From Clavaria fumosa (lineage: Eukaryota > Basidiomycota > Agaricomycetes > Agaricales > Clavariaceae): a DNA stretch of 64,000 nucleotides. This document shows positions 1 to 64,000 of the stretch, one piece after another. The stretch's first letter is position 1. Each line of letters starts with the position of its first letter. The notes below the pieces were generated by a model. It did no database searches. It was not told the DNA's origin and saw only the letters and a list, made by a program, of their open reading frames with translations. Made by a program: the position numbers and the translations under genes. The stretch covers positions 1,488,001 to 1,552,000 of the forward strand of contig OX637795.1 in NCBI GenBank assembly GCA_951802425.1, read 5' to 3'.

Positions 1-1551
1 GTAACTGGTAGCGAGCCCCGCACACTCGCTCAGGCATTCGCAGGTCCCGATGCAAGTCAATGGCGACAAGCGTATAATGCTGAACTTGATGTACTGAAGA
101 AGCTACGCACTTGGGACATAGTCACCCGGCCAACTGATAAACCTGTCATCCCCTGCGGATACGTCTTCAAGGTCAAGCATGGACCTAGTGGCGAAGTCGT
201 AAAATACAAGGCGCGAGTTGTCGCAGGCGGACACCGTCAGACGAAAGGCGTAAACTACGACGAGACGTTTGCGGCCGCTGCAAAGATTGGATCGATAAGG
301 GTCCTACTAGCTCTGGCTGCTCAGCGCGACTGGGAGATCGACCAAATCGACGTCGTGAGTGCTTACCTGAATGCGGACCTCGAAGACGAGGTATACATGG
401 AGGCCCCGAGCGGAGTATTGGACGACGGAGAGCGAGGGAAGGTGTGTAGACTGCGGAAGGGCCTCTACGGCCTAAAGCAAGCAGGACGCAGGTGGTACGA
501 GCGCATGGCACGCACTTTCACAGAACTGGGATTCAACATCTCCAAACTGGACCAATCAGTGTTCATCAGGACAAAAATGGACAAAACCGCGCACGTTTCT
601 GTGTCAACCGATGACATGATAATCATGGGAAACACTAGGGCTGCTGTTGATGGTGTGAAACGCGAGCTTAGAGCGTCGTTCGAGATCACGGACCAGGGGG
701 AGCTGTCATGGCTACTCGGTTTCGAGGTCCGGAGGAACAGACCTGCGAGGACGCTAGCGCTGAATCAGAAGGTGTACATTGAGGCACTCGCAAAGCGTTT
801 TGAGGTTGAAAAAGGACGCGCAGTCCACATCGCGATGGACCCGGGTGTTGTGCTGTCGAAGGATCAGTGTCCGAACCATCCAATTGATGTACCGTACCAA
901 GAAGCTTGTGGGGGAGTACTCTGGCCAGCCGTTATCACACGCCCAGACATCCAGCTCGCAGTTGGAATCCTTTCGCAATTTTCCCAGAACCCAGCGCCGG
1001 AACATTGGGAAGCGCTAAAGAGGCTAATCAGGTATTTGCATACGACACGTCACCTCTGGCTCACCCTAGGTGGCCCAGCAACCCGCCCGGAGGTCTTCTC
1101 GGATGCCGACTGGGCATCGCAACCCGACCGCCACTCGATTTCGGGCTTCGTTATGAGGCTAGGACGCGGCGCGGTTACCTGGTCGTCGAAGAAGCAAACG
1201 TTGGTTGCTCAATCGAGCACAGAAGCTGAATACGTTGCCGCGGCGCACGCAGCAAGAGAAATCTACTGGCTAAGAAGTTTTTTAGAGGAATTGGGAGTGC
1301 GCGAGGATGGTCCGACGAAGCTGTGGCTGGACAACATGTCCACGATGGCCATAGCGAAGAATAACAAGTTTCACGCTCGGACGAAACACATCGACATTTG
1401 TCACCATCTGGTGCGTGAAGCGGTAGAACACGGAACGATTGCGGTTGAATACGTTCCGACCAGCGAAAACGTTGCGGACGGGCTCACGAAACCTCTCGCA
1501 CGGCCCGCCTTTGAAATCTTCGTTCGCGAACTCGCATTACTGCCCGATTGA
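1..1551 (+). CDS. Ty1/copia Pol, C-terminal part (reverse transcriptase and RNase H), 5' end outside window
   Basis: Retrotransposon polyprotein fragment; it would copy element RNA into DNA. The frame is open from base 1, so the ORF began upstream of the window and the first internal ATG (355) is not a real start. Seen in order: an RT start with the pattern TWDIV...YVFK, then KARVVAGGHRQTKG, DVVSAYLNADL, LYGLKQAGRRWY, the active-site segment STDDMIIMG, LSWLLGFEV, and RNase H with FSDADWASQPD, SSTEAEY and LWLDNMS. It ends in TGA at 1549-1551. It closely resembles the complete copia element at 26564-31168, including the unusual STDD in place of YVDD. No stop or frameshift is visible. Whether the full element is intact cannot be judged here. 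Confidence 0.93.
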   Translation, partial: VTGSEPRTLAQAFAGPDASQWRQAYNAELDVLKKLRTWDIVTRPTDKPVIPCGYVFKVKHGPSGEVVKYKARVVAGGHRQTKGVNYDETFAAAAKIGSIRVLLALAAQRDWEIDQIDVVSAYLNADLEDEVYMEAPSGVLDDGERGKVCRLRKGLYGLKQAGRRWYERMARTFTELGFNISKLDQSVFIRTKMDKTAHVSVSTDDMIIMGNTRAAVDGVKRELRASFEITDQGELSWLLGFEVRRNRPARTLALNQKVYIEALAKRFEVEKGRAVHIAMDPGVVLSKDQCPNHPIDVPYQEACGGVLWPAVITRPDIQLAVGILSQFSQNPAPEHWEALKRLIRYLHTTRHLWLTLGGPATRPEVFSDADWASQPDRHSISGFVMRLGRGAVTWSSKKQTLVAQSSTEAEYVAAAHAAREIYWLRSFLEELGVREDGPTKLWLDNMSTMAIAKNNKFHARTKHIDICHHLVREAVEHGTIAVEYVPTSENVADGLTKPLARPAFEIFVRELALLPD

Positions 1552-1811
1552 GGGGGAGTGTTGAGATTGTCGGTATTACCGGTTACAATACCGCTTGCCC
1601 AATCGGACATTCAATTAGTCTTTTTAGCCGTGTGTTTTTCTCTTTGCACAGCTCAGTCCGTACTTCGACTGAGCTGTGAGTAACGAATGTTCTCTCTTCC
1701 GTTTAGACATCTATTCTAACAGGATAATATAGAATAGACTGTCTTTAGGTAACTACAAGCCCAGTCCGTACTTCGACTGAGCTAATAGACTGTCTTTAGT
1801 TTTATTCTATA
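1552..1811 (+). mobile_element. Polypurine tract and 3' LTR of the copia element
   Basis: A G-rich tract (GGGGGAG, 1552-1558) follows the pol stop directly, where plus-strand priming is expected. The LTR probably starts at 1559 (TGTTGAGATTG) and ends near 1811 (ATTCTATA), the same terminal bases as the LTR of the second copia element. It holds a perfect 11-bp hairpin, ACAGCTCAGTC...GACTGAGCTGT, around 1647-1676, and a partial copy near 1760. The matching 5' LTR lies outside the window, so LTR divergence and target duplication cannot be checked. The 3' boundary is inferred. Confidence 0.7.
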
Positions 1812-2683
1812 AGCCATATATGCCACCTACTGTTGCTGCTACAGCAGTACGCTGCACGCAATGTCTAGTTCACCTACTCTGGCCTAATACCTTTCTCCTT
1901 GACACTCCTCCGTGGCATTTGGTGACGAAGATGATCCAGTATGCTTCGAACACTGCAGAGGGAACATCAGCCACAGACAAGCGGGAAGGAAGGAGAAAAA
2001 AAGGTGGTTACTGTCCCAAGCAACGTCTGATTAGTAGACGTGTAGACTTTGCAGAAGGGGAACACATCACATAGAGGGAAAGCGGTAGTTGTTGCAGCGT
2101 ACGCCCGAGTGCTTCACTGAAAGATGCATTTCGCTGGAGTCTCCCATGGCGCAAACACATTCCGACTACCCAGCCCATCCAGCACACTCCCAAGCTCAGG
2201 ATAATGTCTCTTCTACACCTGATTCATATCTCCATCCTGCACCCACACGCCATCCTTCGAGTATCTCTCCACATTCCAATCTGTCGCCACGAACCGGTCG
2301 CTCTTCAGCCTGCGGCTCGCCATCGGGATGAACACCCTGAACGCCGTGCTGCTGAACCCAAACCCATGGTTCGTACAGCAGGCCCGCCTGCAGATGGGAA
2401 GTAGACACGTGATTCTGGGTACGTTGCACATGACTGCACATGACCGATGATCATTGCTGTACCGTGAGGTTCGGCTCTCGACCATCGATAAGCGCGAGCA
2501 TCGTCGTCTTCTGCCCACCATCATTTGGACTACGATAGCAATAGCCACTGCATAGCGAGCAGATGGAAGAACATTCAGCTACAAGCCGTGAGCCTCTCAT
2601 GATAAGATAATCAATGCCAAGCTCATTTGCAAATACTGTTTCTCGCAGGCATCGATAACGCTACTAGCATTTCGTTCTCACCC
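1812..2683. other. Intergenic, no gene recognised
   Basis: Short ORFs occur on both strands, but none shows a recognisable domain, codon continuity across plausible introns, or similarity to other parts of the window. It contains the promoter side of the NB-ARC-TPR gene that follows. Confidence 0.5.
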
Positions 2684-5600
2684 ATGAACCAAGATTACAG
2701 TCATGCGACTATATGTGTGTTCAAATTCTGTCTTCCTCACTGTCTCCTCACCCCAACTCTTACAGATGCCGGTGGACATGTTGGTTCTAATAACATTAGT
2801 ATCGAACATTTTCACTTTCACCAAAGTGAGTGTGAGCAAGCATCCCGCCAAGTTTGGCTGACACAGTATTACAGCACCTGCTCTTCGTACCTTTCCGCCT
2901 CGAGATTTACACATGACATTCAAGCGAATGCCCCCCTTTAGCCCAAATTTCACAGGACGAGAAGGTTACCTTGAGAGGTTGCGTACCCATTTCAGTATGC
3001 ATCGAGGACAATTGCACTCGAGAAGGCTCTTTCTTCTTTATGGAATGGGAGGTGTTGGCAAGACTCAAATTTGTCTCAGATTCATTGAGAAAAACCCAGA
3101 GCTGTTCGTCGGAGCCATCAGTCTTGTCTAGCTATTACATTGTTGACCAACCCCCACAGGTTCTGGCGTGTCTTCTGGATAGATGCGACCAATGCTGAAA
3201 CAACTCAGCAGTCCATTCGTAACATTGCAAATGATTCGGCTGCACAAGCATCTGGAGTTCAAGACTCGATGCATTCAGTCCTCCAATGGATATCTTTTCT
3301 CGCACAGGAATGGTTGCTGGTGTATGATAATGCAGGAGATCCTGCTATTCTCCTTCAGTTCATGCCAACACATAGCCAGGGCAACATCCTGATCACTAGC
3401 CGTAATCCTAGCATGCGGCAGATTGTTGGTTCTAAAGCTTGGACTGAAGTTGGAAAGTTGGGGAATAAGGAGGCAGTTTCACTCCTTCTGAGGGCTGCCT
3501 TATGTGATGTGACTTCTGCGGAACTGAGGGAAGCAGCCCTTCCCATTGTGAAGACCTTATGCTGCTTGCCTCTTGCTGTGGATCAGGCTGGTGCATCCAT
3601 TGCAAGTGGTCTATGTGAACTTGATGAATATCTTGGGATCTATCAGAAGCATCACCATGAGCTATTGGATGATCCTTCTTTCAAAGGAGCATCTGCTTAT
3701 GGTCAAGCAGTTTATGGGACATGGGAACTCTCCATAAAAGAAATTCAAGCCAGGGCTTTGTCAACAAGTCCAAGTGATATTGCACAAGCAGCATCTTGTG
3801 CAATGCTTGTGTTGCAGGTGTTTGCCTTCCTCCACCATGACAACATTCCAGAAGGTATATTTAGACATGCATCTGAAGCAATGGTAGAGAAGGACAGTGT
3901 TGAACAAGATTGGAAGGAGTTCCAAAGGCATTCTGTGCATTGGTCCAAGATTCTACAGGTTGACAATGAAGGGCATTGGGATTTACTGCCATTCAGGAGA
4001 GCAATTCAATTGCTGGAATCATTTTCACTTGTGAAGAGTACTCCTGGAAGATTATATAATATGCATCCATTGGTACATCTATGGTGTCAAGGAAGGTTGC
4101 CTGACAGTGAGAGGCAGCCAACATGGAACATAGTAGAAATGCTGGTGTGCAACTCCATCACATTTAAGAGGGATAGTGCATCCTTGGCATTTCGGCAATC
4201 ATTACTACAGCACATTGTTGCCATGTACAAGCACCAGGAAAATACAACATGTACAATTGGTAATGTGGATCAGAAAGAAAAGTTCTCATGGATCCATTAT
4301 GAGTGTGGGTATTGGAAAGAGGCTGAGCAACTGGGGGTCAACATAGTGAAAATTAGGAAAGGAATGCATGGGCCAGAACACCCAAACACACTAACAAGTA
4401 TTGCCATTTTAGCAAGCACATATTCAGCACAGGGAAAGTACAATGAGGCAGAGGAGCTAGAATTACATGTGATGAAAGCCAGGAAAAGATTGCTTGGACC
4501 AGAGCATCCTGACACACTGACAATTACTGCCAATTTGGCAAGGACATATTCAACACAGGGAAGGTTCAGTGAGGCAGAGGAGCTGGAATTACATGTGATG
4601 GAAGCCAGGAAACGATTGCTTGGACCAGAGCATCCTGACACACTGATAATTACTGCCAATTTGGCAAGGACATATTCAGCACAGGGAAAGTACAATGAGG
4701 CAGAGGAGCTGGAATTACATGTGATGGAAGCCATGAAAAGATTGCTTGGACCAGAGCATCCTGACACACTGATAATTACTGCCAATTTGGCAAGCACATA
4801 TTCAACACAGGGAAAGTACAATGAGGCAGAGGGCCTGAAATTATATGTGATGGAAGCCATGAAAAGATTGCTTGGACCAGAGCATCCTGACACACTGATA
4901 ATTACTGCCAATTTGGCAAGCACATATTCAGCACAGGGAAAGTACAATGAGGCAGAGGAGCTGCAATTACATGTGATGGAAGCCAGGAAAAGGTTGCTTG
5001 GACCAGAGCATCCTGACACACTGACAATTACTGCAAATTTGGCAAACACATATTCAACACAGGGAAGGTACAATGAGGCAGAGGAGCTGGAATTACATGT
5101 GATGGAAGCCAGGAAAAGATTGCTTGGACCAGAGCATCCTGACACACTAACAATTACTGCCAATTTGGCAAGCACATATTCAACACAGGGAAAGTACAAT
5201 GAGGCAGAGGGCCTGAAATTATATGTGATGGAAGCCATGAAAAGATTGCTTGGACCAGAGCATCCTGACACACTGATAATTACTGCCAATTTGGCAAGCA
5301 CATATTCAGCACAGGGAAAGTACAATGAGGCAGAGGAGCTGCAATTACATGTGATGGAAGCCAGGAAAAGGTTGCTTGGACCAGAGCATCCTGACACACT
5401 GACAATTACTGCAAATTTGGCAAACACATATTCAACACAGGGAAGGTACAATGAGGCAGAGGAGCTGGAATTACATGTGATGGAAGCCAGGAAAAGATTG
5501 CTTGGACCAGAGCATCCATCCACACTAACAATTACTGCCAATTTGGCAAGGACATATTCAACACAGGGAAAGTACAACAAGGCAGAGGAGCTGGAATTAC

Positions 5601-6856
5601 ATGTGATGGAAGCCATGAAAAGATTGCTTGGACCAGAGCATCCTGACACACTGATAATTACTGCCAATTTGGCAAGGACATATTCAGCACAGGGAAAGTA
5701 CAATGAGGCAGAGGAGCTGGAATTACATGTGATGGAAGCCAGGAAAAGATTGCTTGGACCAGAGCATCCTGATACACTGACAATTACTGCCAATTTGGCA
5801 AGGACATATTCAACACAGGGAAAGTACAACAAGGCAGAGGAGCTGGAATTACATGTGATGGAAGCCATGAAAAGATTGCTTGGACCAGAGCATCCATCCA
5901 CACTAACAATTACTGCCCATTTGGCAAACACATATTCAGCACAGGGAAAGTACAACAAGGCAGAGGAGCTGGAATTACATGTGATGGAAGCCAGGAAAAG
6001 GTTGCTTGGACCAGAGCATCCATCCACACTAACAATTACTGCCAATTTGGCAAGGACATATTCAACACAGGGAAGGTACAATGAGGCAGAGGAGCTGGAA
6101 TTACATGTGATGGAAGCCATGGAAAGATTGCTTGGACCAGAGCATCCTGACACACTGATAATTACTGCCAATTTGGCAAGGACATATTCAGCACAGGGAA
6201 AGTACAATGAGGCAGAGGAGCTGGAATTACATGTGATGGAAGCCATGGAAAGATTGCTTGGACCAGAGCATCCTGACACACTGATAATTACTGCCAATTT
6301 GGCAAGGACATATTCAACACAGGGAAAGTACAATGAGGCAGAGGGGCTGGAATTACATGTGATGGAAGCCATGGAAAGATTGCTTGGACCAGAGCATCCT
6401 GACACACTGATAATTACTGCCAATTTGGCAAGCACATATTCAGCACAGGGAAAGTACAATGAGGCAGAGGAGCTGCAATTACATGTGATGGAAGCCAGGA
6501 AAAGATTGCTTGGACCAGAGCATCCTGACACACTGATAATTGCTGCCAATTTGGCAAGCACATATTCAGCACAGGGAAAGTACAATGAGGCAGAGGAGCT
6601 GCAATTACATGTGATGGAAGCCAGGAAAAGATTGCTTGGACCAGAGCATCCTGACACACTGACAATTACTGCCAATTTGGCAAGGACATATTCAACACAG
6701 GGAAGGTACAGTGAGGCAGAGGAGCTGGAATTATATGTGATGGAAGCCATGAAAAGATTGCTTGGACCAGAGCATCCTGACACACTGACAATTACTGCCA
6801 ATTTGGCAAGGACATATTCAATACAGGGAAAGTACAATGAGGCAGAGAAGCTTTGA
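2684..6856 (+). CDS. NB-ARC-TPR (NLR-like STAND) protein, about 1338 aa
   Basis: Predicted STAND-type NTPase switch: nucleotide binding controls oligomerisation and the TPR array senses ligand or partner. My model has four exons: 2684-2714, 2766-2825, 2875-3103 and 3160-6856. All introns are GT-AG, 49-56 bp, and phases match. NB-ARC motifs: P-loop GMGGVGKT (about aa 86-93), Walker B-like WLLVYDN, ILITSRN, CCLPLAVDQAGA, and MHPLVH in the MHD position. TPR units run from about aa 510 to the end. There is no recognisable effector domain; the N-terminus is a glycine/histidine-rich stretch of about 60 aa. The split paralogue at 26.3-39.4 kb has the same exon 2/3 organisation, which supports the upstream exons. 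The ATG at 2684 is the first in frame after the last upstream stop I could find; a further 5' exon is possible. The sequence is strikingly poor in CpG. Confidence 0.85.
4370..6853 (+). repeat. Coding tandem array: 20 TPR units of 126 bp (42 aa)
   Basis: Each unit starts GPEHP and ends RLL, with helices around LAxTYSxQGxYxEAEEL and LHVMEA. Units differ at only a few positions: 6 (D/S/N), 9 (T/I), 16 (R/S/N), 20 (T/A/I), 23 (K/R), 26 (E/K), 29 (E/G), 31 (E/K/Q), 33 (H/Y), 38 (R/M) and 39 (K/E). The last unit is cut short by the stop codon. Near identity at DNA level indicates recent expansion or gene conversion. Confidence 0.95.
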
Positions 6857-7223
6857 CTACATGTGATGGAGGTGTTAGGGCTTGTCCCATCTTGCAAGCA
6901 GTGTTCATTGTTGATTCATTAGTGACTAGTCATTTAACCCCACTAAGACCAATTAACTATTGAGTACAATTGAGAATACTCAGCCCTGGAAGGTTGCAGA
7001 ATTTTATTTATTTAATTAAAAAAACCTATTTTATACTCTGTTGGGGCAATGCCCGATGGTCGAGTTTACATGATGTTGTCCTGATATCTGAGTTGTTCTA
7101 TTGAGTCGTGTCTGGTTGTGGGCGGGGGTCGATGCAGGGCGTCAACCAGCATGGGGTTCCACAGGGTATAGGCTGTGGGTGATGTAAGGTAGAGTGCAGG
7201 GTGCAGGGAAGAGTGGTGTGTGT
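6857..7223. other. Intergenic, downstream of the NB-ARC-TPR gene
   Basis: AT-rich 3' flank (a poly-A/T stretch near 7000-7030), then a purine-rich segment up to the hAT-like element. No gene is visible. Confidence 0.5.
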
Positions 7224-7231
7224 GGTAGTAT

Positions 7232-8046
7232 TAGGGATGCAGTGGTCCAGTTCAGAACCAGGGTTCAGAACCAGACCTGAGGGACTGAACCAATGGTTCA
7301 GTCCAAGGTTTATGCATTTGGCTGAACTGGACCCATGGTCCAGTGCAGGGTTTGCACTATTCCCCATTTCCCTGAACTGCTTTGAACTGGTTCAGAACCA
7401 GAACCAGCCAAGTATTTTCCCAATTTGTACAGTACACCATACATGTATCAGCTGTGTTTCAGCATTGCATATTGTGTCTCAGTGCCACACAGACTCCTTC
7501 AACCCCAACAGGAGCATTGTGTTTCAGGGCAGGAAACATGTTACAACTGCATGATGATGGTGAGTGAGCATGCTGATCCCTTTGACCCCAACAGGAATGT
7601 TGTCTCAGTGCTGTGTATTGTATCCTAGTGCATGCTGCACACACATTCCAAACTCACAAGGCATCCAGTGTCATGCCATGCAGTATCCAACACTATCCAG
7701 GATGGCATGAGATTACATACCTATCCAGGGATCCGCAACAGCATCAGAGCATGCATTCAAGTGGTGGGTTGACAGGGACAGCCCTGCACAACTGCTTGAA
7801 TGTCTGCCTCTTTGAGGTCCTCCAACTGCTGAAGAGTGCATACCAAAATGGCACTGTGAGTTTGGCTGCCCCTGCTTCTTGATCACTGTTGCTTGAGTGT
7901 CTGTGTACTTGTAACTATGTGTCTACTGCCAATGATGTGGTTCAAGTTCTGAACCTGCTCAGAACTGGACCAGACCTGAGGTTCAGTCCCTAAGTGGTCC
8001 CATTTGTGGTTCATATTTTTCAAGGAACTGGACCATGGCATCCCTA
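7232..8046. mobile_element. Non-autonomous hAT-family transposon, 815 bp
   Basis: The ends are inverted repeats starting TAGGGATGC, followed by TGGTCCAGTTC after two variable bases (20 of 22 positions match). TAGGGATG resembles the termini of Ac-like hAT elements. The element is flanked by a perfect 8-bp direct repeat GGTAGTAT at 7224-7231 and 8047-8054, the target-duplication length of hAT transposase. Subterminal copies of GGTTCAGAACC and GAACTGGACC occur at both ends, as expected for hAT transposase binding. There is no transposase ORF, so it must have been mobilised in trans. Internal short ORFs are not convincing. Confidence 0.9.
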
Positions 8047-8187
8047 GGTAGTATGGTACATTGAGATGTGTAATGGTGAGATGAGGCTCATGTTGGTATG
8101 TACTGTGTCTACAAGGTGATCTGTCGGGTGTATTAAAAAACCCCATTCATCCTTGGGGAAAAAGCTACCATCAGTCATTCAAAGATA

Positions 8188-8432
8188 GAGATGTAGGTGT
8201 AGGTGTAATTGTAGTCATAATCGTAATTGTGGCATAGTCATGGGTGCAGGCGTGGGCATAGGTGTAGGTGTAGGCCTAGGCATAGGTATAGGTGTAGGTG
8301 TAGGTGTAGACATAGGCGTAGGCATAGGCGAAGGCATAGGCATAGGCATAGGCATAGGCATAGGCATAGGCATAGGCATAGGCGATGGCATAGGCGTAGG
8401 CGTAGGCGTAGGCGTAGGCATAGGGTAGGTGC
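8188..8432. repeat. Hexanucleotide microsatellite (TAGGCA/TAGGTG)n
   Basis: About 40 imperfect 6-bp units, with TAGGCA the main form and TAGGTG, TAGGCG and GGGCA variants. The central block at about 8326-8390 is nearly pure. All overlapping ORFs (Gly/Ile/Val, His/Arg and Pro/Met repeats) are artefacts of the repeat. Confidence 0.95.
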
Positions 8433-8527
8433 GTATGTGGGTGTGGTGAGGTCTTGGTTGTGGTCATGGTCGTGCTTGGAATGTGAGCTGTAGTCTCCGT
8501 TTTGATTTTGTCTTTGTCTTTGTCATG

Positions 8528-8914
8528 TTATGTTGGGTTGTTGGTTTGTGTCGAGTTGTGCCTTGTGTGTTGGGTCGCCGTGGGTGCGTTTTGTTGCGCC
8601 GGCGTGTTGCTCTGCTGATCTTGCGGCTCTTGGCTGTTTCTCTGGAATCTTCCCATGTCGTTTATGTACTTTAGGAGGTATTTTATGGATGCTTCTTTCG
8701 TTAGAAGCTTGCTCATGGATCGGGTGTCATGTCCTATTTCCAGTTGCAGTTGCTCTTGTAGGTGTCGGAGGCCGGGGCATTTGATTAGGTAGTGTATTAC
8801 CGTTTCTTCTTCTTCTTTGCATATCAGGCATAGTGGGGTGCAGAATTGTTGGATGAAGTGTAGAAAGCAAAACAGTGATTTGGAGATCTGAAGGGTGAAC
8901 CTGGATGGTTGCAT
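8528..8914 (-). pseudogene. 3' end of a non-LTR (LINE) retrotransposon ORF2, relic
   Basis: The minus-strand frame encodes a C-terminal zinc-knuckle module typical after the RT/RNase H of LINEs. It has C-x2-C in CLICKEEE, then HYLIKC (C-x2-C-x8-H-x4-C) and a leucine-rich tail LRHLQEQL. No RT domain remains upstream, so this is a 5'-truncated copy, as usual for LINE insertions. Its 3' side leads after about 100 bp into the hexanucleotide repeat at 8188-8432, which may be the terminal repeat of the element. The assignment rests on the motif pattern only. Confidence 0.6.
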
Positions 8915-9084
8915 AGCAGCTCAATGGTCAAGAGGTTCAGGATGAAAAAGTTTGTAGGTGTCAATGGAAAGGGGTTCCAGAGAGTCAATACCAAGTTAGA
9001 AAGAGAATACTTGGGTGTGTGAGTGGTACATGAGAACAGAGAACAAAGTTAGAGTGTGAAACAAGATTGTTCTTAGACAGGAAG

Positions 9085-11270
9085 CCTCCCTTTGCATCAA
9101 TCTTAGAGTAGATTGTTGCACCCTTAAGCACATCCACTGTATCTCAGATCCAGGGGAGGTACTTGTCTTTGATCAGGTGTGAATTTAGCCTTAAGCAGTC
9201 AATAATCAGCTGTAGTTTATCCTTTTCATGTTTGAAGAAGAAGGGGCTTGCATATGGGGATTTTGATGGTTGGATTCATCCTGAAGCCAGTTGCTCATCC
9301 ACCCAATGGTTAATCTCAGCTGTCTCTTCTCAAGTCAGTGAGTATACTGTATAGCTTAGAGGAGAGGTGCCCAGGGTCCTCCTTGAACTTGATTTTAATG
9401 TTGAAGTCTGGACAGGAGCAGGGGAGCTTGTCCCATTTAGCTTCACTAAAAACTAAGGGGCAGAGGCTGGGCTTATTGGAGGTGGGGCCAGAATTAGGAA
9501 AACAGGTGTCCAGAATACTTGCAGATGCAAGGGTATTTGTTTTCAGGGGTGCAGGGACTTGCATGGGGTTCAGGGGTCTGTGCAGGGACAGGGAGCATCA
9601 GGCGATCCTGTAGTTTTGATGTATCATATGCACCAAATTGATGCATTTGAGTGATGAACAATTAGCATCAATTGGTGCATGCACCTGATGTATCACTTTG
9701 GAGCATCTGATGTATCACTTTGGAGCATCTGATGCATTACCTTGTGGATGGTACATCTGATATATCATGATGCCAGATGATGCATCTGCCATAGCCATAG
9801 ACAGTGAATGTATCATGCATACATAATGTTGATGTATCAGCATGTCAGCATCTGATGTATTGTTGAAGCTGTTCTGGAAATTTGGCACATCTGATATAAC
9901 ATGGACATTCAATACATCACTGCCAATGCTTATCCAAAAATGAATAAAAAAGCGAATTTATTATCATTAAACTTAAACTTATTACTGTATTACAGTAATG
10001 ACTAATATTAAATCTATTTCTATATAAATTCTATTTATTCACACTCTATCACAATCCTGAAGTTGGGAGAAAGTGGGGGGGGAAGCAGGGCAAGTTGCTG
10101 TATTTATATGCCACGCTTTGTGGCTGTGCAAACGCGTGACATGGTAACGTTGATTAGGTGTTACCATGTCACGCATTTGCACAGCCACAAAGTGCGGCAT
10201 ATAAATACAGCAGCTTGCCTTGCTTCCCCCCCACTTTCTCCCAACTTCAGGATTGTGATAGAGTGTGAATAAATAGAATTTATATAGAAATAGATTTAAT
10301 ATTAGTCATTACTGTAATACAGTAATAAGTTTAAGTTTAATGATAATAAATTCGCTTTTTTATTCATTTTTGGATAAGCATTGGCAGTGATGTATTGAAT
10401 GTCCATGTTATATCAGATGTGCCAAATTTCCAGAACAGCTTCAACAATACATCAGATGCTGACATGCTGATACATCAACATTATGTATGCATGATACATT
10501 CACTGTCTATGGCTATGGCAGATGCATCATCTGGCATCATGATATATCAGATGTACCATCCACAAGGCAATGCATCAGATGCTCCAAAGTGATACATCAG
10601 GTGCATGCACCAATTGATGCTAATTGTTCATCACTCAAATGCATCAATTTGGTGCATATGATATATCAAAACTACAGGATGTGGTGGGAGCATACAGGGG
10701 GGCAGTGGGTGAGCTTCACTTTGGCCTTTGTCCAGGTTATGTTGCTTTAACCAATCATACCTGAGAATCACCATGTGCAAGTGGGACTTTCCCAGCAGGA
10801 AGTGATCTGCTCCTGGTGGTTGCCAACCACCACAAGTAAGTCCATCCCATACTGGATCTTACCCTCTCTGTCCTGTGTCCCATCTAAATTATACATTGTA
10901 ATCAGGTTCTGCAGGGAGATGGTTCCAGCCCCACTTTCTATGCCCATTCCAAGTCCATGAAGCAGTTAGTACATCCTGAGTTGACAAGGGCTTTGGCTGT
11001 TGCTGACTTGCCTGTGCTGAGAGCCTCCAGGTGTACCTGGATGGAGATCTCTCAAGGCATTCACAGTAGCATGTCTTTCAGTGTCTCAGCAAGGTGCTTT
11101 ATCAGTCCTGCTTTCCCACTAACCACCACTTCCCCTTTCAGTATTTCAGTGTTAGCAGTTTCCACTACTTTGTCCTTCTCCTCATCCCTGGTTTGAGTAT
11201 GTCTTCACTCACTGCAGACACAGGGATGGAATGGGGACTGGTATAACTATTCCTGAGGTACCAGTTCAGA
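9085..11270 (-). pseudogene. Decayed Ty3/gypsy pol fragment (protease to RT start), split by a palindromic element
   Basis: Read on the minus strand, 11270-10681 matches the protease region of the complete gypsy element at 32987-38872 (equivalents of the segments around LSIQVHLEAL and GCTNCFMDLEW). 9604-9085 continues with the segment LASASI, LVFSEAKWD, DPGHLSSKLYS and DVLKGATIYSKIDAKGG. The reading is broken by several stops and frameshifts. It stops abruptly near 9085, in early RT. The two halves are collinear once the palindrome at 9605-10680 is ignored, so that element inserted into an existing gypsy copy. Compared with the intact copy this one has lost most CpG dinucleotides. Confidence 0.85.
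9605..10680. mobile_element. 1.08-kb near-perfect palindrome (foldback element)
   Basis: Left arm 9605-10148, loop about 11 bp, right arm 10160-10680. The arms are almost identical: the same 65-codon ORF appears on the minus strand at 9715-9912 and on the plus strand at 10395-10592 without a residue difference. Termini are CCTGTAG...CTACAGG, and AT borders both sides. The left arm is about 22 bp longer because of one tandem duplication around 9690-9735. The arms are rich in GATGTATCA-like motifs. There is no transposase. It interrupts a gypsy relic. The family is not recognised; the short symmetrical flank leaves the target duplication unclear. Confidence 0.9.
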
Positions 11271-11447
11271 CTCACTGGGCCTTGTTTATAAAATCCTGCC
11301 CCTCAACCAACCCATTCAGTCAAAATCCCCCAATAGAAATGGGATACTGGATGGTGAATACACTTGGACCAGTGGAGTCCAGCAAAAATATCCAGATTGT
11401 GCATTGGTAATGGGTCCAGTGGAGGGTATCCTTTGCCTGAAAGCATG

Positions 11448-11850
11448 GGTTTGGCAGACTGGCCATAGAATCTTCTGAGCCCAATAGCCATGGCTCCAGT
11501 GGTGGGCAACAGTATTTTGCCCAATGGCTATCAGTCTGGTGGACTGGCCATAGAATAGTCTTTGCACAACAGTCATCAGTCTGCTGGACTGGCTGTAGAA
11601 TAATCTATGCACAATGGCCATCAGTCTGGTGCACTAGACATAGAATATTCTATGCCCAATGGCCATCAGTCTGCTGAACTGGCTGTAGAATATTCTATGC
11701 ACAATGGCCATCAGTCCAGCACACTGGACATAGAATAATCTATGCCCAATGGCTATCAGTCTGCCAGACTGGCTGTAGAATATTCTATGCACAATGGCCA
11801 TCAGTCCAGCACACTGGACATAGAATATTCTATGCCCAATGGCTATCAGT
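11448..11850. repeat. 45-bp minisatellite, about nine units
   Basis: Units carry CAATGGCCATCAG, a variable CTGG/CCAG inverted pair, then GACATAGAATA or GGCTGTAGAATA. Because 45 is a multiple of three, it stays open in several frames on both strands, giving spurious 15-residue repeat proteins. The first units (from 11448) are degenerate and the last five are very similar. Confidence 0.85.
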
Positions 11851-11859
11851 ACATACCTA

Positions 11860-12073
11860 GCCCCTGTCCAATCTGTTGCTTGAATGATGATCCAGATGAC
11901 ATGGACACAGCACCCCAGGAGCAGAGATGCCCCTGCACCCAGACATTGTGATACTAAGCTGGTGGATCAACATGAGTGGAAGGGAAGGGGCCATTTTGAT
12001 CCACCAGCTTAATATCACTCAGAATGAGGGTATTATATCACTTATTCCAGTTGAATATCACTCAAATGAGCTT
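11860..12073. other. Intergenic, no gene recognised
   Basis: Contains a small inverted pair (AAGCTGGTGGATCA near 11955 and TGATCCACCAGCTT near 11997) but no coding signal. Confidence 0.4.
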
Positions 12074-12208
12074 ATCAGCAAAGCAGCTTAGCTAATTTGT
12101 CAGTATAGAGTGGTATGGACTGGTATGTAACACCCCAAGACAACCTGGGGTGTTACACACCAGTCCATACCTGTCCATACTTACATTTAGCCAAGCTGTT
12201 TTGCTGAT
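12074..12208. mobile_element. Short foldback MITE, copy A
   Basis: About 135 bp that is one long hairpin. The outer arms are ATCAGCAAAGCAGCTTAGCTAA and its near complement at the right end. The inner stem is GGACTGGT, TGTAACACCCCA and their complements around an 8-base loop near 12138. Copy B at 21011-21134 has the same layout and outer sequence with a diverged core. No clear target duplication is visible. Confidence 0.75.
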
Positions 12209-12244
12209 CATTGAGGGGTGTATTCTATCCTCCTGTTTAGATTA

Positions 12245-15200
12245 TTCAGCTTCCACAAGCTCTGGATAGCAAGAGTCAAGCTGATTGCCTTGTAGAGAAT
12301 ATTCATTGTCACTGTCATACCATTTTACAACACAAACAAATCATCCGTTTATGTAAATATTCCCAGTTGCGAAGGCCGAATGTCGCCGCTCATCTACCTT
12401 CAATAGCCCATACATCAAACGACGAAACCAGCATCTTCCCATGCCCCAGTCAGCAATTCCCTATATCTTCTCTCTTGCGTTCTCAGATGACTACTTCGCA
12501 GTTCAAGCTCCTCGCTGGCCATGACACCAACCTCTATGCGTGAGAACTGAAGCAGAAAAGTCAGCCTCTCTTGCTCTTGGACATCGCTCACAATCGGGGC
12601 CTTGAGTTTGACGATCTCTTGCATCTTTCTTGCCAACGCGACACATCCCGTGATACTGATCCAGTCCGGACATTCTTCGTCGGGGTTGGGGAAGCAGCCT
12701 GGCAGAACAACGTTGACATCATGAAGATGAAAGTCTGAGGAATGCTCTTGTTTGCCAATCATCCAATTTGGCGAAGGCGAAGCCTACTTACCAAGACGTG
12801 GAATACAAGGATCTTGAGATGAGTTCAAGGCCTCGCGATAAGCCAAATTCGACTGGACAAAATCGCTCAGCTTGGTGAGCATCCTTCGGTCGCTGGCGCT
12901 AAGGACTCCCAGCGTCTCATGGAGACATTGGATAATCTCCGAATTAAGTGCTCGTCCAATGGCTGTCACAGATGAGAAATTCCGCATTTTATAGCAAATC
13001 TAATTTTCAAGGAAGGTTGTCGTTTCTAGCTCGAATCCAGGAAGTGACGACAACTCACATTCGCTATGCGAAGGAACAATTTCAAAACGTCGGCTCTCTG
13101 CGGTACCAGATCGTGTCGAAGCAGTTCTCGCTTTACCCAGCATGTAACCTTCTCAGTCATGGCGAGTGCCTTTGCGACACGGTCAGGCCCGTCAAGTTGC
13201 CGAAGATGAGTGATGTAATCAGCCGGACGAATGGAGCTGTACATCAGTCCCTCAATCGCAATGAGTATGGCGGCAATTTTCTTCGGCGTGCATTCCAGCA
13301 GTACAGGGACGGCTGTGGCAGCAGATGCACGCAGCTGTATGCGGGGCCGTTGCTCCACCTGGAGTTCAACTGAGACCATCGACCAATTTAATGATGTGGC
13401 GGAAAGCTGACCTTTCCTTTGATAATGGCGAGTATTTTGCTTGCCTTTTCCCTCATGATAGGGGAGCTGTTAATCGACTTCGCGAACGCACCCATTTGCT
13501 CAATGACGCGTGGATTTATGGGCATATACGGGCTGTTGACCCAGTACTCCATCGCAGAAAGGGCGCTGACATTACAATGGACATGAGTCGGAAAAGTCCT
13601 GACGGTGTCCCGACAAGCATACCTTTGGCGCCTGCCTATGCGATACTGTGCTGTTTCACTACTAATTCCTGCAGCGTCGAAGCAATAACGGAGGCCTTGG
13701 AACACCTCCAGACAATCCGAGAATGCCATATAAGTTGCTAGGAACACATCTTGGAATAGTAAATCCTTGCGATAATCTGGAAGGGATAGTTTGAGTTTGA
13801 AATTGAATTCGGGATAGGATACGAACACCTCACCGGAAGAGCGAGTAATCCAGCGCTCGAGGAGATCGTCGAAAGTCCACTTTGCTATCGCAGTATTTTG
13901 GCAGGTGGGTATGGGACGGCCAGGGATGTCGATTCTGAAGTCAGAGGGCTCTTGGATAGAGCTGGCCATTCGGGACAGTGCATGCGTAGACCGCACGCCA
14001 AATAACTCCGTTGTGCGTGACGGGCTGGTTTGGCTGAGAGCTTCACTAGTGCCTGCCGACCCATTGCTGTCTTTGGGGTAGTGGCGCAGAGATCGCAGAC
14101 TCAGGCTGGAGGTCTCGCCGATTTCGGGTCGTGTAGAGCAGACGCGATCATTAGATGATAGTCCGGGATTCTGAGACGCATCACTTGTGGTAGAAAAACT
14201 GTGGCGCTTAGAGAGTGTGACTGGGTGGACGTCGCTCGGTGACAGAGATCTGAGGTTCTGAGGAGCGTTGCCTGTTGAGGGTCCAGCTAATTGAGATGCG
14301 TCGCCCGTTGACAGTCGAATGGAATGAGATTCGTCGCCCGTGGATGATTGAGCCGCGTGAACAACATGTGGAGGTCCAAGATTGCGAGGTTTCTTGCTCG
14401 TTGAGGATTCAGCAACACCGCCTGTTGACGAATAAGAATTATGGCCTGTAGAGGGTCGAGTCTCGTTAACGGCATCATTCGATGATGGAGGTCCAAGTTT
14501 ATTGCTTGTTGATGACCCAGCAACTTGAGGTGTACCGCCTACTGACGAATAAGAACTATGACTTGTAGAGGGTCGAGTCTCGTGAACGGCGTCGTTCAAT
14601 GACGGAGGTCCGATATTGCGAAGTTTGCTGCTTGTTGGGGATCCAGCAACCTGAGGTGTGGCAATTCGAGCCGCGTGAACGGGATCATTCAATAATGGTG
14701 GCTCAAAATTGCGAGAACCATTGCATTTCGAAGGCTCGGCCACGTGAAGCGTGCCGCCTAATAACGAGTGAGGACTGTGGCCTGCGGAGGGTGGGGCCGG
14801 GTGGGCGGCATCGCTCGGTGATGGCGGTCTAAGAATATGATGAGGGTTTGAAGCAACCTGGTGCGTGTCGCTCGCTGAGGGTTGTGTAGCAGGAGAGCTT
14901 AGGATCGCTATGGGTCGAGTCGAGAAGATGGTGTTGCTTAGTGACGGTGGTGCAAAAATATGAATGTCGCTTGTTGAGGGTCCAGGAGCGGCGATGCTCG
15001 AAAACGGTTTAGTGGAATGAGAGCCGTAGAGCGTTGGAGATGCAGGACTTCTTGGGCTATCTCTCGGTGAAGCTTCCGCAATGCCGGAACTGTCTGTTGG
15101 CGATGCCCCGGGCAGAGCGTTTCGGTGGAGAGACGACACTTGGAGCCTTCCAACGAGCTCGGAGGGGACAGATAAAACCCGTCTAGGCTGAGAGGCAATG

Positions 15201-17641
15201 GCAGGGCTCAAGAGGCTAGATATCGCGTTGCAAACCCCTACCGCAATTGGCCGTCGACTAGGATCTTTTGACCAACATGCCTCTGCAAGGGACCAGAGTT
15301 CATCAGAAATCCAGCCAGACTGATTATCCTTAGGACGTTGAGGGCGAACATTCTTGTCGACAACTAGCACAAAAAGATCTCCATAATCAATGTGACCAAG
15401 AGGGACTTCTCCTGTTAGAATCTCGAAGGCGTAGTTTTAGCCAAAAGGGAAGAGTTGCGCAGGCAGACGTCACCTACCTCAAACATGGTCATCCCAAATG
15501 CATAAATGTCAACAGGCTTTTCCAAGGATCCTATAAAGATGCGGCTGTCAAAATTGCGCTTCATATCACAATATCCAGTCTACCTCCCGTTATCCTTTCT
15601 GGGGACATCCAGTTCCGGCTCCCAGCCACTGAAATGAGTCCTACTTTAGTCGAGCGAGAGGTGGCATCAGATTTGATCGAGGAGAGGCCAAAATCACTGA
15701 GTACAGCACGCTCGCCGTCATCGATAAGTACATTGAGCTGGGGGAAATGATCTTATTAGCTGTTAGCAGTTCGGGAACAATGCATCACAACAGTACAGCT
15801 TTGAGATCACCGTGAATGACGCCATTGTCATGTAAGTAAGCCAGTCCAAGACTGACGTGATGGAGCTAAACAAGATTCATAAACGTTCTACTCAGTCGAT
15901 TAAAGGTAGAAGCAACCTACAATCGAAAGTCGATTACACTGCGGATGCTTACAAATGTAATCTTTCGCAGTCCCATTCTTCAGGAATGGCATAACGATAA
16001 ATGGTTCGTCGTCATGTATACTAGCACCAAGAAACTCTGTTTGGAAAAAGATGTAAGCACCAGATGAAAGTCATGTCAAGGTAAAGATTGGGGGAATCTC
16101 ACGGAGTATATGGAGATGTCGAAGGGACGACCAAGTCTAACCAGATCAATTAGCTAAGAAAAGACATCATGCATGCAAACGCTCCACTTTAATTTCTCGA
16201 GAAATCAACTAAGCGTGGGTTAGAGGAAATCAGTTTGGTTCAGAGAGATTGAAGACGTACATCTACGTTTGGTGTAGCACCTGACTCTGTCTTCAGGACT
16301 TTGAGGGCCACCTGCGTCCGATTCCAAGTTCCTTTGTACACTTCGCCACTGGTGAAAAGTGAGATTCCCATGTACGCCGGACATGATGATAATACGCACA
16401 AGCCACCCAATCCAATCTTCGGCCCAAATTCGACTTCAAATGACGTTACCATCCAACTCTCTAAATTGATGTGCAATTCGGTAACCGTCGCCAGATGATT
16501 GAGGGTGTAAGAGAAGAATCGACGTTCACGCTCGCCGAAACGCCGCGTTTTGATGAACTTTTTCAGTGCAGTCATCATGGCAACCACGTTAGCATGATGC
16601 ACGTCTGTCACATATTCATGGGTGAACCTGCAAACGCCTGGAGGGAGTTGAGAGTAATAGGTACCTAACACCTCCTCGAGCTCAACCTGATTTACTTCAA
16701 GCTCGGTGAGACGATCATTCAATGCATTTTGATCTGCGGCTCGGCTAGAGTCATTCTGATTCTGCCATTCCTGGATGACAGGTGCAGAGATCTTCGACGA
16801 GGTGAGGTTAACATAATCGCCAAATTTCGAAACTCACCTGGAAGGCGCGGGCGGAGAGGGAAGATATTCGACGATGGAATGACTCTATTGCGGCGATCCT
16901 GTCATCTTTGGAGAAGAGAAGCTTGAGGAAATTACAACCCGACTCTTTCGCAGCGAAGGTGTTAATATCCCCAATGATCCTTTTGAGAAAAGTCAGCAAG
17001 CGCACAGTGGAGCAAAGCAGTTTCCCACTTCTGGAGATTCCCAAGCTCTTGTGAGATGTTACTTTCCACAATGCGGCCAGCGTGAACCTCGCGGTCGAGG
17101 GTCTGCAGAAGCTGAGCAGTAGAGATCGCGAGGGCTTTCAATTGTAGTTTGTTCCACTGCACGCGTGTGATAGATGACCAAAGGCAACGGAAAACCAGGA
17201 ATACAAGTCGGAGGCAAGGAACCGGAGTTGCAGACTCGGATATGCAAGCTTCGACGGCGTCCATAGTACTTGGACCTCTAAGAACCGTTGACGGTAGCGC
17301 AGATAGCGGGCTTTGTTCAAAGCCATTGCTGCCACGATTATAATAACAGGTTCCGCATTTGTTGTTGGCTGACCAGGGTACTAAGCTGAGCGCTGATCGC
17401 GATCGCGGAATTTCCTAAACGGTGTTAAAGATCGACGCTTTGCTTATTCGGTGTTTCATGTGAGGCTACTGCGCTTCGCCCATACTTACCCTGGCCATTC
17501 TTCACGCTGGTCTTTCACCCCCAGACTGCGACACATGCCACATTGTACCGCATGCGTGTGAAATTCTACAAATCCAAAAGATCACATGATAACTGTGATG
17601 TATCTTCGGACCGTAGTGGTCAAAGCGTTGCTGTACACGGG
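12245..17641. repeat. Left arm of a large inverted duplication
   Basis: Runs from TTCAGCTTCCACAAGC at 12245 to GCTGTACACGG at about 17641 and is the reverse complement of 20684-26196 throughout, in exons, introns and flanks. Every intron position of the two genes corresponds. Differences are scattered substitutions, indels in the disordered linker of the gene, and a MITE present only in the right arm. The arms therefore arose from a single duplication event including promoter and 3' flank. Confidence 0.95.
12415..17264 (-). CDS. MLKL-like domain / TKL kinase / RasGEF fusion protein, copy L, about 1373 aa
   Basis: Fourteen exons: 17264-17029, 16979-16838, 16770-16400, 16348-16261, 16208-16188, 16136-16103, 16036-15921, 15865-15797, 15737-15584, 15530-15478, 15421-13412, 13358-13059, 12999-12792, 12734-12415. 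All introns are GT-AG, phases match, and the frame is open. Domains: N-terminal helical bundle (aa 1-126) of the MLKL-NTD type; kinase with IGLGGFGEV loop, VALK lysine, HGDLK loop, SDFG and MSPER; Ser/Pro-rich linker (about aa 500-930); RasGEF_N with QDVFLATYMAF; RasGEF from about aa 1099 (LLECTPKKIAAIL to the end). Predicted role: signal-controlled kinase able to load Ras-type GTPases with GTP. It differs from copy R mainly in the linker, which is 23 aa longer here. Transcribed away from the GPCR gene. The domain calls are by pattern, not by a database search. Confidence 0.85.
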
Positions 17642-18470
17642 GTTGTTTGTAAATGTTGTGACCTCCCACCACATCACTGACCCAAATGTTGCGATGAAGT
17701 TGCAGGCTTCCACAGGCATTTTGAAGCTTAGTTTTAGTGAAACAAAATGATTACAGATTTAATTCGAGTAAATTGTCCAAGACGAAATTTCTAATTTTTG
17801 CCTCAATATTTAAATACAAGCACTGGTGGTGTAATATAAATTCATTGAGGTCAAAATTAAAAATTCTGCCTTGGACAATCTGTTTAAAATAATTCTGGGA
17901 TTGTTTTATCTCACTAAAATGAATCACCAAACTCAATAGAGAGGCCAGAAAGGTGAAAATGATGAGTACAATACTAAATTGTATATATTGGGTGAGATAA
18001 AAAATGTATTTCCTGCATTCCTCAGCCACTTTTGAGCTTAACTTTAGTGAGAGATATTGTTTCTATGTATGTGGTCTATATTCCCCAGCAATTAGAATAT
18101 TTTTACGATTTTTATCTCACCCAATATATGCAATTTAGTATTGTACTCATCATTTTCACCTTTCTGGCCTCTCTATTGAGTTTGGTGATTCATTCTAGTG
18201 AGATAAAACAATCCTAGAATTATTTTAAACAGATTGTCCAAGGCAGAACTTTTAATTTTGACCTCAATGAATTTATATTACACCACCAGTGCTTGTATTT
18301 AAATATTGAGGCAAAAATTAGAAATTTCGTCTTGGACAATTTACTCGAATTAAATCTGTAATCATTTTGTTTCACTAAAACTAAGCTTCAAAATGCCTGT
18401 GGAAGCCTGCAACTTCATCGCAACATTTGGGTCAGTGATGTAGTGGGAGGTCACAACATTTACAAACAAC
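17642..18470. mobile_element. 829-bp foldback element in the spacer
   Basis: Left arm 17642-18005 and right arm 18109-18470 are reverse complements with only scattered mismatches, around a loop of about 100 bp. Termini are GTTGTTTGTAAATG and its complement. The left edge coincides with the inner end of the left arm of the large inverted duplication. The arm ends carry the last codons of the ORF at 18362-18676, so each arm includes the 3' part of that coding sequence. No transposase is present; whether this is a transposon or an inverted duplication made in place is open. Confidence 0.85.
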
Positions 18471-18676
18471 TCCCCTGTCTTATTGCTCGCAACCACCATG
18501 CTCAATGCACATTCCAACAAAAAGAAATTGGCTCTAGTTGTAGGCAACACACATTCCCATGCAACTGTAAAAACAAAAATTTTGATTTCCTTTTCTGCAT
18601 CTCTATCCCACACAGATAAGTTATCAGCCTCGAAGCTGTTCAAAGTCATAGCACCCAGGGCCTGATCATCAATCAA
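18362..18676 (-). CDS. Hypothetical protein fragment, 104 aa, overlapping the foldback
   Basis: Single open frame with a protein-like composition (MIDDQALGAM... ending LKLSFSETK). I do not recognise a family. The upstream two thirds lie outside the foldback and the last third lies in its right arm; the same last third is repeated in inverted form at the left edge (about 17647-17750). This suggests the foldback arose from, or captured, the 3' end of this gene. It may be a 5'-truncated remnant, because no intron or upstream exon is evident. Confidence 0.4.
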   Translation of the reverse strand: MIDDQALGAMTLNSFEADNLSVWDRDAEKEIKIFVFTVAWECVLPTTRANFFLLECALSMVVASNKTGELFVNVVTSHYITDPNVAMKLQASTGILKLSFSETK

Positions 18677-18902
18677 ACCGCAGCGGTGGCGTTAGGCGCC
18701 GAGTGCCTGGTCTCCAACAATGCATGATCACGAGGTGGTGCTGTTGTGAGATTTGCGAAGTGGCGTTCCACGAGGAACGCTTCCGGACATTAGAAGTAGG
18801 ACTGTTCCAGCACAAAATGCGCCTTAACGATTCCGTTCATTCACAACCCACTTGTCCGTCCGACCCCCTCAACAGTCTACTTGGCAGTAATTTCGCCAGA
18901 TC

Positions 18903-20533
18903 ATGCCCAATCGTTGGGGAAATTTCTGCACGCCATCAGACGATGAGCTGTCTCGTGGCCCTTATCCTCCTTTGCATTGTTTCACCCTCGGCGAGATGAT
19001 CGGTTTGGTGGTGCGTGCTCGTCCCCGGCTGGCTAACCCTGGTTCTTGAATTGGCGTAGCTAGTCGCAGAAACGGGCATTATTTCAGTAGTGGCCCTCGT
19101 ATTTGTCTTTTGCCTGATCATCGTAAGCAACAGCCGACTTTGCTTCAATCGTAGTGACTAACTTCTACTTAAAGAGAAATGTGAGACGCGAGTCGCGACG
19201 AGGGTCCGGCCGACGGTTGATACAGCAGCCCATGGATGTTTTCCTTGCAAGTCGCCCCAAGTTTCCAGGTTTTGGTCAAACTGTTGACGCCGCTATCAGC
19301 TATCATTGTTTGTCGCGGATTTTTGCCTGTCCATGACATCGTCTTTCAACATCAGATGGGTTCACAATGGCAAAGTCGAAATAGGGACGTTCTGTCGAGC
19401 ACAAGGTAAGGCCCACCGTGAAGTCTTCCTACCGGATTCAAATATAGATCGTGTTACAGCAACGTTTTCGAACTTAGGTACAGCGACTGTGGCTTGGACC
19501 ACTCTGGTATGATGCGGCCCTACAGTTTTAAATCCTTTCACAGCTCATATACAGTTCTCTCTAGGTGATCGCAGTCTTCACCTTCGTCCGAGTCTGGTGG
19601 GGAAAGGGAAAGGGAAAGTGGGCCATTGCTACTGCTTGGGCTGTCGTGGGGATGATATGGACCTACATGGTCCTTATCATTTTAATATCTACCTTGCGTT
19701 TTCATCCGGACACCTACTTTCGCCCAACACCAGTATGTATTTTGTTCTCCAACCCAAGATATCATTGTTTAATCTCGTGGTTTCCGCGCACAGTACTGGT
19801 GTTGGATAGATAAACGCTTCACTCCCCAAAGACTGGGCACAGAATATGCCTGGTTGTGGGTGGCAATGTTTTCTTCCGTGCTGCTGTACATCCCCCTCTT
19901 CTTCCTGCGTCGAGGGAATGTCACACCGGATCCAAATGTCTGGTGGAAGTTCCGTATTCACCCGCGTGATCAGGGCGTTATTCTAGAAAGAGAGAGGAAG
20001 CGTTCTTTGGACATGATTGCGTGCGCATTTCTGTCCCTCGGTCCCCCTTCTCTCTGACGACACTTCGCTGCAGCTACCCACTTCTATTTGCCGTCACAAT
20101 CGTGCCCCTTAGCGTCGTCCGCTGGGTTGGATTTAGACAGGAAAGCTCAGGCGATCACCGGAATCACATCCCTGCTTCTGCCACTTTCGGTGCACGGGTC
20201 GTATTTGGGCTCAGCGGGGTATTCAATGTCATCCTCTTCCTCACCACTCGCCCGAACCTGCTTCTTCTCCGGCGGCCCGAGGAGCCCGAACGGCATGCAC
20301 CGGTGCCAACTGGCGGTAACAGAGAAACTGCGCAGAATGGTCCGGCTGGGTCAAATCTATCAAATACTGTGAATGGGGATCCATACGACATGGAGCACCG
20401 TAGCCCGACGGGGATTGATGAGAGTGTTCCAGAAGACGTGGGCAATTTGGTTGATGACGAATTCAAAGAAATGGCTGAAGCCTTGGGCTGGGAACTGCGG
20501 GTTGCGGATGGCCAGTCGCCGAAATCGGTGTGA
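18903..20533 (+). CDS. Seven-transmembrane receptor (fungal GPCR, cAMP-receptor-like/Git3-like), 410 aa
   Basis: Eight exons: 18903-19002, 19070-19122, 19175-19246, 19300-19405, 19460-19506, 19565-19732, 19794-20020, 20074-20533. Phases match and the total is 411 codons including the stop. Intron 3 (19247-19299) uses a GC donor (GCAAGT). Hydrophobic segments in order: TGIISVVALVFVFCLII, the MDVFL/LSLFVADF segment, VAWTTLVIAVFTF, AWAVVGMIWTYMVLIILI, EYAWLWVAMFSSVLLYIPLFF, PLLFAVTIVPLSVV and GARVVFGLSGVFNVILFL. The segment YWCWI before TM5 and the RGN after it match the family pattern I know from basidiomycete receptors of this class. The C-tail is acidic and probably cytosolic. Such receptors act through heterotrimeric G proteins at the plasma membrane; the ligand is unknown. 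It lies between two divergent kinase-RasGEF genes. The first donor (GTTTGG) is weak, so the first exon is the least certain part. Confidence 0.8.
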
Positions 20534-21010
20534 TCACCGTGTGTCCTTCACCTTTCAGATGAATGAACTAAAAGATGTGCACTGCGATTTTTTGTCCCGG
20601 CGTCTATGTAAATACCCCTAACTGCGACATGCTGAATTTAATTGTCAAATTTCCTGACCACAATAAACCCAACATGTCACTCCGTGTACAGCAACGCTTT
20701 GACCACTACGGTCCGAAGATACATCACATTTTGATACAGGTCTCATTGTGATCTTTTGGATCTGTAGAATTTCACACGCCATGCTGTACAATGTGGCACG
20801 TGTCGCAGTCTGGGGGTGGGAAACCAGCGTGAGGAATAGCCAGGGTAAGTATGGGCGAAGCGCAGAGTGACCAAGTAGCCTCACATGAAACACCGAATAA
20901 GCAATGGAGCGTCGATCTTTAATTAGGTCCTAAATTTAGGACATTCCGCGATCGCGATCAGCACAAGAAGCGGTCGGCTTATGCTGATTTGGAGTCCTTG
21001 ATCAACCAAT

Positions 21011-21134
21011 AGCAAACCAGCTCGGCTAAATGTAAGTATAGACAGGTGTGGACTGATGTGTAACATCCCAGTTGTCTTGCCAGTGGGATGTTACATACTG
21101 GTCTATCCCGACAATTTAGCGAGGCTATTTTGCT
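21011..21134. mobile_element. Short foldback MITE, copy B, in the promoter of gene copy R
   Basis: Hairpin with outer arms AGCAAACCAGCTCGGCTAAAT and its near complement, and inner stem TGTAACATCCCA...TGGGATGTTACA. It shares layout and arm sequence with copy A (12074-12208). It ends about 105 bp upstream of the start codon of the right-arm gene and is absent at the equivalent place upstream of the left-arm gene, so it inserted after the duplication or was lost from one arm. Confidence 0.75.
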
Positions 21135-21239
21135 GATGGCCAACGACAATTATTATTGTAATCGCGGCGGCAATGGCTTTTATTATAACAGAGCCCGCTA
21201 TCTCCGCTACCGTCAACGGTTCTTAGAAGTCCGAGTACT

Positions 21240-24200
21240 ATGGACGCCGTCGAAGCTTGTATATCCGAGTCTGCAACTCCGGTTCCTTGCCTCCGACTTA
21301 TATTCCTGACCTTCCGTTGCCTATGGTCATCTATCACACGCGTGCAGTGGAATAAACTACAATTGAAAGCCCTCGCGATCTCTACTGCTCAGCTTCTGCA
21401 GACTCTCGACCGCGAGGTTCACGCTGGCTGCATTTTGGAAAGTAACATCTCACAAGAACTTGGGAATCTTCAGAAGTGGGAAACTGTTTCGCTCCACTGT
21501 GCGCTTGCTGACTTTTCTCATAAGGATCATCGGGGATATTACCTCCTTCGCTGCGAAAGAGTCGGGTTGTAATTTCCTCAAGCTTCTCTTCTCCAAAGAT
21601 GACAGGATCGCCGCAATTGAGTCATTCCTTCGTAGAATATCTTCTCTCTCCGCCCGCGCCTTCCAGGTGAGTTTCGAAATTTGGCGATTATGTTAACCTC
21701 ACCTCGTCGAAGATCTCTGCACTTGTCATCCAGGAATGGCAGAATCGGAATGACTCTAGCCGAGCCGCAGATCAAAATGCATTGAATGATCGTCTCACCG
21801 AGCTTGAAGTAAATCAGGTTGAGCTCGAGGAGGTGTTAGGTACCTATTACTCTCAACTCCCTCCAGGCGTTTGCAGGTTCACCCATGAATATGTGACAGA
21901 CGTGCATCATGCTAACGTGGTTGCCATGATGACTGCACTGAAAAAGTTCATTAAAACGCGGCGTTTCGGCGAGCGTGAACGTCGATTCTTTTCTCACACC
22001 CTCAATTATCTGGCAACAGTTACCGAATTGCACATCAATTTGGAGAGTTGGATGATAACGTCGTTTGAAGTCGAATTCGGACCGAAGATTGGATTGGGTG
22101 GCTTGTGCGTATTATCATCATGTCCAGCGTAGATGGGAATCTCACTTTCCACCAGTGGCGAAGTGTATAAAGGAACTTGGAATCGGACGCAGGTGGCCCT
22201 CAAAGTCCTGAAGACAAAGTCGGGTGCTACACCAAACGTAGATGTACGTCTTCAATCTCTCTGAACCGAACTGATTTCCTCTAACCCACGCTCAGTTGAT
22301 TTCTCGAGAAATTAAAGTGGAGCGTTTGCATGCATGATGTCTTTTCTTAACTAATTGATCTGGTTAGACTTGGTCGTCCCTTCGACATCTCCATATACTC
22401 CGTGAGATTCCCCCAATCTTTACCTTGACATGACTTCCATCTGGTGCTTACATCTTTTTCCAAATAGAGTTTCTTGGTGCTAGTGTACATGACGATGAAC
22501 CATTTATCGTTATGCCATTCCTGAAGAACGGGACTGCGAAAGATTACATTTATAAGCATCCGCAGTGTAATCGACTTCCGATTGTAGGTTACTTCTACCC
22601 TTAATCAACTGAGTAGAACATTTATAAATCTTGTTTAGCTCCATCACGTCAGTCTTGGACTGGCTTACTTACATGACAATGGCGTCATTCACGGTGATCT
22701 CAAAGCTGTACTGTTGTGATGCATTGTTCCCGAACTGCTAACAGCTAATAATATCATTCCCCCCCAGCTCAATGTACTTATCGATGACAGCGGGCGTGCT
22801 GTACTTAGTGATTTTGGCCTCTCCTCGATCATATCTGATGCCACCTCTCGCTCGACTAAAGTAGGACACACTTCAGTGGCTGGGAGCCGGAATTGGATGT
22901 CCCCAGAAAGGATAACGGGAGGTAGACTGGATATTGTGATATGAAGCGCAATTTTGACAGCCCCATCTTTATAGGATCCTTGAAAAAGCCTGTTGACATT
23001 TATGCATTTGGGATGACCATGTTTGAGGTAGGTGACGTCTGCCTGCGCAACTCTTCCCTTTTGGCTAAAACTACGCCTTCGAGATTCTAACAGGAGAAGT
23101 CCCTCTTGGTCACATTGATTATGGAGATCTTTTTGCGCTAGTTGTCGAAAAGAATGTTCGCCCTCAACGTCCTATAGATGAACAGCCTGGCTGGATTTCT
23201 GATGAACTCTGGTCCCTTGCAGAGGCATGTTGGTCGAAAGATCCTAGTCGACGGCCAATCGCGGTAGGGGTTTGCAACACGATTTCTAGCCTCTTGAGCC
23301 CTGCCATTGCCTCTCAGCCTGTCCCCTCCGAGCTCGTTGGAAGGCTCCAAGTGTCGTCTCTTCACCGAAACGCTCCTCCCGGGGCGTCGCCAACAGACAG
23401 TTCCAGCATTTCGGAAGCTTCGCCGAGAGATAGCCCAAGAAGTCCTGCATCTCCTACGCTCTGCGGCTCTCACTCCACTAAACCATTTTCGAGCATCGCC
23501 GCTCCTGTGGCTGGACCCTCAACAAGCGACATTCATATTTTTGCACCACCGTCACTAAGCAACACCATCTTCTCGACTCGACCCTTAGCGATCCTAAGCT
23601 CTCCTGCTACACAACCCTCAGCGAGCGATAAGCACCAGGTTGCTTCAAACCCTCATCATATTCTTAGACCGCCATCACCGAGCGATGCCACTCACCCGGC
23701 CCCACCTTCCGCAGGCCACAGTCCTCACTTGTTATTAGGCGGCACGCTTCACGTAGCCGAGCCTTCGAAATGCAATGGTTCTCGCAAATTTGAGCCACCA
23801 TTATTGAGTGATCCCGTTCACGCGGCTCGAATTGACACACCTCAGGTTGCTGGATCCCCAGCAAGCAGCAAACTTCGCAATATCGGACCTCCGTCATTGA
23901 ACGACGCCGTTCACGAGACTCGACCCTCCACAGGTCATAGTTCCTATTCGTCAACAGGCGGTACACAGGTTGCTGAATCCTCAACGAGCAAGGAACCTCG
24001 CAATCTTGGACCTCCAAATGTTGTTCACGCGGCTCAGAACCTCAGATCTCTGTTACCGAGCGGCTACGTCCACCCAGTCACACCCTCTAAGCGCCACAGT
24101 TCTTCTACCACAACTGATGCTTCTCAGAATCTCGGACTATCATCTAATGATCGCGTCTGCTCTACACGACCCGAAATCGGCGAGACCTCCAGCCTGAGTC

Positions 24201-26021
24201 TGCGACCTCTGCGCCACCGCCCCAAAGACAGCAATGGGAGTTCTTTTACCACAAATGATGCTTCCCAGAATCCCGGACTATCATCTAATGATCGCGTCTG
24301 CTTTACACGACCCGAAATCGGCGAGACCTCCAGCCTGAGTCTGCGATCTCTGCGCCACCGCCCTAAAGACAGCAATGGGTCGGCAGGCACTAATGAAGCT
24401 CTCAGCCAAACCAGCCCGTCACCCACAACGGAGTTATTTGGCGTGTGGTCCCCGAATGCACTGTCCCGAATGGCCAGCCCTATCCAAGAGCCCTCTGGCT
24501 TCAGAATCGACATCCCTGGCCGTCCCATACCCACCTGCCAAAATACTGCGATAGAAAAGTGGACTTTCGACGATCTTCTCGACCGCTGGATTACTCGCTC
24601 TTCCGGTGAGGTGTTAGTATCCTATCCAGAATTCAATTTCAAACTCGAACTATCCCTTCCAGATTATCGCAAGGATTTACTATTCCAAGATGTGTTCCTA
24701 GCAACTTATATGGCATTCTCGGATTGTCTGGAGGTGTTCCAAGGCCTCTGTCATTGCTTCGACGCTGCAGAAGTTAGTAGAGAAACAGCACAGTATGGCA
24801 TAGGCAGGCGCCAAAGATATGCTTATCGGGACACCGTCAGGACTTTTCCGACTCATGTCCGTTGTAATGTCAGCGCCCTTTCTGCGATGGAGTACTGGGT
24901 CACCAGCCCGTATATGCCCATAAATCCACGCGTCATTGAGCAAATGGGTGCGTTCGCGAAGTCGATTAACAGCTCTATCATGAGGGAAAAGGCAAACAAA
25001 ATACTCGCCATTATTAAAGGAAAGGTCAGCTTTCCGCCACATCATTAAATTGGTCGATGGTCTCAGTTGAACTCCAGGTGGAGCAACGGCCCCGCATACA
25101 GCTGCGTGCATCTGCTGCCACAGCCGTCCCTGTACTGCTGGAATGCACGCCGAAGAAAATTGCTGCCATACTCACTGCGATTGAGGGACTGATGTACAGT
25201 TCCATTCGTCCGGCTGATTACATCACTCATCTTCGGCAACTTGACGGGCCTGACCGTGTCGCAAAGGCACTCGCCATGACTGAGAAGGTTACATACTGGG
25301 TAAAGCAAGAACTGCTTCGACACGATCTGGTACCGCAGAGAGCCGACATATTGAAATTGTTCCTTCGCATAGCGAATGTGAGTTGTCGTCACTTCCTGGA
25401 TTCGAGCTGGAAACGACAGTCTTCCTTGAAAATTAGAATTGCTATAAAATGCGGAATTTCTCATCTGTGACAGCCATTGGACGAGCGCTTAATTCAGAGA
25501 TTATCCAATGTCTCCATGAGACGCTGAGAGTCCTCAGCGCCAGCGACCGAAGGATGCTCACCAAGCTGAGCGATTTTGTCCAGTCGAATTTGGCTTATCG
25601 CGAGGCCGTCAACTCATCTCAAGATCTTTGTATTCCACGTCTTGGTAAGTAGACTTCGCCTTCGCCAAATTGGATGATTGACAAACAAGAGCATTCCTCA
25701 GACCTTCATCTTCATGATATCAACGTTGTTCTGCCAGGCTGCTTCCCCAACCCCGACGAAGAATGTCCGGACTGGATCAGTATCACGGGATGTGTCGCGT
25801 TGGCAAAAAGGATGCAAGAGATCGTCAAACTCAAGGCCCCGATTGTGAGCGATGTCCAAGAGCGAGAGAGGCTGACTTTTCTGCTTCAGTTCTCACGCAT
25901 AGAGGTTGGTGTCATGGCCAGCGAGGAGCTCGAACTGCGAAGTAGTCATCTGAAAACGCAAGAGAAAAAATATAGGGAATCGCTGACCGGGGCATGGGAG
26001 GATGTTGGTTTCGCCGTTTAA
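21240..26021 (+). CDS. MLKL-like domain / TKL kinase / RasGEF fusion protein, copy R, 1350 aa
   Basis: Fourteen exons: 21240-21475, 21525-21666, 21734-22104, 22156-22243, 22296-22316, 22368-22401, 22468-22583, 22639-22707, 22768-22921, 22975-23027, 23084-25024, 25078-25377, 25437-25644, 25702-26021. These sum to 1351 codons with stop, without a frame break. aa 1-126: helical bundle resembling the MLKL/HeLo-type N-terminal domain (conserved CNFLKLLFSKDDRI helix). aa 245-500: kinase with IGLGGFGEV (245-253), Lys266, catalytic HGDLK (Asp356), SDFG (374-376), MSPER; all catalytic residues are present. aa 500-905: Ser/Pro/Thr-rich linker with internal repeats. aa 908-1075: RasGEF_N. aa 1076-1350: RasGEF with NFSSVTAI and CIPRL motifs. 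An uninterrupted read-through in any single frame is impossible, so only the spliced model shows the fusion; separate shorter genes with alternative ends remain a less likely reading. Confidence 0.87.
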
Positions 26022-26563
26022 AATAAGGGCTATTGTAGGTAGATGAGCGGCTGCGACATTCGGCCCTCGCAACTGGGAATGTTTACATTAAACGGGTGAT
26101 TTGTTTGTGTCGTAAAACAGTATGACAGTGACAATGAATATTCTCTACAAGGAATCAGCTTGAATCTTGCCATCCAGAGCTTGTGGAAGCTGAATGCAAA
26201 ATGCCAGTGGTGATCAGAGTGTCTGAATACTATGTGCACAGCACTCTCCTGGCTTCTATTACAATGATTTTCAGACCTCTACTTCACTGTGTCCATGCAC
26301 ACTACATTGATGCCAATCCACTGCTCTTCCTGGCTTCCAACACATTAGTTTCCAGCTCCTCTGCCTCTTTGTATCTTCCTTGAGTAGCATACATGGATGC
26401 CAAATTGCTAATACTAGTCAGTGTATCTGGATGCTCTGGTCCAAGCACTCTCTTCCTGGCTTCCAACACATTAGTTTCCAGTTCCTCTGCCTCCTTATAT
26501 CTTCCTTGAGTAGTATGTATGGATGCCAAATTGCTGATACTGGTCAGAGTATTTGGATGCTCT

Positions 26564-26793
26564 TATAGAATAACTAGGGTTATTTCGTTAGCTCAGTCAA
26601 AGTTAAGACTGTATGTAATTGTTGCAGTACCTAGGGTTATTTCGTTCTACCCTAGGCCATCAGTACGGTTATAATGTGAAGTGAAAAGATGTAAACTCAC
26701 AGCTCAGTCAAAGTTAAGACTGAGCTGTGGCACTGCTACGTCGTAGCCAAATAAACACACGCGTTACGTAATCTGTCCGGGTGATTACCAATA
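26564..26793 (-). repeat. Copia 3' LTR
   Basis: 230 bp, identical to 30939-31168. Contains the perfect stem CACAGCTCAGTC/GACTGAGCTGTG with an 8-base loop and a second half-copy AGCTCAGTCAAAGTTAAGACT. Confidence 0.97.
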
Positions 26794-26800
26794 CTCCCTC

Positions 26801-29800
26801 TCAAACGGGCAGAAGTGCGAGTTCGCGAACGAAGGTCTCGAATGCGGGTCGCGGGAGTGGCTTCGTGAAACCATCGGCTATGTTTTCGCTCGTCAGCACA
26901 TATTCCACTCGTATTGTCCCCTGCTCGACGGCCTCTCGAACGAAGTGGTGACGGATGTCGATGTGCTTGGTGCGTGCATGGAATTTGTTGTTTTTTGTTA
27001 TCGCGATGGTGGACATGTTGTCCAGCCACAATCTCGTCGCTCCCGGTTCGCTCGCTCCTACCTCCGTCAGAAAGCTCCTTATCCAAAGTATCTCCCTCGC
27101 AGCGACGGCAGCTGCGATGTATTCCGCTTCGGTACTGGATTGCGCGACCAGGGTTTGCCGCTTCGAGGACCAGCTGACAGCTCCGCATCCGATACGCATA
27201 ACGAACCCGGATATCGAATGGCGATCAGGTTGCGATGCCCAATCTGCGTCTGAGAAGACCTCGGGGCGTGTTCCTTTGCCTCCCAGGGTGAGCCAAAGGT
27301 CTTTCGTCGTGTTCAAGTACCTTATCACACGCTTTAGCGCTTCCCAATGAACGCGGGCAGGGTTCATTGTAAACTGCGAAAGTATCCCAATGGCGAGTTG
27401 GACATCTGGGCGGGATATAACGGCTGGCCAGAGCACGCCGCCGCAAGCCTCCTGGTACGGTACGTCAATCGGTTCAGCGGGGCATTGATCCTTTGATAGG
27501 ACGGCGCACGGATCCATCGGGATATGGACGGGATGTCCATCCTGGAGCCCGAATCGCTGGGCTAGAACTTCCAGGTACGCCCGTTGATTTAGTGCAATTG
27601 TTCTTGCCGCCCTGTCTCTTCTGATTTCGAATCCTAGGAGCCATGACAACTCGCCCTGATCTGTAATTTCAAACGAGTTCCGCAGTTCGTTTTTCACTCG
27701 GTTGACAGCGGCGCGTGTGCTCCCCATCACGACCATGTCATCCGTGGAAACCGTGACGTGTACGTTTTCGTTTTGTTGTACCCGGATGAACGCTGATTGG
27801 TCTAGTTTGGACACGATAAAACCCAGGGATATAAAGGTCGCGGCCAATTTTTGATACCAGATGCGTCCTGACTGTTTCAGTCCGTACAGCCCCTTGCGCA
27901 GCCTGCAAACTTTTCGTCCGTCGTTCGCGCTGAGTACTGCGTGCGGTAGCTCCATGTATACCTCTTCCTCCAGCTCGGCATTGAGGTAAGCTGCTACGAC
28001 ATCCACTTGGTCTATCTCCCAATCTCGTTGTGCAGCTAGGGCAAGTAGGACTCGTATGGACGCAATCTTCGCTGCAGCGGCGAAGGTTTCATTGTAGTCT
28101 GTCCCTTTCGTTTGCCTGTGTCCTCCTGCGACGACGCGAGCCTTGTATTTGACGATTTCGCCCTTAGGACCCAGTTTTAGCCTGAAGACGTATCCGCACG
28201 GAATAACTGGTTTGTCCGGAGGTCGGTCGACGATGTCCCAGGTGCGTGAGCGGTTCAACTGGTCCAGCTCGATCTGATAGGCCCTCTTCCATTGGTTAGC
28301 ATCCGGACCAGCTAGCGCTTGAGCTATAGAGCGTGGCTCGCTGCCAATGGAACCTGCAAGTAAGGCGAACAGCGGCGGGTGGTCGTCAGTTTGAACATCG
28401 GCTAGATTTGCGGCGTGCCCTCGTGGGGCGTAGCCGGCCAGGTTTTTGTAGAAACCGGGTTGAGGGCGGGTGCGGCTAGGAAGTGGGTCGTCGTCGATTG
28501 ACGGAGCAGCGGGTAAGTTCATTTGTGGTTCTTCATTTGGGGGATCGGGCTGATCAACGGCTATCGGGGGGTAGTTGGGCTGATCGGTGGAGTGCTGATT
28601 GAGCCGTGTTATCGTCCTCCCCTCAAGCGGCAGTTCACCGGTCCAAACGATAGCGTCAGTGTTTTCATCTAGATTGAACACAACCTCACGTTCGATCCTG
28701 ATCTGTTTAGTATCAGGAAAATAGATCCTGTACCCTGTACTAGTTGAGTCAATCCCGAGAAAGTGACCCTTGCGCGCTCGCCGTTCGAGCTTGCCGGCAT
28801 CGGCGATCTTTACCCATGCTGGTGTGCCAAAAGGCACTAGTTTAGACAGGTTGGGGTGCTTAGCGTAGCGGGCGTGGAACGGAGTTTCACCTTCGAGGGC
28901 GCGGGTAGGTGATCTATTCTTTATCCAAGCTGCGTGAGTCATAGCTTCGCCCCAGAGAAATTTGGGGAGGTTTGAGTCAATAAGCATGGCTCTCGCAAGC
29001 TCTGCTTTCGTCCTATTCCAGCGTTCGACTGCTCCCACCTGCTCGTGGGTGTCATGCGTGGTGAGCTCGCGTTTTGTACCTTTCTCAGCTAGATGGTCTG
29101 AGAATGCGTCAATGTTGAACTCCCCTCCTCGGTCAGAGCGTAGGAACTTTATCCTCGTCTTGTTGTGAGTGCTTATTTGCGCTTCCAACCTTTTGTAAGC
29201 ATTGAAAGCATCTGACTTTTTGTGCAGGAGGGAGATTTCGGTCCAGCGAGTCGCGTCATCGACAAAATCGACTGTGTAGCGGCTACCGCCGAGTGATGCG
29301 ATGGAAGCAGGGCCCCAAACATCAGCGTGGATGCGTTCCCCGTAGGTTTTTGCACGATTGGTAGCTTTATCAGGGAATGGTAACCGGTGCGGTTTAGCCT
29401 GAGCACATGCGTCACAGAAGACCTCTTCGGATGCATTGTCTATCGAGATCCCGAGTACTTTGCCCGAAGACACGGCGTGTTTGACTGCGGCGTAGTTTAT
29501 ATGACCCAAGGCACGGTGGGCTTCGAACAATGTAAGCGTTCGTTGCTTCTTGGCTAGGTGGGCTTCTAAAGATAATGTCTTTATGCGGTATAACCCATTC
29601 ACTTTAGGGATTTGTGCAAGCACTTTCCCTTGGTGATCCTTTATCTGGCAAAGATTGTCGGTGAACTCGGCAGTGTATCCGGCATCATCCAGTTTCCCAA
29701 CAGATACAAGAGTAAATGCCATGCTGGGTGCGTGCGCGACGTTCCGTAGTCTTAGGGTACTTGTGCGCTCACCATTCTGTGTTTGTAGAATGATATCGCC

Positions 29801-30934
29801 GCGACCAACGGCTTTTAACTCGCGTCCGTCGGCAGCGGTGATAGCAGTCGGACTGGTAGAAGAGTAGCTTACAAACATTGACCTGTCTGGACAGAAATGC
29901 GCGGTTGCGCCGCTGTCTAGGATGATGTCGTGCGGTTTACCCGTCTGGGATATGGCGGCTGCGACTTCATGCCGGTCCACTAGGCAAGTAAATGCAAGGT
30001 ATTCTTCGTCATTTTCTTGCTTTTTGGCCTGTGTGGCTGCGGTATTGGCTTTGTCCTTTTTCTTTTGCCAGGGCGCTTGGCCTTGCTTCGCTCCGCCGTC
30101 AGAGTAACAGTTTTCGGTCTTGTGATTGGTGCGTTTGCAGTTTTCACAGGGTGTTTTCGTGCCTGAGTCGTCTGATTTTCCCTTGCGGCCTTTACCCTTT
30201 TTAACATGAAGGGCTGCGTCACCAGATTTGGACGCAAGGTCTGTTATTTCGCGCTGTCGTGCTTCCTCTAAGACTATACGCATGAGGTCATTTGGAGAGA
30301 TCTCCGTAGATGACAGGCTTGCGGCATGCGTGATTGAGTGAAGGAGGCTGCGATAGCTAGGCGGCAAGGAAGTAAGTATCATGGTCGTGAAGTCATCGTC
30401 CATCACTGATGCGCCGATGCCTTCAAGTTCGTCTCGAACCTTGATCATTGCGTTTAGGTGTGCTTTGATGTCGCCGTCCTCGGCACAGGTCATGGACTGC
30501 AACCTGCGGCGCGTGTCAACTTTGTGAAGTTGACTCTTTCGAGTAGCGTCGGTGCGTATTGCCTTCCACATCTCAGATGCTGACAAGGACTTGATGACCG
30601 TTGCGAGACGTGGTGATACCGTAGTAAGTAATATGTGCTGGGCACTATATTCTTTTTGCTCGTACTCGTCAAACTTTCGTTCTTTTTCTTCGAGGTCGTC
30701 GTCAGTAGCTTTTATCCCTGGAGCCTTCATTGGAATTCCGGCATCTTCAGGGTAAGCAACTGGTTTTCGTGCAGTTCCATCACGATGCCTTATTAACCCT
30801 CTCGCGCCCATTGCGGTGCGGGCTTTTGACTCGTAGTCAGCCCAGTTCGCTCCGTCGTCGCGGAGTCGAGGGACACCTAAGGCGTTGGAGGAGGTATTGG
30901 TGGTCGTGAGGTCGTTTTGCGCGACGAATCTCAT
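26801..30934 (-). CDS. Copia Gag-Pol polyprotein, 1377 aa
   Basis: One continuous frame from ATG (30934-30932), five bases after the 5' LTR, to TGA (26803-26801). Domains in order: Gag of the UBN2 type (aa 1-250), CCHC knuckle CENCKRTNHKTENC (about 262), aspartic protease ILDSGATAHFC, GAG-pre-integrase zinc site (HRALGH...CDACAQAKPH), integrase core with HADVWGP, FLRSDRGGEF and the following Glu, RT (KARVVAGGHRQTKG, LYGLKQSGR, STDDMVVMG), RNase H (FSDADWASQPD, SSTEAEY). The active-site motif reads STDD, keeping both aspartates but lacking the usual tyrosine-valine. No stop or frameshift is present. Confidence 0.96.
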   Translation of the reverse strand: MRFVAQNDLTTTNTSSNALGVPRLRDDGANWADYESKARTAMGARGLIRHRDGTARKPVAYPEDAGIPMKAPGIKATDDDLEEKERKFDEYEQKEYSAQHILLTTVSPRLATVIKSLSASEMWKAIRTDATRKSQLHKVDTRRRLQSMTCAEDGDIKAHLNAMIKVRDELEGIGASVMDDDFTTMILTSLPPSYRSLLHSITHAASLSSTEISPNDLMRIVLEEARQREITDLASKSGDAALHVKKGKGRKGKSDDSGTKTPCENCKRTNHKTENCYSDGGAKQGQAPWQKKKDKANTAATQAKKQENDEEYLAFTCLVDRHEVAAAISQTGKPHDIILDSGATAHFCPDRSMFVSYSSTSPTAITAADGRELKAVGRGDIILQTQNGERTSTLRLRNVAHAPSMAFTLVSVGKLDDAGYTAEFTDNLCQIKDHQGKVLAQIPKVNGLYRIKTLSLEAHLAKKQRTLTLFEAHRALGHINYAAVKHAVSSGKVLGISIDNASEEVFCDACAQAKPHRLPFPDKATNRAKTYGERIHADVWGPASIASLGGSRYTVDFVDDATRWTEISLLHKKSDAFNAYKRLEAQISTHNKTRIKFLRSDRGGEFNIDAFSDHLAEKGTKRELTTHDTHEQVGAVERWNRTKAELARAMLIDSNLPKFLWGEAMTHAAWIKNRSPTRALEGETPFHARYAKHPNLSKLVPFGTPAWVKIADAGKLERRARKGHFLGIDSTSTGYRIYFPDTKQIRIEREVVFNLDENTDAIVWTGELPLEGRTITRLNQHSTDQPNYPPIAVDQPDPPNEEPQMNLPAAPSIDDDPLPSRTRPQPGFYKNLAGYAPRGHAANLADVQTDDHPPLFALLAGSIGSEPRSIAQALAGPDANQWKRAYQIELDQLNRSRTWDIVDRPPDKPVIPCGYVFRLKLGPKGEIVKYKARVVAGGHRQTKGTDYNETFAAAAKIASIRVLLALAAQRDWEIDQVDVVAAYLNAELEEEVYMELPHAVLSANDGRKVCRLRKGLYGLKQSGRIWYQKLAATFISLGFIVSKLDQSAFIRVQQNENVHVTVSTDDMVVMGSTRAAVNRVKNELRNSFEITDQGELSWLLGFEIRRDRAARTIALNQRAYLEVLAQRFGLQDGHPVHIPMDPCAVLSKDQCPAEPIDVPYQEACGGVLWPAVISRPDVQLAIGILSQFTMNPARVHWEALKRVIRYLNTTKDLWLTLGGKGTRPEVFSDADWASQPDRHSISGFVMRIGCGAVSWSSKRQTLVAQSSTEAEYIAAAVAAREILWIRSFLTEVGASEPGATRLWLDNMSTIAITKNNKFHARTKHIDIRHHFVREAVEQGTIRVEYVLTSENIADGFTKPLPRPAFETFVRELALLPV

Positions 30935-30938
30935 AATC
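30929..30938 (-). promoter_or_regulatory. Probable primer-binding site complementary to the anticodon arm of elongator tRNA-Met
   Basis: Immediately after the 5' LTR the minus strand reads GATTATGAGA. This is complementary to UCUCAUAAUC, the anticodon loop region of eukaryotic elongator tRNA-Met as I know it. Copia and Ty5 are known to prime from internal (half) tRNA cut in the anticodon arm. The gag start codon lies inside this site. The match is 10 bases, so chance is not excluded. Confidence 0.55.
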
Positions 30939-31168
30939 TATAGAATAACTAGGGTTATTTCGTTAGCTCAGTCAAAGTTAAGACTGTATGTAATTGTTGC
31001 AGTACCTAGGGTTATTTCGTTCTACCCTAGGCCATCAGTACGGTTATAATGTGAAGTGAAAAGATGTAAACTCACAGCTCAGTCAAAGTTAAGACTGAGC
31101 TGTGGCACTGCTACGTCGTAGCCAAATAAACACACGCGTTACGTAATCTGTCCGGGTGATTACCAATA
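30939..31168 (-). repeat. Copia 5' LTR
   Basis: 230 bp, identical to the 3' LTR. It should carry the promoter of the element; transcription runs toward lower coordinates. Confidence 0.97.
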
Positions 31169-32986
31169 GCTCTGGCCCAAGCACTCTCTTCCTGGCATCC
31201 ATCACATTATTTTCCAGTTCTTTTGCCTCATCATACCTTCCCTGAGCACTATATGTTGATGCCAACTTGCTTGTGCTGTTCAGAGTACTTGGATGCTCTG
31301 GGCCAAGCACTCTCTTCCTTGCCTCCACCACATTGATTCCAAGCACCTCTGCTTCATTGTATCTTCCCTTAGCCCTATATGTGTTTGCCAAATTGCTAAT
31401 ACTGGTCAGAGTATCTGGATGCTCTGGGCCAAGCGCCCTCTTCCTAATTTCCAGCACTTTACATTTTAGTACTTCTGCTTCATCATGTCTTCCCTGAGCA
31501 CTATATGTTGATGCTAATTTGCTCATGCTGTTCAGAGTACCTGGATGTTCTGGGCCAAGTACTCTCTTCCTTGCTTCCATCACATTGACTTCCAGTAATA
31601 CTGCTTCATCATATCTTCCTTCAGCCCTATATGTATTAGCCAAATTACCAATACTGATCAGGCTCTCTGGATGTTCTGGACCAAGAATTCTTTTCTTGGC
31701 TTCCACAACACTGACTTCTAGTATTTCTGCTTCATTGAACCTTCCCTGAGCATTATATATGGATGCCAAATTGCTAATAGCAATCAGGGTATCTGGATGC
31801 TCTGAGTCAAATACTCTCTTCCTGACTTCTACTACTTTGACTTCCAGCTCTTCTGCCTTATTGTATCTTCCCTGAGCAATGCATGTTGATGCCAAATTGC
31901 TAATACTTCTCAGAGTATCTGAATGCTGGAAACCCAGTGCTTCTTGTCTGCTTTCCATGACTTGCAGTTGCAGCTTCTCTGCATACCCCCAATGCCCATT
32001 ATCAAAATACACCTTTGCCAGCTTCTCATCTCTATCAGCATCTTTGATAATGTATGCAGCCTCTTGAGCATGCTTTTCCAGTGCCATTATGTGTGGGACC
32101 AATGATCTTTGAAAGGCATGGACAGCAGTTGTGTCCTCAAATGTGATTGAGTGACATACTAGAATCTCCACAGATTTGCATTTTGATTTTTTCTTCTCCT
32201 TACTTAATCCATCCCAGCACCAGCAATGTACTAATGGATGCATGGAGTATAATTTTCCACCACTGCCCTTTTGCACAAGGGAAAATGATTTTAACATTTC
32301 AGTTGCCTTCCTGAAGATGAAGCCATCCCAGCAGCCTTCATCGTCAACCTGCAATATACCAGGCCAATACAATGAATCCCCCAACAATTGTTGTAAGTCA
32401 TCCTTTACACTACCATCCTTTGCCTCAGCTTTAGCCATCTCTTCAGCTGCATGCTTGAACATCTGCTCTGGAATGTTTTCATGATGCAGGAGGGCAAATA
32501 TATGCAGAAGAAGAATTGCACTTGAAGCCACTGGAGCATTATTACCCACAATTGCCCTTGCTTCTATCTCCATAATTGAGAGTTCCCATGTCCCATAAAC
32601 TGCTTGCCCATAGTTGGAGGCTCCCTTGAATAAATGGGAGTCCAGCAAGTCCCGACGGTGTCTCTGATATGTCTCAAGATAGTCATCAAGGTCACAAAGA
32701 CCACTTGCAATGGATGCACCAGCTTGATCAACAGCCAGAGGCAGGCAGCACAAGGCAACCACAATAGGTTGTGCTGCCTGTCTCAGGTCATCATCACCTT
32801 CACTGCAATGGGCAGCTTTCAGAAGAAGGGAGACTGCATCCTGCTCTTCCATCTGGTCCAATTCAACTGAGGCATCAGGCTCCACCAGCCTACGCATATT
32901 GGGATTATGGCTGGTGATCAGAATGTTGCCTTGGTTGTGTGTGGGCATGTAACTCCCGACTATGTCAGGATCACCTGCACTATCAT

Positions 32987-33290
32987 TGTCAGGATCGCTT
33001 ACATAAGCAGGTTGGAAAGGCCAAGAAAGGATCGCAAAAGAGTTGCGGGAAGTTTGCGCACGAGTCACGTGACCCGAACGGGTGGTGGCTTACATAATGG
33101 GAAAATCACGTGACCCGGGCCTGGACGCATCACGTGACGCACGGGTCCGAGCGTGGGAACGCAGGCAACTCCCGAACCGCTCGCTATATATACTACGTCG
33201 CTTTCTTACTTGTACCCTTTTCCCCTTATGTTAGTATCGTCATCATCGACCTTACGTTAAGTTGTGTGAACCGTGAGACTAAGTCGGACA
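32987..33290 (+). repeat. Gypsy 5' LTR
   Basis: 304 bp. Contains three TCACGTGA palindromes spaced over about 90 bp (33064-33142) and a TATATATA box near 33185, a plausible promoter layout. Confidence 0.96.
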
Positions 33291-33943
33291 CAATACTAAC
33301 ATCAACCCCTGTCTGCCCTAGCCCTGTGTCCTAACCTGGCTAGCCTGGACCCCTATCTCAAACTGTCACACTCTGTGACAGCTTATCCCCCTCATCCTCT
33401 TTCTCTTTACCCTGCCCACGGTGTGCAACAGAACCGTGTGAAATTTTTACTGTGTGTAGATACACGTGACCAGACCCAGAGGAAGTCTACTGTGACCCTC
33501 CCCAAGAGACACCGAGTGCCAAAGGCCCGGAACTTTGCTTTACAGCTATGTACCAGTGAATCGTGTAGTGTACAGGGCACGGAAAGGCCCTATACATAGT
33601 TTTTCTGTAGTTTCCTGGTCCAGTGGACAGGGCCCTTGCTCTGTGACCATTGTCAGAAGGGCACACGGGCAACTCACTAGGAGTTGTGGAGTGACCACCT
33701 GGGACACCATTTGGGCCCCACACTAGCAACAAGTTTTATAGAATAAGAGTTCTATAAGTACCTAGATACATAGAGAGCAGCCTGAGAGGACAGGACTGCT
33801 AAGAGATCGAAGAAATCCTGAGTGCCCAAGGCCCGGAATTCTATTTACAGCATCTGCGTCCGAGACCGGGTCGAGCCCAGCTCCCCCCCGATTCCCCTGT
33901 TACCGACGTCCCCGAAACCCCATCACCACCACCAGGGTCTGTG

Positions 33944-34937
33944 ATGGCTGACCACGTCGCCCCGCCTGAAGTCCATGCCACGAGGCTGGATTTAGTCGTC
34001 GCCCCATTTGATGGGCAAAAAAGAAATTTCCGTACATTCCTCCGGTCGCTCCGCCTCCTGTTTATGGCGAATCCGATAATCTATGCCACGGACCTGGCAA
34101 AGGTCCTCTACACCCTCAGCAAAATTACTGGCGAGGGGTTTGCCGCAGAATGGGCAAATGTGAAGGGAGAGGAAATCCTGGGTAACAACGAGGTTGGAAC
34201 CTGGGCAGAATTTGTGGAAGAGATGAAGCGAGCGTTCGATGACCCGAACGACCGTGCGACTGCCCTCGCAGATATTGCGAAGTTGAGTCATGACGGCACC
34301 TGAGTTCTTCGCAAAGTTCGAAACAATGTTCCGAAGAGCGGGGATGACAGAAGTGGCCAATTCGGACATCCTGGTCCATTGGCTGGAGTCGAATCTGAGC
34401 AGGAGGCTAGTGGGAAAGGTCTATGGTGTTTCGCCAATGCCAGAGACCTACGTGCAGTGGAAGGCACTTGCCGAAAAGCTAGACGCTCAGCAGCATCGCC
34501 TCGATGGAGTCATCGCACAACAGAACTCTGTGCGTCCTGCTCTGCCCGCAACCAGCCGCCCCCTCCCTCAACAAACCCGCTTCGCCCCAGCCCCCTGTCC
34601 CTTCCTGGCCCAGCCTCTGGCCTGCACCCCTGCCCCTCCCACCATGCCGCGTCCCACCAATGCCGGTGATGCCATGGTGGTGGATCGTGCCCGTGCCCCT
34701 GGAGTGTTGCGCACCTGCTTCCGATGTGGCCAAGCTGGTCACATGGTGAGAGATTGCCAGCTCCAGGACACACGTCCGCAGATCCCGAGGCCACAGATCC
34801 GCGCCGTGGAAAGCCAGGCACGTAGTGCAGAGGACTATGAGAACGAGATCGCACTGCTCCGAGACCGCCTGGATTTGCTCGAGAGAGAGAAGAGGGCTCC
34901 TGTTGAAGAGCCGGATTTTGGAGACGAGGCCCAGTGA
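33944..34937 (+). pseudogene. Gypsy gag, frameshifted
   Basis: The N-terminal half (33944-34303) encodes a capsid-like region (FDGQKRNFRTFLRSL, WAEFVEEMKRAF) and stops after KLSHDGT. The continuation lies in another frame from about 34290 (APEFFAKFETMFRRAGM) to TGA at 34935-34937 and holds the CCHC knuckle CFRCGQAGHMVRDC and a C-terminal coiled coil. The 14-base overlap and the internal position argue for a mutation rather than a programmed shift. Confidence 0.85.
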
Positions 34938-37900
34938 GTCCGAACTGGAGTCTCAGGAGTAGATATCCCAGCCCCCCTCCCGTCCCTGTACCCGCAGCTA
35001 GTATCCCAAAATACACTATCTTGCAGCGGAGACACACCCGGATTGGGGCTGAGGTGAAGGACAAAGTGGAAACGGAAACTGCTAAAAGTGAAATACCGAA
35101 AAGAGAAAAGGGGACTAGCAGCCAAGTGGAGCCAACAAAGCACCTTGCAGAGGTGCTGAAGGACACCCTATTGTGTATGCCCCGAGAGCTCTCCATCCAG
35201 GTGCACCTGGAGGCTCTCAGCACTGGCAAAGGGGCAACTACGAAAGCCCTTGTTGACTCAGGCTGCACCAACTGCTTTATGGACTTGGAGTGGGCGAAAA
35301 AAGTGGGATTGGAACCATCCCCCTTGCTGAATCCAATCACCATGTATAATGTGGATGGAACACAGAACAGAGATGGTAAGATCCGGTATGGGATGGAGCT
35401 GCTTGTGACAGTTGGCGACCACCAGGAGCGGGTCCACTTCCTGCTAGGGAAGACTCAGTCCCACACGGCGATCCTTGGGCATGATTGGCTAAAGCGTCAT
35501 AATCCAGAGATTGACTGGGTGAAAGCTGAAGTAAGGCTCACCTGCTGCCCCAACTCCTGTGCCTCCTCCCCACACAGCCACTGGTCCCCTGTTCGACCCT
35601 CAGGTCCACCAAAAGCGAGTACCCTGGCCTCGGCCAGTATCCCGGACACCCGTTTTCCCAACACTGGCCCTACCCCTGATTGGCCCAGCCGCTACCCTTT
35701 GGTTTTTAGTGAAGCAAAGTGGGATGAGCTCCCCCGCTCCCGCCCTGACTTTGATATCAAAATCGAGTTTAAAACAGACCCTGGACACCTCTCCTCTAAG
35801 CTATACTCTCTGACGCGAGAAGAGATGGTGGAAATGAATCGCTGGGTGGATGAGCAGCTAGCTTCTGGACAAATCCGACCTTCGAAGTCCCCGTACGCGA
35901 GCCCCTTCTTCTTCAAACGTGAGAAGGACAAGCTGCGGCCGATTATCGATTACTCTAGGCTGAACTCGTATCTAATCAAAGACAAGTACCCCCTCCCCCT
36001 CATACGAGACACTGTGGATGTGTTAAAGGGGGCAACCATCTATTCCAAGATTGATGCGAAGGGAGGTTTCCCATCGATGCAGGTCTGGCCAGAACATCAG
36101 CACCGCTGTGCTTTCCTAACGCCCTGTGGACTCTTCGAACTGGCAGTTATGTGGTTTGGGCTGCAGAATGCGCCTGCAACCTTCCAGCGCTTCATGAACC
36201 ATGTGTTGAGAGAAGAGATTGCAGGGGGGCATGTCCGAGCCTATGTCAATGATGTTATAGTGTTTGCAGAGGATTTGGCTACACATCGGTATTGGATGGA
36301 TCGGGTCTTGAAGAAGTTTGGGGAGAATGGCCTGTGTCTCAGACTCAGCAAGTGCGAGTTCGAGAAGAGTGAGGTTTTCTTCCTGGGGATGAAGATCTCC
36401 CACAACCGTCTAGAGCATGACCCAGCTAAAGGCGCGGCGATCCGTAACTGGCCCAGACCGAAAAATGTGAAAGAGGTACAAAGATTCAACGGGATGCTGA
36501 ACTACCTCCGCCAGCACATCCCAAATCTCTCTGCCTGGGCAAAACCACTCTTCCGGCTGACAGGGAAAGTCCTGTGGAGATGGGAGGAGGAGGAGGAAGC
36601 AGCCTTCCAAGATCTCCGCCTGGCACTAGTATCAGCCCCGGTCTTGGCTCTACCACAAGACAAAGGGAGATGGAAGGTAGAAACAGATGCGAGCAACTTG
36701 GCGACTGGAGGAGTTCTCTCACAGCAGCAGGTGGATGGGACTTGGAGAGTTGTAGACTACATCTCCAAAGCCCTCACTGCAGCTGAGAAGAATTACGATG
36801 TGTACGACAAGGAGTTCCTGGCTGTAATCCGGGCACTACACGAGTGGCGGGCTTACCTGATTGGGGTGGAAGAGACTATCGAAATCTGGATGGACCATGC
36901 TAACCTCCAGTACTTCTGGAAGCCCCAGAAGTTGAAACCGAGGCAGGTCCGTTGGGTTGGAGAGCTCCAGTGCTTTGACTTCGAGATCAAGTACCGTACT
37001 GGGAAGTCAAACACGAAAGCGGATGCACTCTCACAGAGGCCAGACTATGGAGAGATGGTGGAGGAGGATGCACCAGTACAGGTCTTCCCAGAGGCTGAGA
37101 CCCGCACATCGTTCACATCGGAGATGGAGACGCTACTCCAGAAAAACAGTGCGGTATATGTGCAGAAGCCAGAGGAGCTTGATGATGAGTGGACGAGAGA
37201 TCGGATGGGACTCTGGCGGAAGGCAGAAATCACTTGGGTGCCCCCAGAAGCACGTGAGGCAGTGCTCACCTTTGAGCATGACCTCCCCATCACAGGACAC
37301 CCTGGTCCACGGAAACTGAGGGCGGCTCTGCTGAGGTCCTATTGGTGGGTGGGCATGGTGAAGGATTCCAATCGGTATGCAGGTGGATGTGAGACATGCC
37401 AACGAATCAAGCCTGATCGTACCAGGCGCGCCGCTCCACTCCATCCGCACCCTGTCCCTGAGAGCCCCTGGGCAGTCATCTCTTGGGACATTGTTGGACC
37501 TTTCCCCCTCTCACGTGGTCACAATGTGATCCTTGTCATTGTTGACAAGTTTACAAAACGAACTCTCATCGAAGCTATTGGCCTTGACCTCACGGGACTT
37601 GGTGCTGCTCGGATCCTTCGAGACCGGGTCTTCCGCGACCATGGAGTCCCGCAGAAAGTTGTGAGTGACCGGGGAACCCAATTTGTGTCCAGATTCATGA
37701 GGGAGTTTTATGGGATGATTGGAGTTAAGGCGAACCCGAGCACTGCCTTCCACCCACAAACAGATGGACAGACAGAGCGGGTCAATCAGGAGGTTGAAGT
37801 GTATCTCCGGGCCTATGTTGACCATCTGCAGGATGATTGGGCAGAGTGGCTATCCACAGCCGAATTCGCGCTCAATAACCGTGAGCACTCAGCCACTGGA

Positions 37901-38557
37901 TTCACACCTTTCTATCTGGAGTATGGCCGGCACCCTTGGAATGGTGGTATCCGGCTGCCCTCTGAAGTGAACCCTGCAGCAGACAAGTGGATGGCCAAGC
38001 TCACGGAATCCCGAAGAGCAGCCAGGGATGCAATGGGGAAGGTGGCAGATGCGATGAAGGCTAGCTATGATAAAGGAAAGCGCCTGAGTCGTGAATACTC
38101 AAAGGGGGACTTAGTCTGGCTGGATACCCGGAACCTGAAAATGGATCGACCATCCAAGAAGCTTGACAACAAGCGGGCTGGACCCTTCACCATCGAAGAG
38201 AAGGTTGGACCAGCAGCATACCGACTCAAGCTCCCCCGAGCATGGCGCATTCACCGGGTTTTCAATGAGTTGCTACTCACCCCGTATATTGCTCCCTCTT
38301 TCCCTTCCCAGAACTTGCCTCCACCCCCACCCCCCACGATTGACGATGACCACTTGGAGTATGAGGTGGAGGAAATTCTTGATGTCAAGAAGGTTGGACG
38401 GGGAGTGAAGTATTTGGTGAAGTGGTTAGGATACCCTGCAGAGGAGAACACCTGGGAACCTCGTCGCAACCTCACTAACGTTGCACTGTTGCTCCGGGAC
38501 TTCTTCCAGCAATACCCTGACAAGGCGAAGTTGGCAGGTCGAGACGCCCAGCCTTAA
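34907..38557 (+). CDS. Gypsy Pol with C-terminal chromodomain, about 1210 aa
   Basis: The frame opens after a stop at 34904-34906 and overlaps the end of gag by about 30 bases in the -1 frame, so Pol is presumably made by frameshifting. The nominal first start-like codon is 34934. Domains: protease LVDSGCTNCFMD; RT with SPYASPFFF, IDAKGGFPSMQ and the active-site segment YVNDVIVF; RNase H VETDASNLATGG; integrase zinc site (FEHDLPITGH...CETCQRIK), catalytic WDIVGPFP, SDRGTQF and QTERVNQ; chromodomain YEVEEILDV...YLVKWLGYP...NTWEP. The RT motif normally reads Y-x-D-D; here the first aspartate is asparagine (AAT codon), which should abolish polymerase activity. Confidence 0.95.
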   Translation, partial: RAGFWRRGPVSPNWSLRSRYPSPPPVPVPAASIPKYTILQRRHTRIGAEVKDKVETETAKSEIPKREKGTSSQVEPTKHLAEVLKDTLLCMPRELSIQVHLEALSTGKGATTKALVDSGCTNCFMDLEWAKKVGLEPSPLLNPITMYNVDGTQNRDGKIRYGMELLVTVGDHQERVHFLLGKTQSHTAILGHDWLKRHNPEIDWVKAEVRLTCCPNSCASSPHSHWSPVRPSGPPKASTLASASIPDTRFPNTGPTPDWPSRYPLVFSEAKWDELPRSRPDFDIKIEFKTDPGHLSSKLYSLTREEMVEMNRWVDEQLASGQIRPSKSPYASPFFFKREKDKLRPIIDYSRLNSYLIKDKYPLPLIRDTVDVLKGATIYSKIDAKGGFPSMQVWPEHQHRCAFLTPCGLFELAVMWFGLQNAPATFQRFMNHVLREEIAGGHVRAYVNDVIVFAEDLATHRYWMDRVLKKFGENGLCLRLSKCEFEKSEVFFLGMKISHNRLEHDPAKGAAIRNWPRPKNVKEVQRFNGMLNYLRQHIPNLSAWAKPLFRLTGKVLWRWEEEEEAAFQDLRLALVSAPVLALPQDKGRWKVETDASNLATGGVLSQQQVDGTWRVVDYISKALTAAEKNYDVYDKEFLAVIRALHEWRAYLIGVEETIEIWMDHANLQYFWKPQKLKPRQVRWVGELQCFDFEIKYRTGKSNTKADALSQRPDYGEMVEEDAPVQVFPEAETRTSFTSEMETLLQKNSAVYVQKPEELDDEWTRDRMGLWRKAEITWVPPEAREAVLTFEHDLPITGHPGPRKLRAALLRSYWWVGMVKDSNRYAGGCETCQRIKPDRTRRAAPLHPHPVPESPWAVISWDIVGPFPLSRGHNVILVIVDKFTKRTLIEAIGLDLTGLGAARILRDRVFRDHGVPQKVVSDRGTQFVSRFMREFYGMIGVKANPSTAFHPQTDGQTERVNQEVEVYLRAYVDHLQDDWAEWLSTAEFALNNREHSATGFTPFYLEYGRHPWNGGIRLPSEVNPAADKWMAKLTESRRAARDAMGKVADAMKASYDKGKRLSREYSKGDLVWLDTRNLKMDRPSKKLDNKRAGPFTIEEKVGPAAYRLKLPRAWRIHRVFNELLLTPYIAPSFPSQNLPPPPPPTIDDDHLEYEVEEILDVKKVGRGVKYLVKWLGYPAEENTWEPRRNLTNVALLLRDFFQQYPDKAKLAGRDAQP

Positions 38558-38568
38558 GAGGGGGGTGA

Positions 38569-38872
38569 TGTCAGGATCGCTTACATAAGCAGGTTGGAAA
38601 GGCCAAGAAAGGATCGCAAAAGAGTTGCGGGAAGTTTGCGCACGAGTCACGTGACCCGAACAGGTGGTGGCTTACATAATGGGAAAATCACGTGACCCGG
38701 GCCTGGACGCATCACGTGATGCACGGGTCCGAGCGTGGGAACGCCGGCAACTCCCGAACCGCTCGCTATATATACTACGTCGCTTTCTTACTTGTACCCT
38801 TTTCCCCTTATGTTAGTATCGTCATCATCGACCTTACGTTAAGTTGTGTGAACCGTGAGACTAAGTCTGACA
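38569..38872 (+). repeat. Gypsy 3' LTR
   Basis: 304 bp with four single-base differences from the 5' copy (G/A, C/T, A/C and G/T in that order along the LTR). Confidence 0.96.
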
Positions 38873-39440
38873 ATCATACACAAGCAACCATTCTTGTGTC
38901 ATCCAGGATATCCATGAGAGGACAGAGGACACAGAGTTTTCAATTCCAGATGCTTGGGCAGCAGGGTGATTGGCAATATCTTTGATGGATTGCTCAATTG
39001 TCTCACTGCTGGTCGCATCAATCCAAAAGACATGCCAAAACCTGTGGAAGTCAGTGGGGGGAAAGCATTCAGATGCTATCTGGCTTACAGTTCTGGGTTT
39101 TTCTCAATAAACCTCAGGCAAATCTGAGTCTTGCCAACGCCTCCCATACCATGAAGGAGGAAGAGCCTTCTGGAAGGTGTCTGACCCGTTCGCAGGCTAA
39201 AATAACCTTTCAGCCTCTCCAGGTAGACCTTCTGTCCAGTGAAAAATGGGCTGGATGAAGGCATCCCCTTGAATGGGATTTGCGATCGGTAGTGCAGAGA
39301 AGCGGAGAGATGGGGTTGAACTGGAACACTGGGTCATTCAAAGTCCAAATATATCCATTTATTCTCGCTCACCTTGATGGATGTGGACGATGTTCACATT
39401 GTGACAACCGACATCTCCGCCAGCGCCTGCAATAGTTGAG

Positions 39441-40577
39441 CAGGTGGGAGTGGTTGAATTTCTGTAACTCACTTATTGTCGACTGATTGAAGTCCAGTTG
39501 AAATGTGGTTGTGGTCTCCTGGCATGCTGCTGCGAATGAGACCGAACAATTTCACATCACTGCAAATGACTCACCCGTTGTGCCCTTCATTTGCTGCTTG
39601 CCGGGATCGAAGTTCCGTTGCATAATAGAAGAAATTGGTGGCATGCCAGTTGGACTCGCAATATCTGCAAAAGATAGCATTGCAAATGAGTCCACGCAGC
39701 CAGCCTCCGCACTGTTGCAAACACAAACCTGTTACCAAGCTATCCTTCGCCCGCCGCTTTCCTGGCGAGAGTGGATTGTTGCCAATGATGTCCTGGTCCA
39801 TAATTGAGGGGCACGGTGGCAGGAAATGTCGAGGGCTTGCGTTATCAGAGCCGCGGAAATTGCATTTCGTCTTTGTGACATGGAAGTCACATTAGTCAGG
39901 AATCCCACCCCCTTCCTTTTTGCCCTTTCCTCGTCCAGCAACGACAATAAGATGTCCATTGGCGTAGTCGCGTGTCTTGGATGTGCGCCTTGCGTTGGTG
40001 TGAACCATCCCGGGCCGCCCGCAGCAGCACCCACTGAGCCTCAGGCTGGGCCTCCGTGTAGTGTCATTGACCAGGATTGCTATCATTACTGTACTGCTAT
40101 TATATCTTTGTTCAATACCAATTCCACAACCCCCTCTGGAACGTGACAGGCCATCGACTCGGAGCACTCAAGACCCACACCAAGCAATGAAACAACAGTG
40201 GGAAGTCCCGAGCCTATCTGGAACCGTCGGCCCGTAGGAAGAAATTGGCTGGCTTCAAGTTACTGTGCGCTCTGTCGGGTTTTCCAAGCACTAGACGAGT
40301 CGCGTCAGGTGTACAAAGGTGATTGGGGTGAGTCCAGAATAGGTGTGAAAAAGAGGAGCGAACTCACAGCTAGGTTGGGCAGAGAGGATTTGATAAGGAG
40401 AACGCAAGAGTCGAAGGGCCAGTGAAGCGCCCTGGCCCGAAAAAAGAAGTACGCCCTCCCGTCCCACCGCTCTCCGTGCCTTGCGCCCGGCTCACAACAT
40501 CCCCTCCACGCCCAATCGCAACGCCACAAAGCCCAACGCCAGTCCAGTCCAGTCCAGTCCAGTCACCCCCGTCTTTC
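39441..40577. other. Intergenic, no gene recognised
   Basis: The 39441-39560 part belongs to the 5' region of the split NB-ARC-TPR gene; one more small upstream exon may lie at about 39480-39530 on the minus strand. The rest shows no domain or coherent exon series. Confidence 0.5.
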
Positions 40578-42777
40578 TTACGGCTCCCCCACCTCAGAGG
40601 AAACCCGCCTGCCGATCCCAAAAAAGAGCGGCCGACGCGAAGTGGACCTCCGCCGGCCGCCCTCGACATCGTTCGCGTTCGCGGCCGTCGTGGCGGCGAT
40701 GTCCGCGTCGCGCGGACCCCCAGCGCCCGACGCCGGCAGCACACGCGGAAACGAGATAGAACGAAGGGGGAAGGCCCGCCCCTCCGCCATCGCCGCCGCA
40801 GCCGCCGCGCCGTCGTCGTCGTCCGTGCCCAGCTCGACCTCGCTCGGGACCGACGCGAAGCGAAGCGGGGAGCGCGGACGCGCGTACTTGTGTAGGTCCA
40901 GCACGTCCTCGTCGCTGTCGTGGTTCGTCGCGAGCGCCAGGGACGCGAGCGTTTCTGTTCCCGTCCCCGTTCCCGTCCCCGTCCCCGCTCCGCCCGGCGC
41001 GCGCGCAGCAGGGCTGCCGAGGGAAGGCGTGAGCGTCGTCGTCATCCCGCCGCTGCTGCTCTCGATAAGGAGCGGCGGCCGCGTGAGGGTCTTCTGCGAG
41101 TGGTCGGCTCTCCCCTTTTGCCCGTCACCGGAGAAGAGGCGCCGCTTGATCCCGCGGCGCGCGTTCAGCGACGCGAGGAGCGCGTTGATGTACAGCTTGG
41201 ACAGGTTCACGTCAAACACGGCGAAGACGAGGGTGTGCGGACTCGCGGCGTAGCTCGCAAAGTCGGCGATCGTGAACGCGCTTTGGTTGCCAATTTCATT
41301 TCATTTATTTATTGCACCTGTGCATTAGGGTAGGAAAGCGTACCTCGTGAGAACGCCCGTGTTGATCGTGTAGAGCACCAGGTTCAGCAAAAGCGTGTCT
41401 GTGCTGCAGACATATACACTTGAGAACCGCCGATTATATGGTAACGGGGAAGTAATTCACCCTCTGAATCCGTTTCGGCGTCTGAGCAGCAGCGTGCACA
41501 ACGACACGGATATGATGATGTCCACAACGACCGCGCTGACGATGGCGAGATATAGGAGCCACTAAACAGCCAGCCAGTCAGCGGACGCGGAAAAGGGGAC
41601 GGAAGGTTGCTTTTTCGCACCGATATCCGCGAGAGGTTGGCAAAGGTCCCCAGGCGAACACTGTTTTGTTGTTTTTAGGACCAATGAAAGGAAAACGCGT
41701 TAGTGATTTCTGAGAGTGACGGATTGCGTGAAAATAGAGGACGAACGCGAGGATGTAGTAGGCTGCAGAAAAGAAGGAAGAAAAAGACAGCATTTCAGGA
41801 TATCTGACTGAAGAACACAACGGCGAAACACTTGCCCATCGCAGCGCCATAGACAAACAGGGCCATAAAAATCTGTAGCCGCGGCGAGGGGCAAAGGGCG
41901 TTACCGCCACCCGTTTGGCACCAAAAGACTTAACGCACGATAAACCCGACGAGAGGTTTCTTCCTTTCGCTTACTAGTGGACCATGATGTCAGCTGATGG
42001 AACGCCAAAGACAAAAGGGGATATGAAACAAGAATGCAACTGACAAATCCACACCCTCCTTGCGAAGAAACTGGGGTTCAGGACGGGCGGTGATGGGTCC
42101 ATTTGTCAAGTCAGAGAGATGTTTATTTTCGGAGACGGATCAAGAGGCTCACATTCGCACTGTCAGGTCACTTGTGCTCTGTTTATAAAATCATGGCTGA
42201 GTCAAGAACAAACGATGTAAGCAGAGGGGGTTGGCGCACTCACACCCACGATTGTCTGAGCCTGCGAGAAGAAAGGCGATCATGAGCACAAAGATGATTA
42301 CTTCCCCACGTCAATCAGGCTCACCAAGAGAGACCTGCAGGAAATATCATAGACAAAATGATCAATATGAATATGACTTTTGGTCACATAATACGCATGA
42401 CGTACCAAGTCGGGTTAAGTAACGCCGCAGCGTTTCCGAAATTTGAGATGCAGTAGTAGTATAAGCCATGCGCAACCAGAACCATGTGCAGCGAGTCAAG
42501 CGTCCTGCGGGACCAAAGGCTTAGGGTCTGCCTCTTTTAAAAGTCCTGGGTTCAAACTCGCACCATAACGAAGCAACCTGAGCAGGAGTGTAAGATTCAA
42601 CCGTTGCCCGAGCGACGAAATAAGACTCACCATGAGCTTCAGCCCCAGGCGATCGCGGGCGTATGTCGTGTAATAGATGAAGGTCTGCAGAGTGGTGACG
42701 CCGTACAGGGCAGCGGCGACAAAGCAGCCGATTAACGCGGCACCCAGAGTGGAGTCGATGGGCAGCTGCGCGTCCAT
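40578..42777 (-). CDS. DUF6534-family multipass membrane protein
   Basis: Multi-exon gene of a family very common in Agaricomycetes, with no known function. First exon 42777-42631 (STLGAALIGCFVAAALYGVTT, then TFIYYTTYARD, LGLKLM). Next 42527-42406 (LDSLHMVLVAHGLYYY and LLNPTW), 42334-42325 and 42261-42246. Later exons include a TM segment near 41830-41870 (MALFVYGAAMGKCFAVVFF), one near 41470-41565 (YLAIVSAVVVDIIISVSLCTLLL), 41398-41344, and the last exon 41280-40578, which starts AFTIADFASY and contains the family's closing motif LYINALLASLNARRG. The C-tail of about 180 aa is Gly/Thr/Ala/Ser-rich and likely cytosolic. Exons between 42246 and 41900 are not resolved with confidence. Confidence 0.75.
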
Positions 42778-43853
42778 GACGAGTGGTGAGTGTCGTTGGG
42801 TTTGTGTTCGTAAAAGAGAGGAGGGATGGGATCGGAGTGGTTATGGTGCGAGACCAACGACGGCAAAGTGAGAGACGGCGATAGCGGTGGATGTATTGGT
42901 GAGAAGAGAGCCTGTCAGTGTGTACCATTATAACCTTTCAAAACCCCCTGAGGATCTCCGACGCCGGATGCGTATAATGGTTTCCGAAACTGGGTTTACA
43001 ATCAAACGTTTGGTGGAGCCGATAGTTGGGATAACACGGGTGCCGTTGTGCCGTCGCGAGCATGAGATACCGAGCACACGGCGATGAGCATCGCTTTCGC
43101 AGACACTGAGGAGCGAGAAGGTAACCGATCGCGGAACGGAGAGCATGAGTTAATGTGGCAGCGAGCGCGTCGGCGTCTTTGAGGTGACGACCATGTGGGC
43201 GGTGTAGACCACACAAAATAGACGTTGCTTGTCGTCGTCGTCGTCGTCGTCGTCATTGTTGGCGATCGTCGGGCGCTATGAATGGGGCAGCAAAAGAAGG
43301 CACCTTTTGAGCGGCGCTGATTTCCAAAGCGAAGATGTACCTTTTTTGCTGATAGTCATCATCAGGCTCCGGATTACTGCTTCACCGATGGATCCTCTTC
43401 CGTCACCCGGTTGCTCATCGTGTCCGCTCGCAAGCCTCGCAAGCCTCCATTCCCGCCTGATTGTGGTAGGTTAATTAATGGTCAGCCGGTGACTGACACC
43501 GCGAGGCTTTCATCAGAGGCGTCGAATGGCACCTATTGGATAGATATTGCGGCTGCTATATAAGCACGCGCACAGCGCTAAAACCGTCTCCATCGCGTGC
43601 AAAAAGTGCATTTTTCATCAGGCCTGATAAAATCTCCCGTCTCGAATAATGTGATCCAGTCAATGTACAAAGCTTACCTGATGTCACAGGTACCGTTACT
43701 GTCACTGTTACAGTTACAGTCACGTTACAGTCACAGTCATAGTCACTCTAATCAAACAACTGCAAATACAGCTGCACCGCCGCACTCCTCGTCGTTCTCC
43801 GCCGCCGTTGATTCGATTCTCGAAAAGCGTTCCAACCGTTCATCCTCAGCGAA
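42778..43853. other. Intergenic between the DUF6534 gene and RPS14
   Basis: Contains a perfect (CGT)n trinucleotide run at about 43229-43253 and imperfect GTTACAGTCAC-like repeats at 43690-43745, which may belong to the RPS14 promoter or 5' UTR. No further gene is seen. Confidence 0.6.
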
Positions 43854-44601
43854 ATGGTACGTTTTAACACTCTCATCCGCCTTTGACGCGTCTGCCTCGA
43901 AGCCATCCAATGTAGTCCGGAGATTATACTTCCCTCGCTATGCTGGATGGCTGGCAGCTGTGGCGGATGGCTTGCACACAGAGCTGACGCAGAAACCCTT
44001 CTCCAGCCGCCTAAGAAGGTCAAAGCGCCCAAGGAAGAGACCACCGTCTCGCTCGGCCCGCAGGTCGCAGACGGCGAGCTCGTCTTCGGCGTCGCACATA
44101 TCTACGCCTCCTTCAACGACACCTTCGTGCACGTCACCGATCTCAGCGGCAAGGAAACCGTCTCGCGCGTCACCGGTGCGTTTCCCTCTTTCTGTCTCCC
44201 CCTATCGTCTAGCCCCCGCGTTTGCGCTCATTTCTCTGTGATACGGCACTCCCAGGCGGTATGAAAGTCAAAGCGGACCGTGACGAGTCCTCCCCGTACG
44301 CCGCCATGCTGGCCGCCCAGGATGTCGCCACGCGCTGTCGCGAGGTCGGCATCACCGCGCTGCACATCAAGCTGCGCGCTACCGGCGGGACGGGCACCAA
44401 GGCCCCCGGCCCCGGCGCCCAGAGTGCCCTCCGTGCCCTCGCTAGAGCCGGCATGCGTATCGGCCGCATCGAGGACGTCACCCCCATCCCGACTGATAGC
44501 ACGCGGAGGAAGGTTGGATCCCTACCTCCTCTGCAATGTGGAATTGCCTTGTTGACTTTATCCTCTTTTCATAGGGTGGTCGCCGTGGTCGTCGTCTCTA
44601 G
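43854..44601 (+). CDS. RPS14: 40S ribosomal protein S14 (uS11), 151 aa
   Basis: Component of the small ribosomal subunit platform. Exons 43854-43856 (the ATG alone), 44007-44175, 44256-44512, 44575-44601. The total is 152 codons with stop, the normal family length. Sequence reads [12 protein letters not shown], then [60 protein letters not shown], and the basic tail [11 protein letters not shown], all highly conserved in eukaryotic uS11. The first intron (150 bp) begins directly after the start codon. Confidence 0.97.
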
Positions 44602-44874
44602 ACAGCATGATACGCAAAAAAAGTATTTACGCATTGTGTCCAATGCATTTTGTCGCCGATCGACGCGCAGCTGGCAGTCTCTGCTCAGCCCCGCGGTCGT
44701 CTTTTTTCAACAGTGCCTGATCGTCTGACGCTTACGTTCTTCAAATCGAAATCACAAGAATACATTGTTCGAATCGTGAACTACAAACAACAATGCCGAG
44801 AAATGTCCAATCGCGAGACTCCTCGGATTGAGCAAGGAAATAAATTATGCATGGAGGGAAGGAAGACTGACACC

Positions 44875-45845
44875 CTACGGCTTGGACCCACACTGATTCA
44901 GGCCCGCGCCGCAGAATTGGGCGACGAGCAGCCACAAGAAAATCTAATCAAAGAGCGAACATCAACTCCCCAATTGGCGGGTAAGTCCCGGGGGGGTACT
45001 CACCAACGCGACGACGCCGCTCAACGCAACAACTTTCGTGTTGCGCCACCACATCTGGCGACGCACGCTGCGCGCGCCACGGCGGAAAGCGGTCGCCTGA
45101 CTTGCCATGTTGTCCGTCTTGTCGACGAGCAGCTCGATGCGCTCCCCGCGCGAGAGGATCGACTCGACGTTCTGCACCATGATCGACTTCACCGCGTCCA
45201 GCTCCGTCTGCGCCGCTGCGAGCGCCTGGGAGGACCCCCCCGCGACGGTGGACGCGGGGTGCTCGCGCGTGTTGAAGGCGGTGACGAGGGCGGCAATCGT
45301 GGGCCCGAAGGTGCCTTGCAGGGAGTGTGGGAGGGGAGAGGGCTCCGTCGTGGATGTGCTTGGGAGCGAGGTGAACTGGGATATACATTCATGAAGCCGT
45401 AAATGCAGATCGTATTTTAGGGCATACCTTCCGCTGTAACTCAGTCAGGAAAGCGAACGGCATCCTCCTACATCTCGGAGTTGAGTCGTGCCACACTCAG
45501 AACACAGCACAACACGCACCGCTCGGCCGCTTCCTCCGCCATGACGAGGTATGTAACGCCATTCTCGGACACATAGTGGAAGAGGTACTGCTCCCAGACG
45601 TACGTGAGCTTGCTGTTGTTCGGCGGGATCTTGGAGAGGATAGCGGCCGTCGCTTCAAAAGGGAAACCTGTTGTTATCCCCGCCCCTCTGGCGAAACAGT
45701 GCACCCACCTTGCGAGAAGTCCTGCTCACCCGCCTGGTGCTCGGCGAGAATGATGGATCCGCGGGCGACCAATGCGTGTATCTACCGTTAGCGTTAATGA
45801 GCCTCAATAAAGGAATTGCAGCAATTGGCCTCGCACCAGCGACAT
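44875..45845 (-). CDS. VAMP7/Nyv1-like R-SNARE with longin domain, 231 aa
   Basis: Vesicle SNARE for endosome/vacuole fusion. Exons 45845-45837, 45781-45709, 45652-45520, 45467-45428, 45375-45004, 44943-44875; phases match (232 codons with stop). Longin domain: MSLIHALVARGSIILAEHQ, then KLTYVWEQYLFHYV, VTYLVMAEEAAERR, MPFAFLTELQRKF. SNARE motif: AVKSIMVQNVESILSRGERI with the central arginine, then LLVDKTDNMASQATAFRRGA. C-terminal membrane anchor: KVVALSGVVAL followed after the last splice by IFLWLLVAQFCGAGL. Divergent from SEC61B, sharing about 140 bp of promoter. Confidence 0.93.
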
Positions 45846-45985
45846 GGTTTGGCTGTGAACGTCAAGGAGGAAGACTCGCTTACGACGTTCGTCACACGGA
45901 TAGTCACAGCCACATCACGTGACACGTCATCAGCTTTTTTGCCAGCGCTGTTCGTCGTCCTTCTCCTTCCCCACACAACCCCGCA
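45846..45985. promoter_or_regulatory. Bidirectional promoter between the VAMP7-like gene and SEC61B
   Basis: Only 140 bp separate the two start codons. A palindromic ATCACGTGAC (E-box CACGTG) lies at about 45913-45922, the likely shared element. Confidence 0.5.
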
Positions 45986-46497
45986 ATGGTGAGCCTCCCG
46001 ACCACTCGCCTCACCCCCGAGCCACCGCTGAACAGCCCCCCGTCGTGCTCTTTTAGTCCGACTCAGACTCGTCTCGCCAAGACAAACCCACCACCGTCGT
46101 CAAACCCCCGGCAGGGACCCAACTTCGGTGCGTCAAGTTAAACCTTTTTTAGGCCTCTTGCGTGGTCCTCACGGGATTCGGCGTGTGTGTGCGCGAAATG
46201 GTTGGAGCAGGAGACGAGCCGCCCAGGCCGCCAGCAAGCCCAACTCTACCCGTGCAGCAGGTGCCGGCGGGTCGTCGAACACGATGCTCAAGCTCTACAC
46301 CGACGACTCGCCCGGCCTGCGCGTGTGCGTGTCCCCCTCCCTTCTTCTCATTCCCCTTCTACGTCCTTACGAAACCTTGCGCCCGAATCCCCCACAGCGA
46401 CCCGTTCATCGTCCTCGTCCTCTCCCTCTCGTTCATCGCCTCCATCTTCTTTCTGCATATATCTGCGAAGATCATTCGTACATTCACAAAACAGTAG
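45986..46497 (+). CDS. SEC61B: Sec61 beta subunit (ER translocon), 95 aa
   Basis: Small tail-anchored subunit of the Sec61 channel. Exons 45986-45988 (ATG alone), 46057-46127, 46211-46324, 46398-46497; 96 codons with stop. Protein: acidic start MSDSDSSRQDKP, the family signature RRRAAQAASKPNSTRAAGAGG, then MLKLYTDDSPGLRVDPF and a single TM segment IVLVLSLSFIASIFFLHI. Length and order match Sec61 beta/Sbh1. As in RPS14, the first intron follows the ATG directly. Confidence 0.95.
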
Positions 46498-46833
46498 CAG
46501 GCGGGTGTTCGCCTCGGATATTTATGAGAGGACAAGGTCACTCCGACCCAAGGGCAGATGCTTGTTCGTATCTTACACACCCATGTCTATTTTATTTGCT
46601 TTTCTGTCGGGATGCAAAGAGTCTCCTACTGGGGACGCAGACACATCATATTTGTGAACCTTTTACTACCTGAAACATTACAGACACAACCGAAGAACAT
46701 CCCAAAATGAAGAAAAGGAGGCAGTGTGCCCTGATGTAGGTTCCATACAGAATAAAGCTTCAAAGTAGATCATATGTAAACTGTCCAGTCCGTCTTGCAG
46801 TTGAAAGGTGAGAAGGGGCAGGTCAGGTCCAGT
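46498..46833. other. Convergent intergenic region
   Basis: 3' flanks of SEC61B (plus) and the TRP/FLC-like gene (minus); contains an AATAAA-like signal (about 46750). No gene. Confidence 0.5.
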
Positions 46834-49618
46834 TCAAACCGCGCCATCCCCCCTCCGAGGGTACGTCCGCGTCCTCACTTGCTCCATGACGGTGTTGAAG
46901 ACAGGGAGGCCCCTTTCGCCCCCAGGATGGCCTTCCCCCTGGCCGACGTCATACGGCGCACCCAGCGGCTGCTGCTCGCCCACAGCGACCGGGTACTCCT
47001 GCACAGGCCCAAGGGCAGCGCCGGGCATTGGGCCGTGTTCCTCAAAGGCCGGGTGGAACGACGGCATCGGCCCAAGCGGCTCCGCCGTCGTCGTCTGCTG
47101 CAGGCCGTCGTGCGTCACCGCCACGCCGGGCACGCCCTGCTCCGGCGGCCTCAGCATGCGCGCCAACCGGTAGTTGTCGACCGCGTCCATTCCGCCGGCA
47201 CCGTTGCTGGGTGGGACGGCGTCCAGTCCTGGCGTGAAGATCTCCGGGTTTGGAGTTTTGGGCTCTCCACTCGCGGCGTCGGCGTCCGGTGCTTGGAAGG
47301 TGCCCTTCTCGATGGCCTTGGACCGTCGGAGGGCGCCGGTGCGTTTAAAGGCCGTGTGCGTCTTCCTGAACCATACAATCCCCCATCCTGATACAAGTTA
47401 GTGCTTGAAACGCCCAGGGGAAGTCAAAAGGTGTGCCCACCCAATTTGAGGATTGTCAGAATCGCCAACGCGAGCGCGATGAACGAATTGAAGACCAGAG
47501 GCACAATCCCCAGAATGTTCTTGGTTAATGCCTGGATGCGGAATCAGATGCGAAGCGGCGCAAGTTGGAGGCTCTTACGGTGAGCCTGAACCTATCCAGG
47601 AAAGGGAGCAACATTGCATGCGATATGACCCTGGTTACTTGGAGCCAGTAGCTGACACGATTATACCCCTTGCTGTAGTATGGCTCATACATGAATAATA
47701 CTAATAACCATGATAAGATATTAGACAACTGCAGATGCAGGAGATCCTCACTGAAGCCGGTTGTGCCTTCTACCACTAACAGGGCGATGACTTGGAAGGT
47801 ACCGAGACGTTGCCCAAACCCTATGATGGCACTACGGACGAGAACCAGGACGATCGATGGGCCGAGCCACAAAAGCCGGTCGTGATGCAGGGTATCATAC
47901 ATAGATCCCCATCGGCGCACGTATGGACTTTTCTTGTGGTACAGCCGCTCCTTGCCACCAGGCTGCGTGGCTTTTCTGATGATGACAAACGAGACATAGC
48001 AAAGCAGGGACAGTATAAGGAACAAGGTCATGATTGATGCGAAAAGCGTGACGCCCGACGTGCACTTCTGGGTGTACTGTAGGAAGGTGAATGGGTCTGA
48101 CAATAGGAAAAAGGCAAATGGGCGTACTTGGAAAAACGCGAATGTGAAAAGAGTCCCGAAAGCGAGACTCAGCTGCATGCGACGTTCAGCCAGGAGGATG
48201 TTTCAACAGTATAATGACTCACGACACGTAAGATATTGTTCGACGCTATTTGCTGCCACCGAATTCTCCTCCGCACCCACATCCGGTACCTGGCCGCGTC
48301 CCGGGATTGCAATGCAACGACCTGCAGGAGAATGCCGACGACCAAAACAACAGCGAGCGCGATAGCGCATACGCTCAAGAATACCAAGTAGACAACTCCG
48401 AATATGTCCTGTTGGTTGATTCCGAGCTTCGCAGCATAGGATGGTATGCCGGGGATGAGCGATTGAGCTGTCAGAGTCGAGTTCACGCTTGGTATATTGA
48501 ACGGCAACGTTGAGGCCGGAGCCGAAATCGCCTGCACAGTCGGATTGATGACTGTGCACTTACGCATCTGTTGTGCGGAACGGCGGAACGCAGGAAGGGG
48601 AATGAGGAAATTGGCCCATGCAAAGTTCGAGGTAAACTGCCCATAGACCGGCGGGTAGTTCAGGGAGAGCAATCCGCTTGAGGAGATGAATTGGAAATGA
48701 AAGAATAATGTGAGAGGGTCCATGTGAGTGACAAAAGAGTGTGTGGGGCTGATGGTGGCTTCGGGCCCAGCTGTGTGAGAGGCCTGAGGAGCCGCAGTTT
48801 TTGCGGCAGGGTCCACTGTTCGATCTGCTTGAGCTGAATGAGTGACAACGCCAGCGACGCCTGCCGCGATGGCTAAAAGAACAGCGATGATTCCGGTTGC
48901 AATCGGGAGGGGCGCCACCTTCGTGCTGAGGCCATTGGAGATGGTGGTGCGTACGCAAGAGACGATTTGAGACGGATTGGCGAACAGTAGGAACGTGGCT
49001 CTCCCGTCCTAGGCGTTTGAAGTCAGCCGAGGAAACCAACAATCAGAAAGTTGGAACAATCCACAATATCTGGGGCGGTCCACACAGACGAAGGAAGATC
49101 TTGAGCGTACGATTCGTTGAGGATTCGCGTGCCGCTGACTAGGCGCCGGGTGAACTTCTCATGCATGTCTGCCGGTTCAAACACTTACTGGTGACAGGTG
49201 ACGATACAGTCAGTGGACAGGAAGGGATGATGCCTTCGTCGCAGAGGAGGATGACTTGTCCAGGAGCTTTTCGCGACAAGATTGAGACGTCAATGCGAAG
49301 GCTGTAAAAAGGCGCCTGAGTGGTCCACACGCGATATGTGGGGAAATTTGGGATTTACACTGGATTAAGATTAGGTATGGTCGGGACTGCGACGAAGACA
49401 TAGTCAAGACTGCGATTGAAGCGATGATACCTGGACAGACAAAAATCAGAAGCGCTCTACGATTTCACGCGGAAGAAGATGCACTTGAAATCCAAATTGG
49501 TGACGGTTATACCAGAATATGGACCACAGGTCGTAGGGGCCGTTGGGGACAGCACGTTCGGCTGAGCATACGTGCCACAGACGAGCAAGAGAAGAGTTAG
49601 GAGAAAGCTCTTTATCAT
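46834..49618 (-). CDS. TRP-like / flavin-carrier (FLC) family membrane protein
   Basis: Multi-exon gene. The first exon (49618-49513) starts with a clear signal peptide, MIKSFLLTLLLLVCGTYAQ. A lumenal ML-like domain follows in several small exons (about 49400-49050: FPTYRVWTTQAPFY, VILLCDEGIIPSCPLTVSS). Then comes the junction region DGRATFLLFANPSQIVSC (about 48980), a TM segment IATGIIAVLLAIAAGVAGVV, and the family block DPLTLFFHFQFISSSGLLSLNYP. The TRP-like core continues with many TM segments through 48178-47525 (AFGTLFTFAFFQVRPF, DRLLWLGPSIVLVLVRSAII). The last exons encode IVPLVFNSFIALAILTIL and a Pro/Gly-rich cytosolic tail ending at TGA 46834-46836. Fungal relatives act in ER/plasma-membrane FAD transport, calcium homeostasis and cell-wall maintenance. 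Exact internal splice sites were not all fixed. Confidence 0.82.
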
Positions 49619-50194
49619 CGCTGACAACCTCATCGCAGACGACACGGACGGGACGGGGGAAGTAGGGAATGTTTGGCAGAGGGTGGGCGCATGGCATGCA
49701 CCTCCAGGCACAACCCCCATCTCCCGTTAAGTCAATTTCAGGGCCTCGAGCGCGTTCAATGTTTGTGGAAAGCGATGCTGGGAACCACACAGACGGGTTC
49801 TTCATGATTGATGGCACAGACCACAATTCACACGTCGGCGACGCCCGCCACGGAAAAGCGAGAGCTTTTCTGCTGCTGCTCAGTAGCAAGCGAAAGCCTT
49901 TCTGTCGCTCAGTAAAAACTGTTGCAGTTGTCGTCAAGGACGCACTCACCGATGGGCGCTCTTCGCAGGGTCGCAATGTATTATATAGTTTTCTGGTTAG
50001 GGTCACGAATACATTGATTCATCGTTGACAAGTGACATGGACATGGACATCGAATCCATACAATAACGCTACAGAAATTCGCTGCATACGACACAATGAC
50101 CTGCTTGGATAACATTACTTGTCCCTGCTGCCAGCGCTCGCAACGACAACCGATGCTGGCACGGCTGCATTGCAAAAATTCCGTGAAATGGAAG
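49619..50194. other. Intergenic, no gene recognised
   Basis: 5' flank of the TRP/FLC-like gene and 3' flank of the RING gene. Short ORFs only. Confidence 0.5.
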
Positions 50195-52637
50195 CTAACT
50201 AAAAGTAACGGGCGCTACGCCCATCTTTCCTTTTCCGTTTCCAATCGCAAGGCTGGTGCTGGCCGAGCGGTATAGCGAAGTTGCTGGCGAGTTGTAAACG
50301 CCGGAGGAACCTACAACCGGGTGCGTGCTAGACGGTCCGATGCGGGCCCTGACCCGCGGCTCCCTTTGCTGCGGTTCGCGATCATGATCGCCTCGCCCAA
50401 ATCGCTCGCGCTCCTTCTCTCGCTCTCTTTCAGCCTTGCGTCGCTCGTATTCCAGCGCCTGCGCGGCGTGGCTGGCGGTAGACACCACCTGGCGGCGGCT
50501 CTCACGGTGTGTGAGCCCTGGACGCGCGTGCGACGTACTCGAATGAGTAGGAGACGTCAGAGGTGTGGATGGCATTTGTATTGATGTATGAATGGAAATG
50601 GTCGGCTGTACCGGCGCCGCTTGGGTGGGGAAGTCACTGGGACGGGGTGGTGACACACCGAGTCGTGATGACGAAGGTTGCTCGCTAGGTGTCCGTGGAT
50701 GCAAGTCGTTGAAACTGCGCTTGGGCATCTCGATCTCGTGTCGATGGTTTAGGGAGGAGGACATGCGGGCTGTTGAGAAGGAACTGGACGGTTTGAACGA
50801 TACGAGGCCATGATCCGGACGAGTAAGAGACGCCTCGCTTTGTGCTCTAGAACGGAACTCAGCTACATTTCCGAACACTCCTGCGAAAGATCGGCCGGAC
50901 GTGGATGCCAAGTCGCGACCAACTCTAGGGGCAAAGTCAGTTGAAGCTTCGCGATGCAGGCGCAAGTGTTGTTCGGAAGGCACAAATCGTCCTTCCCCTT
51001 CTGAGGATTGACGAGACAGGCGAAACGCAGACGGGGGAGGACTGCTCAGGATATCGTGCAACTGTGATACTCGACTTCGTGCTCTCTCTTCCTCCTCGTC
51101 AAGTGTACCTTGGGGGCCAACCACCAACCGGCCGTTCTCTGCATAGGCTGGCTGCTGCACGGCTTGACTGGTTTCCCGAACGGGGTCGGAGGCTGAGTCT
51201 ACCGACGACCTTGAACGGGAGGAAGCAGAAGAAGATGGTCTCGACGATGAAGGGCTAGCCATTAGAGGACCTTCGTCCCCTGACGAAGTCGACGCACGGC
51301 GTAAACTCGGACCAGTAGAGACTTGGAGCTCCAGAGGCCGAGTTCTAGTTAGGCCACTGGGTTGTAGCGGGGCACGTTGACGTGCAGGAATAACATCTAT
51401 TTTGGGTAACAGTTGAGAAGACTGATGTCCAGTAGAGGGTACGACGCTGGGATCTTCACCCGGAAGAGGAGCAAATGTGATGAAAGAAGACACAGGAGAT
51501 GAGATTGATACGGCGATGGGAAGCGGCGACAAGAAGGGGATAGTAGTTGTGGCTGGAGTCGGCTCGAGATACTCCTTGCAGTACTTGACGTCCTTGACTG
51601 GTGAATCAACGTCCTTGTAGGGCGCCGCTGACATGTCTATGTCGGGTAATGCAACGCGTTGCTCAAGCTGCTGAATGTCGAATCCAGCAAATTTTGCATG
51701 TACCCGTAACTTGTCGTTCTCTTCGAACAATTCGTTGACCTGAGGTCATGATTCCAGCGAATGAATGGACCATTTGAAGTACGCTTACTCACACGTCTGA
51801 GATTCGAACAACTTTGAGTTCACATAAAGATCAAGAAGGGGTTTGAAGGACTCACTTGTTGACATTGGCTAGGTGTTCACGCAAACTTGTCTCGACGGCA
51901 TAAGCGGTGTCTTTCTCGTCCTGACTTTGCGCCAAGAGCTCTTGATACCGCTGTTCTGCGAGTTCCATCTCTTCTCGGCCTGTACGGATGGCTTCCTGGA
52001 GCTCCCTCTCAGCGGTTTCAACGCGGCCGTTACCTTCCTCAATGAGGCTGTTAGCCTTCCTGAGGTGGCCCTCAAGCTCGTGGGCCTTTTTAAACCACTG
52101 GTCCACGCTAAGGAGAAGTCGCATGATGATCCTAATTTCTTCAAACTAGATATTTTAAGCCTCTTCCATGATTGCTGTCAGAAAGGGACTCACCATATCC
52201 GGAGGCTGTTGCTTCGACCATTCAATCATCTCTGTCGCTAACTGTCGAAATCGAGGTTGGGGGGCGCCATCTTGAATAAATCCCTGCACAGTGTTGAGGA
52301 ACCTGCGAGCCTCTGGGATTGTGCGCAACTTGGGAGCTATGTCGGGAGCGGCAACTGTGGGAGATGATGTTGGATCGATGTGCAGCTTTCGAACATCTTC
52401 TGGCTGAAATCGATCTCTGCACAAAGGGCAAGCGAGGCGAATTAACGACTCCAAGCAGCTGATGGGCGATTCGTCAAGACGAAGTTGTTTAGTCTGTTGC
52501 TTAACAGAGCAGAAGAAGGATGCAACCAACCTGTGACAAAAAACGTGCCCGCAAGGGATAACGTTCGGCGTATGACAGGTAGCATTGTACGGCTCCAGAC
52601 AGACGTCGCAGACGGAGTTTGGGTGGACAATCAGCAT
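50195..52637 (-). CDS. RING finger / coiled-coil protein, 741 aa, copy 1
   Basis: Probable E3 ubiquitin ligase. Exons 52637-52531, 52458-52194, 52145-51856, 51811-51793 (a 19-nt exon), 51739-50195; 742 codons with stop and matching phases. RING of C3HC4 type split by the first intron: CDVCLE...CGHVFCHS|CLESL...CPLC. After a helical region (IPEARRFLNTVQGF) there is a long coiled coil (QWFKKAHELEGHLRKANSL to TSLREHLANV), then FEENDKLRVHAKF and a disordered Ser/Pro/Arg-rich tail of about 500 aa with a Lys/Arg/Glu helix near the end. It has the same plan as the gene at 54900-57267. Substrate unknown. Confidence 0.85.
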
Positions 52638-53040
52638 GGCCTAGGGGACAACGGGCACCGCCAAGAAACCCTAGTTGGGAGAGCTCTGATGGCTCAGTGC
52701 TGTATGACGGCGGGGACGAGTCTGCCTAATGTATGTTGCGTGGCACCTCGCGCTGGTGTGGGGTGGCAGGTACTGTGCTGCACCGAAAGCACGAAGGGTC
52801 TTCCACAAGGACTGTCTTAAGGGAAGCAGAACACGAGGCCACTGGGGTTAGGAGGGGGATCACGAAGGTTGCGCGCCGCTGCTTTCACATCAGACGATCG
52901 AGTGGCGGATTCTAAAATAGGGTATTTCATTCACCTTTGATCCTTGATGAGAGGACTTAGCCTAATTTGCCTTGGGATATCGTCCATAAAAGGAGAATCT
53001 GGGACCAATTTCCCGGTTCATTGAAACCTTGGGGCCTCAT

Positions 53041-53476
53041 GTACTAAGCGAGGCTAGGTAAAGTTTCGTGATGGCTGGATTGAGAGGGAGACGGTGCCTT
53101 GCGGAAGCTCGTTAACGTAGGTGTGGAGGTCCCAGAGGCTGGGACGAGAAACGTGGACCAATAGCGATCAATGGAATGAGCGAAGTTCAACAAAGCTTGC
53201 CCGTATTCCTGGCGTAAGTCCAATTTTCTAGACGCAGTCGAGATGACAGGGTTGAAATACAAGCGCCAACATAGGACATACGGGGGAGGCGCTGGATGAC
53301 CGGTGGAAGACGGTTTTGGTCATCGGGTAATCTCCGTCATCATGAGGTCGGTTTATCGGCTCAAGCAAGACTGCGGTGGGCCTACAATGCGCCGTACATT
53401 TCAGTGAGGCTGAGATCACGATGGATGTCCCGCTGGCAAAGACCCGCCCGCAGAAGCTTGTGCAAACGACCTGCAA
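53041..53476 (-). CDS. Hypothetical protein, C-terminal part
   Basis: The frame 53262-53044 encodes a protein-like stretch (KLDLRQEYGQALLNFAHSID, then YWSTFLVPASGTSTPTLTS) that ends in a stop just after a Ser/Pro-rich tail. An upstream frame (53476-53228) may contribute an exon, but I could not establish the splice or a start. Family not recognised; it could also be non-coding. Confidence 0.3.
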
Positions 53477-54899
53477 GCCAACGTCCTGCGTCTCTTCAGC
53501 TTGCTTACCACATTCCGCTGTGGAGACGTACGTACAATTCTGCAGGCTGCAATGTCCTTATCGCGATTCGCCGCGACCTTGCGGATGTTCGAAGCGGAAG
53601 CGGAGAAAATGTGAAGGGAGCTGCGCGGTCACGTCGAGGTCACGTGGACACTGGATCACCCTCGTTTTCTTGTGTCGCCCTCCACGGTCGCATCGCCTCC
53701 ACTCAACGCAAGGAGGCTTTCACTACGCCATGAAATAGGCCCTGAATTTCGGCAATCAGAACACCGTGGAGTAATACATGGAGACTAGGCTGCTCGATTT
53801 TCGCTGCTGAACATGTCGGTGGCGCCGTCCTCGGCTCGGCTTCTTGCGAGGTATGTTGTGCGTCTCAAGGATTCAGGCCGTCATTGCAAATAGGTTATTG
53901 TAACCCCATGCGAGTCGGAGTGGTTCCAAAGAATCTTGTGTCGAGGTCGTGCGCGCAGTCGACGGCTTTTGATTATCGATAACAAACCTTTGCTTCGTTT
54001 CTGTGACGTCTCCCTCCAGGCTGACAGATGGATGTCCAGACTCTCCGAGGATTCGCAGACACATCGGAATTTAGGGTTGCTGACCCACGGCTCAGAAAAA
54101 CATGATCCACGGAGAATCGGCGGTGACTGGCGACGGTTGCCTTGTCATTGTTTATACTATGGCCGCTTACCAGGCGCCCAGTTCATCTCCCATCCCAGAG
54201 CTGGACAAATTCGCTGACCTCCACCAAACCAGAAAAGGAAGTGAAACATAAACTACTTATCTTGCTCACCACGAGTCGGGCCGTTCTCCTGTCTTCCTCC
54301 TTGTATTGATGTTTGCACCAGAGTTTGCCGACTCAAATGTAAGTCTCTCGCCACTATCGTACCAAGGACCTCATTCGCTATCAAACAAGGCATACACGAG
54401 GCTTAACCGCCTTATCTCCAGCCAAGTTAGAGTCTAAAACATTCACACAAACACATCTGAAAGCAATATTTTCAGTCCATGCGGAGGGCCACGCCTCAAG
54501 GCCACGTTATAAGCGGCGGAGGTGTCTGAAGTAGAGAGAAGGTGATGCCATGCCTCGCTACAATAACGCCACCCACAAAGGAGATTCCCGCTCTAACTCG
54601 TGTAGTCCTACATGATCTCATTCTGATGGCTGCGCCCACGTAAAAAACCCAACCTCGACAACGCGTTATTTTCTGCCGCGCGAGAATCCGCGATACGGGA
54701 TTACTAGATACAACATGTATGTAAAGCAAGAGTGACATTTGATTACCCTGATGCAAACTATGTGAATATCAAGGGCCAAACTAAAGATCCACGAGATGCA
54801 AAGTACACCGAACAAAACAAGTGGGGATAAGGTACAAGGGACTGAATGTTCTATGAGTTATGGTACTAACGAGTGCTGGAGGAAGCGTGAAAGGAACCG
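53477..54899. other. Intergenic, no gene recognised
   Basis: Several short ORFs on both strands but no consistent exon chain or motif. A short plus-strand start MSVAPSSARLLAR at about 53814 followed by a GT donor is the only hint of a gene. Confidence 0.4.
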
Positions 54900-57267
54900 T
54901 CAGGTGCCCAAGCCCCATTTGTGCAAGGGGTTTTGACCTGCCCGAGGAGTCGGTGCATGGATCATCGCCACCCCGCCCGTAGCGGCGACAGCCGTCGATC
55001 CAACCCCGCGCTCATGCATCTCCAGAGGCGGACCCAGGGTCAGAGCCAGCGCATTCGTGGCGTTAGGGGATGGAGAGCGCGACGTCTGTGGCGCAACCAC
55101 GGTTTCTGGGCGCGGAACTACTTGGAAGACCGCGTGTTTTGTTCCTACATCGGCGTGTGTGAGTGCGTGAGCCTGCGTAGAATGTCGCCGATCCCGCGCA
55201 GAGGACTCGGACGGCATAGAGCTCCGATGCGTCTCTGTCCGACCGTCACCAGGCATCGCGTGGTGAGACGTGCTTCGACTGTGGCGTGTGCTGGCGCCCA
55301 GGTGATTGAAGGTGGGAGTTATATCAGATGGCTGGGAAGGGTATGGCGCAGAAAGCGAGACTCCTCCCACACCCATTGTGCCATTGGCTACTCTAGGCGC
55401 TCCGTTGTTGGACTCAGGAACCCCTTGCCAGTCTGAGTGCCCGAGAGTATTGTCTCGGCTACGTACAGGTTCCGTGCCAAAACTTTGGTCAGTCGGATGA
55501 CTCCGAGAGGATGAACTAACGTGATCCCGGCGCTCATGGGCAGGAGGCCTGGCATGACTCTCGTTCAACATGTCACCGACCGTCTGCGTAGAAGCTGTGG
55601 GCGGCCTTCTTGTGGCTTGCAGGAGGGACATATCAGTCATGCCATTCACGAGGGACGAACTCGTTACAGGGTCGTAAAGTCGAGATGGAGCAACGTGGCT
55701 GATCCCGTCCGCAGACTCGGGAGGGTTCTGCAGCGTGACAGGTCCCCGCTGATCTTGCGCTGCCAACGGCCCAAGATGTGATGGCGAGCGTGTGAAACTG
55801 CGATTCTCTTGATAATTCGGGGCATAACCTCCAGTATATTGTGGTTTGCCGTAGTAGCCAGATGCGTACGCAGCCGACGCTCCGGTCAGGTCAGGTCCAA
55901 ATCCATCGGGGGCCGTTGTAAAACTTCGGCCCAACGTGTCTGGACGTGAAGTTGGCCACTCTGCAGAGCCTCCTTTGTCCATCTCCTTACCCTTGCCTTT
56001 CACATGCAGGGCCGGCCACGGACTCGAGGAAGCAGGCGGTGCCGACCAGTGCACGTGGGGAACAGCACCATGTCGGACGCCCGGGTGTGACAAGCCTTGT
56101 GATGGGGCTTCCACGTACGAGGTAGAACGCATAGGCTTCTCTCGTTTCTGCGTCGCCTTCTCCGTGCTTCCTTGATGATCCCGGCCACGCGAATCGGCAC
56201 TGCTTCGCTCACCATGGGTGAAGCTAGTGCTGCTGTCAGTACGACGGCGATGGCCTTGATAAGCCACAGCTCTACTGCCGTGGTAGGGAATACCCTTGAC
56301 TGTAGTCAGGGGTGGGATCACGTCGAATGGAACAGGCTCAGGGGGAGCAGGCAGCGGATTGTTAATGTTGCTATTGCGGTACTGGCTTGGCTCAGTGGTT
56401 TCGCGACGCAATCTCGCTAGTTCCATTTGCGCTCCGGCCAGCTACAGGGCAGAGATGACCGAATAATTAGCCCTGTATTTCAAAAGGATATATGGTCGCA
56501 CCTCGCTTTTGAATCTTCAGGTTGACCACATCCAAGCGACGTTAGAGTTTTATCGGACACCTAAGGAACGACACCCACCTCCTGTTATCCTCGTGACTCT
56601 GGGATAACTGGTCTAGCAGATGTCGCTCCGCTGCTCGGAGGGACATGACATCTGCACGGTAGTTACGGAGCTTGTGTTTCAACGACCGCTTTTTTTCGTC
56701 GAATGTAGTAGCTTGGCTCTCAAGATCCTGTCCTAGCGTTCTGAATCGATCGAGAGCCTCGATTGCGGCGCGGAGGGGCTGATACTGCAAAATATGTGCA
56801 TGAGTGAACTGAAAAGGCCAGAGAGAGTGGACTCATACTTCAGATGGTTGATCTTCATGCGCGAGGAACTCCTTCGCCTCATCGACTACTGCTGCTATCT
56901 CTGCTTCTGAGGAATCATCCCCGGAAACGAGGGCCACGCGTTGCAGTAGCCGCAGCGCTGGCTCGGGCAAGAGGTCTTTTGTATCGGCGAGGTCGACATG
57001 AAGCTTTTTAATCTCGCCGAGGAGAAACGACTTGCGACACAATGGGCAACTGCGAGCTTCAAGGCTGTTCAAGCATCTGGAACGCAGGCGGGGTGTGAAT
57101 CATTGGGTGAAACTTATATAGAAGAAGTGATGGGGGGAGCGGGAGAAGAGGACACACTCTCTGCAAAATATATGCCCACAAGATATCACATACGGCGGCC
57201 TCTCTGGGATGTCCCAGCGGTCTAGACAGACATCGCAGTGGCTAGAAGAATGCAGTACGAGGGGCAT
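54900..57267 (-). CDS. RING finger / coiled-coil protein, 702 aa, copy 2
   Basis: Exons 57267-57158, 57076-56839, 56784-56579, 56514-56502 (13 nt), 56441-54900; 703 codons with stop. RING: CDVCLDRW...CGHIFCRE|CLNSL...CPLC, split by an intron at the same place as in the gene at 50195-52637. Coiled coil: PLRAAIEALDRFRTLGQDLE, then LKHKLRNYRADVMSLRAAER and ELARLRRETTEP. Tail of about 480 aa is Ser/His/Pro/Arg-rich and disordered. A diverged paralogue of the neighbouring gene on the same strand; predicted E3 ligase, substrate unknown. Confidence 0.85.
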
Positions 57268-57618
57268 ATGAGGATTATGGTGTGATTGCAGTCCAAGTCG
57301 TCGTCTTTATGGGCGCTCGCACTCTGTGGAGGCAAGACGGCGACCTGTCTGTAATGACAAAGGGCTGTGGTGTCTGCTCGTCGGTGCTAGGATGAGGATG
57401 AGGAATGAGCTGTATGCATGCGTACACGGGCTAGTGCTGCACCAGCGCAACGCGCGAAAGTCCCCCTAATCGAGTGCTCGACCGCAGGGTCGGTGAATCC
57501 ACTCCCCCCCCTTGTTCCGCTTCCACTCTGATGCGGCGGCAAGCGGGTGAGACACAACGACGGCCACGATAACGCTCACGACAACAAAGCATACAACGAA
57601 CTCGCATTCAGTGTGCGC
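57268..57618. other. Intergenic
   Basis: 3' flank of the homocysteine methyltransferase gene and 5' flank of the RING gene; no gene seen. Confidence 0.5.
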
Positions 57619-58891
57619 CTACAGTTGTCTCACTAGCATTTCAATTTCCTTGGGACCTGCACGACAGCAGCCGCCAACGACGACCCCGCCCCAAACGTCT
57701 CTCTGTATGCCTTTCACGATCCCTGCAAGTTGATTTGCCCATGATTCACTCTCAGTTGTCTTCTTCCATGTCCTGCTTGTGGTGTTGTATTTCTCGTTGT
57801 TAGGATAGAGGACCAGCCATGGCTTCGTCTGCACGAACTGCCTTTGCCGCACGACTTCTTCCATGGCTCTCAATATCTCTGGCAAGTGGTCGATGGACGT
57901 GCAATTCACGCCCACCGCTGAAGGTCTGGCGAAGCCTTCTGACCCCTCAAGAATGGCCTGGACGGCATCCTCGGGCTTAACCCTTTCTGCGTTCGCGAGC
58001 TGTTCCGGAAACTGCCCATCAGGGAAGACCAAGCTGATCCACCACGGCTTCATCATCTTCCCCCTCTCTGCGAGCTCCTTCGACAGCTCGTGCACTGCTT
58101 GTTTGATGGCCCGGATCTCACGTGTGAGCGGTATGGTCTCGAACGCGACGCAATCCACCTCTCCCCATATTTTGTCGTCAAGCGCGAATATGGCCAATCG
58201 CTCCAAATGGAACTCCATCAACGCTCGCTCAGCTTTCGTCTTCAGCTCGGCCTCGTCTTCACTACGACAAAAATAGTTCACATTCTCAGATGAGGCGGAG
58301 TACGCGCGCGGACCGTACGGGGGCGGGTAGAACCCGCCGTACTCTTGCGTGGGCGACAATGCAGCGCCGAACGGCCCCAAGGAAAGGGCAATCTTGACGC
58401 CGAAGGCGCGCCCCGCCTCGTCGTGATGGCTCGCGCAGAACTCCATCCTGGCGTTCGCGGCCAACATCACGGCTGAGCGCATGAGGTTGGCCGCAGTGCA
58501 TGGCGTATATCCTGCGCGCCGGAACGTCATGTCCGAGCACTGGTAGCTACATTTTGCAGTCATCCCAAAGAAATGATGAACATCTTCTGTTAACGTTGCC
58601 AAAAAAGGGGTACACACGTAGCCGTGCTGATCACCTGCGCGCCTGCTCGTAGAAAAGCTAAATGCACTCGGACAATTGACTCTGGATCCTCTAAGAGAGC
58701 TTGAGCCGACCACAATGCCATTCCAGCTATGGACAAAGATGAGTTTGACTCAAGCGTTGTTCCCTATTCAAAATGGGTCCAAAAAATAAAATAAGGATGT
58801 AAAGAATTTGCGGCAAGGTCATACTGACCAGTCCGCCGTCCAACACAAATGGCTCAGACGAGCGTGCAAAGAGTTCATCGAATGTATCCAT
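57619..58891 (-). CDS. Homocysteine S-methyltransferase (Mht1/Sam4 type), 378 aa
   Basis: Transfers a methyl group from S-methylmethionine or S-adenosylmethionine to homocysteine, giving methionine. Exons 58891-58829, 58763-58618, 58546-57619; 379 codons with stop. The N-terminus reads MDTFDELFARSSEPFVLDGG, the usual barrel start with LDGG, continued by GTTLES after the intron. Core: YQCSDMTFRRAG, KIALSLGPFGAALSPTQEY, VDCVAFETIPLTREIRAI. Zinc ligands: VGVNCT and VVVGGCCR near the C-terminus, giving the three cysteines of the family. Length agrees with fungal homologues. Confidence 0.93.
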
Positions 58892-59684
58892 CGTAGAGTA
58901 GAGGGATTCTGCAAAGCCTGGCTCAACACGTGATGCAAGGCCTCGCGCCAACGACGCCTTCATCCTCCACGTCCTCGAGACTCGTAAAGACTGATCCTTC
59001 CCAATCCTTCCCAATATCTGCGCAGAGCGAGCGTCGCATCAGGTCCTGCTTTCATCATCGACCTGATCAACTGCGCCGTCTCGCCTGCAGGACACTCCTT
59101 TGTTGATACCACCTTCTTTTCTGGTCTCCGTACGGTGGTGGGTGGCAGAATGCTTGCAGCGCATCGCCTTGCCCATTCTCCTGAGAAAGTACGCCTCGAA
59201 GAACCTTAAATTTGCTTGATCCTGCAAACATTGGTCAGGAATTCCCTGCGGAGAAAAATGTGTGGAGGATGCAACTCACCGACGGTAGTTCTCTCGGAGA
59301 GAAAGGATCAAGCGTCCGAACCACGGATTAAGAGAGGGATAACTTCACCTTTTTAGAGGGGAGCGTTGTGCCGCCGGAACCACGTTCGCGGAGTCCCATA
59401 CGCCAATACCGCGACGGCGACAACTATCTTCCTCCGCTCGTTCTCGCCCGATACAGCTTTGCCCAGCGCCTTGAGCCAAGAAGAGAACTTCCCGTCCTTC
59501 GGAACCCAAGCGTTCTCATCGCCTATAGCGAGCCCCCGAGGCTATCTCACAACAACCTAGACGTTACCTGCGTACCCCACTGCGTTTCCGACGCCTCCGT
59601 TTGTACTGCGCTTAGCTCTCCTCTCTGTGCCCCGCGAGCAGACGGGCGGCGGTTGCGTATGCAGAGGCGTGCGCGACGAACAGA

Positions 59685-60002
59685 CAAGGCCACTTCCGCT
59701 ACGCAGGATTGAAATTATGCTTACGCATACTCAACTTTGTGATACAGGATCGCTAGTGCCATTCGTATCGCATACAACGTGTCCCTTGCATAGGTGGAAT
59801 CGCTCAATGCAAGAAACCTCTTGCAAATCAAGCATGTTAACTGTCGCGACCATCTGCTCCTCGGTCTTGATCTCGCAAGTTGTGGTGTCACCTTTCGCGG
59901 CCAAGATTTAGCCGCATATTACTTGGCTCGCCATAACTGTGGACTTCAGATAGAGAAGGAAAATCATTCTTGATGGAGTTGATGTTCATATTCTGCGGTT
60001 CC
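59685..60002. repeat. Direct repeat, copy 1 (second copy 60121-60433)
   Basis: Both copies start CAAGGCCACTT, contain GCAGGATTGAAATTATGCT, TGCCATTCGTATCGCATACAA, AATCAAGCATGTTAACT and TTTAGCCGCATATT in the same order, and end GTTGATGTTCATATTCTGC. They differ by substitutions and indels. No coding content or terminal structure identifies the element. Confidence 0.8.
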
Positions 60003-60120
60003 GGAGTGGGATCGTACAAAGCGAGGTGATCTCTTATTACTGGTCCAATGTATTGTCCATCAGACCAGTCATCAGACCAGTCATCAGAGATCAGTACTCG
60101 ATCAGTACCGGAAAAACAGC

Positions 60121-60433
60121 CAAGGCCACTTCTGCTATGCAGGATTGAAATTATGCTCACCTTTGTGATACAGGCACAAAATCTTGCAGGGCGAGGTTCT
60201 CTTCGCCATTCCGCAGGATTGCTAGTGCCATTCGTATCGCATACAACGCGTCCCTTGCATAGGTGGAATCGCTCAACACAGGGAACCTCTCACAAATCAA
60301 GCATGTTAACTATCGCGACCATCTGCTCCTCAATCTTTCGCGGCCAAAATTTAGCCGCATATTTTGCTTGGCTCGCCATAACCCCCACTAGAGATCATTC
60401 TTGACGGAGTTGATGTTCATATTCTGCAGTTCC
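60121..60433. repeat. Direct repeat, copy 2
   Basis: Counterpart of 59685-60002; it has an extra segment (CAGGGCGAGGTTCTCTTCGC) and lacks the stretch around TTGTGGTGTCACC. Confidence 0.8.
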
Positions 60434-61158
60434 CGCTTTGAATCAGCATTATAAATAAAAGACAAAGATGCAGTTATACCAGTGATACATAATATGGCAG
60501 CAAGGCAACCCTCAAGTGCTCTAAACACTCAAAATGCTCAGTTGTCATAGGCAAATGGTACGGTCCTCCACTCTATACCAGATGAGGTAAAATGGTTACT
60601 TCAATACGGCACAACCCCAAATTTGTTATAGCAGGCACACCGTGGTTAATCTCGTCCCTTTTCAAGGAATGACAATCGATCAATACAGCTCGTACCTGCG
60701 TGGAGTGGCGCTTCATTTCCCGACCAGACCACCCCTCAACATGTGGGGGTACTATGGGCGATCCGCTTTGCGTCTGTGCTAAGGTCATGCGGCGCTTACT
60801 TGTGACTGCGGCGCTGCTGTGAATTGAATTGTGCTGTGAATTCGTCGCCCTGGCGTGATTCGTCGCGCGTTGTCCTCCTGATAGTTCATCAATCGCGATT
60901 TTTAGTCGGCTGAAAATCCTGTATTGGTAAAGTCTGTGGTATATTTAAGGCTCATAACCACGAGGTCGCGCCGTAAGTCCTTGCTTCAATGTGTACATCC
61001 ATCTCATCTCACCTCCTGGATTCTAGATTGTCTTCACTCATGGCCTCTGCACGCTCTCAAGAGTGACCACTTTCAAATCTCATCTCCTTTTAGACAACAC
61101 TTACCAGAAGGGTGGTTTGGTGTGACTTCTACGCGCGAAAATATATGGTTTGGAAGGG

Positions 61159-61290
61159 GTAATACGGAGGCAGGCTCTTGCGTGAGCGACAACATAGCGC
61201 TGAACGGTCCCAAGAAAAGCCCAACCTGCCTCATGCAGAACTCTGTCCCACCAGCATCATGGCTGAGCTTGCATAATATTGGTCGTGTAC
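61159..61290 (-). pseudogene. Relic of a homocysteine S-methyltransferase gene
   Basis: The plus strand reads CTCTTGCGTGAGCGACAACA, then AGCGCTGAACGGTCCCAAG, CAGAACTC and ATCATGGCTGAGC. These correspond in order to the same strand at about 58340-58490 inside the intact methyltransferase gene. Intervening parts are deleted and the frame is lost. Probably a decayed partial duplicate. Confidence 0.6.
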
Positions 61291-61427
61291 AAGCACTGCA
61301 AGTTAGGGGCGTACAACGACTACTTCCGGGTTTCTGCGGAGACGGTCACGTGTCTCTTGAGTGGTTGTGATTCTATCTCGCACCTCGCATACGGAGTCCA
61401 CCTATTACAGTAACTCAACAGCACTAC

Positions 61428-63552
61428 ATGCGCTTCGGTGTCCCCCGGTCGACCACTCCGTCACCAGAGCGGCCGACGCACCGCTCGTTTCGCAACGGCA
61501 GCAGCAGCAGCAGATTTGGTCTCCTGTCAGACTCCTCTGACGACGATTCTGACTCTGAGGCCGGGGGTGCTGAGAGCGACAGCAGCGACGACTCCGACCT
61601 CGCTTTCATCTATGACTCACATGCAGAATCTGTGGAGTACGTTGAGGTGCAGCTGACGCCGTCGCGTCCGCGGGTGGTGCAATCGTGCGTTTTCGGTTTT
61701 CCTCCGTCATTGCCTTGTTGTGATGAACAAGGTGTGGAACGGTAATTTTACCATTAGGAAACCCTCGCCCCATCCGCCTCGGCATCCACAACCATCGTCG
61801 CCGCCCCGTGTGAAGCGCTCGTCGGACGAATTACAAGTCCTCGAAGACACAATTGCGTCAATTCGCCTCCACTCACGGCATCACGACCTCTACGAAGAAT
61901 GGGAGGAGAAAACCAGGCAAGACGCCTTCGTACGTCGTTTGCGGCTCAAGACAAAGCCGACTACTTATTAAGCACATCCATTTATTCCCCACAGCGCTCG
62001 GCACGCCAAGCGCAGCACCTCGTCTCTGCGTCCCTGCACGTCGCCCAGAACCGGGCGCGCACCGCGAGCCTGGACAGGCTGGCGGCCCAGCACACGCGGC
62101 AGATGCAAGAGGTCCAGACGTCGCTGGCCACGCTGCGCGCGAAGCAGCATGCCGATGAGGAGCGGCTCAAGACCGCGTGGCGCGCGCGCGACCGGAAGCT
62201 GTGGGAGCGCATCGAGGACGTCATCAAGCTCGAGGAGGGGAAGGTGCGTCGGAAGCTGGAGGAGCAGGACCGCGTACATGAGGAGGCCGAGCGGAAGCGC
62301 CTGGAGGAGCAAAGGAAGCTGAGGGAGGCAGAGGAAGCGAAGAAGGCGGAGGAAGAGAGGCTTGAGAATTTGCTTATTGCCGCTATGGAGGATAAGGATA
62401 GGGAGGAGGAAGAAAAGAAGAAACGGGCGGAGCAGGAGCGACTGGAGGCGGAGCATCGCACGCGGTTTGGGCTCACTACCGCGGCAGAAGACTGGACACA
62501 CGCTCGGCATTTCCTCGTGGTCGGTTGTTTCATTTCTTTCTTGCGCATGACAATGCCTAATGCCTTGCGTAGAGACTGAAGCAAGAGTTCATGGCTAGCG
62601 TCAAGTCTGACAAGGACCTCAAATCAACCTGGAGTACAATCCGTCGACAAATAACTCCGAAGGTTGGTCAATTGACCCATGATCCCACCGCCATGCGTCG
62701 CATAGTATGTCACACAAGTACTTGTCTTTCGTTATGTGCTTGATGTGTTTGCGGACAGGCTCAACAAATCTACGACATAGCTCGGCCAGCCACACCCCAC
62801 CCCGAGAAGCTGTACTACGCGATTCTCTCTTCCCTCGCGAAAGCGATCCTCCTCCAGGCCGAGACGGAAGTCACCGCCAAGAAGAACAGCGCCATCCCTC
62901 TGTCGCTCGTGACCGCGAATCTGCTGCAGCGCCTGCCGTCCTTTGCCGACGTCTTCTGGGTCAAGTTCGTGCAACGCACGGGCGGCTGGCCTGTGCCGTT
63001 TGTCGTGCCGAAAGACCGGGACGCAAACAACGAGCCGTGGGCTGACGCCGCGCAGAGGCGGAAAGCGATGGGCTATCGGGACGGGGAGTCGGACAGCGAC
63101 TACCTGACAAGGATCACCGGGATGATGAGGGTCTACTTCCTGATCATGTGGGCGCCGCTCGAGATCGACGAGCCTCTGCCGAGGTTCTACCAGACCTCGA
63201 GATACTGGGCCTGGTTTTCTAGAGTGCTGGGGCTCGGCAGCGAGTTGTTAGAGAATGCAGTGGCGGCTGAAATCATTTATGGTGCGTTGCTTTCCGGGTT
63301 TTCGCTGCTGTGGTGTGTGTTCATGATGTCGTATTATTACTCACAGTTGCCCTGGATGTTGGAGGATCTCTCGCGAGGTCTGCTTGGGGGACGCAGTGGG
63401 TCAAGGTCTTGAGTGTCGTTGAGCAAGGTGTGAAAGTAGGGCTGACACGCTCTGAGGACTCGGCCAAGGTGATCGTGGGCGGTGAAACGCCTGAGGGCAA
63501 GGCTGCACGAGTACGAGTAGAGCTTGAGATCCAGGACATTCTGAGCTCGTAA
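61428..63552 (+). CDS. GLE1: Gle1-like nuclear pore mRNA export factor, 603 aa
   Basis: Activates the DEAD-box helicase Dbp5 at the cytoplasmic face of the nuclear pore. Exons 61428-61684, 61758-61929, 61995-62516, 62573-62704, 62759-63281, 63347-63552; 604 codons with stop. N-terminus Ser/Asp-rich, then a long charged coiled coil (DEERLKTAWRARDRKLWERI to RAEQERLEAEHRTRFG). The C-terminal helical Gle1 domain has the conserved stretches PKVGQLTHDPTAMRRI, LSSLAKAILLQAETEVTAKK, FWVKFVQRTGGWPVPFV, MGYRDGESD, RITGMMRVYFLIMWAPL and WGTQWVKVL. Length and order agree with fungal Gle1. The last intron is inferred from restoring WGTQWVKVL in frame. Confidence 0.9.
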
Positions 63553-63630
63553 CTACCCCCCACTTGGATAGCGAATAGATGGTGCTTATCTTATCATGTT
63601 AACAATGGGCCCACAGGTGTCGTCATGTTG

Positions 63631-63849
63631 CTATATTGCTATTGCATGATAATCTTCACCAAGGACCTTGCCATTCACTGGTATTGAATTGATTGTGTAG
63701 CAAGGAAGTTCCAAGAGAGTACTGATTGAACCCGTCAACTTCAACCTCACCAGACAAGCATTCTCTGTGACTGGGTCTTCTGAAACCATGGAGTATATTA
63801 TATGGATGGTATTGCAAGAATACATTGATGATTTCGATGCTCTACTCAA
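63631..63849 (-). CDS. Hypothetical ORF, 72 aa, possibly the 3' end of a gene beyond the window
   Basis: Minus-strand frame with a protein-like C-terminus (ENACLVRLKLTGSISTLLEL ending DYHAIAI). I do not recognise a family. Upstream sequence to 64000 has no obvious in-frame continuation without splicing. It is convergent with GLE1. Confidence 0.3.
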   Translation of the reverse strand: MSRASKSSMYSCNTIHIIYSMVSEDPVTENACLVRLKLTGSISTLLELPCYTINSIPVNGKVLGEDYHAIAI

Positions 63850-64000
63850 ACTACTAACTTACAAGGATCCGTCCCCACGTGCTGCACACGAAATTATCAC
63901 CATCAATGCGAAGAATCATCTCCCGCATAAACTTAGCTAACAATGCGATACCGAATCTCGCATTGTTGGCTGAGTTTCAAGATGGGATTAGGCCTTTTGC

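Follow-up and report, generated by a model that had tools for sequence, protein, structure and literature searches.

In the 64,000-nucleotide stretch of Clavaria fumosa DNA analysed here (the window), a gene on the forward strand (21240-26021, copy 1) places a helical bundle, a protein kinase, a linker, a RasGEF_N region and a RasGEF domain in a stop-free spliced frame, and we asked whether this is truly one gene, from which families its parts derive, and whether its C-terminal tail is likely to activate Ras. An inverted duplicate of the entire gene (copy 2) is located on the reverse strand at 12415-17264, and once 13 GT-AG introns are spliced out, each copy gives an open frame. The 1350 residues of the original prediction were reproduced for copy 1 with the 13-intron model and the better acceptor of intron 13; an alternative 45-nt intron 13, giving 1354 residues, was discarded since homologs favour an acceptor 12 nt further downstream. 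Our revised model has at least 14 introns and 1331 residues, because a stop-less intron of 57 nt (19 codons; 24606-24662, forward strand, phase 1) was hidden in the 13-intron frame. This intron was picked in both copies (13777-13833 on the reverse strand in copy 2) with two protein guides, P0002 of Lactarius indigo and L029, a divergent locus in the same genome, and L029 has an intron that matches it in place and phase. Removing it shortens copy 2 from 1373 residues (13 introns) to 1354. A further candidate intron of 48 nt (24793-24840, forward strand, phase 2) was picked in copy 1 by the L029 guide, while the P0002 guide picked 24726-24788 in its place and neither guide picked the matching interval in copy 2; if it were also removed, copy 1 would encode 1315 residues.

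The phases of the 13 introns are indeed conserved in both copies, as had been put forward in support of a real fused gene, but the copies are 96% identical over their five longest arms and this conservation is therefore not independent evidence. Independent support for the intron positions comes from TPR-bearing paralogs for the head of the gene and from L029 for its tail. One fused frame, a claim that has largely stood, is supported by a single exon (23084-24605, forward strand) that holds the kinase C-lobe, the Ser/Pro-rich linker and the first RasGEF_N helix in 1522 nt of open sequence without a stop. Indels between the copies keep the frame, and homologous kinase-RasGEF proteins occur elsewhere. 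An in-frame candidate intron of 54 nt within this exon (23264-23317) was rejected because the last kinase helix would be lost. The linker, predicted at 400 residues, spans ∼405 (23300-24514, forward strand; 19% Ser, 13% Pro) and contains internal repeats, among them an in-frame tandem duplication of 141 nt (24098-24379, forward strand; two copies, 95% identical), and the number of linker repeats varies between the two gene copies.

The kinase (residues 237-500; 22064-23299, forward strand), which we take to be of the TKL type, matches Pfam kinase profiles over its whole length (PF07714, residues 240-487, 1.2e-45; PF00069, 9e-45). It has a GLGGFG motif and carries the complete set of catalytic residues that had been claimed for it (K266, D356 and DFG 374-376), with HGD instead of HRD as the catalytic-loop motif. 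Its top PDB matches were entries of EGFR, STK24, CTR1 and ABL1, with TNNI3K and RAF lower. The N-terminal bundle and brace region (residues 1-236, exons 1-3; 21240-22063, forward strand) is 36-40% identical to the heads of five paralogs. Its likeness to MLKL/HeLo bundles is indirect: the Pfam MLKL_N profile matched six of 10 trimmed N-termini, all below cut-off (best 7.6e-5), and these were six of the seven TPR paralogs scanned, neither of the two window copies and not the single Mycena protein. With longer N-terminal pieces, three of six matched (best 3.7e-4), and unrelated families also reached 0.001. A PDB search with a profile of the N-terminal region brought up chance matches (best E 0.24) and no MLKL chain, an exon-by-exon MLKL_N scan of the genome gave two weak places, both elsewhere (best E 0.06), and a single-sequence AlphaFold2 model of the Mycena protein had a mean pLDDT of 34.6, too low to be of use. 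By these profiles, the window bundle is MLKL-like solely below curated thresholds and by descent.

Downstream of the kinase, the expected RasGEF was found by profile search. The Cdc25-type domain with the C-terminal tail (25078-26021, forward strand) scored 8.6e-25 against Pfam RasGEF on the first model and, after intron 13 had been corrected, 8e-28 on the tail piece, well above the cut-off of 23.1 bits in copy 1 (98 bits) and copy 2 (93.7 bits). In copy 1 the match covered positions 2-162 of 181, an earlier end at 153 having been partly an artefact of the wrong intron 13; in P0002 and L029 it covered 1-180. RasGEF_N (24545-25024, forward strand), which had been predicted alongside, stayed below its cut-off of 28.3 bits in both window copies. 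It scored 0.001 without the 57-nt intron versus 0.018 with it, in pieces that also differ at their start, and 0.00084 (20 bits) in copy 1 and 0.005 (17.5 bits) in copy 2 without both candidate introns; in L029 (2.5e-8) and P0002 (6.7e-9) it was above cut-off. A protein search with the window tail gave no match at 1e-3, and SOS2 chains aligned with the tail across RasGEF_N and the catalytic domain.

In an alignment with other RasGEFs, the place that we take to be Phe929 of SOS1 is occupied by Arg in both window copies (CGT at 25638-25640 on the forward strand in copy 1; R1243 of the 1350-residue model), with Phe in five of the other eight rows and Trp in three (L029, P0002 and P0004). The F929A mutation reduces Ras binding more than 50-fold according to the available text of PMC8623491, and it cripples the RasGEF function of SOS1 according to that of PMC3762125. 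The Asn944 place, which is Cys in the window protein, was set aside as evidence; it carries little weight because it is variable in other RasGEFs too, with Asn in just two of the eight rows with letters (P0002 and P0003).

From which families do the two halves come? Eight paralogs in the same genome (L032-L039) share this head and kinase with the window protein at 46-48% identity, followed by TPR-type repeats where the window gene has its linker and RasGEF; the repeats were recognised by reading in all eight and by Pfam also in L036. A partial protein of Mycena vulgaris (P0001) is 42% identical over head and kinase. The chain of kinase, Ser/Pro linker, RasGEF_N and RasGEF recurs in the same order in L029 (35% identity over kinase and tail) and in P0002 (26% over the tail), which is filed in public databases as a ras guanine nucleotide exchange factor domain-containing protein. 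Unlike the window kinase with its K266, the kinases of both lack the beta-3 lysine (VALR, VALA). In a kinase tree of 11 rows, the window kinase grouped with four TPR paralogs and P0001 (100/100) and L029 with P0002 was set apart (95/98), with a long-branch warning for L044; an earlier tree with all eight paralogs had failed to place L029 because of long branches, and its position emerged once P0001 and P0002 were added and four paralogs kept. According to the 11-row tree, the window kinase is outside the kinase clade of the Agaricomycete kinase-RasGEF family. In a RasGEF tree of 10 rows, the window RasGEF instead paired with L029 (89/89) within a group with P0002 and P0004 (100/100). Intron positions follow the same division: nine of the 10 head introns are common to seven of the eight TPR paralogs (eight of 10 for L035), and L029 has in common with the 13-intron model all three tail introns and two of the eight in the kinase part, or four of five tail introns in the revised model. 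Since trees and introns place head and tail with different families, this suggests a domain-swap chimera, with a head that belongs with the TPR kinases, a tail that belongs with the Agaricomycete kinase-RasGEF family, and a join that falls between the kinase and RasGEF_N, inside a single exon. The N-terminal regions of L029 and P0002 showed no significant match to the window bundle (hhalign P 0.011, probability only 3.8%). They may be distant bundles, in which case the swap would have been between two similar architectures.

The two copies also indicate how the parts have fared since duplication. Amino-acid changes between them numbered 11 in the bundle, where 19.5 were expected and none of 2000 simulations gave so few, 16 in the kinase against 20.1 (so few in 145 of 2000), and 29 in the tail against 29.1 (so few in 1117 of 2000), the tail test having low power with 42 substitutions and being open to distortion by gene conversion. 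As judged from these counts, changes in the RasGEF tail look close to neutral. Neither a stop nor a frameshift was found in the tail of either copy, where only ∼1.2 stops were expected. Tail dN/dS was 0.78 and 0.63 (Nei-Gojobori, first model); values below 1 count against reading the tail as neutral-looking and docking.

The architecture had been proposed as uncharacterised, and this held for the triple chain, of which no published description was present among the matches listed in our literature searches. The pairing of kinase and RasGEF is known: the available text of PMC6320773 describes Dictyostelium GbpC, a Roco protein with kinase, RasGEF-N, DEP and RasGEF in one chain, whose RasGEF switched on nucleotide exchange by the Roc domain of the same protein. 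Alongside the TPR paralogs, L029, P0002 and GbpC, the window protein is less isolated in architecture than first thought. GbpC differs in having LRR, Roc-COR, DEP, GRAM and cGMP-binding domains, none of which was found in the window protein with Pfam (Roc and COR were absent from its matches up to E 1). SOS1, SOS2 and yeast Cdc25 likewise combine RasGEF_N with a Cdc25-type domain, and the window protein differs from them by its Arg at the Phe929 place and its fused kinase. Fungal proteins that combine a HELL domain with a kinase or pseudokinase have been described (PMC12881547), and Basidiomycete MLKL-like (BaMLKL), HeLo-like and HELL proteins have a comparable helical bundle before the kinase; in the available text of PMC9815663 and PMC12881547 no RasGEF is described for them, and membrane action is known for such other members only. 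Regulated RasGEF genes in Tulasnella appear in the available text of PMC11503967 without a link to a kinase.

How, then, should the fused protein be read? That two neighbouring genes, for a bundle kinase and a RasGEF, were wrongly merged is highly unlikely, given that one open exon spans the kinase C-lobe and the beginning of RasGEF_N and that further kinase-RasGEF chains exist in L029 and P0002. It is improbable, too, that only bundle and kinase do the work and each copy carries its tail as an inert relic; the neutral-looking tail next to a constrained bundle and the altered Phe929 place would fit such decay, but the intact frames (a limited argument at so few expected stops), the four tail introns matching L029 and the dN/dS below 1 speak against it. 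An active kinase-RasGEF, in which the kinase or membrane recruitment by the bundle turns on a RasGEF that loads Ras with GTP, is possible though on the doubtful side. It agrees with the profile score, the SOS2 alignment over RasGEF_N and catalytic domain, the nearly complete RasGEF matches of P0002 and L029, the tail dN/dS and the precedent of GbpC, but it has against it the Arg in both copies, a profile match that stops at 162 and tail changes as numerous as under random placement.

With a little better than an even chance, we regard the protein as a recombinant signalling kinase with a TPR-kinase-family head and a kinase-RasGEF-family tail that more likely docks on Ras than exchanges its nucleotide. 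The original prediction that the RasGEF activates Ras is accordingly doubtful: the tail may dock because of the Arg and the near-neutral changes, and from the alignment, effector-like docking is somewhat likelier than full exchange because Arg replaces a Ras-contacting residue in both copies. Exchange may nevertheless persist because the RasGEF profile still scores as it does, and the family may use another contact since L029, P0002 and P0004 carry Trp at this place. In this recombinant kinase, the head would be a catalytically complete bundle kinase of a family expanded in the C. fumosa genome, with a bundle that, by analogy with other MLKL-like bundle kinases, would be held inactive until kinase activation and then oligomerise or act at membranes. 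The linker would be flexible and a likely substrate, and the tail would replace the TPR repeats as the input or anchoring part and would dock, at the membrane, onto a GTPase of the Ras family. A variant that seems quite improbable is an integrated decoy or Ras sensor, where a RasGEF-derived domain with a changed Ras-contact site took over from the usual TPR array and the membrane-acting MLKL-type head is gated directly by Ras, through its state or through an attack on it. If true, a single protein, an immune-type fungal kinase, would act as a necroptosis-like switch under the control of Ras.

For the recombinant kinase, these results would mean that the C-terminal part of fungal bundle kinases can be exchanged whole, TPR repeats for a domain derived from a Ras activator, which resembles the shuffling of effectors and sensors in NLRs. 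They also indicate an Agaricomycete kinase-RasGEF family, so far named just by its RasGEF, two members of which have kinases without the beta-3 lysine. We know of no chain in which Ras signalling and MLKL-type membrane bundles meet; if the tail binds Ras, they would be joined in this one. The near-identical gene pair and the TPR-bearing paralogs would allow each part to be tested.

The original prediction placed at 21240-26021 (+) a single fused gene of 1350 residues and 13 introns, which joins an MLKL-like bundle, a kinase and a RasGEF (copy 1). Copy 1 had been spliced by eye and by script, and its intron 13 was corrected afterwards because homologs indicated a better acceptor. Once this was done, the 14-exon, 1350-aa model was reproduced, with K266, D356 and DFG 374-376 at the claimed positions of the kinase. 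The single frame held, while the intron count and protein length required revision: a typical intron of 57 nt, a multiple of three and stop-free, lies in RasGEF_N inside the earlier exon model, at 24606-24662 in copy 1 (+) and at 13833-13777 in copy 2 (-). When aligned with other RasGEFs, the RasGEF_N of the window proteins in the 1350-aa model has a 19-residue insert, and the DNA behind this insert is the 57-nt intron. Splice-aware alignment picked the 57-nt intron exactly in both copies with either of two guides used separately, the Lactarius indigo kinase-RasGEF protein P0002 and L029, a divergent kinase-RasGEF locus of the same genome. An intron of L029 itself sits at the identical residue and phase. 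RasGEF_N was matched under its Pfam cut-off, with an E value of 0.001 without this intron versus 0.018 with it, the latter piece also beginning further upstream. With 15 exons, copy 1 probably encodes a protein of 1331 aa. Guidance by L029 also picked a further candidate intron (24793-24840, 48 nt) in copy 1 but not in copy 2. Under the P0002 guide the intron that begins at 25025 ended at 25101 instead of 25077; the model retains 25077 as acceptor.

On the opposite strand, 17264-12415 holds copy 2, which duplicates the gene in inverted orientation and gives a protein of 1373 aa; the five longest arms of the inverted pair are each 96% identical. Neither spliced model contains a stop, exon 11 alone differs in length (by whole codons), and the sole intron length difference is in intron 8 (60 vs 59 nt).

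The head (bundle plus kinase) and the tail (RasGEF_N plus RasGEF) have two origins. The genome (48.8 Mb, 17 contigs) is fungal by gene content and, since its nearest protein hits are in Mycena and Lactarius, probably that of an Agaricomycete. A search of it with the window protein gave at least 44 matches (34 of 189 candidates scored), and half of the 16 fetched stretches contain paralogs of head and kinase, from residue 1 to about 510, at 46-48% identity. TPR-type repeats are visible after the kinase in all eight and were Pfam-tested in one (L036). The paralog L033, with an in-frame stop in its head and a TPR frame that ends early, is probably a pseudogene. Head and kinase also recur, at 42% identity, in P0001, a partial protein from Mycena vulgaris. 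In a kinase tree of 11 rows, the window, four paralogs and P0001 fall on one side of a branch with support of 100/100, and L029 and P0002 on a separate branch (95/98); the tool gave a long-branch warning for L044, which adjoins the former group. A RasGEF tree with 10 rows pairs the window with L029 (89/89), nested in a group with P0002 and Mycena floridula P0004 (100/100). P0004 lacks a kinase match, and the four kinase-RasGEF rows were united in only 25% of bootstrap trees. Intron sharing agrees with both trees on two sources. Nine of the ten window head introns occur at identical residue and phase in seven of the eight TPR paralogs (8/10 in L035), and L029 has all three tail introns in common with the window versus two of eight in the kinase part (four of five tail introns in the revised model). 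The simplest reading is that the gene would have arisen by recombination inside the exon 23084-24605.

Since the heads of window copies and paralogs share 36-40% identity, the bundle is likely MLKL-like by descent, which is short of a demonstration. The window heads matched no bundle family in Pfam in either copy. Among ten N-termini trimmed to about 140 residues, MLKL_N (PF22215) was the best family in six, all TPR paralogs (E 7.6e-5 to 2.6e-3, under the 27-bit cut-off), and was not matched by the paralog L032, either window copy or P0001. An earlier scan of longer pieces gave MLKL_N in three of six (best 3.7e-4), and the signal is weak because unrelated families scored 0.0012 and 0.0018 there. 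Excerpts of two papers report that MLKL-like domains are abundant in basidiomycete NLRs (PMC9815663) and that kinase or pseudokinase proteins bear HELL domains in some fungal cases (PMC12881547).

The gene pair is flanked by two long open frames with TPR_10/TPR_12 repeats, at 3140-6856 (+) and 31089-33068 (-). With the repeats goes a match under the cut-off to DUF7779, which we take to be NLR-associated, and this combination suggests NLR-like TPR proteins on either side. Copia-type and Gypsy-type retrotransposon frames lie at 26801-30934 (-), 34934-38557 (+) and 355-1551 (+), the two long ones past the 3' end of copy 1. Hairpin-like inverted repeats were found between the gene copies (17639-18473; arms 370 nt, 98%) and at 9605-10680 (arms 379 nt, 99%). 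A 70-nt inverted pair (86%), adjoined by a short palindromic sequence and located 3' of copy 2 (12145-12214) and 5' of copy 1 (21002-21071), is possibly a MITE.

We lean, by a modest degree, towards a bundle-kinase that would carry a Ras-docking tail in place of the usual repeat tail. That two genes were misjoined into one model seems very improbable, as the kinase C-lobe, the linker and the first RasGEF_N helix all lie in the exon 23084-24605, which contains no stop. Kinase, RasGEF_N and RasGEF were also matched by Pfam in L029 on contig C1 (5.4e-47, 2.5e-8 and 5.8e-32) and in P0002 (1116 aa; 5.4e-40, 6.7e-9 and 6.7e-34), which NCBI names for its RasGEF; the two are 36% identical over 927 aligned columns. 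In both species of this kinase-RasGEF family the kinase lacks the beta-3 lysine (VALR in L029, VALA in P0002), so these two may be pseudokinases. A genome search for RasGEF gave 14 exon matches, grouped into eight loci, and a kinase lies immediately upstream on the same strand in three, both window copies and L029. No such kinase was found at the other five among the 142 of 244 candidates scored, a count that makes this survey non-exhaustive; at L031 an unrelated kinase lies on the opposite strand.

An active kinase-RasGEF is a possible but doubtful alternative. The window kinase is complete, with every named catalytic residue present and HGD replacing HRD; judged by its residues, the RasGEF is less convincing as an enzyme. 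In an alignment of ten RasGEFs, the place of SOS1 Phe929 is altered to Arg in both window copies, with Phe in five rows and Trp in three (L029, P0002 and P0004). According to excerpts of the SOS1 literature, replacing Phe929 with Ala reduces Ras binding by a factor of more than 50 (PMC8623491) and cripples RasGEF function (PMC3762125). No weight was given to the position of Asn944, where the window has Cys, because it is variable (Asn in two of the eight rows with letters there). A tail in decay we consider improbable, more so than an active enzyme. When substitutions between the copies were compared with random placement (2000 simulations), amino-acid changes numbered 11 vs 19.5 expected in the bundle (0/2000 as low), 16 vs 20.1 in the kinase (145/2000), 62 vs 88.1 in the linker (0/2000, repeats making this alignment less certain) and 29 vs 29.1 in the tail (1117/2000, on a basis of 42 substitutions). 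For the first model, dN/dS by the Nei-Gojobori method came to 0.20 in the bundle, 0.46 in the kinase, 0.68 in the linker, 0.78 in RasGEF_N and 0.63 in RasGEF, and the introns diverge by 3.5% (25/716 sites). By these estimates constraint among the structured parts is weakest in the tail, which does not in itself establish a lack of constraint. The Ser/Pro-rich linker (23300-24514 in copy 1, 13922-15205 in copy 2) changes length quickly, because its repeats differ in number: copy 1 has a 141-nt duplication, and copy 2 has one additional unit of 37 residues.

If the protein is a bundle-kinase with a Ras-docking tail, the bundle would act at the membrane, the kinase would gate it, the tail would dock on Ras and the linker would become phosphorylated. 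Pairing of kinase and RasGEF has precedents in P0002 and, from an excerpt, in Dictyostelium GbpC (PMC6320773), and pairing of a bundle-type domain with a kinase in the fungal HELL-kinase proteins as excerpted (PMC12881547). A TKL kinase expansion has been described for Laccaria bicolor in a text that does not contain the term RasGEF (PMC2838846), and a triple MLKL-like/kinase/RasGEF chain was not found in the open-licence literature among the matches listed.
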